Below are positions 1-49,874 of a DNA stretch of 49,874 nucleotides, one piece after another. Source of the stretch: Paracoccaceae bacterium (GTDB taxonomy: Bacteria > Pseudomonadota > Alphaproteobacteria > Rhodobacterales > Rhodobacteraceae); contig CACPHA010000004.1 of assembly GCA_902633655.1 (NCBI GenBank), positions 1 to 49,874 of the forward strand. The letters are read 5' to 3'. A program made the position numbers and the translations under genes. Numbering within the stretch: position 1 is the stretch's first letter; the number at the start of each line of letters is the position of its first letter. The notes beneath the pieces are model-generated. The model was not told where the DNA came from. It did not search any database and saw only the letters and a program-made list of their open reading frames with translations.

Positions 1-3000
1 TTAATTTTGAAGCCATTGTTTACGGATTGAATAGTTTGGCGCCTACCACTTAATTCGGCGTTTAAAACCAAGGGTACATCTGCAGAATAACTCAAATCAA
101 AACCTTTGGTAAGAAGTTCTCGGGGAAGACCAAATGAACCATCCTCTTCCACAGTAACTTTCTGACTATTGATAAAAATTTCACCTATTTGAACCGCATC
201 CGTTTGAGCGTTGAACAACGTAAGAAGACGAGCGCTTTCTATTGTTGATCTGTTCTTTTTAGATCCCAGATATGACTTTGTTCGCTGAATAATATCCCTC
301 GTTAAGTCGCTTTGATAGCTTTTGTTAAGGTCTGCCATCAAATAGGCAAACTTCGGTGCTGTTGCTCTTTCTATGACCAGATCGGGATATGCAAAGGCTC
401 CTGATTGAGAAGATGTACTAGCAAGCCATATGCCTTCCTTAAGGTTTTTGGGCTGCAGAATAACGTTGGTAGCTAGAACGAGCTGTTGGATATAGCCAGA
501 TAGCCTTTCAGCACGTTCCTCATCATTCAGTTTTGAAGCAACCCAGTAGGCAAGAGTGAGTTGATCCAGCGTTCCATTAAAGGCAGAACCACTGCCTTCT
601 TCTATCAACTTATTAAGAGAGCGAAGGCCGATCTCATTATCTATTGTGTAGCGTGCTCTACTAGTAACTTCGTAACCCGCATTGGCCAGCAAACCATAGG
701 CATGTAACTGAACCAAGGGATCTCGAAAATCTTGGCGATAAAGATATTCAAGCCCCTCATTGATTGATTTGACCACTTGATCTCTATCATCAGCATAGGG
801 AAGGGCTTGAATGAGAGTTTCAATGGCATAAGGCTGATATTTATCATAAACAAAGCCTCTTCTATCCCAGTAACCGAAGGCTCCACTAACTTTTTGCTTG
901 GCTATAATTCGGTCAATGCCGGAATTGATTTTCTTTTTCAATTTCCGATCAGGCTTTAGGCCTCCAGCACGTGCTAACAGACCACGTGTCGTTGATGAGG
1001 TTTGCTCGATGCAGCCATATGGATATCGATCCAATGCGGAAAGAACTTGAGAGAGATTTGCTCCAAAACCAACTGAAAGATTGAGAGACACATTAATGTG
1101 ATCACCCCCGAGATATTTAAATGCTTTACTACTAAGAGCTGGTAACTCAGTCGAACTACGACCCAGCCAGTTTGGATCAACGAGATCAACCGAATGGATT
1201 TCTGTATAAGGGTATGACGATAGGCGCGAAACGAGCTCAAAATCCCGCCGGATGGTCTTATCTGCATATTTAGCTTCAATGAGAACCGGCAAACGCCCTG
1301 CTGAAACTGGATCAAAAGGAAGAAAAGCTATCTTTTGAGAGCCCTGACGTATTAGAAATTGATCTTCAGTTTTAGTTTGTCCAACCTGGACACGCATCTC
1401 CACAGATCCATCAAAATCATTGGATCTCGCAGCGTATTTTCCATTAATCTTATCGCCGGCAGCGATAAACCTAGGCAGCGAAATATCGAGACTCACCGGG
1501 TCCTGAACCTCGATTTCCGTTTCCTTAAAACCAACTCCATTTTCAGTCACTATCAATGCAACAAGGCGAAGTCGCCCTTCCATCCCGGCTGGAGGGAAGC
1601 TAAAACCGACCTTTCCATCTTTCAGCTTAAGGATCCCTGAAGATGCAGCTACGGTCTTGAAAAAATCAGACTTATCTACGCTAAGTGAAGCGGCCAGATC
1701 ATCACCGCCACCGACCCGATATTGGTCAAGTGACTGATCTTGCCGGATAAGTTTACCAAAATTCGTTTGAATACCGAGCGCCACTTCCCGCATACCTAGG
1801 AAATGTTCAACCAAATCATAATTTCTGTAGCCTGTAACTGCGTGGAGACCTTCATCAACTATGAAGAAAAGTGCTGTGCCCTCTTTTTCTGCAATATTAG
1901 CCTCCAGAACTATTCTTTCATCTGATCCCAGTCGATCGGGACTACTGATAGAGATTTCGGGTCTTCGGTTTTCAGATATGGTCTCAACCCAGGCGGATCC
2001 AACAGCAATCTGAGGAAGATGTTCACTACCCTCTTCAACAGGACGCATGAGCGTTGCCAAAAGATGGCTACCCGGTTCTAGGTCAGGCGCTATTGATACC
2101 TGAATATTGTTCTGACCCTCCACAATATCGAAAATTTGTGTGGTGATGACGTCACTCGCTGCATTCAACAGTCGTAATTTTCCGGCAAAAGGTGCCTCAA
2201 ACTTTAAAACCCCCAACGATTTGTCTCTACGCTCAAATGCAAGAACCAGTTCTTCAGGTTCGCTTATCGGCTTCTGATCGCCTGCCCAACCAGAAGAAAA
2301 ACTAAAAATGGTTTTGAAGCCAGTAACGTTTTCAACCTCAAGCTCATACCGCCCCCAGTCCAACGCCGCCTTGAGGGTCAAATTTTTACCTGCAAGCTCA
2401 CCACCTTCAACGACCGTTTCACCAACTTTCACGCGTCTCCAACGCCAGCCATCATTTTCATACCAATTGTAACGGTAATGAATTTTTCGAACACGATATC
2501 TTACCCCATCGATTGGAAGTTGATTTCCCAAACGGTCAACATTGGCAATGAGAAATGAAGGGGTTTCACCATCATCAATTTTGTTACCAAATGGAGAATA
2601 AACTCCAACGTAAGCATCGTCAGTTTGTAATGGTATCTCAAGACGCGTCTTGTTGGCCCTACCACCAACATCCATGACTGCTGCCTCGACAAGAACATTG
2701 TACAACCTGTTATTTTCAACTTTGTAGGTCGATGTAAGTGTTTCTTCGGCTTTACCATTTTCATCCAGAATAAAGTCAATCGTCTCCACCTTCTGAATAT
2801 TCTTCTCTCCGGAAGTCCCAAATTTATAACCGGACAACTTCTCAGTTTTGATGGTAGTTTGCGGGGCTACTCGAAGGCTCAATTGCCCCTCTAAAAGAGC
2901 AGCCGACCCCCCAGAGAAGTACTCTGCGGATATTGTCAGTTTTTGTATCTGACCAAGTTCCCAAAGCTGGTTGTCAGCAGTGACTTTTGGTTCAATTGTC

Positions 3001-4610
3001 AGCGGCACAAAATCGTCAACTAGTAACTGGTGGCTGGCAAGTAACGTCCCGTCTATCAAAGTGGTATTCAAACTGTATCTTCCCAAACGCGTTGTGGGAT
3101 TGAGGATTACTTTTTCAGAAAAAACACCATTCTCGTTAGTTGTGACGATCTTTTTGGAAACAACTTCGCCATCTGATCTGACTAGCAATACTCGATATTC
3201 TTTTTCATCGAGAACATTTAGTTTCCGAGATCTCGCAACCCCGGCTATATTGATGGTTTCACCTGGTCGAAATATGTCCCGGTCCGTTGTTAAATAGATA
3301 TCATCTGCATGCTGTTTTTCGATACCGCTCACGAGGGCTCTTGGCTTACTAGTTAGCTCTTGAACCTGCATAATTGTCATGTCCGAGCGGTCTGTTCTAG
3401 CAACTAAAAATTCAGGTTTCAGCCCACCAGAGCCAGTCAAGCGGGCTGTTTCAATACGCACACGGCCAGCCTTATTAGTGCTCCCTGAGAAAAGACTTTT
3501 GTTATTTGCTGCGAGAATTTCAACATTCGCATTACTAATGCTCTCATTAGTTTCAAAACTTGTCAGAAAGACGTCTGTAAACTGATCACCACGATATAGC
3601 GATACGGCAACATCGCTGATCATAAACCATTGCGTTGGGCGGTTATCATACTCGTAGAGATCAAGATCCTCTGAGTTGAATACGGCAACAAACATTCCCG
3701 GCTCCACATCGTGAAGCAATGGTTGAAGATTGAGGTTGAAAGAAAAAGACTTGTTTAATTTGCCTTCTGGTGAAACTTTTCTTGTACCAAGATGTTCTCC
3801 CCAGAAGTTTTCCAATCCACCGCTAGAGTAATCGTTGATACTTTTGAATAATTCACCGTAAGAAGACATAGTTCTCAGATCAAGCCGGTATAAAGAAACT
3901 TCAAATTCTTCCACGTTTGTTGTAGTGACCGGGATAATTGCTCCGAAGCGATTTGGTAGAATATTTTGGGTAGGCTGAAGTTCGATTTTAGACGTTCGCT
4001 GCGGAGTGTTTGAAATGAAAACGAGGTCTTTGTTTAACTTAAATTGCAATGCAGTTCCTGCTTTAAGACCTTTCATAAGTGTGATCTCGTATTGTTCGGA
4101 ATGCTTGAGGCCCCTAATACAAAAGTCAGTGAAAGAGCGACTGTATCCACTAGTCTCAACCGGCTTCTGTACGTTAAAATTTGATACTAATTTCCCTTGT
4201 AATTTAACCTTGATATGGCCGGAAAGATCACTTTTTCGCAGGTCAACTTCACGATGGGTACGAGCGAGACCAAGCGTTGTGCAAAGTGCCGCGGTTTCCC
4301 CCTCATCTTTACCAATTACAGGCTCGATTTCAAAATTTATATCGAGCCCAGCCTTGTAGAAAAGGGCAGCGTCTGCATTATAAATCTGCTCATCGTAACG
4401 GAATGTTGCCAGTTGACCACTGGGAGAAATCGCGCGGTGAACCTCTATAACACCTAGAAATTCTACTTCCTCTCCGCTCAGCAACCTGATGCCATTTTCA
4501 AGCGTCAATGATCCGATTGATATAAAACGGCCCCGGTCCTCTGCCATCAGCGCTTGGCAGGAAAACCAGAGAAAAATTGCGAACGTTAAAAAACTTTTTA
4601 AACAGGCCAT
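1..4610 (-). CDS. Alpha-2-macroglobulin family protein (YfhM/MagD-like), C-terminus truncated by the window edge
   Basis: Manual minus-strand translation from ATG at 4608-4610 (MACLKSFLTFAIFLWFSCQALMAEDRGRF...) stays open to position 1. It contains bacterial A2M features, including the thioester motif YPYGCIEQTS near 1000-1030 in the same frame. It is absent from the ORF track because no stop lies inside the window. Confidence 0.9.
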   Translation of the reverse strand, partial: MACLKSFLTFAIFLWFSCQALMAEDRGRFISIGSLTLENGIRLLSGEEVEFLGVIEVHRAISPSGQLATFRYDEQIYNADAALFYKAGLDINFEIEPVIGKDEGETAALCTTLGLARTHREVDLRKSDLSGHIKVKLQGKLVSNFNVQKPVETSGYSRSFTDFCIRGLKHSEQYEITLMKGLKAGTALQFKLNKDLVFISNTPQRTSKIELQPTQNILPNRFGAIIPVTTTNVEEFEVSLYRLDLRTMSSYGELFKSINDYSSGGLENFWGEHLGTRKVSPEGKLNKSFSFNLNLQPLLHDVEPGMFVAVFNSEDLDLYEYDNRPTQWFMISDVAVSLYRGDQFTDVFLTSFETNESISNANVEILAANNKSLFSGSTNKAGRVRIETARLTGSGGLKPEFLVARTDRSDMTIMQVQELTSKPRALVSGIEKQHADDIYLTTDRDIFRPGETINIAGVARSRKLNVLDEKEYRVLLVRSDGEVVSKKIVTTNENGVFSEKVILNPTTRLGRYSLNTTLIDGTLLASHQLLVDDFVPLTIEPKVTADNQLWELGQIQKLTISAEYFSGGSAALLEGQLSLRVAPQTTIKTEKLSGYKFGTSGEKNIQKVETIDFILDENGKAEETLTSTYKVENNRLYNVLVEAAVMDVGGRANKTRLEIPLQTDDAYVGVYSPFGNKIDDGETPSFLIANVDRLGNQLPIDGVRYRVRKIHYRYNWYENDGWRWRRVKVGETVVEGGELAGKNLTLKAALDWGRYELEVENVTGFKTIFSFSSGWAGDQKPISEPEELVLAFERRDKSLGVLKFEAPFAGKLRLLNAASDVITTQIFDIVEGQNNIQVSIAPDLEPGSHLLATLMRPVEEGSEHLPQIAVGSAWVETISENRRPEISISSPDRLGSDERIVLEANIAEKEGTALFFIVDEGLHAVTGYRNYDLVEHFLGMREVALGIQTNFGKLIRQDQSLDQYRVGGGDDLAASLSVDKSDFFKTVAASSGILKLKDGKVGFSFPPAGMEGRLRLVALIVTENGVGFKETEIEVQDPVSLDISLPRFIAAGDKINGKYAARSNDFDGSVEMRVQVGQTKTEDQFLIRQGSQKIAFLPFDPVSAGRLPVLIEAKYADKTIRRDFELVSRLSSYPYTEIHSVDLVDPNWLGRSSTELPALSSKAFKYLGGDHINVSLNLSVGFGANLSQVLSALDRYPYGCIEQTSSTTRGLLARAGGLKPDRKLKKKINSGIDRIIAKQKVSGAFGYWDRRGFVYDKYQPYAIETLIQALPYADDRDQVVKSINEGLEYLYRQDFRDPLVQLHAYGLLANAGYEVTSRARYTIDNEIGLRSLNKLIEEGSGSAFNGTLDQLTLAYWVASKLNDEERAERLSGYIQQLVLATNVILQPKNLKEGIWLASTSSQSGAFAYPDLVIERATAPKFAYLMADLNKSYQSDLTRDIIQRTKSYLGSKKNRSTIESARLLTLFNAQTDAVQIGEIFINSQKVTVEEDGSFGLPRELLTKGFDLSYSADVPLVLNAELSGRRQTIQSVNNGFKI

Positions 4611-4612
4611 AT

Positions 4613-4756
4613 TCACTGATCTTTCTTTTTTTCAGCTTCCACTCCTTGCCGGCGCAGATCTGATTCCACAAAAACAATATACAAAAGCAACATTATTAAG
4701 AGCGAAGGAGAAATGCATATCAGAGCGATAAGAACAATTGGAAAATCGATACTCAT
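4613..4756 (-). CDS. Small (47 aa) single-TM protein
   Basis: MSIDFPIVLIALICISPSLLIMLLLYIVFVESDLRRQGVEAEKKKDQ; its start overlaps the upstream stop (ATGA) and its stop lies 2 nt before the A2M start. Confidence 0.6.
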   Translation of the reverse strand: MSIDFPIVLIALICISPSLLIMLLLYIVFVESDLRRQGVEAEKKKDQ

Positions 4757-5343
4757 GCGGCTTCTCCCTTCAGCTTAGTTTGACATTTTGAACGAAGGCG
4801 ACCAACCTCCTGGGCAAATCCGTTCAACGGCCAAAGATTGTCATCAATCTCTGCTTTTTCAGTAAGAAAGGTAGCCGTTAAACTATGTTCAGACATTTCA
4901 GTCAGGATATCGGCTATGCCCCACTGCCACTCGCCGAAATCAAGATAGATGACATCAAAATCGTTATCAAAGTCGTATACTACGTTCAGTACTTTGGTCT
5001 GACCAAGTATCTGCAAATCTCCTAATCGAACATCAAGTTCGAAAAAGTCACCGCGTTTTAAAGCATTTCCAGCCTTATCAGCGATTTTTGCCCAAGCCCG
5101 CATCCGAACGCCCCAGCAATCGCTCGTCCGCATAATTTCAAGCCGATCAGCATATCTGGAAATTCCCTCGATGACTAGAAGGTCATCACTAACCCAACTC
5201 CAGTCTGCACATGCAGGCATAGAGATAAAAGACATTATAGCACTTGAAATAAAATACTTGAGGAGGCGCATCTCATCAGGCCCATAAATAAATGCAAACT
5301 GCAAGGTAAAAGCATCCAAGGATAACAATCGTTGGTAAGGCAA
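4753..5343 (-). CDS. Hypothetical secreted protein, first gene of the A2M operon (start likely at the internal MRLLKYFISSAIMSFISMPACA signal peptide)
   Basis: 196-aa ORF with an internal signal-peptide-like N-terminus, translationally coupled to the downstream small ORF. Confidence 0.65.
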   Translation of the reverse strand: MPYQRLLSLDAFTLQFAFIYGPDEMRLLKYFISSAIMSFISMPACADWSWVSDDLLVIEGISRYADRLEIMRTSDCWGVRMRAWAKIADKAGNALKRGDFFELDVRLGDLQILGQTKVLNVVYDFDNDFDVIYLDFGEWQWGIADILTEMSEHSLTATFLTEKAEIDDNLWPLNGFAQEVGRLRSKCQTKLKGEAA

Positions 5344-5592
5344 TCATAGGCATTTTTTCCTTTCCTTTTTATACCCCTGCAAAAGGGGGAGACACTTTGC
5401 AGGGGGAGCAAACTCAAACTGCTCTCAGGCCGCAACAACCTGTGAAGTCATAACTAACGAGAGATTTTGCAGCCCAAATCGCTGAGCTGTGGTAGGATGT
5501 GGGAAGTTGTGCAATACTTGTGCAGAGGATGGAAAAATTGTTGCTACACCCGTTTTTTGTGTGGCAGACCGTTACAAAAAGGTCAGTTTGCC

Positions 5593-6279
5593 ATGGCTAC
5601 AATCATATTAGTAGATGATGAACAGGACATCCTCGATCCCCTAGAGGAAATGCTCGAAAGTGAAAATTTCCGGGTACGATCATTTCTTGAACCGCAAAAA
5701 GCTCTTTCATTTCTGAGATCAAATTCTGCGGACCTGGCGCTATTAGATATAAAAATGCCAGAAATGAATGGCTTTCAACTTCTCCAAGAAGTACGCAACC
5801 TACATCCAAATCTTCCTGTAATCTTTCTTTCATCAAAGACAGAGGAGCAAGACCAGATTATCGGCTTTACACTTGGGGCCGATGACTTTGTAACAAAGCC
5901 ATTCAGCAAACACCTTCTTCTGTTTCGGATTAAATCTGTTCTTAAAAGATATAGTGCAGACACCGCGCAGGATGGAAAACCTATTGAGGTTGGTTCCTTA
6001 AAAATTGACCAGGAACGACATTTGGTTACCTGGAACGAGAATAACATAGAGTTGACCGTAACAGAGTGCCTCCTGCTAATTTCGCTTGCTGAGCGACCAG
6101 GGACTATAAAAAAACGCGAACAGCTTATGGACGCTGCCTATCAGGGGATGGCTGTTTCGGATCGGACAATAGACAGCCATGTTAGGAATATCCGGCAGAA
6201 ATTCAAAGATATTGATCCCAACGCTGACCTTATCGGGACAGTTTTCGGCCTTGGTTACAAGCTAAAGATCCTAGCATGA
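5593..6279 (+). CDS. OmpR/PhoB-family response regulator
   Basis: MATIILVDDEQDILDPLEEML...ALLDIKMPEMNGFQ...FLSSKTEE...ADDFVTKPF receiver plus C-terminal winged helix (DRTIDSHVRNIRQKFKDIDP). The track start at 5467 looks over-extended. Confidence 0.92.
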   Translation: MATIILVDDEQDILDPLEEMLESENFRVRSFLEPQKALSFLRSNSADLALLDIKMPEMNGFQLLQEVRNLHPNLPVIFLSSKTEEQDQIIGFTLGADDFVTKPFSKHLLLFRIKSVLKRYSADTAQDGKPIEVGSLKIDQERHLVTWNENNIELTVTECLLLISLAERPGTIKKREQLMDAAYQGMAVSDRTIDSHVRNIRQKFKDIDPNADLIGTVFGLGYKLKILA

Positions 6280-7820
6280 GAAGTATTCTGGCAAAAATTA
6301 TTTTACTTTTGCTTCTCTTCAATTGCGCCCTGTGGGTCTTCTTTATTGTATCAGACGACTACGTGGACCGCGAAGCAAAGAGTAGAACTTCAAACCTCAT
6401 CAGAAATTCTCTGCTTTACGGAAAAGTCGTGAAACCAGTCCTCAATGACTCAGCACTTAGTGAGTTTGAGAAATCCGTAAATGTTCAAAACTTACTAAGC
6501 GATAAGCGTTTGATAGAAAATAGAAACTTGCGCATATATCGTTTTGATAACCTGGAAAGCCTTCCAGAGTATTTTCTATATTTTGATGGATCAGACAGGC
6601 TGAAATACGCTCCTATTACTGTTCAACCCCTCTCCGATGAGGGTGAGGTCAACGCCACTGAGACTGATCCTAAGCTTCGGTTCGCATCAATGCTTTTTCA
6701 ATACTATAAACCCTTTTTAGACAATCGACTTTTGACTGAACCAATCAACGTTAAAGCTGCCCGGTTTTCAATACAAAGGGAAATGCTGGATAGCGATGGA
6801 GATGCCTATTCAATAAGAGTTCTCTCTCCAATTCGAATAGGGGCCAAAACAGTAGGTCTAGTAGAAACATGGGACACTTTTTACATAAGAGAAGTTTATG
6901 TAGACCGGAACGGGATCAGGCTTACAATTCTCACCGGTGTAAGTATCATTACGTTGCTCTTTGGAGCAATACTAGCCATTTCAATTGCCTTACCGTTACG
7001 CCGATTATCAAGAAAGCTTGATCAAAAACTCACGCCCGAGGATATTGCTAACCAACTTGATAATTTCAGTATCGTCAGCCTTGCCAATAGAAAAGATGAG
7101 ATAGGTAGACTTCACAAAAATCTAGTAACCCTTACCAATCAGGTCTCAAGTTTGTTCAAAGAAAAAGAGCAATTTGCTGCCGATGTGTCTCATGAATTAA
7201 AGAACCCCATTGCGTCAATAATGGCCTATACAGAAAATCTGCAGGATGACTCAACTGAACTTTCAAAAGAGTCCATTTCTAAAATTCAGGACCAGGCTGT
7301 CCGAATGAACAAACTTGTGAGTGAAATTTCAGAGGCTGCAGTTGTCGACCATGATCTTGTCACGAAAGAGCGGGAACGCTTTGATCTAGTTCCGCTTGTA
7401 GCAGAAGTAGTAGAGCATTATTCTGAGACAAATGAATACCCTAAACTTCAAATAAGCTACACAGGTCCCAGAAAGCTTATGATGAATGGACTTCCCGACC
7501 GTATTGGCCAGGTGGTAGTTAACCTGATTGAAAATGCGATTTCGTTTACAAGACCGAGCGGACAAGTGAACATCACTATTTCCAAGAGATGGCGAAAGAA
7601 TATTAGAATTATAGTCGAGGACAACGGACCTGGTGTGCGGGATGAACTGAAAGAGATGATCTTTCAGAGATTCTTTACTTCAAGGCGCGGCAGTGCAGAG
7701 GAGGAGAACAGCTCGGGACTTGGCCTATACATATGTAAACAAATCGTTGAAGCTCATAGAGGAAAAATTGAGGTTTCAGATCGTGAAGGAGGAGGATCAA
7801 TCTTCTCTATAACAATCTAA
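6276..7820 (+). CDS. Sensor histidine kinase (TM-sensor-TM-HAMP-HisKA-HATPase), ChvG-like
   Basis: 4-nt overlap with the regulator; H-box FAADVSHELKNPIASI, N-box VVNLIENAISF, G-boxes VEDNGPGV and GLGLYICKQIV. Confidence 0.92.
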   Translation: MRSILAKIILLLLLFNCALWVFFIVSDDYVDREAKSRTSNLIRNSLLYGKVVKPVLNDSALSEFEKSVNVQNLLSDKRLIENRNLRIYRFDNLESLPEYFLYFDGSDRLKYAPITVQPLSDEGEVNATETDPKLRFASMLFQYYKPFLDNRLLTEPINVKAARFSIQREMLDSDGDAYSIRVLSPIRIGAKTVGLVETWDTFYIREVYVDRNGIRLTILTGVSIITLLFGAILAISIALPLRRLSRKLDQKLTPEDIANQLDNFSIVSLANRKDEIGRLHKNLVTLTNQVSSLFKEKEQFAADVSHELKNPIASIMAYTENLQDDSTELSKESISKIQDQAVRMNKLVSEISEAAVVDHDLVTKERERFDLVPLVAEVVEHYSETNEYPKLQISYTGPRKLMMNGLPDRIGQVVVNLIENAISFTRPSGQVNITISKRWRKNIRIIVEDNGPGVRDELKEMIFQRFFTSRRGSAEEENSSGLGLYICKQIVEAHRGKIEVSDREGGGSIFSITI

Positions 7821-8166
7821 CCCCCAATTCTATCAAGCTTCATTTCAAAAATTAAACTACGCGCCACCTAACACCCTGAAAAGATTCTATTTTGAACGAA
7901 TCACTTTTTGAGTCATGATGATCCATCAACCGGCGTAAGACTGGGGAAAACCGAGGCAGTTAGAATGAGCTTTTTCATCAAATTCGTCCATAGGGCGACC
8001 CCGTTTGCAATTTTAATTTTTGCATCAATACTCCTTGTTGCGTTGAGCGACGTGGACTTCAATAATTCTCTTAACGCAAAAGAAATTCGATGGTGTGAGC
8101 ATCATACCTCATGCGAAAGCTGGGAATGTTGTCTTGAATTTATTGTTTTCTAAAGCTTCCACAAGG

Positions 8167-8361
8167 CTAGAAAGTGTCACTATCCAGGGAAGCAAGGGTC
8201 CAGTTCACGCCGCCCCAGAAAAATCCAAAATCAATCTCAGGCCTGCCATCATATCCATCTGAAAGCCCGTTTGAAAGCTCGGGGGCCATGGAAGGTATCG
8301 CAGGACCACATGCAGAAATTGTTCCAGCCAAAATTATCGCTATGTATTTAACGTATTTCAT
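8167..8361 (-). CDS. Small putative lipoprotein (64 aa)
   Basis: MKYVKYIAIILAGTISACGPAIP: signal peptide with a lipobox-like ISAC. Confidence 0.45.
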   Translation of the reverse strand: MKYVKYIAIILAGTISACGPAIPSMAPELSNGLSDGYDGRPEIDFGFFWGGVNWTLASLDSDTF

Positions 8362-8536
8362 ATGACCGCCCGCTGTCTTGAACCGGTTTATGGAAGGTTT
8401 TTATCCTGGTGACATACGCTGTCAGACAATGGAAAACACTTCAATGACAGTGTATATTCTAGGCCGATTGTCGCTGGTATTCGAGCGATAATGTACCGCG
8501 TCAATGGCCATATCGGTTTGTGATCCTAATATTCGA

Positions 8537-8547
8537 GGGGGGGGGGG
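8537..8547. repeat. G(11) homopolymer upstream of the ORF at 8624
   Basis: Direct reading: attcgaGGGGGGGGGGGagtaaatt. Confidence 0.95.
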
Positions 8548-8623
8548 AGTAAATTATGTTAAAGGATTGTATTGAGCCGATTATCTTAAAATTATAGACT
8601 GGAGCCAAGAAAGAGATATTGAA

Positions 8624-9418
8624 ATGGAGATCATTAAAAGGTTACTTTTTGGCTCTCTAAAATCTTTTATTTCGCTTATTTTGATGATTTTGGCGGCTAC
8701 CAGTTTTCTGTGGTATGTTTGGTGGCTTGGCATACTATTAATACTTGTTATTTTTTTCATGTGGAAGAAACCAAGAAGACTAGCACTAATATTTTTATCG
8801 ATTGCTATCCTAACATTACCATTTTCATTTCAAAAAATAAGCAGCCAAATGGACTACCTTGGTGATTTGATCATAGATAACGGCGCTCAAGTTCTCACAA
8901 CATCCGAGCGATTAAGTATTTACTTGGGCAATATTTCGATGGCGCTTGTGGGATTTGTAATTATTGCTCCTGAAGTTTCCATAGAAACACTTCTTTTGAT
9001 GGATCCAAGAGCTAAGGACCGCAATTTTAATTCGGACTTTGCTATGAAATCACCTCACATTACAAATATTATCAGTCGTTACACTGAGAAGGTGAAATTA
9101 GGACAGGCTCCACTAAAGTCGGAGCGAATTCCACTTAGGTGGGGTGAGGGATACAATACATATAGTATGTTTGATTACAGAGTTGCTCTAGCCTTGGCAG
9201 GTGGTGGCTTATTTTTGAATTATGAGAAGACTAAGGGTAGCTACAAGATTCAGTGTAAAATAACCATTCACGTCAAATACTCCGAGCCCTACAAGCTGGA
9301 TTTGCTGAATTTCCATGGTATTCGTCTTTATATTGATGAGGCGATATTTTCGGGTCTCCAAGACATCGGTTGGTTCCATCCTTATTTTGCCCATTATCAT
9401 TGGACTTTGGATATCTAG
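8624..9418 (+). CDS. Hypothetical membrane protein
   Basis: 264-aa ORF with several N-terminal hydrophobic segments; no family recognised. Confidence 0.55.
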   Translation: MEIIKRLLFGSLKSFISLILMILAATSFLWYVWWLGILLILVIFFMWKKPRRLALIFLSIAILTLPFSFQKISSQMDYLGDLIIDNGAQVLTTSERLSIYLGNISMALVGFVIIAPEVSIETLLLMDPRAKDRNFNSDFAMKSPHITNIISRYTEKVKLGQAPLKSERIPLRWGEGYNTYSMFDYRVALALAGGGLFLNYEKTKGSYKIQCKITIHVKYSEPYKLDLLNFHGIRLYIDEAIFSGLQDIGWFHPYFAHYHWTLDI

Positions 9419-9748
9419 AAAGTTTTTATCCAAATCTTCTAAGGCACCAGCGGAAATCCATAAGAGCAAACTAGTACTTTCCCATAATGTGATGTCTTTT
9501 ATCTTATCGGTGCTTTTGTGGAGGTTTTGGTCTGCCATAATTGGTTGACTAGCGTTCACAGGTGCTCAACCAAAACACAAAATTGATAAATTTATTCAGT
9601 TTACGTGTGAATAATTTATAGTCAGATAAGTTCTACAACGAAATCAACGTTTATTACTCTACTTTTGAAAAACTGGTCCTAAGTAAGCCAGCCTGCAGCA
9701 AACTAATGCAGAAGGCCGGCCAAATATAAAAATGCAGATTTTATGTAG

Positions 9749-10336
9749 TCAGGCCAATTCCACACTTATATCGTGACCCAACTCCTGTAATCTGCCCTGT
9801 ATCAAACTTGCTGAAACAGGATCGTGCGAAATCACACCAACATAACTGCTGGCCGGGTTCGGGCTTTCCATGAAAGTAATGTCGCCAGCCCGCAAACCCT
9901 CCTCTTCTTCACCCTTAAATAAGTCTAGGCCATATAGATAGTGGTAGGCCTTAGCGCTGCTTGAATCTTCGTAAGCCCATTCATCTACGTAAAACATCGG
10001 GTCTGCTTCTTGATCGAACGATTTCGGTTTTATGCCTGTCTCATGGTAAATGTCACGAAACTTGCTTAAACTTATCGGGGCACCCGAGGGAAGGTTATAA
10101 CCACGATACCTATGCAAAACTTCACGATAAGTGAGATTGTCAAACCCAAAGTCTGGGCTGTCTAACCGAAACTCGTATTCACATCCAGTATTAACAAAAA
10201 ACAGTTTCCTGGTTTCCGCAGATTTTTTAACAAGTGGAACAACAGCGTTCTTATTTCGCAAATACCAATTCGCTTTTTCCAAATAGGGTGCGGTCAGAAT
10301 GGAGCCTGCTCCGAGGAGAAATGATCTTCTATTCAT
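9749..10336 (-). CDS. Cassette gene B, copy 1: twin-arginine-leader hypothetical protein
   Basis: MNRRSFLLGAGSILTAPYLEKANWYLRNKNAVVPL... similar to the ORFs at 10905-11513 and 17001-17456. Confidence 0.75.
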   Translation of the reverse strand: MNRRSFLLGAGSILTAPYLEKANWYLRNKNAVVPLVKKSAETRKLFFVNTGCEYEFRLDSPDFGFDNLTYREVLHRYRGYNLPSGAPISLSKFRDIYHETGIKPKSFDQEADPMFYVDEWAYEDSSSAKAYHYLYGLDLFKGEEEEGLRAGDITFMESPNPASSYVGVISHDPVSASLIQGRLQELGHDISVELA

Positions 10337-10337
10337 T

Positions 10338-10826
10338 TTACCAGACCTCTCGAGCTAATGCTTTTACATCTTCGACACCGAGGAGGCCGGTATCGTTAAG
10401 CCAATGGAAATGGTCGACATAATTTTCCTTTGCTTCCCACTTCCAAAGAGCCAAGACCAGGTGCTTTGCAATTATCTTCTCATCCGAGTGACACCGATTT
10501 CCATAAGCCATCAGCTGCCAGTGCCATTTCCATGGTCTACACCCGTCTTCTAGCCAATTGTTCCAGAGTAGCCATCCCGTACGGCGTGGATTGAGATAGT
10601 AGTTATCAATACGATTATTCATCGGCGACCAAGCCCATTCCACACTGAACAGGTAGGTAAGTTTCCTTGGCGATGCTTTAGGATAATTCTTCTTTAATGG
10701 CTCAATCAGTTCGACTTTTGGATCAAGGCGCTTAGGCTGAACTGGTAAATCCACCACCTCATATAGCCGTTGTTGGGGCCGTTCTTCAGATGACATTGGA
10801 ATAAAAGATCTATGTTTGGTAGACAT
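10338..10826 (-). CDS. Cassette gene A, copy 1: W-rich hypothetical protein
   Basis: YLFSVEWAWSPMNNRIDNYYLNPRRTGWLLWNNWLEDG, highly similar to the ORF at 11506-12003. Confidence 0.75.
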   Translation of the reverse strand: MSTKHRSFIPMSSEERPQQRLYEVVDLPVQPKRLDPKVELIEPLKKNYPKASPRKLTYLFSVEWAWSPMNNRIDNYYLNPRRTGWLLWNNWLEDGCRPWKWHWQLMAYGNRCHSDEKIIAKHLVLALWKWEAKENYVDHFHWLNDTGLLGVEDVKALAREVW

Positions 10827-10834
10827 GTTCTGTC

Positions 10835-10892
10835 CCTCCGCTTTAGTGCTTTAGGCTGGATGCCAAGGCGCACAAGTTGGTTGTTAAATGCC
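10835..10892 (-). repeat. Conserved 58-bp leader, copy 1
   Basis: CCTCCGCTTTAGTGCTTTAGGCTGGATGCCAAGGCGCACAAGTTGGTTGTTAAATGCC immediately upstream of gene A; matches two other sites. Confidence 0.9.
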
Positions 10893-10904
10893 CTTTGTTA
10901 TTTG

Positions 10905-11513
10905 TTAGAGTTCTTTTTCTTTCACTATTTTGATCATCATGTTCTGATCCAGCTCGAGTAACCTGGCCTGTAACAGGCTTGCAGTGAGGGGATCTTCTGA
11001 TCTTACACCTACCGTGTGGCCATGTTTCATTTCTTCTTCATGAATAAACTCCAGATCACCAAGTAATTCGCCATGGCGCCTGTTATCTTTGAAGAGTGGT
11101 AAATCTTTCAGATACGAATAAGCCTTTGCAAAAGGACTTGCCGTTACTTCCCATTCTTGGTGGTAAAGTTGATACGGTGCAATCGCATCCAAATCGTCCT
11201 CTTCCATGCCATACCAAGTTATCAACTTTGCCATGCTCTCTTTGGTGATTTTCTTGCCAGGCATTTCAAGAGAATGTACATATGTCTCCAACCACTCTCT
11301 GTAGGTTAGATCCGGCAACCCATACTCTGGCGTTCCCAGACGCAAATCGAAGGCTTGGTTACCGGTATCAACAAAATAAAGCGTCTCAGCGGCTTTTTCT
11401 ACTTCCAATAATGGGACCACAGCATTTTTGTTTCTTAAAAACCAATTCGCCTTATCGACAAAATTTGAAGTAAGAATGGCACCGGAACCAACTAGAAAAG
11501 ATCGCCTATCCAT
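10905..11513 (-). CDS. Cassette gene B, copy 2: twin-arginine-leader hypothetical protein
   Basis: MDRRSFLVGSGAILTSNFVDKANWFLRNKNAVVPLL...; paralogue of 9749-10336. Confidence 0.75.
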   Translation of the reverse strand: MDRRSFLVGSGAILTSNFVDKANWFLRNKNAVVPLLEVEKAAETLYFVDTGNQAFDLRLGTPEYGLPDLTYREWLETYVHSLEMPGKKITKESMAKLITWYGMEEDDLDAIAPYQLYHQEWEVTASPFAKAYSYLKDLPLFKDNRRHGELLGDLEFIHEEEMKHGHTVGVRSEDPLTASLLQARLLELDQNMMIKIVKEKEL

Positions 11514-12003
11514 CTTTCCAAACCTTCCGTGCTATAGTGTTCACTTCAGCTGTACTGAAAAGACCTGAACGGGACACCTTATCATAATGCCCGGCTAAGT
11601 AGTGTTCAGCTTCCCATTTCCAGAATTCCAAAAGCAAATGTGTGGCAATTGTCTTTTCGTGTGCTTTACACCTACTTCCATAGGCCAAAAGTTCCCAATG
11701 CCATGTCCACGGTGGATTTCCGTCTTCCGTATAATTACTCCAAAGTAGCCAGCCTGTTTGATTGGGATTAAGGTAGAAATGATTAAGGCGATTATTCATC
11801 GGTGACCAAGCCCATTCTGCACTAAAAAGAAAGATGCGTTTCCTCGGAGCTGCTGTGGATGGACGGGTTAATAATGGCTTATCCTGCTCGATTTCAGGAT
11901 GAAGATGTTTAGGGCGTTTTGGAAAGTATACTAAAGCATTCAAGTCGTTGCTAGAACGCTCACAAGATAACAAGTTAATTGAAGAGTTTTGCTCAGAACA
12001 CAT
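11506..12003 (-). CDS. Cassette gene A, copy 2: W-rich hypothetical protein
   Basis: FLFSAEWAWSPMNNRLNHFYLNPNQTGWLLWSNYTEDG; 8-nt overlap with gene B copy 2. Confidence 0.75.
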   Translation of the reverse strand: MCSEQNSSINLLSCERSSNDLNALVYFPKRPKHLHPEIEQDKPLLTRPSTAAPRKRIFLFSAEWAWSPMNNRLNHFYLNPNQTGWLLWSNYTEDGNPPWTWHWELLAYGSRCKAHEKTIATHLLLEFWKWEAEHYLAGHYDKVSRSGLFSTAEVNTIARKVWKDG

Positions 12004-12011
12004 GACCTGTT

Positions 12012-12069
12012 CCTCCGCTTTAGTGCTTTAGGCGGGATGCCAAGGCGCACAAGTTGAAGATTAAATGCC
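12012..12069 (-). repeat. Conserved 58-bp leader, copy 2
   Basis: CCTCCGCTTTAGTGCTTTAGGCGGGATGCCAAGGCGCACAAGTTGAAGATTAAATGCC. Confidence 0.9.
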
Positions 12070-13115
12070 TTAAGATGAGGATAACGGAAAACTACATTGG
12101 ATGCAACCAGCATTTGGCTTATCCCGCGTTTGATGAAGTTGGCAATTTCTATTGAGTGCGTCTGTTATTTATCAAGTTAAATTATTCGAACAAATTTGTT
12201 TACACTTGGTTTGACTTTTTTCCTCGGAAATCTTAAAGCCCTGCGCTGTCGGAACTTTTTTAGTTTTGACAGCGCAACTGACGTATCGCTATCCTTGTAA
12301 ACGGGCACTAGTTTTATTTTCTTGCCGACTTTTAACGCCAGACCTCCTGAGCGCATTATTGCCGCTTTGAGGCAGCACTCAATCTATTATTTATCAAGCA
12401 ACTTCTGAGAATTTCTCAGCCCCTTTTGCTGCCTCAACTGCAAGCAAAGAAATAGCTAGATTAAACAGCATTAAGATTTCCTCGTGCTTTGTCCCAGGAG
12501 CATCATTAAACTTTCCAACATCGTCAAATTCACCGCGTGTTAAAATACCCAGCGCTAGTCTCGAGCATCAGAAAGCCTCCGGTATGCTACCGCGTGGCAA
12601 TTCCCCCTATAGTAAGGGGGATCATCTGGTGTAAAACTTTCAGGCCAGTCGTAATTTGGCGCTCCCAAAGCAAAACACGCTTCATTGACGCTATATGAAT
12701 TTCCTTTCTGAACTCCAGTTTTTATCCTGTTTCCAGGGTTTGATATTGGCCCACATGCCTTATGCAGTTGGGCTTTTGTTTCGGTATGGTTTGGTAAGAA
12801 GTAAATCATCTTTAGCTCCTTTCGATTTGAACGCGTATAAAGGGTTTGTTGGTTTGTTTAAGGTCTGGATTTCGGATCGTCTCCATTACCCGTTTCCCTT
12901 TTCTGAGAGCGTTCAACTTGTTGATAAGCTTATCGTATTGACCAACACCGAACCGATGCGTCCTCATTGAGGAGCGCCGCTTATTTAAAGTTTCAGACAT
13001 GTTTTTGTCTCCATTAGGACAAGACAAAAGAAGCCAAAAAATGGCCGTCTCGCTTGTAACTAATGAACATCTAAAGAATTAACAGAGACCTATTTGGACG
13101 TCAAGCAGGGACTAA

Positions 13116-13895
13116 TTAATCTACAATACTTGTCAGTATATCCCAAGGTGTCAGCATACCTGTTATTATATCTTCCGGTTTCCCACTTGGGGTAACAAAC
13201 AATGAACCTACCCTTTGGGTTGAGCTTTCAATCGCCGTGAAAATGTTGTGTATCCTCTCAAGGGATGTAGAAGGCTTAATGATTTTGAAAGTTTGCGACC
13301 CAACTTCTTTGGTGCAGAAGTCCATAATATCCTTAATCATCAAATCATCGCCTGCGTCTATAATTTCGTCACTGCAAAAATAGGAAAAAAGTGAGCTTTC
13401 GCTAAAAACCCCCATCAAACTTTTCTTCGAATCCAAAATCGGTATATGAGACAGTTGGCGAGATGCCATAGCATGGGTAGCATCTTTTACTTTTGCATCA
13501 ACTTTAAGAGAAAAAATTTTCTTAAAAGGAACGCAAATATCTTTAGCAGTTTTGGGGTTTTTCAGTGCTTCAATGAGCTCCTTTAAGTCATCCGTAAGTA
13601 ACTCATTTACTAGTACCGCTTCATAAGCCTTGTCATGATTTGGATGCTGTAGAATATTTCTAATATCGCGAATTTGTCTAATTTTCCTTTCGTTAGATCT
13701 TATTATCCAACTCTTCTTGCTTGCAGCAGCGAGGTCAAAATTACTAGAGTTGGAACTTCCTCCTGCCAGCGCGTTACAAATAAATTTCAACTCCTCATAT
13801 AGATTAATAAATTCTTTATTTTTGTTCATATGAAAATTTCCTATCCAACAAGCGTAAAATCGATAATTTTCAATGCCATAGAACCTGATCCCCAT
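13116..13895 (-). CDS. CBS-domain protein with a HEPN-like N-terminal region (start probably at MNKNKEF)
   Basis: Two CBS-like segments (VKDATHAMASRQLSHIPILDSKKSLMGVFSESSLF; RVGSLFVTPSGKPEDIITGMLTPWDILTSI) and an N-terminal RDIRNILQHPN motif. Confidence 0.65.
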   Translation of the reverse strand: MGIRFYGIENYRFYACWIGNFHMNKNKEFINLYEELKFICNALAGGSSNSSNFDLAAASKKSWIIRSNERKIRQIRDIRNILQHPNHDKAYEAVLVNELLTDDLKELIEALKNPKTAKDICVPFKKIFSLKVDAKVKDATHAMASRQLSHIPILDSKKSLMGVFSESSLFSYFCSDEIIDAGDDLMIKDIMDFCTKEVGSQTFKIIKPSTSLERIHNIFTAIESSTQRVGSLFVTPSGKPEDIITGMLTPWDILTSIVD

Positions 13896-13991
13896 AAACT
13901 GTTTAATTTCGGCCTTATTCCACGCATATTTACCTGAGTTTAGGTTAACATAAGTCTTACTTCAAATGCTAAGTCTGCGGCACTAAATTCA

Positions 13992-14282
13992 ATGAAATAC
14001 AAAACTGAATTAGCCCTGATAAAGGAGCAGAATATTGATATAACAAATTTTGAGCAAGCATTGGACGATTTTAAAGAGCAATTAGGAAAAAACTATGACT
14101 TGGCATCAAGAAAATTCACAACTGCAATAGAAGAGATTGATAAATCAACTGGTGTTTCATTTGAAACCCATCAAAGAATGGTTCTTTCTTCCAAATCAGA
14201 AAGTCGTAACCTTGGTCGGCAAATGCGCTTTCTGGTTGATTTAAGATTTGCAAAAATCATATCATCAACGATGGATCAATAG
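13992..14282 (+). CDS. Hypothetical protein (96 aa), possibly a fragment of a larger coiled-coil protein
   Basis: Helical ORF: NITNFEQALDDFKEQLGKNYDLASRKFTTAIEEIDKS-type sequence. Confidence 0.4.
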   Translation: MKYKTELALIKEQNIDITNFEQALDDFKEQLGKNYDLASRKFTTAIEEIDKSTGVSFETHQRMVLSSKSESRNLGRQMRFLVDLRFAKIISSTMDQ

Positions 14283-14586
14283 TAATCGGTAAAGCTAACT
14301 TCTTTCGCCTCTAAACCAAGCCACGGGGTGCATGTGCAGGAAAAACCCGTTTCTTATTAAGCTTGTAATTTTTACAATATATTTATATTTTAGATAGATC
14401 TTATACGGCCACATATAGAGCTGCATACACACTGTCAGAGACTGCCCGAAAGCCGTATAATGCCCAATAGACCGTAGTGATCAGGTAGGCGGATCGCAGT
14501 CTGGTAGCTCAATTGCAAATAGCTTTGGAAAGGGAGATCCCCTATTTGCTGTTATTTTCGATTGAAAAAATAAAGTGAAATCGTAC

Positions 14587-16419
14587 TCAGGACCTAAGCG
14601 CGTTCTTAAAGAACTGGTTTAATGAAGTGTTAGAACTTACAATAAATAACGACTGTCCAAGAGACCCTGCCTTGAGCCTCGATAAACCAACATAAACTAA
14701 CTTTCTAAAACTTGGATTATCATTTTGGTTCAAAACAAGGACGATGCGGGTTCCACTCATACCTTTGAAGCTGTGGATTGTTGATATTTTAACTCGACCC
14801 GAAGTCGACGAGAATTCTAATTTGAGATCACGCTCCTCGAAATTTCCTCTTTGTCCTTGATACTTAAAAGTTGTTTCCAACTTTACATTTCTCTGAACGA
14901 GAGCCTTTGCTATGCTAGCGCCTATTTCTTTTTTGGGTACCAAAACAACTATGTCTTCTACTGAACGATCCGCATTGCCACTATAAGCTTTTTTATCTTG
15001 TTCAATTATTTTATGGACTTGATCAAAGGAGCTTGTGACTAAATTACTCTGGCTAACCTCAAGTAATTCCAATCTATCATCTAGCGAAAGCTGCCTGTTT
15101 TCCAGATTGTCTGAGACAAGTTCTTCAGAATCTTCAAAACTAATATGATCGAGAAACTTTGCTTTGTAGTTATTTATTAGAGGAACCAAATAATTTGGTG
15201 TTCTGAAAGATGAGTTTAATGTTAGCCAGGGGCCGGAAAAACCAAGGCCATTTATTTTTTCATTAGTCCAGTTTTGCGATTTATCATAAATATCCTGACG
15301 CGTATCTGCAGCAATCAACAGTTCACCTTCTGGTCTTAAAAACAGAAGTGCCGCTTCAAGCCAAGTGACTTCCATATCCTGCGCTTCATCAATAATGATT
15401 GCATCAAATTTGAACTCATCCAATATGTTTCGTGTTTGAAGTTGCTTTATAATAAAACTCCCTACACCATCAAAAGGCTTCTGATCTTCGTCAGTTCCGA
15501 TAAATTGGGCGGCCCATTCGTCTTCAAAATGAAATTGATATGATACTCTTCTGCACCAATTATGATAGTTTAACCAAACAACTCGACCATTATTATTTTT
15601 GGTATGTTTGGAGAATCTTATGCGCAGTTCATTAAGAATGGTGATGTTATAAGTTAAATACAGAACTTCTTTTTTATTATCACTAAGTTCTCCAGCTCGT
15701 GCAATTAAAGCTTCCGTTTTTCCACTGCCAGGTCCCCCCTTAATTCGTCTTCTTTTTATGTTTTCCTCATTCAAGATGATGCGTTTTTGATCAGATTGAA
15801 AATTCAATGGTGAATGAGTATTGGCCTCAGATAGTTTGAGCCAATTGCTGAGATCCGGCACAGTTCTAGGATCAAGTGCTGGAAACGACTCATAGCTGAC
15901 TTGTGGACAAAATTTGCTTGGATCAATTTGGGTTTCTGAATAGTTTGAATTGTCGAGTAGGCCAGCATCTAACTTCAAAAGTAAACTTTTTACATACGCT
16001 TTTTCATCCTCATCAAAAGCAAAATTTGGATAGAATAAAGTGATTGTTATTTGAGGCGGATGACGATCATTGAACACCCGCTTCCGCATCCTGAAACCAT
16101 ATAATTTATTAAGTTCTGAATGTGCTAATTTAATTCGCCAGATCGGCAAGTTATGCGTGATGTTACTGCTCCTACTCTCCGCATTTATTGAAAGCCCGCC
16201 CGAGACCTTTGACAGTGCACGCACTGCTTCACTTATTTGGAGATACTCTATAAATATTAGATTTAATCCTCCACTCTTATGTAAGATTGCAAGCTCAGGC
16301 TCAATTCCATTCAAGTAAGGTTTTAGAAATAGTTTACATTCTTTTGGCAAGGAATATTCTAAACGCGCCGCAAAGTTTTCAAGTTGGTCTAAGTGCATAA
16401 AATATAATCCTCTACCCAC
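14587..16419 (-). CDS. Superfamily 1 (UvrD/Rep-like) helicase
   Basis: Walker A GGPGSGKTEALIARA; Walker B DAIIIDEAQDM; motif V-like KISTIHSFKGMSGTRIVLV. Confidence 0.82.
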   Translation of the reverse strand: MGRGLYFMHLDQLENFAARLEYSLPKECKLFLKPYLNGIEPELAILHKSGGLNLIFIEYLQISEAVRALSKVSGGLSINAESRSSNITHNLPIWRIKLAHSELNKLYGFRMRKRVFNDRHPPQITITLFYPNFAFDEDEKAYVKSLLLKLDAGLLDNSNYSETQIDPSKFCPQVSYESFPALDPRTVPDLSNWLKLSEANTHSPLNFQSDQKRIILNEENIKRRRIKGGPGSGKTEALIARAGELSDNKKEVLYLTYNITILNELRIRFSKHTKNNNGRVVWLNYHNWCRRVSYQFHFEDEWAAQFIGTDEDQKPFDGVGSFIIKQLQTRNILDEFKFDAIIIDEAQDMEVTWLEAALLFLRPEGELLIAADTRQDIYDKSQNWTNEKINGLGFSGPWLTLNSSFRTPNYLVPLINNYKAKFLDHISFEDSEELVSDNLENRQLSLDDRLELLEVSQSNLVTSSFDQVHKIIEQDKKAYSGNADRSVEDIVVLVPKKEIGASIAKALVQRNVKLETTFKYQGQRGNFEERDLKLEFSSTSGRVKISTIHSFKGMSGTRIVLVLNQNDNPSFRKLVYVGLSRLKAGSLGQSLFIVSSNTSLNQFFKNALRS

Positions 16420-16656
16420 GTAGATTTAGTATAATCTAAACGATTGGAAAACCTACTGTTTATAAGAAAGCTTTGCGAATAATGCTCGCAAAAAATTTTT
16501 ATATTTTGCATGCGTTGCAGATACTGACACGACGCGCTCCCACCCAGTATACCAGCTACTCAAGCCACATAACATGCAGTGCGTTTCAAGACTCCCTGTT
16601 GTCACTAATTTCTCTATATCAGTAAAGGAAAGGATTTCGTCGAAAGGAGGAATTCG

Positions 16657-16854
16657 ATGTCCAAAGAGCCAGGCTGGGATTCAAAAGCTATAGCTGCCAT
16701 TGCCAAGGAGTTTTGTGGTGGATACGAGCAGATGTTTGAGAGTCACAAATGGCCTGAACGAGGCTCTCAAATGATGACTTCAGCACCCAGTCATATCAAA
16801 AGGAGTTACGGCAACATCGGAACTTTCGTTGATGTGCATGCAAAGACTTCTTGA
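16657..16854 (+). CDS. Small hypothetical protein (65 aa)
   Basis: Strong Shine-Dalgarno (aaaggaggaattcgATG); its 3' end overlaps the antisense of the gene B pseudogene. Confidence 0.35.
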   Translation: MSKEPGWDSKAIAAIAKEFCGGYEQMFESHKWPERGSQMMTSAPSHIKRSYGNIGTFVDVHAKTS

Positions 16855-17456
16855 GGTATTTCACCGATCTGGCGATTTGCACAACAGTATTATGGCCCAG
16901 CTCGATCAATCTGGCTCGTAACAAGCTGGCAGATATTGGATCCAGTGACAATACGCCGAGATGATCACTTGCAGGACTCGAGTTTTCCAGAAACATAAGA
17001 TCACCGGCCCAAAAACCTTTTTTTGTGCTCACCGCCGAATAGATCCAAAACATAAAGGTACTGGTATGCCTTCGCACTGTTGGCATCACTGCGAGCCCAA
17101 TCATCTCCGTAAAACATTGGATCGGCTTCTTGATCCAACATCTTCAGCATTATCCCGTATTCGTGATAAATATCCCGGTATTCACTCAAACTTACCGGCT
17201 CGTCTACCGGCAGGTAACATCCACGATATCTTTGTAGAACTTGCCGGTAGGTCAAGTCTTCAAAGCCAAAGTCTGGGCTATCTTCCCGCCATTCATATTC
17301 CATACCGCGATCTACTAGAAAGAACTTCGTCCTATTCCTGGTGCTTGCAAAAAAAGGTACAACAGATTTCTTGTTTGTTAGAAACCACTCGGCTTTCGCG
17401 AGGTATGCCGTGGTTAGGAATGAGCCCGAACCAATCAAAAAGGAACGTCTGTCCAT
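16796..17456 (-). pseudogene. Cassette gene B, copy 3, frameshifted
   Basis: Frame 17001-17456 (MDRRSFLIGSGSFLTTAYLAKAEWFLTNKK...LYVLDLFGG) continues in another frame (KKGFWAGDLMFLENSSPASDHLGVLSLDPISASLLRARLIELGHN); shift close to the cctttttttgt run at about 17020. Confidence 0.75.
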
Positions 17457-17457
17457 C

Positions 17458-17945
17458 TTACCAGACCTCCCTTGCTATAGCTTGAACATCTTCAACGTCT
17501 AAAAGACCCGTATTATTCAACCAATGGAAGTGATCGACGTAGTTCTCTTTTGCATCCCATTTCCGTAGCCCCAATACCAGATGGGTCGCGAGAGTCTTTT
17601 CATCTGAATAGCATCGGTTCGCATACACCACGAGCTGCCAATGCCATTTCCATGGTACACATCCATCATCAACCCAGTTGTTCCAGAGGAGCCATCCTGT
17701 ACGGCGGGGTTTAAATAATAGTTATCAATGCGGTTATTCATCGGTGACCATGCCTATTCCACGCTAAACAAGTAGGTAAGTTTTCGTGGTCAGGCCTTGG
17801 GATAATTCTTAATTAACGGCTCGATCAACTCGACCTTTGGAGCAAGCCGCTTAGGCTGATCTGGTAAATCAACCACCTCATAAAGCCTTTGTTGAGACCT
17901 ATCCTCAGATGACATGGGAATAAAAGAATTGTGTTTGGTAGGCAT
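17458..17945 (-). pseudogene. Cassette gene A, copy 3, with two nonsense codons and a 1-nt deletion
   Basis: MPTKHNSFIPMSSEDRSQQRLYEVVDLP...KNYPKA*PRKLTYLFSVE*AWSPMNNRIDNYYLNP then a -1 frameshift relative to copy 1 at AACCCCGCCGTAC. Confidence 0.8.
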
Positions 17946-17952
17946 ATTATGC

Positions 17953-18011
17953 CCTTCCGCTTTAGTGCTTTAGGCAGGATGCCAAGGCGCACAAGTTGAA
18001 GATTAAATGCC
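17953..18011 (-). repeat. Conserved 58-bp leader, copy 3
   Basis: CTTCCGCTTTAGTGCTTTAGGCAGGATGCCAAGGCGCACAAGTTGAAGATTAAATGCC; 2 differences from copy 2. Confidence 0.9.
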
Positions 18012-18503
18012 TTTCTCATAACTATCAAAAAGAGGTCATTTTTTCAACTGAAATTATTAATTTACCTTTTTGATTTTTGGACCTTTCAGCTATTGAGGTC
18101 AGCGGATGCGCTTTACGCTCATTCTAAGAAGTTTAAGAATATTTTGTATGGCATTACTGAAAAATTTTGCTTCTCTTGCTCAGTTTTGCGGCTTACACGA
18201 GACCTTTCAACGACTGTCAGCGCAATCCCAAAAGTATTCCATTACGAGCAACTTCTTTAAAAAAGTAAACATGAAATCCCGTTGCTACGTATTGAATAGG
18301 AATTGAAACATTTTTTCTCTTATTATGAATGGCATTTTGTTGTTTTAATATCGGGTTAGACTCGCGGCTCAAACCTACAAAAAAGTCACATTTATACTTT
18401 AGTTAAGGGTGGGGTTGATTAACCAACACGATTTATTATGGTCATTACTAAGACTGAACTTATAGCACTTATGCATAGCAAAACGGGAGCACTTTGGTAA
18501 AAT

Positions 18504-19685
18504 ATGACCCAGATATTGAGAGATGCTTTCTTATCTCAAAAAGTTCAAGCGCATCTCTCGGGTATAATTCTAAATACGCTCAACGCTGTCGCCTTTGTTG
18601 GATACCGAAACAAAAATCTAGATTTGGGACAATACAATTATCTGAAAAACGATCTAGAAGGCGCCAAATATAGCGACGTTACAGTGGTAGCGCGCTTATT
18701 TCGGAACCGATACGCATTCACAGACTCGAAAAACCTCTCACGAAATAAGACTATTTTAAGCCTGGGGCGTAATATCAAAGACGACTGCGAAATATTTCTA
18801 AAAAATAACGAAAATCAGAAATCTAATAATATTAAAAAACTTTATAACATACTACGCGAGTTAGATCCGTTAGTACAAAATTTGTTATATTATAGAAATT
18901 TTTGTTCGCATAATATGAAAGTTGTTGACCAAGTGGGCTGGAAATTAGCGGTAATCGCAGGCGTTGTCAGAACATGCGAAATCGCTTTAAACGATAAAAG
19001 TACATACCAACTTAATTCTGAAATTATTGAGGAATTTAAGTCGTTCGCATCTGACCCATCCGGAGGTTTTGCTACATCTAGTGCGCCTGAAGCACTTACA
19101 AAAGCTGAGTATGCTAGCAATACTCCGGCTGTAAATAGGCATGATGAAAAGGATTTATCGTCGGTATATGATAAATTGGATGGAATAATCTCCGAGTTAT
19201 CACATTTAACCGATTTTGGGAAAAAACTGGACAAGCTTATTTCTGTTCAAAATAAGACCGATGCGATATCGGCTTCTCAGGTGCCTCAACCCAAAGAGAC
19301 AAAAATCTTACAAAGTTCAGAGACGGTCGAAGAAGTCAATTCAAATGATGATGAAGACGCAAGTGACTCAAGCTATGATGACGTGAACACAATCACCCCT
19401 GAAATATTGCGCCAACGTTTGCAAAATATCAGCGTGACAGTTAAGAGCCGTTACCAAAATACCCCTGGATTTGGAGCCCGCACAAACTTACTACAGGTTG
19501 CAAACATTGGAATAATTTTGCAACGTGAGCCATCATCACTGGAGGAAATGCTTTCTTTTGAGGAAATTCGCTCGAGATTGGATCTAAGTAATCCCCTAAT
19601 TCTTGAACAAATTTCAGAATATGGCGAAAATCTTACGGACTTATTCTCTAATGTTCTTTGGGAGTCGGCATTCGAATTTAGTTAA
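18504..19685 (+). CDS. Hypothetical protein with a HEPN-like N-terminal region (RNFCSH), first gene of twin-module operon I
   Basis: 393-aa ORF; LLYYRNFCSHNM matches the HEPN Rx4H pattern; 17 nt upstream of the GHKL gene. Confidence 0.6.
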   Translation: MTQILRDAFLSQKVQAHLSGIILNTLNAVAFVGYRNKNLDLGQYNYLKNDLEGAKYSDVTVVARLFRNRYAFTDSKNLSRNKTILSLGRNIKDDCEIFLKNNENQKSNNIKKLYNILRELDPLVQNLLYYRNFCSHNMKVVDQVGWKLAVIAGVVRTCEIALNDKSTYQLNSEIIEEFKSFASDPSGGFATSSAPEALTKAEYASNTPAVNRHDEKDLSSVYDKLDGIISELSHLTDFGKKLDKLISVQNKTDAISASQVPQPKETKILQSSETVEEVNSNDDEDASDSSYDDVNTITPEILRQRLQNISVTVKSRYQNTPGFGARTNLLQVANIGIILQREPSSLEEMLSFEEIRSRLDLSNPLILEQISEYGENLTDLFSNVLWESAFEFS

Positions 19686-19702
19686 CTGCGAAAGAATATA
19701 AG

Positions 19703-21640
19703 ATGTGGAAATTTCAGATTAATAGTTCCGGGGAAACACAAGGATGGAATGACAACGGGATACAGACATTCCGCCACAACATACTCAAAAGCTTAGCTAG
19801 AGAAATTATTCAAAACAGTATTGATGCCCGGCAGAACAATGGTGGGCCAGTTAGAGTCGATTTTAGGTTAGAACGGCTTTCTAAGATTTCCATACCAGGT
19901 GTAGATGAATTAGAAGCACGCCTCGTTGCCATCAAGAGTGCTGATGGTAAAAATGAGGGTGATGCACATATTAGCGAGATGGAAGAGGCACATTCTTGTA
20001 TATCAAAGTCTGCTTTGAATGTGCTTATAATTTCTGACTCCAACACTAACGGTATGCCATATTATGGCGAAGGCACAAGTTCACCGTTGTTCAGATATAT
20101 CAAAGCCACTGGTAGCTCTGGTGGCTCGCAGGCTCGGGCCGGTTCACATGGTTTAGGTAAAGCGGCTCCATTAGCATCGTCGCCATTGAGAACAATTTAT
20201 GTTTCTACCTTTTGGGACGACGAAGGCGAGATAAAACGCCATTACCAGGGCAGAACGAGGTTGATGAGCCTCACTACGGAGGATGGTATTACAAGTGGAA
20301 CTGGATATTGGGGTACGCATGAATATCAGCCATTAACTAAGTTAGATAACACTAATTTTGACTGGTTAAAAAGGACTGTGGCCGGCTCGACGGTCGCAGT
20401 TCCTGGGTTTCGAACGAATGTCAAAGAATGGTCGGCAATTTTAGCTGGCTACATCGTTTCAGAATTTTTCGCAGCGCTGCACACTAACGCGCTCGAAGTG
20501 ACAATAGTTGACTCAGTTAGGCAAGGAAAGGCGCAAACCTATACTCTCAACTCAAGAACTGTCAGTAATAGAAATAAGTTTTTCAAAAGTGAATTCATAA
20601 GGGAAGAAATTCAAAATTATTTGAATAAAAACGATGATGCTCTGTCGGATGCAGAGTATTTTTACGATTGTCTCAATGAAAGTGACTCGGAACTCATTAA
20701 ACTCATTTTTGATGTTCAGCATCTCGGATCAGTTCGATTAAGGCTCAAGATTCTAGAGGGTGCGCCAAGAAAAGTTTGCCTGATCCGGCGCGATATGAAA
20801 ATTACTGATAATCTGCAAACCAAAGGCGGAATGTGGTCACCAGGCCACGTGCCCCCCAAGATCAAAGATTTTTGTGGCGTCATTGATATTTTGAGCGAAG
20901 AGGGCGAGCGTATGATCCGCTCAATGGAGCCTCCACAACATGATAATTTATCGCCAGACAATATGCCCGAGGTAGACCGAGAAATAGGCCGTGAGCTTTA
21001 TAGAGAGTTAAGTCAAAAAATAAGAAATATTGTGGAAGAGTATGCAACTACTGAAATTGCACAGGAGCGCATAGTATCAGAACTAAGTGAATATTTTTAT
21101 GATGACACAGAATTCGATGCAAACGCTCCCACAGTTACTCAAGAACAGGATCCAAATGGGCGAAATGTGATAAGTTTAGCGCCACTTAAGGCAAGAAAAA
21201 CTAGTCCTCAAAACGAAGTCGCAATTGAAGATAATGATGATGGTGAGGGCGGAGCTGGTGGAGAAGATGGAAGCGGCGGTGGTGGAAGTTCTGGGCACGG
21301 TGGCGGACGGGGTACTGGCACGGGTGGTACAGGTACTAAAGGCATTTCCCAAAATAGAATAAAATTACAGCGTCAACGAATATGGAAAAAGGGTAACAAA
21401 TACAGATTATCAGCCGTGGTAGATGAACCTTTCATCGGAAATATCCAAGTTTTCGAAGTAGGGATGATCGGTCATGAGTTAATAAAAATCAAGTCTACAA
21501 ATATTGGTGAACTAAAAAGGGATGGCGTTGTTGCCGTCAAAAATGACGATTTCGTATCTAATAAATTGATGTTAGATTTAGAGTTTGAAAACGCGCCGAT
21601 CGGTGGACTAACTGTCGTAGCCTCCAAGGGTGAACCATGA
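19703..21640 (+). CDS. GHKL/HATPase-fold ATPase (MutL/MORC-like class), operon I copy
   Basis: LAREIIQNSIDAR (N-box), NVLIISDSNTNGMPY, AGSHGLGKAA; paralogous in layout to 27254-29167. Confidence 0.8.
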   Translation: MWKFQINSSGETQGWNDNGIQTFRHNILKSLAREIIQNSIDARQNNGGPVRVDFRLERLSKISIPGVDELEARLVAIKSADGKNEGDAHISEMEEAHSCISKSALNVLIISDSNTNGMPYYGEGTSSPLFRYIKATGSSGGSQARAGSHGLGKAAPLASSPLRTIYVSTFWDDEGEIKRHYQGRTRLMSLTTEDGITSGTGYWGTHEYQPLTKLDNTNFDWLKRTVAGSTVAVPGFRTNVKEWSAILAGYIVSEFFAALHTNALEVTIVDSVRQGKAQTYTLNSRTVSNRNKFFKSEFIREEIQNYLNKNDDALSDAEYFYDCLNESDSELIKLIFDVQHLGSVRLRLKILEGAPRKVCLIRRDMKITDNLQTKGGMWSPGHVPPKIKDFCGVIDILSEEGERMIRSMEPPQHDNLSPDNMPEVDREIGRELYRELSQKIRNIVEEYATTEIAQERIVSELSEYFYDDTEFDANAPTVTQEQDPNGRNVISLAPLKARKTSPQNEVAIEDNDDGEGGAGGEDGSGGGGSSGHGGGRGTGTGGTGTKGISQNRIKLQRQRIWKKGNKYRLSAVVDEPFIGNIQVFEVGMIGHELIKIKSTNIGELKRDGVVAVKNDDFVSNKLMLDLEFENAPIGGLTVVASKGEP

Positions 21641-22482
21641 AATATGATCATAACAAGTCATACGGCTATCCAATATTAAGACCTGTTTTGGACGATGTAA
21701 TTAACGAAAGTGATTACGTTGGGTATAGTTTTGAACCGTCATTCAATCCAATGGTGCTACCAAAAAATCCAAAAAAACTTTGCATAGAAGTAGAAACATA
21801 TTTGCAGGAGCCAACTTTAAAAATTGCAGTCATAGAGAAAAGGGCTAAAATCAAGCTAATCGTAGCATGCAGAGAAACTTTCTTTACAAAAAGTTTTGAT
21901 ATTGGTGTTGATATGGACACCGTAGAATTACAAGCTGAGGATGTGCACGGTCGAGTTGAGCTAACACTTTTTGTTATTGCTCAAGAGGATTTTCAGTTAT
22001 CTAGTGATAAGTTCCACCCTGATTTTGATGATGAAGCTTTCAATATTATTAAGGGTAATATCCTAGCACAATCTCTCACCCAGGAAATTTACATGCAGAA
22101 AGAATTTTTCAGAAATGCTAGATCTATTATATCTATTTCCGCAAATGATAGTTTGTCCGATGGAGAATATGTAGTTTCGCTTGATAGTGATTACATCGAG
22201 ATTTCAATGAATTCAGCGTTGAACGCTAAAATTAATGGCTTGCTAGAAACTAATGCTAATGAGCCAATAGAAGCATTAAATTCTATTTTTGTACCGGCAG
22301 TGACACATGCTTTACACGAATTAAATTCGCGTGAAGTGCTTGAAGAATACAAATGGGCACAGGTCTTAAAAATGCAATTAGAAACGATCAAAAACCAGCA
22401 ACCGATTAGAGATGAAGTATATAATCAGGCTCAAACTTTGTTTAAAAAGCCGCTTTCAAAAATCGCCGAGATATCTGAATGA
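21637..22482 (+). CDS. Middle protein of the GHKL module, operon I copy
   Basis: 4-nt overlap with the ATPase gene; shares the SYGYPILRPVLDD.../...CRETFFTKSFDIG...D.HG..E layout with 26425-27264 (SFPYPVLTPIDQGDDYIDGSFE...CAETLFRKAFLLG...YDFHGGVSFTPMIV). Confidence 0.7.
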   Translation: MKYDHNKSYGYPILRPVLDDVINESDYVGYSFEPSFNPMVLPKNPKKLCIEVETYLQEPTLKIAVIEKRAKIKLIVACRETFFTKSFDIGVDMDTVELQAEDVHGRVELTLFVIAQEDFQLSSDKFHPDFDDEAFNIIKGNILAQSLTQEIYMQKEFFRNARSIISISANDSLSDGEYVVSLDSDYIEISMNSALNAKINGLLETNANEPIEALNSIFVPAVTHALHELNSREVLEEYKWAQVLKMQLETIKNQQPIRDEVYNQAQTLFKKPLSKIAEISE

Positions 22483-23246
22483 CAGAGATCCCAATTATTT
22501 CGCAGAATATGTTGAGCTCACTTTACACTAATGTTGAGGTTAACAAAAATTCGTATTTTAGAAATGGCCTAGAGAAAATCATAGGAGATTCACTCAGGAA
22601 ATTACATAATACGACAATCAAGCAAAATTTATCAGTCGATCTTCGTTGGAATGCCCATGCGCTAGCAGGCGAGCTTGATGCCGTAAATTCAAGAATTTTG
22701 TATTCTTCATTGGAAGGAATGACACCCTATCAGGCTCGAGATGAACGTATTTTGGCGGCAATAACGCATCTGTATGCGCGTGAATATACTGTGCAACGTC
22801 ATAAGATTGAAGAAAATGATACAGATAAAATTAAGCGACACTTCTTCGCCCGAGGAAATGGATCACGAAGTATAGAACGTGATAATTCAATTGGGCGGTT
22901 ATGGTGGAATGGCTACCTTATTTCCCGATGCAAGGAAGGTGAAGATTTTGACGAACTATTGTCTATATTATGTACCGATACCGATTTCAGAGCTCAACTG
23001 ATAGAGCGCCCCAGTGCTTCTACAATACCTCAAGCTGCGCTTGCTATTTTGATATGTAAGAAAAATTTCCAAACGCAAGAACCACACAATGAATTCTTTA
23101 AAGGACGAGGCTCTGAAGCCCCTTTTCGAAGATGGTTTCGTAAAATTAATCTTTACGGTGGCGCGAAGTTGTTCGCATCGATGGAATACGCAGAACTGTA
23201 TAAACTTTTCTGGGACGCCATGATAGAAATCAATGACCGTGAATAA
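22479..23246 (+). CDS. DUF6339-like protein, operon I copy
   Basis: FFARGNGSRSIERDNSIGRLWWNGYLISR...LIERPSASTIPQAALAILI, homologous to the 25691-26425 product; 4-nt overlap upstream. Confidence 0.65.
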   Translation: MTEIPIISQNMLSSLYTNVEVNKNSYFRNGLEKIIGDSLRKLHNTTIKQNLSVDLRWNAHALAGELDAVNSRILYSSLEGMTPYQARDERILAAITHLYAREYTVQRHKIEENDTDKIKRHFFARGNGSRSIERDNSIGRLWWNGYLISRCKEGEDFDELLSILCTDTDFRAQLIERPSASTIPQAALAILICKKNFQTQEPHNEFFKGRGSEAPFRRWFRKINLYGGAKLFASMEYAELYKLFWDAMIEINDRE

Positions 23247-23574
23247 ATCTATTGATTTTATAAACTATTCTTCTTGCTCCAAATCTGTGCAATTCACATT
23301 CCCAAACACGAAAATATTTTATTTTTGAATTCTTATAATGAGATCTTACTTCCAAATCACGACTCATAATCGCACTCACTTTAGATCTCCACAAATCAGA
23401 TATATTCCATTCTTTGCACGCATGCCCATGCCAAAAACATCCATGTACAAATATTGCACACCTGCCTTGGTTTACTAAAAAATCAGGTCGACCAAAGTGT
23501 TGCGTAGCTCTCTGCACATATTTAATTTCTGCCTTTTTGAGTTCAACGGCAAGTTCTTGCTCCAATGCACTCAT
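23230..23574 (-). CDS. vsr: Very short patch repair endonuclease (Vsr)
   Basis: RPDFLVNQGRCAIFVHGCFWHGHACKEW, a hallmark Vsr motif. Confidence 0.88.
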   Translation of the reverse strand: MSALEQELAVELKKAEIKYVQRATQHFGRPDFLVNQGRCAIFVHGCFWHGHACKEWNISDLWRSKVSAIMSRDLEVRSHYKNSKIKYFRVWECELHRFGARRIVYKINRFIHGH

Positions 23575-23579
23575 TCTTT

Positions 23580-25631
23580 TCAGCTCACAGCATAAGGCCG
23601 TAAATTTGATATAAAAACAATTTCACCACCCTGTTTTTGATATTGGTGAACAAATTTAGCGAGTTGTCTTAATTTAAATTCTGGGACGTGCTCTCCCCTG
23701 CGTAATTTTTCAATGTCATTATTTTTTCCCTCAGACATCTGTCTTCCAATAAATGTCTTTATGTTTGACCAACAGTCAGGATGAATAGAAAGTAATTTAA
23801 CTTCATCCACTAAGTCCTCCAAGATTGCGCGTTCTTTCTCGGCTTCCGCTCTGATTTTATCAGCAAAATCTTTTGCAACAATGGTACCAGGCAACTCTGA
23901 TAGTGAAAGTATATCAAAATTTTCTAACATATTCCGCCAACATTGTTCATTTTTGGCGTAGGTCGTAGGATTGCCAGCGTAACCGAGGAGGTGTGCATTT
24001 ACGCTTTCGGCTACATCCAACAGGACCTGCAACAATAATTCAGGTGTTTTTTGTTTCTTCCACAAAGACATAACATCTATGGAGAGCTCGTGCTCTTTCA
24101 GAGAATATGCAAACCACGCAACACTATAGGCAACAACGTTTGCTGGAAATCCTGAGTACCATGGTTGTTTGGGTATTTCTTTTCTAAAATCGCGATAGAT
24201 CATCGTTTTTATAATTGCGTCCAAAAAATACTGCTTATTATATTTTTCTGGAGTTTTTTCCATTTCTATAGATTTTGCGAAAATTTTAAAATTACCCTGG
24301 GCACCCTTACTGACTTCGTGGGGTTTTATATCCCAAGCGTTCAATACTAAGGCCAAGTCTGTTTTTGTAAGCATTTTGGGTTTGGGGTATGTTCTTTGAA
24401 ACTCTCGTTTTTTAGCAGGTGTTAAATCGCCCTGCTCATTCAAATATTGCCCACGAGAGCGTTCATAAAACCAGCGTTCACTTCTGGCACTCCCTTGGAT
24501 TATTGGGGGAATAGTGGTTCGTGAAAATTCTTCAATACGCTGGTGGAAGGGACTGTTCGAAAATAAATCTGCCTCACTTACTGGATTTTGGCTGTTCGCG
24601 AACTTTGCGATATTTGGAACAATCGTGTCAATTATTCCTTCATCGGTTATCACATTCAATTTCATTTGAACATCGACGCCCTTGAGATCGATCCCCTCTT
24701 TGTGTGCGTTATATATTTGCGCAGTAGTTTGACCACCGTTCACAATTTGCAAATTTTCTAATTCCAAAATTTTATTTTCGTCAGAAAACCTTATACCCTT
24801 TGCGGTCGAGGTAATACCATTGTTATATGCAAAAAATCGCTGAGGGTTTTCACTGAGCGTGATCTTTATTCCTTTATTAACCTTTGAGCGATTTTGCAGA
24901 AAGCTACGTACATTTTGCTCCAATACACGTGATCTGTATCGACCGTAAATTTCAGCCAGCTTATCCGCGGGCATGACTACAAGATAAGAAGTTAAATCGT
25001 CAGACTTTGAAGCTTCCAATGCCGCAAGCGGCGCATCTTCAAAGCTTATAATGATTTGCTCTCGTTCATTCCCGGAGCTTTCCACTTCAAAAAAACGTTG
25101 TAAATCCCAAATTCCAACAGCCACTTTTTTGCCAAAAAGCGTACCTTTTTCACTATGTTCATACCTTTTGCTTAACAGCTTATTTGTGATAAAAATCACC
25201 TTCAATGTTTTTGTTCCTGGCCATTGATTTTTCAATTCTTTTATCAAAAAGAAAGTGTCAGTTCGGGCTAAAGAGGAGCTCCAGCCATCATCTTTTTCAA
25301 ATACTTTTTTAAGAAAGCGCTGCACTCTCTGAAATGCAGGTTTTAGATCTGAATTTGTCAAATTTTTAATATTGTCCTGCTCCATCTCTTCAAAAAGATT
25401 CACAAACAAAGTAAATTCGCCAAAAACAGGATCGAAGGAATACGCCGATATCGTGGATTTTATCTCATCACGGTCGTCAACGCTTAGTATTTCGTAGGCA
25501 TCGATCTCACCTGTTTCAGTAACACGATCGAGAGAACATTCTAAAAAAGCGTTGGACTTAATCTGACCCGTCTCAATAGCTATTTCCCGTACTTCTTCCA
25601 TGAGTATGTCAAAATATTCTACTAATTCCAT
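23580..25631 (-). CDS. AIPR (abortive infection phage resistance) family protein
   Basis: RFFAYNNGITSTAKGIRF...LQIVNGGQTTAQIYNAHKEG, AIPR-type core. Confidence 0.8.
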   Translation of the reverse strand: MELVEYFDILMEEVREIAIETGQIKSNAFLECSLDRVTETGEIDAYEILSVDDRDEIKSTISAYSFDPVFGEFTLFVNLFEEMEQDNIKNLTNSDLKPAFQRVQRFLKKVFEKDDGWSSSLARTDTFFLIKELKNQWPGTKTLKVIFITNKLLSKRYEHSEKGTLFGKKVAVGIWDLQRFFEVESSGNEREQIIISFEDAPLAALEASKSDDLTSYLVVMPADKLAEIYGRYRSRVLEQNVRSFLQNRSKVNKGIKITLSENPQRFFAYNNGITSTAKGIRFSDENKILELENLQIVNGGQTTAQIYNAHKEGIDLKGVDVQMKLNVITDEGIIDTIVPNIAKFANSQNPVSEADLFSNSPFHQRIEEFSRTTIPPIIQGSARSERWFYERSRGQYLNEQGDLTPAKKREFQRTYPKPKMLTKTDLALVLNAWDIKPHEVSKGAQGNFKIFAKSIEMEKTPEKYNKQYFLDAIIKTMIYRDFRKEIPKQPWYSGFPANVVAYSVAWFAYSLKEHELSIDVMSLWKKQKTPELLLQVLLDVAESVNAHLLGYAGNPTTYAKNEQCWRNMLENFDILSLSELPGTIVAKDFADKIRAEAEKERAILEDLVDEVKLLSIHPDCWSNIKTFIGRQMSEGKNNDIEKLRRGEHVPEFKLRQLAKFVHQYQKQGGEIVFISNLRPYAVS

Positions 25632-25690
25632 GAATCGCCCCCGCCGAAAAAGCAGGAAATCTTACACTCTAGAAAAGTTTTGTAAAGGTT

Positions 25691-26425
25691 TTAATTCAAC
25701 GAATATGCATGACGATAGAGCGGTTCCAGTAAAGACGTAAGTGCATCATCACTTAGGCTAGTCAGATTTGCTCTTTTACTAATCATATCGATACTTTTCA
25801 TAAAGGACCGAAAATTGTCTCTATTATAATCGCAATCAGCTGCAAAATATTTCTGCGAAATCTTTAGTATTGAGGCCACAACATTGAAGGCACTTGCAGA
25901 GGATGTGCGCTCAAGAAGACTGGAGCGATAGTCACTATTAAAAAATAGCATCTCCAATACTTCATCAGATGTTGCGCCTGGTACCAGATTTGCTACACGT
26001 CCCATCCACCAAAGTCGTGAAATAGCATTATCACGAATCCTGTTCCTATTATTTTTTGCGAACCAGTGGTCATTCACATGGTTCGGACGGTTTTGTGACT
26101 TTGCTAACGGCCATCGTCTACGAACGTATTCAGAAAGTTCTGCAAAACAAAGAGTTGTCCATAATCGTTCGTCTGTCGCTTCAGCAGGGGTTAATTGGCT
26201 TAGAAGTTTAGAAATGATTATACAGTTTTGACTATCCATATTTTTTTCTTGGGAGACCCCTCGAGGCATAATAAGTGGAAATTCTGTATGTAAACTCACC
26301 TTAATCTCAACAAATTTGAGACTAAGTTGAGCTGAAAGCTCAGTAAAATTAACTTCTACAAATTCGGGTGTGAGGGTAACTGCGCGTCTAAGCACTTCTA
26401 GACTATCTGAGGTTAATACCTGCAT
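25691..26425 (-). CDS. DUF6339-like protein, operon II copy
   Basis: HWFAKNNRNRIRDNAISRLWWMGRVANL...SSLLERTSSASAFNVVASILK. Confidence 0.65.
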   Translation of the reverse strand: MQVLTSDSLEVLRRAVTLTPEFVEVNFTELSAQLSLKFVEIKVSLHTEFPLIMPRGVSQEKNMDSQNCIIISKLLSQLTPAEATDERLWTTLCFAELSEYVRRRWPLAKSQNRPNHVNDHWFAKNNRNRIRDNAISRLWWMGRVANLVPGATSDEVLEMLFFNSDYRSSLLERTSSASAFNVVASILKISQKYFAADCDYNRDNFRSFMKSIDMISKRANLTSLSDDALTSLLEPLYRHAYSLN

Positions 26426-27264
26426 TAGCCTTCTCCCAAGGAAGGTAATTTTGCCAGGCCAAGATGGCCTATAAGACTTTGAACCAAAATATTTACCTCA
26501 TTAAAATCAAATTGTTTTGGGACGGAAAGTTCTCGCTCATTGAGTTTTTTGACCAGTGCGTTCGCCCATTTGTACTGCAGAGCGTCTTCATTGAGCACAA
26601 GCTCCTGAATTGCTAGCACCAAACAATCTTTAAAAATGGTCATCGCAAAAATTGGCTCTGACTTACGGTTTTTTGATAGCAGAGTCCACTGCTCTCTTAA
26701 TTTTTCACCCATCGCAATGTAAATAAAATTTGGTGTCGTTTCTATAGAATAAGTATTAGGATCAAGCGTATGGTCAGTCCTTATTCTCACCAATGTCTCA
26801 AAAGATAATTTTATGAAATCTACGTTTTTTGCCACAGAGTTATCTATTGCCAATAGATCTCCTGGCATTAATTGGAAATATTGCGTCTCATACTCTGGGT
26901 TGAGGTCTACGCTGGTATATTCCTCCAGTCTGTCTGCAACAACAATCATGGGAGTAAAGCTCACGCCCCCATGGAAGTCATAGGCATTCAAATCAATTTC
27001 TCCTCTCGGACCTAACAAAAAAGCTTTTCTAAACAGCGTTTCCGCGCAATTGATTTCGATAACAAAGTTGGCGCTCCCCCGATCTATCAATTCTTGTATT
27101 TCGACCACAGACAGCATGTTGATGTAAGAAAGCGAAAATGTTCCATCGTCATTAACATTTTCTGGGAAACCAAGTACGCATTCAAACGACCCATCTATAT
27201 AATCGTCACCTTGGTCTATTGGCGTGAGGACTGGGTATGGAAATGACTGCGTATCAAACTTCAT
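26425..27264 (-). CDS. Middle protein of the GHKL module, operon II copy
   Basis: Same position, size and motif layout as 21637-22482. Confidence 0.68.
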   Translation of the reverse strand: MKFDTQSFPYPVLTPIDQGDDYIDGSFECVLGFPENVNDDGTFSLSYINMLSVVEIQELIDRGSANFVIEINCAETLFRKAFLLGPRGEIDLNAYDFHGGVSFTPMIVVADRLEEYTSVDLNPEYETQYFQLMPGDLLAIDNSVAKNVDFIKLSFETLVRIRTDHTLDPNTYSIETTPNFIYIAMGEKLREQWTLLSKNRKSEPIFAMTIFKDCLVLAIQELVLNEDALQYKWANALVKKLNERELSVPKQFDFNEVNILVQSLIGHLGLAKLPSLGEG

Positions 27265-29167
27265 TTAATTTCGCTTCTAGTACATATTGAGTGACATTTC
27301 TGTCAAAACATAGTTCGATACTATGCCTAACGTTGATGTCTAAAAAAATTTCAAGGATAAAACATACGTTGTTCTCTACAACAAAACCAATTGGCTCAGC
27401 ATCTTGCTCTCCCACGGCGAATATCTGAAATTGGCACTTTCCACTTAGCGGACTGTTGAAAAATATTTTAGCAGTATTGTTGGCGTAATGCGTAACTCTT
27501 AAATTGGTAGCATTGACGGATTTTGCTCTGCTAACCGTCTGCTCGGTGAACGCCATAGTGCCATCTATTTGTTTAACAACGGGTGGTTTCGATGGTAACT
27601 GATTAACTCCTGTAAATTTTCGCCTGCTCGCTAGTGAAAACATATCCTGTATAAAATCTAGCTCACCTTCACGCATGGATTGGTGATCAACCTTTTTGTT
27701 CACAACAGAGTTTAACGTGATTTTACTTCCTCTTTCGGCACCCTTACTGTTCGTATTCAAAGATTCTGAGAGCCCTCCGAAAATAAACGATAATCCTTCT
27801 AACTCTTCTTCAGCATTGATGGAAATAGATGCATGAGTTGCAATTACTTCTCTTATTTTTGATGTGAATTCTTTGTATTTACGCTTAGCTTGCGTGCGCG
27901 CTTTTTGGAATTTTATCCTATCAAATTCAAAATTATCATGCTTGGGATTTTCTAAATCTTTTAACAGTTGTGATCCCTTATCCCCTTTAACGCAGGCGAA
28001 GAGGTCAAAATTTCGAGTGCCTCGAAATCTTTCGAGACCGTTTGCTTTTTTTGTTATGAGCATGCCGTTCTGTCGAGCGATGCCGACGTTTCGCCCCTCG
28101 ACCGCGTTGCCAATTCTAATCCACCACAATACCTTCCCAAAATTTGGGATTTCCTGAGCGTTATGGAATTGGTAGTCAATTATAGTCTTTATTGACTCAA
28201 AGCTTTGTTTTATCTGATTTTTATCTGTATCTTCACTTGAAATATGTAGATTAGTAAGACACTCTTCATAAACTTCTTTAAGGTTTTCGCGGCTGATACA
28301 TTCATCGCCAACGGTCACTTCCAACTCATTTGTCATAATAGCATAGAAAAAGTTAGCTAATACCAAGATTTTTGTTTCTAAATAATCTGCCGAAGTGAAC
28401 CCACTATAAGGAACAAAAATTGATGTGCCCGCACTTTCTGAAAATGTGTTTCTGAGAGAGCACGACCATTCTGGGACGTTGTGACCCAGGAGAGGTAGGT
28501 TACCATCTTTTCTTCCAAAAAAACCGGTTCCCTGCGTGTAAACACCTGGGTTTGAAGGATCCTCATGTGTTTGTAAGATACATTTACCCTGAAATCGAAT
28601 TTCGTCTCCTTGACTGGTCGTAGTTTTCGTATGATAAAAAACCATACGCACGTCGCTTAAAGCAAAAAGTGCTTTCGACCCATGTCCAAAACTTCCCAAT
28701 GATGCCGCGTTACTTTTTTGACTGATACCTGCACCTTTAGTCATCGCGAACCAACTACCCCAAGGCTTGTCAATCGGTCCTGTTAAACCCGTAGTGTTTT
28801 CATCTTGAATGCACAATAAATTTACATTGGCTGTAGAATCAATTTTGTTGATTGCGTATTCGTAGAATTTTACTGCGGGCGGTAACTTTTGCCGGCGAGC
28901 AATTTTGACGCAGCTTATAAGGTCATTTCTTATTTCAGCAAAACCACTAAATTTTGACGTAGGTACTTTCTCAGCTTTGAATTGAACTCTCACAGCGCTC
29001 GATCTAAGTCGCTTTGCATCCAAAGAATTTTGGATGGTCTCCCGAACAATTGACGACAGCATATTACCTGAAAAGGTATCTATAGCGCCGTCATTCGCAC
29101 CAGCAGCTATACCGTCATTATTAGGCGGAAAGTGCCATCCTATCATTAGATAATCTTTCTTTGTCAA
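27254..29167 (-). CDS. GHKL/HATPase-fold ATPase (MutL/MORC-like class), operon II copy
   Basis: IVRETIQNSLDAKR, NLLCIQDENTTGLTG, LGSFGHGSKALFALSD. Confidence 0.8.
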   Translation of the reverse strand: MTKKDYLMIGWHFPPNNDGIAAGANDGAIDTFSGNMLSSIVRETIQNSLDAKRLRSSAVRVQFKAEKVPTSKFSGFAEIRNDLISCVKIARRQKLPPAVKFYEYAINKIDSTANVNLLCIQDENTTGLTGPIDKPWGSWFAMTKGAGISQKSNAASLGSFGHGSKALFALSDVRMVFYHTKTTTSQGDEIRFQGKCILQTHEDPSNPGVYTQGTGFFGRKDGNLPLLGHNVPEWSCSLRNTFSESAGTSIFVPYSGFTSADYLETKILVLANFFYAIMTNELEVTVGDECISRENLKEVYEECLTNLHISSEDTDKNQIKQSFESIKTIIDYQFHNAQEIPNFGKVLWWIRIGNAVEGRNVGIARQNGMLITKKANGLERFRGTRNFDLFACVKGDKGSQLLKDLENPKHDNFEFDRIKFQKARTQAKRKYKEFTSKIREVIATHASISINAEEELEGLSFIFGGLSESLNTNSKGAERGSKITLNSVVNKKVDHQSMREGELDFIQDMFSLASRRKFTGVNQLPSKPPVVKQIDGTMAFTEQTVSRAKSVNATNLRVTHYANNTAKIFFNSPLSGKCQFQIFAVGEQDAEPIGFVVENNVCFILEIFLDINVRHSIELCFDRNVTQYVLEAKLNEV

Positions 29168-30155
29168 AACTGATATTCTTTATAACTTTTTCGACCACCC
29201 CTGCATGTATAGCATTTCCAACCATCGTATAGCGGGCAGCACGCGGAATAGAGTCTGGAAATTTTATTTCAGTTTCTTGGTATCCTTGCATGCTAAGGCA
29301 CTCCGATAAAGAGAGCTTACGAATGCCCCATTTATCCTTTACAAAGGGAACATTATGTCCTCCACCACCCATGTTTGCGGTGAGCGTTGGACAAGTATTA
29401 GGAGGGCACGCGCGTACACCTACCCTGCGAATTTGATAGAGCCGATCAATACCGTTTTTGCTAATCGATTGGTTAAGCATTTCAAAATACTTGCTTTTTT
29501 TATCTAAATACAGTGTTTCTTCTTGTTTTTCCTCGAGGTTCAGATACGCAGTCAACTCTTTTGTTTCCTCTGACAAAATATTTTTGTGCTGGAAATAATT
29601 TCTTTTAAAATGTGTGGAATGATAGGCCACGATGTAGAGCCGGTCTCGGCTTTGTGGAGTTCCTGAGATTTCTTTGCTTTTCAGTATAGTCGCCTGAGAT
29701 TCACTCACCCAGTAGCCCAGCATCCTTAACTCATGGATAACTACCTGTAATCTGGAGCCACCATCGAAGATCTTTAGGTTCGGTACGTTCTCTAACAGGA
29801 TGACTTTTGGCGGATTCGTAAGCTCCTTAATTATTCGTGGAATTTCGAAAAAAAGCTTTCCGCGCTCATCATCAAATCCCAAGTTGGTTCCTGCATTTGA
29901 AAAAGACTGACAAGGGAAACCTGCACTTAGTAAATCAATAACTTGGTCGGGCTTGGTTTCTTTAGCTAGGGATAACTCTGTTATGCATGTCTGACATACT
30001 GGGACATTAGGAAATGTATGCTTTATCGTTGCAACGCAATACTTTTCAACGTCAGTAGCGAAAAGAGTATTATACCCAGCTCTGTCAGAGGAGGCAATAA
30101 ATCCCCCTAGCCCTGCAAAAAGCGCAACGTGTGTACGCACAATACTCCCCTCCAA
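29121..30155 (-). CDS. C5 cytosine-specific DNA methyltransferase (Dcm family)
   Basis: LFAGLGGFIASSDRAG, SAGFPCQSFSNAG, VILLENVPNL, SGTPQSRDRLYIVA, MVGNAIHAGVV. Confidence 0.93.
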   Translation of the reverse strand: MEGSIVRTHVALFAGLGGFIASSDRAGYNTLFATDVEKYCVATIKHTFPNVPVCQTCITELSLAKETKPDQVIDLLSAGFPCQSFSNAGTNLGFDDERGKLFFEIPRIIKELTNPPKVILLENVPNLKIFDGGSRLQVVIHELRMLGYWVSESQATILKSKEISGTPQSRDRLYIVAYHSTHFKRNYFQHKNILSEETKELTAYLNLEEKQEETLYLDKKSKYFEMLNQSISKNGIDRLYQIRRVGVRACPPNTCPTLTANMGGGGHNVPFVKDKWGIRKLSLSECLSMQGYQETEIKFPDSIPRAARYTMVGNAIHAGVVEKVIKNISFDKERLSNDRMALSA

Positions 30156-30827
30156 TTAGCTACTGATTGTAATAAATAAAATTAAGCACCTATATATTGT
30201 ATAACTCTTCGATTATAACGAATTCAAGCTGATATCGTTTTAAATTGCGTAATCACTACTTACTAAACTTCATAAAAAGGTCAGAAATTTATTCTAATTA
30301 CTCAAGAACTCATCGATATGCTTAATACCCTAAAGTAAACTACGCACACCCAACACTCACTGGAAAACATATATTTTCCAGATGGTGATCAAACTTTACT
30401 GAAATTCACGTTCACGAAAATTAAAAATTACATTTTAATGCAAAACAATTTCAAAATCTTGTGAAGTGGAAAAACAATTTATTTCGCATTTATCTGAGAG
30501 TAGTTGATTGCGGGTTAGGCAGTACTATTGTTACATGACCAATACACCTGCCCTTCTGTCGGCTTCCTTCAGCACGCGACCCATATAGTTGTATGTTGCG
30601 CTCGCCGTTTCTATTCCAGGTTCCCACAAAGGACGCCAAATCTCTTCACGCGCCTTTTCAACATTTGTCCAGAACAGTCCTGTCACTAAGTCATCGATAA
30701 GCGGAAGATGCGGTGAACGAAGCTCTTCTTGGAGAAATAATTTTTTGTATCAGGGTCATAATAATTGAAATCGGCCAAATTCGCCGCTGGCCAAAGAAAT
30801 ATTAATGCTAAAAGTATTCGCACTTGC

Positions 30828-31307
30828 TTATTCCAAGATTGGTCTCTTTTGGTCGTCTAGCTTAAGAAGCGTCAGTTGCTGATTGTAAAATTTTTCAAGA
30901 TCTGTATTTACAAAATCAATCAGCCCGTCTTCTTGCATTTCCGGATGTTCAAAATACTTACGTCTGCAATCTTCTGCGACGGGATTAAATCCAGTTATTT
31001 GAGTGTATTCATCCAAATTAAGAGAATATCTTTGTTTAATTAATCCCACCGCAAACAAAATTTTAGCTTGCGATTTGAAGATCAAGTCCTCTTCTTCTCC
31101 AGCCATTTCAACAAGATCGTATCCTCTGTATTTCTGCAACTCTGATTCTAAAAAAAGATCAAAAACTTTTATACGCGCTTCACTTTCGCTCTCTTCCCAA
31201 GCTTGCTTTAAGTTTGGAAAATGAAAAATGAAATCGAAGTAATATAATGGTGTATCTCTGTCTGCGCATAGAATCGCAAAATCGTAGGTGGACCGATCGT
31301 GGTCCAT
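30828..31307 (-). CDS. Hypothetical protein (159 aa), possibly a remnant
   Basis: ORF only; the flanking sequence looks degraded. Confidence 0.4.
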   Translation of the reverse strand: MDHDRSTYDFAILCADRDTPLYYFDFIFHFPNLKQAWEESESEARIKVFDLFLESELQKYRGYDLVEMAGEEEDLIFKSQAKILFAVGLIKQRYSLNLDEYTQITGFNPVAEDCRRKYFEHPEMQEDGLIDFVNTDLEKFYNQQLTLLKLDDQKRPILE

Positions 31308-31578
31308 GATCGTTGGGTAGTATAATCGCTTTGCGGCACCATTACCAAAATCGCCTCTAAGATCAGCGGAGCGCCAGTTAGCGTATTATCCCCTTTAGTG
31401 AAAAACATCTGACAGAATTTGCCGAAACAACAGTTCCGATGCGGTAGCACCATCGTGGTCAAAGTCATCGCGTTTTGTTGTACAGGGTCTGATACTCAGT
31501 TTATGCCTAACCAAAACGGCTTCTAATCCTACTCAAATATTGATCGAAGGTGATTTCTTCGTTTCTATACCAATCGTA

Positions 31579-32061
31579 TTAGATTGGGTCATAATGATGT
31601 CGGCGCGCCTGAAGCATTACAGGATATTTTCCAGTTACCGCTTCGTATTTTGCAAGCGTCATGGATTGATGGTTTTCTATAGACCCTAAACCCAACGCTC
31701 CGACACATTTCGACGCAAAAACTAGTCCTGTCCTGAATTCTTCGCACTTTGAAATAGAAATACTGTGATCTCTTTGAATGTACCCATATAAAGCAATGTC
31801 AAAAAGCTGAATACATTCTCCAGCGCGACTGTTGCTGAATATCTGATCTGATTTTTCCTGAGTGATTGAAAACTCCCAAAAACTATGTAGCTTACCTTCT
31901 TCAATAACAAACCTCCCGAAGTCCTGATTAAGCTCAAGTAACTGATTTGGATAGCGATCAAGGTTAAATTCAGTACGATCAATGTGACGAATGTAGGCAA
32001 AACCAAGTCTTTTAGCGTCATTCTGATTAGGCTTAGTTTTAATGAATGAAGTTATACCCAT
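31579..32061 (-). CDS. Hypothetical protein (160 aa)
   Basis: ORF only; no family recognised. Confidence 0.45.
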   Translation of the reverse strand: MGITSFIKTKPNQNDAKRLGFAYIRHIDRTEFNLDRYPNQLLELNQDFGRFVIEEGKLHSFWEFSITQEKSDQIFSNSRAGECIQLFDIALYGYIQRDHSISISKCEEFRTGLVFASKCVGALGLGSIENHQSMTLAKYEAVTGKYPVMLQARRHHYDPI

Positions 32062-32695
32062 GAACTCCTCCGTTTCATTAGTTTTGTACTACTCAAGAAA
32101 TCTTCCTATACCTTTATTGAGATGAGGATAAACGAGCGTACATTCGGTGATATGGAATTTACCTGCGCTATTATTCACGCTATGTTCTTTATTTGTGTAA
32201 AAAAAGAACATCTGTGATTCTGGCAATGGATTTTATTCCAATGAGAATAATACTGCTCACACAGATTGAAGAAAGTCATAACTACCAGAACGAAATCGCG
32301 TCACGTATTTGAGGCATTGAGGCTTGAAATCTCTCGCCAAAGAAAAATTGCTACTGAAAGTCTAAACCTAACAGATGCTTAGAACCAACATTATCATAAA
32401 GTAAACTGCACCAATCACAAAAAAACGTTTGTCGAAACAGCGAATTAACTAAACGATTTAGATTTAGGACTCAAACGAATTTTTCATATGAGAGTATAGG
32501 AATATTTAAAATTTAAATGTATAAACAATCTGTTGACATAGTTCACTTTTGCCTGCGGACTTTTCAATCGATCCTTTCTATGCTATGGTAAATCCTACGG
32601 ATCAGGTTCTGATCGGAATCATGTAAGCTACGCCATACGGCTGCAAAATATCATCAAACGGCAGGTGGAGCCGTTTCCATAAAAGGACGAAGAGC

Positions 32696-33991
32696 ATGTC
32701 TCTTTGCGTGGGAAAAGTTCACCTCTCGGACATCACGAAAATAAATTCAGAACTTAGGGTTCATTCCCCTGCCCAACGCAAAAAGGCACGGCGGTTATTT
32801 GAACGCCAAGGAATTGTGACACCCATCATTCTGGATGAGAACCTAAACATCATTGATGGCAGACTTCGTTTTGATATTGCTCTAGAGCTTGGCCTAAAAT
32901 CGTTCAACTGCATAATTTTGACAGGTTTGTCAGAGACCCAGAAAAAAGAACTGGCTCTCAGTCTCAATCGACTTGGCGAAGATACCAAATGGGACCCAAA
33001 CCAGCTAAAACTGCACCTCGAAGCTATATTGGAATTTAAAACAGATCTTTCTTTTACTGGATTTGAACAAGCAGAAATTGATGCTGCACTTAGCTTTCAA
33101 ATTATTCCAGATCAAAACCCCGAAGATCTGTCACCTCCTTCTGATCCTATCTCAAGACTTGGCGATGTCTGGCGCATTGGTGAACATCTGCTTATTTGTG
33201 GTGACAGTCTTAGCTCCACCAATGAGCTAAAACAGTTTATTGATGAGCCGGCAAAGCTAGTTTGCGCTGACCCACCTTATAATGTGGAAGTTCAGGGCCA
33301 TGTCAGATTGAACACGGGACACTCGGAATTCCAGATGGCCAGTGGAGAAATGAGCGATGAGGAATTCACAACATTTCTGGATCAAGCAATAGCATCTTGC
33401 CTACCATATACTTCCGCCAACGCACTTTTTTACATCTGTATGGATTGGCGGCATTTAACGCATCTTACTGCAGCCGCTTTAAGTAATAATCTTATCCAAC
33501 AGAATCTCTGCGTATGGTCAAAAACAAATGCTGGAATGGGGTCTTTTTATCGCTCTCAACACGAGCTTATTGGTGTCTTCAGCAGAAGCGCAGAGTTCCA
33601 AAATAATATTCAGCTTGGCAAGTTTGGAAGATATAGAACCAATGTATGGACCTACCCGGGAGTTACCTCTTTTGGTGCCACACGCAAAGAAGATCTGGCA
33701 GATCATCCAACCATAAAGCCCACACAACTGATTGCAAATATCATTCTCGATTGCACCTCCACTGGCGATATCATTCTTGATCCCTTTCTGGGTAGCGGAA
33801 CGACTCTCCTCGCAGCAGCGCAAACAAAAAGACGCGGGATAGGGATCGAGCTTGATCCGAAATATGTGGATGTTGCCATCCGCCGGCTCAATCAAATGCA
33901 TGGTCTTTCGGCCGTGCATGTAAAAACCGGTCTTTCATTTGAGGAGCTTAAAACGAAACGCATTTATCAACGGGAGGCCACTTATGTCTGA
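32696..33991 (+). CDS. ParB-like N-terminal domain fused to DNA N4/N6 methyltransferase (phage type)
   Basis: ParB-like VTPIILDENLNIIDGRLRFDIALELG; MTase motif ADPPYNVEVQGH and DPFLGSGTTLLAA. Confidence 0.88.
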   Translation: MSLCVGKVHLSDITKINSELRVHSPAQRKKARRLFERQGIVTPIILDENLNIIDGRLRFDIALELGLKSFNCIILTGLSETQKKELALSLNRLGEDTKWDPNQLKLHLEAILEFKTDLSFTGFEQAEIDAALSFQIIPDQNPEDLSPPSDPISRLGDVWRIGEHLLICGDSLSSTNELKQFIDEPAKLVCADPPYNVEVQGHVRLNTGHSEFQMASGEMSDEEFTTFLDQAIASCLPYTSANALFYICMDWRHLTHLTAAALSNNLIQQNLCVWSKTNAGMGSFYRSQHELIGVFSRSAEFQNNIQLGKFGRYRTNVWTYPGVTSFGATRKEDLADHPTIKPTQLIANIILDCTSTGDIILDPFLGSGTTLLAAAQTKRRGIGIELDPKYVDVAIRRLNQMHGLSAVHVKTGLSFEELKTKRIYQREATYV

Positions 33992-34376
33992 AGAAGAAAT
34001 CGGTTACTGCAAGCCTCCCAAAAAGCATCAGTTTAAAAAGGGGGTTTCTGGCAATCCGGCAGGTCGCAAAAAAGGTAAGAAAAGTCTCGCTGCCGATTTG
34101 CAGAAAATCTTGGATCAGAAAATCACAATTCAAGTGAATGGTGCAAATATGCGCTTAAGTAAACAGCAGGCTTTCTTGCAAAGATTGGTCAACGACTCCT
34201 TGGCAGGAAAGACCAGCTCTGCTCGCTTGCTGGTGGATTTGCAAAAATTTATGGCCGAGCAAGCCGATCCAACTAGCATTTCAGCCGCAGCGCGCAACAA
34301 GCAAGATAAAGCACTTCTTAATTCTTTCGGCCAACTTGTCGGTCCCGATTGCCAAAAACAGTTGGAAGGTGGTTGA
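33984..34376 (+). CDS. DUF5681-domain protein (small-terminase-associated)
   Basis: MSEEEIGYCKPPKKHQFKKGVSGNPAGRKKGKKSLAADLQ; 8-nt overlap with the upstream gene; track start 33939 looks over-extended. Confidence 0.72.
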   Translation: MSEEEIGYCKPPKKHQFKKGVSGNPAGRKKGKKSLAADLQKILDQKITIQVNGANMRLSKQQAFLQRLVNDSLAGKTSSARLLVDLQKFMAEQADPTSISAAARNKQDKALLNSFGQLVGPDCQKQLEGG

Positions 34377-35800
34377 TGGTTCAAATAGACGATCAGTCGT
34401 TTAAAGATGCCCTTATTCGCTCTTCCCCGAGCTTCTTTTTGCAATGGTTTTTTCCTATTATGGAAAACTTAATTGACTATGACGCCAGTTGGCACGTGCA
34501 TGCCATGTCAGAAAAACTTATGGGGCTGTATCGGGGGCATGTGAGGCGCCTCATTGTTAATGCGCCTCCTCGATCTCTAAAAACCTCTACCTGCACAACC
34601 TTCTTCATACCCTGGTTGTTGGGCAAAGATCCTGGCCTTCAAATCATGCTGGTTACATATTCGGATGAGTTTGCAGAATACCTCGGAAACCAAGTGCGCA
34701 AAATCATGCGCCACCCTGAATATAAAAGACTGTTTTCTGATTCACAGCTAGTAAATGAGAAAGCCAGATCAACGCGGCTTAGAACCACAAAGGGGGGGAA
34801 AGTCACCATAACATCCTTCCATGCAACAATGACGGGCCTTGGGGCAGATTACATTATTGTAGATGATCCTATCCAAACCAATGATGTGCGCTCCGAGGTA
34901 AAAATGAAAGACATTATCAACCGCTTCAAGGAGGGCCTTTATACTCGGCTGAATGATCCCAAAACCGGACGCATATTATTGGTGATGCAGCGGATTCATC
35001 CAGATGATTTAACCGGAGAGCTTTTAGATCGCAGTGAATTTGAACATCTCAAGCTGCCTGCCCAGTTCAAAGAGGATACCATTTATAAAATGCCTTTTGA
35101 GAACGAGCATTTGGCAAAAGCCGGAGACTATTTAGATCCCAACCGCCTTGGAGAATTGGAAATCACACGCACGCGTAAAATGCTTGGAGAAGCAGCCTTT
35201 GCTGCACAATATATGCAAGATCCCATTTACCCGGAAAATGATCTTGTTGATTTGGATAAATTCAACTGGTTTGACCCTAATGGTCTGCATGCAAATTTAG
35301 AGGACGCGGTTTATATCCACTCTTGGGATACCGCTTTTAGCACTTCTGAAACTGCGGATTACACCGCCATTACAAAATGGGCATATAACAATAGTGGCTA
35401 TTATCTACTCGACGCGAACCGCTTTAAAGCCAGCAGCGAAGACGTAGAGCAAAGAATATTGCGTGAGGCGATCTCTGAGCAGCCCCATCGTGTCATTATT
35501 GAACGCGCCAATCATTCCATTGATTTGATTGCACGGATACATCGGCAAGGTCGAGGACGTTCCCAAGTTATTGAAGGTCGTCACGGAGGGCTCTCAAAAG
35601 CAGACCGATTTATTTCCATTCAGCACAAGATAAATACAGGACAAGTCTTCCTGGCAAAAGGAATAAGCGGCATTGATTTGTTTTTGAGCGAATTGCGTGG
35701 CTTCCCTTATGGAGCCCATGATGATCTTGTCGATAGCTTTACGATGGCACTTCGAGAGATGGGAAAAAGTTCCGGTAAAGCCATCTGGCGCATTAGCTGA
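34376..35800 (+). CDS. Phage terminase large subunit (TerL)
   Basis: LIVNAPPRSLKTSTCTTFFIPWLLG (Walker A-like), ADYIIVDDPIQTND (Walker B), WDTAFSTSETADYTAI (nuclease); TGATG coupling to the upstream gene. Confidence 0.88.
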   Translation: MVQIDDQSFKDALIRSSPSFFLQWFFPIMENLIDYDASWHVHAMSEKLMGLYRGHVRRLIVNAPPRSLKTSTCTTFFIPWLLGKDPGLQIMLVTYSDEFAEYLGNQVRKIMRHPEYKRLFSDSQLVNEKARSTRLRTTKGGKVTITSFHATMTGLGADYIIVDDPIQTNDVRSEVKMKDIINRFKEGLYTRLNDPKTGRILLVMQRIHPDDLTGELLDRSEFEHLKLPAQFKEDTIYKMPFENEHLAKAGDYLDPNRLGELEITRTRKMLGEAAFAAQYMQDPIYPENDLVDLDKFNWFDPNGLHANLEDAVYIHSWDTAFSTSETADYTAITKWAYNNSGYYLLDANRFKASSEDVEQRILREAISEQPHRVIIERANHSIDLIARIHRQGRGRSQVIEGRHGGLSKADRFISIQHKINTGQVFLAKGISGIDLFLSELRGFPYGAHDDLVDSFTMALREMGKSSGKAIWRIS

Positions 35801-35812
35801 TTATCTTTTGAC

Positions 35813-36997
35813 TTAGACTTTAGTCAGTTTTCCACTGAGGAAATCGTCAAGAAGTTGAAGTGATCTTTGCCCAGATACAGCTTCAATAGCATCTTTTAAT
35901 TCCTTCTCTATGAGAGCGTATCTGTTGCCTGATAGAACTACAGTCCTGCCATTTTGATCCTTTAACTTAACATGAGAACCCTTGCCGGCCCCCTTTACTA
36001 CAGAAAAGTTATAAAATTTTGTCAGGGTACTGGTTACTTTGTTCGTTGAAATTGTCCCACGAGGGTCAATTGCCGATGAACTTATTATGGGCCTTCCCAT
36101 TTGCGGAATTATCACCCAGATATTAGATGTAATATCAGCTAATGATCGCGTCATGTGAGTAGCAACTTGCCAATGGCTTGCAACTTTAGTCGGTAACAAG
36201 CTCACACCGAACATTTGCGATTGCAATGTTCCTAAGCCAATTTTGTATGCTGCCTCAGAGAGGTAGTTGACCCCAGTACGGTAGCCCGGGGGAGCGCCTC
36301 GAATTGTGTCGCCCAAATAATTTTTAAAGCCGCTTATAATGTTTGGTTGCAATCTCTGCTTATAACGGGACTCGTTTATTCTCTGAAAAATTTCAGCGTT
36401 AGCTAAACCTTCCTCCAAACAATCATCTGTTCCAAATGTAGGCCTATACACCTTGGATTTATAATAACGGTAGTTGTCGCGACCGTTACTGACGAGCAAT
36501 CTCAAACCAAAACTTTCAACTTTATGATGAAATTGTTCATGAAAATACAGCTCATAAAATGCGCACTGACGCAACACTTTAAAGCATTGATAAAGTTTTA
36601 ATTTTTTAGGATATATGGCCTTCCAATCGATATAAGTTGCGATATCCAATATTGCGTGTTCCAGGCACTCTTGCCTAATAAATATTCCCCAATTACGACC
36701 AAAATAGTGTATTGGCTGATACCACGCACATGGATATTCATCCCTGTCTTCAGAATGATATATTCGCCGGTTTGGCCCTTCATTAGATGTGATAACTCGT
36801 TCTAACTCGTCCAATATTGGCGATAACAGTTCTTCTTCATCGTCATCTTCATAAAAATCCCTCAAATTTACCGGATATATTTCTTCTGTTTCGTCTAATC
36901 TTCCAATTTCTGGGATCGGTAAATTTTCCGGCTCACTGGTTGGATTAATATTGTGATCTTTTAATAACTTTAAGACTAGATCTATTTCGAAGGACAT
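35813..36997 (-). CDS. Putative HExxH metallopeptidase-like protein with a HicA-like C-terminal domain
   Basis: YELYFHEQFHHKVESFGLRL (HExxH) and C-terminal FSVVKGAGKGSHVKLKDQNGRTVVLSGNR, HicA-like. Confidence 0.55.
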   Translation of the reverse strand: MSFEIDLVLKLLKDHNINPTSEPENLPIPEIGRLDETEEIYPVNLRDFYEDDDEEELLSPILDELERVITSNEGPNRRIYHSEDRDEYPCAWYQPIHYFGRNWGIFIRQECLEHAILDIATYIDWKAIYPKKLKLYQCFKVLRQCAFYELYFHEQFHHKVESFGLRLLVSNGRDNYRYYKSKVYRPTFGTDDCLEEGLANAEIFQRINESRYKQRLQPNIISGFKNYLGDTIRGAPPGYRTGVNYLSEAAYKIGLGTLQSQMFGVSLLPTKVASHWQVATHMTRSLADITSNIWVIIPQMGRPIISSSAIDPRGTISTNKVTSTLTKFYNFSVVKGAGKGSHVKLKDQNGRTVVLSGNRYALIEKELKDAIEAVSGQRSLQLLDDFLSGKLTKV

Positions 36998-37203
36998 AAG
37001 TTAGCTCCTAGTATTCAAAGTAACGATCACATAGCAAGTGTGATTCTAGAATCTACTGAAATGTCGGTAGCCTAACGAAAATAAATATTAACAACTAGTT
37101 CTAATGTTGGGCCTTAAATTCAAAAAATTAATCAAACAGGACTTCACTTCTGCAGCACCGCAAGCCTGTGTGGACATGCGATTTGTCTGCATAGGAGAAG
37201 AGA

Positions 37204-37611
37204 ATGGCATTACTCGATTTAACTATAGCTTCTCGCAAAAAACTGATTGGTGAATGGCGGCGGGTGTTCAAATGCCGTGAACCCGAAAAAGCCGGCGCAA
37301 AGGTTTTTAGAACTTGTCTGCAAGTACAGCTTGAACGGCAAGGAAACATTCAGGCCTGCAATAAGGCCCATGCAAAGCTGATAAGCCGCCTAAAGCGTCA
37401 CGAGGCAGGCAATGGAGCTTTGGCGCCCCTTACAGGCCTTTCGCCCGGCACAGAGCTTATACGCAGCTATCGGGGGCAGACATATACTGTGACGGTTCAG
37501 GATACAGGCTTCGAGTGGAATGGGGCCCATTATGGATCCCTCTCTGAGCTTGCCACTCGTATGACGGGGACACGCAGATCAGGTCCCAAGTTCTTTGGGT
37601 TCAAATCCTGA
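37204..37611 (+). CDS. DUF2924-family phage-associated protein
   Basis: GTELIRSYRGQTYTVTVQDTGFEWNGAHYGSLSELATRMTGTRRSGPKFFGF. Confidence 0.85.
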   Translation: MALLDLTIASRKKLIGEWRRVFKCREPEKAGAKVFRTCLQVQLERQGNIQACNKAHAKLISRLKRHEAGNGALAPLTGLSPGTELIRSYRGQTYTVTVQDTGFEWNGAHYGSLSELATRMTGTRRSGPKFFGFKS

Positions 37612-39173
37612 TGCGCTGCGCTATCTACACACGCAAAAGTACAGATGAGGGATTGGAGCAGAGCTTTAATTCTTTGGATGCGCAACGGGAGGCTTGTGAA
37701 GCATTCATCGCCTCCCAAAAGCATGAGGGCTGGATCTTACATGATACATCTTATGATGATGGTGGATGGTCAGGCGGCACGCTTGAGCGACCCGCTGTGC
37801 AGCAATTGCTAGAGGACGTAAAAGCAGGGTGTATCCAAATCATCGTGGTTTATAAAATTGATCGCTTGACCCGCTCCCTAACCGACTTTGCCAAGCTCAT
37901 AGAGATCTTTGATGCGCATAAAGTGACTTTTGTCTCTGTCACCCAGCAGTTTAACACCACTACATCCATGGGACGCTTAACTTTGAACGTCCTTTTATCT
38001 TTTGCTCAATATGAACGGGAAATAACAGGAGAACGCATCCGCGATAAATTTGCAGCCTCAAAAGCCAAGGGCATGTTTATGGGTGGTAATGTGCCTGTGG
38101 GCTTTAAGCTTGGTGACCGGGAACTGTTCATTGATGAGATTTATGCGCAAGTCATTACTCAAATCTTTGAAGCCTATTTAAAGCTCGGCTCTGCAAGCAA
38201 GGTTAAAGCCTATTTACGGTGTTTGGATATTCGTACTCCAGTTCGAGAACATCGCAATGGGAAAACCTCGGGGGATAAACATTTTACGACAGGACATCTT
38301 TATCAAATCCTTTCCAATCCGATTTATATCGGAAAGGTCCGCCATCATGGAAAAATATACGATGGACAGCATAAAGCTATTCTTTCCCAAAACCTGTGGG
38401 ACCAAGTCCAAAACAAACTTGCAGAAAATGCTGCACGGCCGAAAGGCACTTCTGCTCAGCGCGAGCTGCAATACCCACTCGTTGGTAAGATATTTTCTTC
38501 TACCGGACACAGACTAGCGCCGACGACAGTTCACAAACCGACTAAGGCCAATCAAAAGAATTACTATCGCCATTATACTGTTAACAGAACACGGCGGGAG
38601 CCACCTTATGGAGAGCTAACTTCCCTGCCCGCTCCGGAAGCAGAACATGTCACATCGCTCGCACTTCAGAATCTTTTGGCCGAATTAAAAGCTGAGCAAT
38701 CAAACTTATCAGCGGATATGTTTTTGCAAAAACGGCAGGAAGTTTTGCAGCTATCTATTCGTGATCTTACTGAAACTGTGGTTCTGTTTAAGGGCCACCT
38801 AGAAGTCACGCTGTCAAAATCCATCGCAGATCTTTTAGGTTTAAAGAAAACCGTTTGTGTGTCTTATCCGATAAAGCCACGCAGCGTAGGAAAAAGAAAC
38901 AAGATCATTTTAATTGAGGCCTCTCAGAATACTCCAAATCAAGAGTTAATCCTGTGCGTTGCAAAGAGTTGGAAGTGGTATCAAGCGCTTTCAAAAGGAA
39001 AAGTCAGATCGGTTCAAGAGCTCGCGAAGGAAGAGAAAACAACTGTTGAAACCATTACACGCAATCTACCGCTTGCCGCCCTCAATCCAGATCAGATTGA
39101 AAAGCTTCTTACAGGCCATCATGCGCCTGATCTTAGCGTGGCAAAACTCCTTGCCGACCCAAGCCTCATTTAA
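37611..39173 (+). CDS. Large serine recombinase
   Basis: MRCAIYTRKSTDEGLEQSFNSLDAQREACEAFI...VVYKIDRLTRSLTDFAKLIEIF...ITGERIRDKFAASKAKGMFMGG; TGATG overlap with DUF2924. Confidence 0.93.
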   Translation: MRCAIYTRKSTDEGLEQSFNSLDAQREACEAFIASQKHEGWILHDTSYDDGGWSGGTLERPAVQQLLEDVKAGCIQIIVVYKIDRLTRSLTDFAKLIEIFDAHKVTFVSVTQQFNTTTSMGRLTLNVLLSFAQYEREITGERIRDKFAASKAKGMFMGGNVPVGFKLGDRELFIDEIYAQVITQIFEAYLKLGSASKVKAYLRCLDIRTPVREHRNGKTSGDKHFTTGHLYQILSNPIYIGKVRHHGKIYDGQHKAILSQNLWDQVQNKLAENAARPKGTSAQRELQYPLVGKIFSSTGHRLAPTTVHKPTKANQKNYYRHYTVNRTRREPPYGELTSLPAPEAEHVTSLALQNLLAELKAEQSNLSADMFLQKRQEVLQLSIRDLTETVVLFKGHLEVTLSKSIADLLGLKKTVCVSYPIKPRSVGKRNKIILIEASQNTPNQELILCVAKSWKWYQALSKGKVRSVQELAKEEKTTVETITRNLPLAALNPDQIEKLLTGHHAPDLSVAKLLADPSLI

Positions 39174-39352
39174 GCATAAAATGTGAACTCCATGCACTGC
39201 GTTTTGCCGGAGATCCTTGGCTGTTTGAGGGGTGATTTGGGCACTTGGAGAGCTCTGAAAGTTGCTCACGATGAACAGTTGCCGCAAAAGGTATAAGCAA
39301 TTCAGCGGCATAGCTAAAATATGCAAGTGTTCGGCGGAAGTGAGAGGGTTGG

Positions 39353-39429
39353 TGGCGCACCGGGGAGGATTCGAACCCCCGACCCCTTGATTCGTAGTCA
39401 AGTACTCTATCCAGCTGAGCTACCGGTGC
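39353..39429 (-). tRNA. tRNA-Arg(ACG), CCA encoded
   Basis: GCACCGGTAGCTCAGCTGGATAGAGTACTTGACTACGAATCAAGGGGTCGGGGGTTCGAATCCTCCCCGGTGCGCCA; 7-bp acceptor stem and CTACGAA anticodon loop. Confidence 0.95.
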
Positions 39430-39683
39430 TTGAGCCTCTGACTTAGGACGGGCCACCCGAAGATGCAAGGGCGAAATACAAAGCTAATTTTCCTAACCAC
39501 CAAAATTTTCTAAGTCAGAACTCAACCTTTTCCCACCATCCAAAAATCGATACCAACGGTTTGACTTTTTGTTATATATCTTGACTGCAGTTCAACTTCC
39601 CACTGTACCAGTTCGAAATTTTTTAATATCCAATTTACAAGCTCGTCAAAGTTTTAGTTTAAGATACAGGGCCGAATTAAATA

Positions 39684-40363
39684 CTAAGTAGCCTCATTTT
39701 GGTCTTTCTTTGAGCTACTAATTAGTTTTGTCTTTTTTAAGAATACAGGAAATACCAAAAAAGCGGCAAGACCGAGAAGCGGTAAAAGAATGCTTGGGCT
39801 CAGTAGTATGGACAGATTTGGTTTTGTTGCCTTATCAAATACGTCGCCTAACCCCACTCCAATTGAGGTAAAAACTACGGCGCCAGGAAAAATGCCAAAG
39901 ACCGTCGTAAATACAAAGTTGCAAAAACTGACCCCTGATAGCGCAGCCAAAAGATTGGCAACAAAAAATGGAACTGCGGGGATCAATCGTAACGATAGAA
40001 GCACACGTATTTCATTTTTTCTAAGCCGTTGGATTATTTTTTCGCCACGACCTTCCAAAGCATTAAAGTGACCCTTAAATACATCGCCCGCCCCTTTCCA
40101 GACGACCAAATAGAGTGCAGTAGCCCCAAGGGATGCAGAAAGCACATTTAAAAAGGTGCCAGGGATGAGTCCGAAAAGATCCCCCCGATTATATAGGCAA
40201 TTGCTGAGCCTGGTAAACAAGGACCCGCGATCATGGCGTATGCCACTACGGCCCCTATACCCATCAAAAACGAATTTTGCCCTTGAAAAGATATCAGTAG
40301 TTCATCATGTTCCCGCAGCGCTTCAAAGGTCATGACATCTCGAAGTAAACAAAACCCAGTCAT
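39684..40363 (-). pseudogene. TVP38/TMEM64 (DedA-like) family membrane protein, apparent frameshift
   Basis: Frame 1 ends ...GPCLPGSAIAYIIGG, frame 2 continues DLFGLIPGTFLNVLSASLGATALYLVVW; the switch falls on the C6 run at 40181-40186, and one extra base restores IIGGDLFGLIPG. Confidence 0.7.
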
Positions 40364-40685
40364 AATTAAAGCAGCAATAGCTATCGGAAAAAAACTGTTT
40401 TGAAAAAATCATAGTTTCTTTGACATGACAGTTTGCATAACTTTTACTAATGCATTAATTTTTGCACAAGTCGTAACGCAACAGTTACTAACGCTGTTTT
40501 GTATTATTGATAAGTAAGCTATAAAAATCAGCAAGTTCTAAAAGAACTTACTCGTTCAACCTCCTATTTCAAAACGAGTTGACGCGTTTGACATAACGAG
40601 CTGTTCAGCCTATAGCGAAAGCTCGCAGAAATGAATCGTCTTAAACTATGGGGCGTGCCTAATTGAAAATTGGAGTAGTGGAGCG

Positions 40686-40820
40686 ATGAAACGCACCTTT
40701 CAACCTTCAAACTTAGTTCGTAAGCGTCGCCACGGATTTCGTTCTCGTATGGCTACGAAAGCTGGTCGTAAGATTCTAAATGCGCGTAGGGCGCGAGGAC
40801 GTAAGTCTCTAAGCGCTTAA
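40686..40820 (+). CDS. rpmH: 50S ribosomal protein L34
   Basis: [44 protein letters not shown]. Confidence 0.98.
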
Positions 40821-40942
40821 ACCTTTATGTTATTAGCGTCATAGAGACAAAATGGTCCATTTTGATGAGCAGTACAAACGAAAATAGTAATCATAGCGAT
40901 GTAATTTCACATTTAGCTTTTTCATGTCACTGAAGACTTTCC

Positions 40943-41296
40943 ATGAAAATCTGCACTCTAAAAAAACGCAAGGATTTTACAGAGGCTGCCAGCGGTCATT
41001 TTGTTCGCGGTCAAGGCCTACTTCTACAAGGCCGAAATCGCGGTACACCTGATAATCCAACTATTCGTGTTGGATTTACTTGCTCTAAAAAAATCGGAAA
41101 CGCCGTAAACCGTAATCGCGCAAAACGACGGTTGCGCGAAATGGTTCGTCACATTTTACCTGATTTGGGCAACGAAGGATGGGACTATGTATTAATCGGG
41201 CAGACAAAATTAACGGAACAAATACAATTCTCCGATCTCCTTAAAGAGTTCAAAAAGGCCCTAAAAAAAATACACGAAGTGCACGAAAACACATGA
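40943..41296 (+). CDS. rnpA: Ribonuclease P protein component
   Basis: KICTLKKRKDF...RVGFTCSKKIGNAVNRNRAKRRLREMVR, directly after rpmH. Confidence 0.96.
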   Translation: MKICTLKKRKDFTEAASGHFVRGQGLLLQGRNRGTPDNPTIRVGFTCSKKIGNAVNRNRAKRRLREMVRHILPDLGNEGWDYVLIGQTKLTEQIQFSDLLKEFKKALKKIHEVHENT

Positions 41297-41514
41297 CACC
41301 ACTGGCTTATTTCTTTTCTTTGCCTGTTCGCGCCTATCGCCTCTTATTTTCACCATGGGTGGGTAGGAGCTGCCGATTTGATCCAACTTGTAGCGCCTAT
41401 TCACTTGAAGCACTGAAAAAACATGGGGCTATAAAAGGTGCCTGGCTTACGTTACGCCGAATTATGCAGTGTCACCCTTGGGGCGGCCAGGGAGTAGATG
41501 ATGTACCAGATTGA
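41293..41514 (+). CDS. yidD: Membrane protein insertion efficiency factor YidD
   Basis: RLLFSPWVGRSCRFDPTCSAYSLEALKKHGAIKG. Confidence 0.96.
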   Translation: MTPLAYFFSLPVRAYRLLFSPWVGRSCRFDPTCSAYSLEALKKHGAIKGAWLTLRRIMQCHPWGGQGVDDVPD

Positions 41515-41552
41515 CGACTGTAATTTGCGAAAGTGTTTTAAACCGGTAAGCA

Positions 41553-42386
41553 TTGCCTATGCTTGATAATAGCAGCCATATCCATCGTCTATTCGAAGGC
41601 GCTCCATCAACAACGGAATTTAAAAAACGCCGTAAAAGGATTGTGCGTAATGTTCGCGAAGCCATCGAACAATATGGAATGGTTGAGCGCGATGCACGTT
41701 GGCTGGTCTGTTTATCAGGTGGAAAAGACAGTTACACATTGATAGCCATACTCTATGAATTAAAATGGCGCGGTATGTTGCCAGTTGATATTTTGGCCTG
41801 CAATCTTGATCAGGGGCAACCGGGTTTTCCCGCATCTGTACTGCCTGAATTTTTGGATAGAATGGAAGTCCCCCACAGAATTGAGTATCAGGACACCTTT
41901 TCGATCGTCACTGATAAAATTCCGAAAGGTCGTACTTTTTGCGCACTTTGTTCCCGGTTAAGGCGCGGCCATCTTTATCGCATTGCTCGCGAGGAGGGCT
42001 GTAGTGCTGTTGTGCTAGGCCATCACCGTGACGATATCCTGGAAACTTTTTTCATGAATTTGTTTCATGGTGGACGCTTGGCAACAATGCCACCAAAATT
42101 GCTTAATGATGAAGGAGATGTCTTTGTGTATCGACCGCTCGCGCATGTAGCTGAGGTTGACTGCAATAAATTTGCAAGCGATATGAACTATCCGATCATC
42201 CCATGTGAACTTTGCGGTTCACAAGAAGGCTTACAACGGAAACAAGTTAAAAAAATTCTAGATGGTTGGGAAGCTAATAGCCCTGGTCGGCGACAGGTTA
42301 TGTTCCGCGCTCTTATGAACGCACGGCCCTCCCACCTCTTAGATTCTAAGCTTTTCGACTTCATTGGTATCAAAAAATCTAATTAG
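41553..42386 (+). CDS. ttcA: tRNA 2-thiocytidine biosynthesis protein
   Basis: PP-loop [15 protein letters not shown] and CELC motifs; [16 protein letters not shown]. Confidence 0.92.
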
Positions 42387-42539
42387 TCAAGCTGTGCCAT
42401 ACTGGTCAGTTCCATCGCGTATAAGCGATAATAACACAGTGGCCAACTCCAAATCATCAAAATACCCAATCTGGACTTGACCTTTTCTTCTTGAAATCAT
42501 TTATCGCCTCTAGGCAAAACCTTAGTTGGTGACAAATAC

Positions 42540-44342
42540 ATGGATGATCAAAATAGAAATCTTATACTAGCCTCTGTACTGAGCTTTCTTGTAATTGTTG
42601 TATGGTTTGTTCTCTTTCCACCTCCAGAGCCACGCCCCACGGAAAATGTTGAAAACGTTCAGTCGAATGCAGCTTCAACTACGAACTTGCCTCGAGTAGG
42701 AGCAACTTCATCTGTTACACCGGATGAAGTTCTTACTACGGCCGATGAAGCACCTAGAATTGACATTGATAGCGACAAGTTATCAGGAACGATTTCGTTA
42801 AAAGGTGGACGTATCGATGATCTGTCCTTGCTAGGGTACAAAGTTGATATGGATGAGGGTTCCGAAAACGTAACACTTTTACGCCCTATCGGTCAGGAAG
42901 GCGCTTATTACGCCGTATACGGTTGGGCCTCCTTAAGCGGCGTTGAAGCCGACAAAGTTCCATCTCCTGATACCGTATGGTCCGTGCAAGGAAACACTAC
43001 ACTGACGCCCCGTTCTCCTGTTAAACTAATCTGGAACAATGGGAATGGACTGACTTTTACTCGTATTATTTCCATAGATGAAGATTATATGTTCACTATA
43101 ATCCAAGGCGTGGAGAATACATCAGGGACAAATATCGAATTGCGTCCTTACGGTCTCATCCGCCGCACCGGGGAACCAAAAGATCTGAAAAACTTTTTCA
43201 TCCTGCACGAGGGTCTTGTAAGGATGTCCGATGAAACCTTGGCAGAGGACTCTTATAAAAATATGCGTGATTATGAGATAAATGAACGTGATCGCACGCA
43301 TGCTGATCGGATTGAAGTCACCAATAACGGGTGGATAGGCTTCACAGATCATTTCTGGATGACGACTCTGATCCCTATGCCGGGGAGCGCGTTCCGTTCT
43401 ACTGCAAAATATCTTGCAGCTGCTGATACTTTTCAAGCAGAGACCGTATTGCCAATGGTTAGTGTGTCCGATGGTCAAAAAACGACTGTACAAAGTCGAT
43501 TCTTCGCTGGTGCCAAAGAATGGGACACAATTCGCTTATACGAAAAAGCTGGGGTTGAGGGTTTTTTGGACAGTATCGATTGGGGTTGGTTCTTTTTTCT
43601 AACCAAGCCTATATTCTTTGTGCTTCATTGGCTGAATCATTATATTGGCAATATGGGTTGGGCGATTATTGGTCTTACCTTGCTAATCAAAGCACTGCTT
43701 TTTCCGCTGGCCTATAAATCATACGTTTCAATGGCGAAGATGAAAGAGCTTCAACCCCAGATGGAAAAGCTTAAGGAACAAGCGGGTGATGACCGTCAAA
43801 AACTACAGCAGGGTATGATGGAGCTATACAAAAAGGAAAAAGTTAACCCTGCGTCAGGCTGCTTACCGATACTACTACAGATCCCAATTTTCTTTTCTCT
43901 TTATAAGGTAATCTTTGTCACACTTGAGTTGCGTCATGCGCCTTGGATCGGATGGATTAAAGATCTTAGCGCACCAGATCCGTCATCAATAATGAACCTC
44001 TTTGGACTACTACCCTTTGGAACACCGGAGCCTGGTTCGATTATGGCACTGCTTTTCCTCGGTATTTTACCTCTTTTCTTGGGTATTTCTATGTGGTTGC
44101 AACAAAAACTCAATCCCGCTCCAACTGACCCCACTCAGGCGATGATCTTTGCTTGGATGCCCTGGGTATTTATGTTTATGCTTGGCTCTTTCGCAAGTGG
44201 CCTACTAGTTTACTGGATAGCCAACAACGTGATAACCTTCTCACAGCAGTATATTATCATGCGCTCACAGGGATATAAACCGGATGTATTTGGAAATATC
44301 ATAACCAGTTTCCGCAAAAAAACCAAAGGAGAGAAAGGTTAA
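42540..44342 (+). CDS. yidC: Membrane protein insertase YidC
   Basis: MDDQNRNLILASVLSFLVIVVWFVLFP...KVNPASGCLPILLQIPIFFSLYKVIFVTLELRHAPW. Confidence 0.97.
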   Translation: MDDQNRNLILASVLSFLVIVVWFVLFPPPEPRPTENVENVQSNAASTTNLPRVGATSSVTPDEVLTTADEAPRIDIDSDKLSGTISLKGGRIDDLSLLGYKVDMDEGSENVTLLRPIGQEGAYYAVYGWASLSGVEADKVPSPDTVWSVQGNTTLTPRSPVKLIWNNGNGLTFTRIISIDEDYMFTIIQGVENTSGTNIELRPYGLIRRTGEPKDLKNFFILHEGLVRMSDETLAEDSYKNMRDYEINERDRTHADRIEVTNNGWIGFTDHFWMTTLIPMPGSAFRSTAKYLAAADTFQAETVLPMVSVSDGQKTTVQSRFFAGAKEWDTIRLYEKAGVEGFLDSIDWGWFFFLTKPIFFVLHWLNHYIGNMGWAIIGLTLLIKALLFPLAYKSYVSMAKMKELQPQMEKLKEQAGDDRQKLQQGMMELYKKEKVNPASGCLPILLQIPIFFSLYKVIFVTLELRHAPWIGWIKDLSAPDPSSIMNLFGLLPFGTPEPGSIMALLFLGILPLFLGISMWLQQKLNPAPTDPTQAMIFAWMPWVFMFMLGSFASGLLVYWIANNVITFSQQYIIMRSQGYKPDVFGNIITSFRKKTKGEKG

Positions 44343-44345
44343 TTT

Positions 44346-45092
44346 ATGGGAAAGCTAGTTGAGATATGGCGGCACCCCATAAAGTCACATGGCCGGGAGT
44401 CTCTCCAGAGCGTCAATATCAAAGCCGGCAAGACTCTTCCCGGAGATCGCACTTTCGCGGTCACCCATGAAAAATCCAACGCTGACGGAAGTTCTTGGGT
44501 CCCTTGCCAAAACTTTAATAGAGGATCCAAAGCACCTGCATTGATGGCAATCAATGCAGTGTGGAATCAAACTGAAAACTCTATGACACTCACTCATCCA
44601 GACCTACCGGGAATTACAATTAACCCAGACAATACGGAAGATCAGAGGCGCTTTATCAATTGGGAAGCAGCGCTGATTCCTGAAAACCGTTCTAAATCAT
44701 CCCAGCTCGTGCGTGCATCGGAGCGAGGTATGACGGATACAGATTATGCTTCTATAACGATCGGGAACATGGCTTCTCACAGGGCAGTCGCACAAAAAAT
44801 GGGGCGCGACCTTTCACATTTACGATGGCGTTGTAACCTCTGGTTTGATGGGCTAGGACCTTGGGTAGAATTCGAGTGGATTGGAAAAAATATTCTGATC
44901 GGTGATGTAACCTTTGAGGTTACTGAGAGAGTAGAGCGTTGTCTTGCAACCACTGCAAATCCGAAGACAGGACATCGAGACGCAGATACTCTTGGTACAT
45001 TAGAGACCTGGGGCCACCAAGACTTTACAGTTGCCGCTATCGCCAAAACTAATGGTCAGCTCCAGATCAATGATAAAGTCAGTCTTGCCTGA
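44346..45092 (+). CDS. MOSC-domain protein
   Basis: LVEIWRHPIKSHGRESLQSVNI...RCLATTANPKTGHRDADTLGTLETWGHQDF. Confidence 0.9.
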   Translation: MGKLVEIWRHPIKSHGRESLQSVNIKAGKTLPGDRTFAVTHEKSNADGSSWVPCQNFNRGSKAPALMAINAVWNQTENSMTLTHPDLPGITINPDNTEDQRRFINWEAALIPENRSKSSQLVRASERGMTDTDYASITIGNMASHRAVAQKMGRDLSHLRWRCNLWFDGLGPWVEFEWIGKNILIGDVTFEVTERVERCLATTANPKTGHRDADTLGTLETWGHQDFTVAAIAKTNGQLQINDKVSLA

Positions 45093-45742
45093 TGCAAGTT
45101 AACTTCAATCTGGCTCCCGATCCAGATGCAACGATTCTGGAAGCGGGACGTAAGCTCTTTGCTTCGCAAACGGATTTTTTAAAAGGCGTGGTTGCAATGT
45201 CGGGCTTACCCACCGATGATCGCATTGAAGTTTGTTTTGCCGGTCGTTCGAACGTTGGCAAGTCCACTCTCATCAATGCTCTAACTGGTCACAAAGCGCT
45301 TGCAAGAACCTCCAACACTCCGGGACGTACGCAAGAGATAAACTTTTTTTCGCAGGCGGGAAAACATTACCTCGTTGATTTACCTGGCTATGGTTATGCC
45401 AATGCTCCTCTGGATGTAATTGGAAAATGGCAAAAACTTCTCAGGCAGTATCTTTCAGGTCGACAATCGCTACGCCGAGCATTTGTTCTTATCGACAGCC
45501 GTCATGGAGTCAAAGCGGTGGATGAAAAGATTCTGTTGCTACTTGATAGCTCAGCCGTCACCTTCCAAGTTGTCTTGACCAAAGCAGACAAAATAAAAGA
45601 AGCGGAGCGGTTGAAAATCATTGATCAAGTCAGCAAAGCGCTTCAGTCCCATCCGGCGGCTTTTCCGGAAATCCTTTTAACGTCATCTGCAAAAGGATGG
45701 GGGCTACCAACCCTGCGAAGCGCTATTGCTACGTTAGTCTAA
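45092..45742 (+). CDS. engB: Ribosome biogenesis GTP-binding protein
   Basis: EVCFAGRSNVGKSTLINAL...TSNTPGRTQEINFF...LVDLPGYGYA...LTKADKI. Confidence 0.95.
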   Translation: MQVNFNLAPDPDATILEAGRKLFASQTDFLKGVVAMSGLPTDDRIEVCFAGRSNVGKSTLINALTGHKALARTSNTPGRTQEINFFSQAGKHYLVDLPGYGYANAPLDVIGKWQKLLRQYLSGRQSLRRAFVLIDSRHGVKAVDEKILLLLDSSAVTFQVVLTKADKIKEAERLKIIDQVSKALQSHPAAFPEILLTSSAKGWGLPTLRSAIATLV

Positions 45743-46690
45743 ATGTCACTGCCTCTTGCAACGGACCTTTATTCTGTGACAAATTCTTTCCGACAGAAGG
45801 ACGTTAGCATGACAAAGAAAACCAAAACCCAAAGCTCGGTCCAAACAGCACAAACGCTATCACAAGCGTTACCCTATATGCAACGATATGATAATGCTAT
45901 TGTTGTTATCAAGCTGGGTGGGCATGCAATGGGCTCAGACGAAAAAATGGAAACGTTTGCCCGTGACGTTGTTTTAATGCGTCAAGTTGGCATTAATCCG
46001 GTGATCATCAACGGCGGTGGCCCTATGATAAACCAGATGCTTAAAAAGCTTGGCATAAAATCAGAATTTGTTAACGGGAAAAGGGTGACCGATGAAGCTA
46101 CAATGGAAGTTGTAGAAATGGTACTCTCTGGGAGCGTAAACAAACGAGTTGTGCAAGCCATAAACAGAGCCGGTGGGTTTGCAGTTGGACTGTCAGGAAA
46201 AGATGCCAATCTGATCTTTTGCGAACGCGCTGGGGAAGAACTCGGGCTCGTAGGTAAACCGACAAAAGTCAACCCGCGTGTTCTACAAACACTTTTTAGT
46301 AACGATATGATCCCAGTTATTTCACCGCTTGGCGCCGGTGAAGATGGCGAAACCTACAATATTAATGGTGATACGGCCGCCGGCTCTATCGCCGCCGCGT
46401 TAAACGCGGATCGACTCTTGCTCTTGACGGACGTGGACGGCGTACAAGGTCCTGACGGCAGCATAATCGCTGAATTGACACCCTCAGACATTGAAAAACT
46501 GATCACAGATGGTACGATTTCTGGTGGCATGATACCAAAAACCGAAACAGCCCTAAGAGCAGTCGAGAAAGGGGTGCGCGCAGTCGTGATCCTTGATGGA
46601 CGCGAGCCAAACGCCTGCTTGCTAGAACTATTCACTCAGCAAGGGGCTGGCACTTTGATCCGGGCACGCCCCGAACAGGCGAAAGCATAG
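45743..46690 (+). CDS. argB: Acetylglutamate kinase (start may be the internal MTKKTKTQ)
   Basis: [12 protein letters not shown]...[36 protein letters not shown]. Confidence 0.95.
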
Positions 46691-46726
46691 AACTTGAGTT
46701 TTCAACAAGGCGCTTAAATTTGCATC

Positions 46727-47647
46727 ATGGAAATCGAAACCACCATTCGTCTGACCGTTTTTCTTAGTTTATTTGCTTTATTCGCTCTTCTTGAGCGTGT
46801 AGCGCCAGAGGTTTTACCTGTATATTCGCAGAAGAGGCGCTGCGTAACTAACTTTAGCGTCACTATTTTAAACACTTTTCTTTTGCGAGCCCTTGCGATC
46901 GGATTACCACTTTTGGCAGGCGGTGCAGCCTTGGATTCAGCTCAGATAGAAATGGGAATTTTCAATTTCTTGATTTGGCCAACTTGGATTGAGGTTGTTC
47001 TAGCTATACTGTTGCTCGAACTGATTATATGGGTCCAGCATTTAATCACTCATAAGGTTCCATTTCTTTGGCGGCTTCACAGAGTTCATCACTCGGATGT
47101 TGATTTTGATGTCTCAATAGCGGTCCGTTTTCATCTCGTAGAAACTGCATTCTCAATGCTTTTGAAGATTGGCGCGGTATACCTTATCGGTCCAGCTGTA
47201 CCTGCAGTAATCCTTTTCGAAATTTCGCTAAAAGCTTTAGCTATGTTCAACCATGCCAATATAGCACTTACAAAATCACTAGAAAAAATTTTGCGCTATG
47301 TAATTGTGACACCAGACATGCATCGCGTTCACCACTCTGTAAATCAGGAAGAGCACGTCTGGAGGTAAGGTTTCGCCCTATCCCTCTGGGATCGGCTTTT
47401 TGGGACTTATAGCTGTGGTAGCCAAACCGACATTACCGTTGGCCTGGAATGGCAGGACACTCGTCCTACTAAACTGAGGTGGAGCCTTTGGCTACCATTC
47501 ATTCGAAAATCACGCACGAAGAAGTTAGTTTGGAAGCTGAAAAACTGTATCTTTCCGTATTGGGTGGATTTCATCCATCAAACAGCGATGGGGTATCAAA
47601 AAAGCAAAACTCTTTTCTTATTGGGACCAAAAGCGCCTGAATTCTGA
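46727..47647 (+). pseudogene. Sterol desaturase/fatty acid hydroxylase family gene with an in-frame TAA
   Basis: WVQHLITHKVPFLWRLHRVHHSD...DMHRVHHSVNQEEHVWR*GFALSLWDRLFGTY; reading frame stays open on both sides of TAA 47366-47368, ending at TGA 47645-47647. Confidence 0.8.
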
Positions 47648-47679
47648 TTGGCTTTTCAAAAAAGTGAAGAATTCCAAAG

Positions 47680-48154
47680 GGGATCTAATGATCCGCTTTA
47701 TCTATGGTCCACGCGTATTGTCAATATGCTTGCGGGAAAACTCCTCTCCAGTGCAGTTTTTCTATTTCATGGACCACTGTATACACCATTTTATTCTTAG
47801 GTCCTAAAAACAAATCGAATGTATCAGTAACCTATTAAGCTGCTGATCCACGATCAGGGCGGCCTATTTTTATATCCTTTAGAGGATCTTAAATTTGGAG
47901 AGCGTATTGCACTGCCGCCCACTAATCTCTACTCTTGTACGAGCTATGACGCAACGTGTTTTACCGCCTGCCCGGTGAGAGCTTTTGCGAGTGGTAGCTA
48001 TGACGTGACCACCAATAAATCGGATATCACTGGTGTGTACAGAAAAAACTGTCTAAGCAATGGTTATGCAGCGCGCCGCTCCTGCCCACCGAGCCAAAAC
48101 TTTGGCCGCTTAACTGAACAGTCTTCGTTCCATATGAGAGCACTCGTTACATGA
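47680..48154 (+). pseudogene. Ferredoxin-like 4Fe-4S protein, multiple in-frame stops
   Basis: ...FHGPLYTPFYS*VLKTNRMYQ*PIKLLIHDQGGLFLYP...CTSYDATCFTACPVRAFASGSYDV...CLSNGYAARRSCPPSQNFGRLTEQSSFHMRALVT*; its stop overlaps the sixA-like start. 5' boundary is approximate. Confidence 0.65.
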
Positions 48155-48663
48155 GTTTACGACTAATCTTAATGCGACATGCAAAATCCGATTGGAATTT
48201 GCCAGTTTCAGATCATAATCGTGACTTGAACGAACGTGGTCGAACCTCAGCAAAGGCAATGGGGAAATGGTTAAAGGAGCTAGATTTTATACCCGAACAG
48301 GCGCTGGTGTCGACCTCTAAACGGACCCGCAAAACTTTTGAATATCTTTCAATAAAACCTAAGCGATTAGAATTTATCAAAAAGCTTTATCACCCAAATG
48401 TTTACGCACTGCTCAATACACTGAAGGGTGCAAATGGGCAAACCGTATTGATAATTTCGCATAACCCAGCAATTGCAGAGTTTGCAGAAAACCTAGCAAT
48501 AAAATCACCAAAACATAAACGTTTCTACAAATACCCAACATGTGCGACATGGGTTGCAGAGCTTGAAATAAAAAGCTGGGAAGAGGTTCAGTTTGGAACT
48601 GCGAGAACACTTGATTTTGGCATTCCACGAGAAGTGATAAAAGTACGCGGGTATTCATACTAA
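48151..48663 (+). CDS. SixA-like phosphohistidine phosphatase (RHG histidine phosphatase)
   Basis: LILMRHAKSDWNLPVSDHNRDLNERGRTSAKAMG. Confidence 0.9.
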   Translation: MSLRLILMRHAKSDWNLPVSDHNRDLNERGRTSAKAMGKWLKELDFIPEQALVSTSKRTRKTFEYLSIKPKRLEFIKKLYHPNVYALLNTLKGANGQTVLIISHNPAIAEFAENLAIKSPKHKRFYKYPTCATWVAELEIKSWEEVQFGTARTLDFGIPREVIKVRGYSY

Positions 48664-48671
48664 CCGTGGAG

Positions 48672-49463
48672 TTAGTGGCCCAGAACTTGGCTTAAGAATA
48701 GTTTGGTTCGATCCGACTGCGGATTACCAAAGAACTCTTCAGGTTGATTTTGCTCCACAATTTGACCCTGATCCATAAAAATTACTCGGTTGGCGACTTG
48801 ACGTGCAAAGCCCATTTCGTGTGTCACAACCAGCATTGTCATACCCTCCTCAGCAAGCTCGATCATCGTATCAAGCACTTCTTTTATCATTTCTGGATCT
48901 AGAGCAGAAGTTACTTCATCAAAGAGCATTATTCGAGGTTTCATGCAAAGCGAACGCGCTATTGCCACACGCTGTTGCTGTCCACCGGAAAGCTGCCCAG
49001 GATATTTTTTTGCCTGCTCTGGAATCTTAACTTTTTCAAGGAAATGCATGGCAGTTTCCTCGGCTTCTTTTTTTGGTATTTTACGCACCCAAATTGGAGC
49101 AAGAGTACAATTCTCGAGAATTGTGAGATGCGGGAACAAATTAAAGTGCTGAAAAACCATCCCAACTTCAGATCTAATTTTATCAACGTTTTTGAGATCA
49201 GAAGACAAGACCGTCCCATCTACAACTATTTCACCTCTTTGATGATCTTCCAGGGCGTTAATGCATCGAATTAAAGTAGACTTGCCTGAACCTGAAGGGC
49301 CGCAAACAACGATGCGTTCTCCCTGATAAACTGACAGGTCAATATCTCTCAATACATGAAAAGAACCATACCATTTATTCATCCCAGTTATCTGAATAGC
49401 AATTTTATCGGTAACCGTCATTTTGCTGCGGTCTATTTCTCGATCTGGCGCCACTTCGGTCAT
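48672..49463 (-). CDS. Polar amino acid ABC transporter ATP-binding protein (GlnQ/AapP-like)
   Basis: [49 protein letters not shown]. Confidence 0.95.
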
Positions 49464-49475
49464 CTATTTTATTCC

Positions 49476-49874
49476 CTATCGATTATCTGTCTGTAGCTTC
49501 CGCTCCAGAAACATTGAATAACGAGACATTGAAAAACAAACTATGAAGAATAGAAGAGCTATAAATGCAAATAGTTCCGTATAGATACCGTTCCATTCAG
49601 CGTTTGCGCGAATACCCTGGGACAAACCAAGAGGATCCATTAATCCTATAATCGACACTAACGTAGTGTCTTTAAAAAGACCAATAAACGTGCTTACTAT
49701 CCCTGGTATAGACACTTTTAGAGCTTGCGGCATTATAATTAAACGTTGAGCCTGCCAATAATTAAGTCCCAGGCTGTCTGCGCCTTCATATTGCCCTTTC
49801 GGAATAGCTGCGAGACCACCTCGGATAACTTCTGCCATATAGGCGGAAGCAAACAATGTCACCATGATAATAAC
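49476..49874 (-). CDS. Polar amino acid ABC transporter permease, N-terminus beyond the window edge
   Basis: [43 protein letters not shown] (EAA loop); the frame is open to the end of the window. Confidence 0.9.

Follow-up and report, generated by a model that had tools for sequence, protein, structure and literature searches.

Two facing paraMORC2-like ATPase operons with different partner genes in a Paracoccaceae genome

In the window analysed here, the whole 49,874-nucleotide stretch of contig CACPHA010000004.1, ten genes of a marine-type alphaproteobacterium set two versions of a three-gene ATPase core face to face, with a DNA methyltransferase as the partner of one and a possible RNA-cutting gene as the partner of the other. 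This arrangement raises the question of whether the island is one two-armed defence system, two systems placed side by side, or not a defence locus at all. All ten open reading frames and the twin facing cores described in a sequence-only reading were recovered between 18504 and 30155; the core genes are called A, B and C.

18504-19685, plus strand: HEPN-like gene, 393 aa, with an R131-N-F-C-S-H136 motif, an acidic linker and a C-terminal domain; an orphan
19703-21640, plus strand: A1, 645 aa, paraMORC2-like GHKL ATPase by its motifs, PDC-M33A match
21637-22482, plus strand: B1, 281 aa, middle protein, PDC-M33B match
22479-23246, plus strand: C1, 255 aa, DUF6339 protein, PDC-M33C match
23230-23574, minus strand: Vsr-type endonuclease, 114 aa, Vsr Pfam match
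23580-25631, minus strand: AIPR protein with AIPR_N, 683 aa, MzaE/AbiU-related (Pfam, PADLOC)
25691-26425, minus strand: C2, 244 aa, DUF6339 protein, PDC-M33C match
26425-27264, minus strand: B2, 279 aa, middle protein, PDC-M33B match
27254-29167, minus strand: A2, 637 aa, paraMORC2-like GHKL ATPase by its motifs, PDC-M33A match
29121-30155, minus strand: Dcm-type C5-cytosine DNA methyltransferase, 344 aa (Pfam, TIGR00675)

Operon I, on the plus strand, runs HEPN-like-A1-B1-C1, and operon II, on the minus strand, runs Dcm-A2-B2-C2-AIPR-Vsr. Consecutive core genes overlap by 4 and 4 nt in operon I and by 11 and 1 nt in operon II, the HEPN-like gene lies 17 nt upstream of A1, and the two operons converge with a 17-nt overlap between the tails of C1 and Vsr. 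Operon I contains no methyltransferase gene, and no Vsr lies on its strand. The ten genes include no Z1 or other helicase gene and no DUF4420 gene, as had been read from the sequence for Z1 and DUF4420, and Pfam recognised among them no cognate restriction endonuclease beside Dcm.

The three-gene core

Both operons carry adjacent A, B and C genes that match all three PADLOC models of PDC-M33, with E values of 8e-85 (A1) and 4e-89 (A2) for PDC-M33A, 2e-34 (B1) and 6e-36 (B2) for PDC-M33B, and 6e-31 (C1) and 1e-33 (C2) for PDC-M33C; the two C proteins match Pfam DUF6339 at 3.6e-31 and 6.4e-37. PDC-M33 is an unvalidated phage defence candidate of PADLOC-DB v2 whose models cover the three core genes only. 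The island resembles it in the strong matches of every subunit of both operons and differs in that the core is doubled, with one copy accompanied by a HEPN-like gene. The literature searched yielded no paper on DUF6339 or naming PDC-M33, and no experimentally tested function for the three-gene core.

The GHKL ATP-binding motifs (RE..QN..DA, D.NT.G and GS.G.G) are intact in A1 and A2, and the GHKL core residues are invariant across 22 aligned A rows. Both ATPases also keep an ExxxH motif (MEPPQHD and LENPKHD), its place within the S5 fold being assumed; this motif, when situated C-terminally in the S5 domain, is the mark of paraMORC2 according to Iyer 2008 (PMC2292703). ExxxH is present in all 20 A proteins and the motif of MORC proper, GhXhhpXXRhl, is absent from all 20, A1 and A2 included; judged by these motifs, A1 and A2 are paraMORC2-like GHKL ATPases and not MORC proper. 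Iyer, Abhiman and Aravind predicted in 2008 that paraMORC ATPases act in restriction-modification (R-M) systems, and the loci described in PMC2292703 share with the island the GHKL motifs, ExxxH, the absence of the MORC motif and Dcm, Vsr and AIPR neighbours, in agreement with the link to MutL/MORC-type R-M islands drawn earlier. The text consulted does not mention B and C partners, and the ten island genes differ from those loci in having no helicase.

An AlphaFold model of C2 is nearly all-helical (pLDDT 87.8) and found no fold match in the PDB and no viral match, on which grounds C was set aside as a nuclease. The B2 model (pLDDT 84.5) has a beta-rich N-terminal part and a helical C-terminal part; its fold search returned only generic Ig/FN3-like sandwiches (best E 0.01, query TM < 0.3), and PDB sequence-profile searches with A, B and C gave no meaningful match.

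Core loci elsewhere

The A-B-C order with small overlaps is conserved in all 18 genome loci compared. Each of them carries Dcm no more than 10 kb away, directly upstream in 13, and nine have Vsr. Operon II is a recurring type; an Eremiobacterota locus like it (L030) runs Dcm-A-B-C-Vsr with AIPR and Z1 facing, the only one of the 18 with Vsr, AIPR and Z1. The neighbours of the core vary: a type I-like R-M system adjoins it in Ligilactobacillus, AlwI-type R-M in Lactococcus and Planococcus, MutH/Sau3AI or another restriction endonuclease with Dcm in Priestia and Paenarthrobacter, and EcoRII-C in two further loci (L038, L043). In E. faecalis, AIPR precedes A by 23 nt, and the stretch examined contains no R-M gene; in Acetoanaerobium a DarT-domain gene follows the third gene of the locus. 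In neither of these two loci is the third gene detectably homologous to C. NYN and RNase_T genes follow C in one locus each (L050 and L051), both matches being just above the Pfam cut-off. The core is also carried on plasmids.

The explanation we favour, at a probability of about 0.5, is that the island stacks two distinct representatives of a single modular defence family, with an A-B-C surveillance core that licenses swappable effectors. A-B-C would be the constant part, an ATP-driven DNA-surveillance complex in which A presumably dimerises and closes on DNA as other GHKL clamps do, while B and C, neither with a recognised nuclease fold, may act as adaptor or DNA-reading subunits; the complex would license an exchangeable effector against DNA without the host mark, presumably as a defence against phage. 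In operon II, Dcm would mark self-DNA, AIPR would be the most likely effector, and Vsr would repair T:G mismatches arising from 5-methylcytosine deamination. In operon I, the effector might be a HEPN-type RNase whose activation would lead to RNA cutting and then dormancy or abortive infection, the mark possibly coming in trans from Dcm or another methylase. A more tentative generalisation is that A-B-C serves as a plug-in sensor for AIPR, DarT, NYN, RNase-T-like and restriction-enzyme effectors, with HEPN-A-B-C a new RNA-targeting variant that has no methyltransferase of its own. Because edge effectors vary around this widespread core and Dcm lies nearby in the sampled species genomes, the sensor/effector split is directly testable by swapping or removing one gene. 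The three-gene core itself was already in a defence database; the island shows this shared core in use with exchangeable partners, and the survey bears on the roles that relatives of the eukaryotic MORC chromatin ATPases play in bacteria.

Against the favoured explanation stand the third genes of E. faecalis and Acetoanaerobium without detectable homology to C, the NYN and RNase_T matches close to their cut-offs, and the orphan status and weak profile match of the HEPN-like protein. Most of the Dcm-A-B-C loci, moreover, contain no separate effector, and restriction may therefore be a property of the core. On that account A-B-C would do the restricting in a Dcm-type R-M system, excluding or destroying unmarked DNA, and AIPR, Vsr and HEPN would be incidental neighbours. 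The 13 loci with Dcm directly upstream speak for it, as does the lack of any further recognised nuclease in most of these operons, but the confident C model matches no known nuclease fold, B gives generic beta-sandwich matches, and the core also occurs next to complete R-M systems that bring endonucleases of their own and in the AIPR operon described above; we consider this account rather unlikely.

Partner genes of the two operons

The R131-NFCS-H136 motif of the 18504-19685 product has the R-x4-H form of the HEPN R-x4-6-H catalytic motif and lies in register with the catalytic RNxCxH segment of Abi_2. The Abi_2 Pfam match is sub-threshold (17 bits against a cut-off of 25.6, E 0.0075), the protein is the only match of the Abi_2 profile in its own genome (E 0.0135), and hhalign against Abi_2 gave a weak result, with one of 20 shuffles scoring nearly as well. 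No relative of the protein appeared in 290 class genomes and 60 relatives (~350 genomes), viral contigs, phages or plasmids, and operon I is unusual in this respect. A 413-aa gene at another locus (L046), tried as a counterpart, has no similarity to it.

HEPN (Ymh) domains fused to paraMORCs in R-M loci have been proposed as PrrC/RloC analogues (Anantharaman 2013, PMC3710099). Those fusions have in common with the island a paraMORC ATPase and HEPN, here putative, in R-M surroundings, whereas the HEPN-like protein of the island is encoded by its own gene, belongs to another family, an orphan one, and shares its operon with B and C. Since cores elsewhere carry operonic DarT, NYN, RNase-T-like, AIPR or restriction-enzyme genes, the HEPN-like gene looks like one more exchangeable effector; the HEPN arm proposed in the sequence-only reading is thus plausible, though the putative HEPN assignment is only motif-level. 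Alternatively, the gene could be an unrelated orphan and operon I a core that lost its methyltransferase. Its lack of relatives and below-cut-off Abi_2 match agree with this, but the motif register, the spacing of only 17 nt to A1 and the presence of other non-Dcm effector genes at the operon edge elsewhere make it unlikely.

In operon II, the 29121-30155 product matches the C5-MTase Pfam family (E 5.5e-52) and scores 193 bits with the Dcm model TIGR00675, over the cut-off of 100.65; in the same-genus operon a gene with a D...ECK motif precedes Dcm. The AIPR protein matches its Pfam family at E 2.4e-93 and is MzaE-like, its 283 bits falling under the MzaE equivalog cut-off of 1050. MZA, reportedly a MutL-Z1-DUF-AIPR defence system in the work of Gao et al. 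(2020), shares with the island a GHKL ATPase alongside an MzaE-like AIPR, but no Z1 or other Mza model was matched among the ten genes (Pfam, PADLOC), the island ATPases match PDC-M33A and no Mza model, and the pairing of an MzaE equivalog with a Z1 helicase is absent. Published work often links AIPR to R-M.

The Vsr protein matches its Pfam family (E 1.4e-14, 54.1 bits against a cut-off of 27) with the GxPD...GCFWH motifs present, and scores 66 against 97.85 bits with the full-length model TIGR00632, matched from position 24; it is without the N-terminal segment of ~20 residues that nine compared Vsr proteins keep. Of the Vsr/AIPR arm suggested earlier, AIPR stands as the most likely effector, while Vsr is more likely upkeep for Dcm than a means of attack, because Vsr tracks Dcm and an EndIII/HhH-GPD glycosylase directly 3' of C replaces it in one Dcm-A-B-C locus (L036). 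It is very unlikely that the core as a whole is a MutL-like helper of Dcm and Vsr for the repair of deaminated 5-methylcytosine, outside defence: the GHKL/MutL relationship (PMC2292703), the frequency of Vsr and that glycosylase would suit such a helper, but cores adjoin type I-like R-M, or AIPR without Dcm, the strand of operon I bears no Vsr, carriage on plasmids and listing as a PADLOC candidate agree better with a defence role, and the island Vsr is without the N-terminus on which the E. coli MutL-Vsr interaction depends, as the title of a reference cited in PMC2292703 has it.

Ancestry and pairing of the two cores

A1 and A2 are 25.8% identical (BLAST E 6e-29), B1 and B2 26.6% (E 2e-19), and C1 and C2 28.7% (E 4e-19), and homology thus extends to the middle and DUF6339 proteins, as had been supposed. 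An AU test rejected a sister grouping of A1 and A2 (p-AU 1.4e-43), and A2 groups with the same-genus A with support of 100/100. The 26-29% identity and the AU test together rule out a recent tandem duplication, as the distant similarity had suggested; cores I and II are homologous and of independent ancestry, old copies acquired independently.

The facing arrangement, whose conservation the sequence-only reading had asked about, did not recur as a unit in a neighbourhood survey of ~31 other core loci, none of which has a second ATPase within its flanks (up to 10 kb). That reading's single two-armed system, with operon II for methylation sensing and DNA cleavage and operon I as an abortive backup sharing parts, is very unlikely. 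In its favour, the convergent operons overlap with no gap between them and operon I lacks a methyltransferase gene; against it, a second ATPase is nearby in 0 of the ~31 other loci and no recent common descent connects the two cores. Because A-B-C stands alone throughout those loci, the island is better read as two stacked systems, and the face-to-face pairing looks accidental, a result of accretion.

Composition of the core and class of its ATPase

All ten open reading frames of the island were found where the sequence-only reading had placed them. In both operons the three-gene core of A (GHKL ATPase), B (middle protein) and C (DUF6339 protein) matched subunits A, B and C of the PADLOC phage defence candidate PDC-M33, with identities between the operon I and operon II copies of 25.8% (A1/A2), 26.6% (B1/B2) and 28.7% (C1/C2). 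Pfam searches of the island proteins assigned the two C proteins to DUF6339 and confirmed Vsr, a C5-MTase, and AIPR with AIPR_N; A, B and the HEPN-like protein were placed in no family with confidence. The GHKL motifs RExxQNxxDA, DxNTxG and GSxGxG are intact in A1 and A2, and an ExxxH motif follows the ATPase region in both, as it is found in all 20 A proteins examined, among which the MORC-specific motif was not detected. Iyer et al. 2008 (PMC2292703) give a strongly conserved ExxxH as the paraMORC2 hallmark and describe Dcm, Vsr and AIPR genes as neighbours of MORC/paraMORC genes. Because the GHKL and ExxxH motifs are kept, the MORC motif is missing and this hallmark is matched, A is filed as paraMORC2-like on its motifs. 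Neither the core nor its R-M setting is new (PADLOC; Iyer 2008, PMC2292703); what is new, as far as the literature searched shows, is the recognition that PDC-M33A appears paraMORC2-like.

Linkage of the core and its varied partners

Of 399 genomes in the phylum, 11 had PDC-M33A matches, several of them distant, as did 4 of 61 relatives; at E <1e-20 a wider ATPase profile matched 9 of the 395 genomes in the order. A scan of 85,462 species genomes gave 18 loci in Pseudomonadota, Myxococcota, Nitrospirota and Eremiobacterota, the independent cases being fewer because L038/L042, L034/L035 and L040/L044 are close relatives. In every one A, B and C stand in order with a Dcm homologue no more than 10 kb away (directly upstream or overlapping in 13), while Vsr is present in nine and AIPR in a single locus, L030, where AIPR faces Dcm-A-B-C-Vsr and is followed by a Z1 gene. 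Operon II therefore has a precedent, being the L030 arrangement minus Z1. The same-genus locus L046 reads X-Dcm-A-B-C, in which X (413 aa, L046:2147-3388) is a putative nuclease that has no Pfam match and bears a D...ECK motif, seen by eye and typical of restriction-fold nucleases. At L038 and L043, which are of the EcoRII/Dcm/Vsr type, a short distance separates the core from the R-M genes.

Where Dcm is not adjacent, a conserved protein of 73-77 aa (KRxKFxxLAExRV...LIxNLxNR), with no clear family match and missing from both window operons, lies directly 5' of A:
L038:9735-9965, small protein before A
L043:9750-9971, small protein before A
L055:6744-6974, small protein before A
L056:6725-6955, small protein before A

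Loci L021-L028 hold GHKL ATPases that are more remote; after most of them come two genes of 240-300 aa, and Vsr or Dcm is often close by. The third gene of L026 aligns to C (hhalign probability 83%), which suggests that three-gene cores form a wider family.

Among plasmid and viral-contig loci, the core is also met apart from Dcm operons: it adjoins type I-like R-M genes in Ligilactobacillus and perhaps, judged from gene sizes alone, in Acetoanaerobium, AlwI-type R-M in Lactococcus and Planococcus, MutH/Sau3AI and Dcm in Priestia, a REase and Dcm in Paenarthrobacter, and Dcm and Vsr in Deinococcus. E. faecalis has an AIPR gene 23 nt 5' of A, with no methyltransferase within the stretch examined, and in Acetoanaerobium a DarT-domain gene lies ~23 nt 3' of the third gene; the third genes of these two loci have the right size and place, and similarity to C was not detectable. 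Two viral contigs carry, after C, an NYN gene in one and an RNase_T gene in the other. This pattern of swapped effectors is new, as far as the literature searched shows.

The best-supported reading, which we put at about even odds (0.5), is that A-B-C would act as a GHKL clamp core, scanning DNA and licensing an effector that can be swapped, with a methyltransferase that would mark self DNA; operon II would be the Dcm/AIPR/Vsr version and operon I the HEPN version, with a putative RNase, such gating presumably serving defence. That the core is itself the restrictor seems to us unlikely. The C2 model is nearly all-helical and confident (pLDDT 87.8), with no fold match in the PDB or viral structures; that of B2 (pLDDT 84.5 but pTM 0.55), beta-rich in its N-terminal part and helical in its C-terminal part, found generic sandwich matches only, and as modelled neither resembles a known nuclease. 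PDB sequence-profile searches with A, B and C returned nothing meaningful.

Candidate effectors of the two operons, and Vsr

18504-19685, + strand, HEPN-like gene of operon I
23230-23574, - strand, Vsr gene of operon II

The name HEPN-like, given in the sequence-only reading, is supported by residues 131-136 (RNFCSH), which line up with the catalytic segment of Abi_2. The Abi_2 match itself scored 17 bits, below the cut-off of 25.6, and no homologue turned up in 290 genomes of the class, in 60 relatives that overlap in part with those genomes, or among phages, plasmids and viral contigs. For these latter two reasons the name is kept as a lead, backed by the motif. An Abi_2 search of its own genome (2.36 Mb, incomplete at 55.6%, with the window as contig C4) returned this protein as sole match (E 0.0135). 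A HEPN assignment becomes more plausible because effectors are swapped around the core elsewhere and HEPN-paraMORC fusions, proposed as PrrC/RloC analogues, have been published (PMC3710099); HEPN with paraMORC thus has precedent, and the split HEPN-A-B-C operon is new within the literature searched. An N-terminal HEPN toxin has been proposed in AIPR proteins (PMC3506569), and if AIPR carries one the effectors of operons I and II would be parallel.

The window Vsr is without the N-terminal RSxxMxxIRGxxTKPE segment kept in 9 of 9 other Vsr proteins compared; since AIPR ends 5 nt upstream, its insertion may have cut the Vsr N terminus. At L036 an EndIII-like HhH-GPD gene lies 3' of C. An archaeal R-M system includes the T:G glycosylase Mig, and by this precedent the L036 gene would replace Vsr, both being best read, by analogy, as 5-methylcytosine upkeep.

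Ancestry of the twin and its surroundings

In a tree of 19 A proteins, A2 groups with same-genus L046 at 100/100 and A1 sits on a long branch; forcing them together cost 87 log units (p-AU 1.4e-43), which rules out a duplication. In a wider tree A1 falls close to the Dcm-A-B-C group, subject to long-branch caution. No second ATPase was found near the core in any of ~31 distinct loci, within available flanks of which several are cut by contig ends. The twin arrangement is unique in this sample, which counts against the sequence-only reading by that reading's own standard, and because the tree splits A1 from A2 and no second ATPase accompanies other cores, the pair is, on these comparisons, an accretion.

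A phage-type ParB/N6-N4 methyltransferase, a DUF5681 gene and a terminase (32696-35800) adjoin the island, and homologues of this methyltransferase (42% identity) and terminase (33%) also adjoin the core at L038. Upstream of Dcm (30828-32061) lie two neighbouring genes whose products, 159 and 160 aa long, resemble each other weakly and match no family. A large serine recombinase adjoins a tRNA-Arg gene at 37611-39429, suggesting an integrated element there, and the gene at 41553-42386 matches phrog_27769, a family of unknown function, and has weak similarity to QueC-like or PAPS-reductase-like families.
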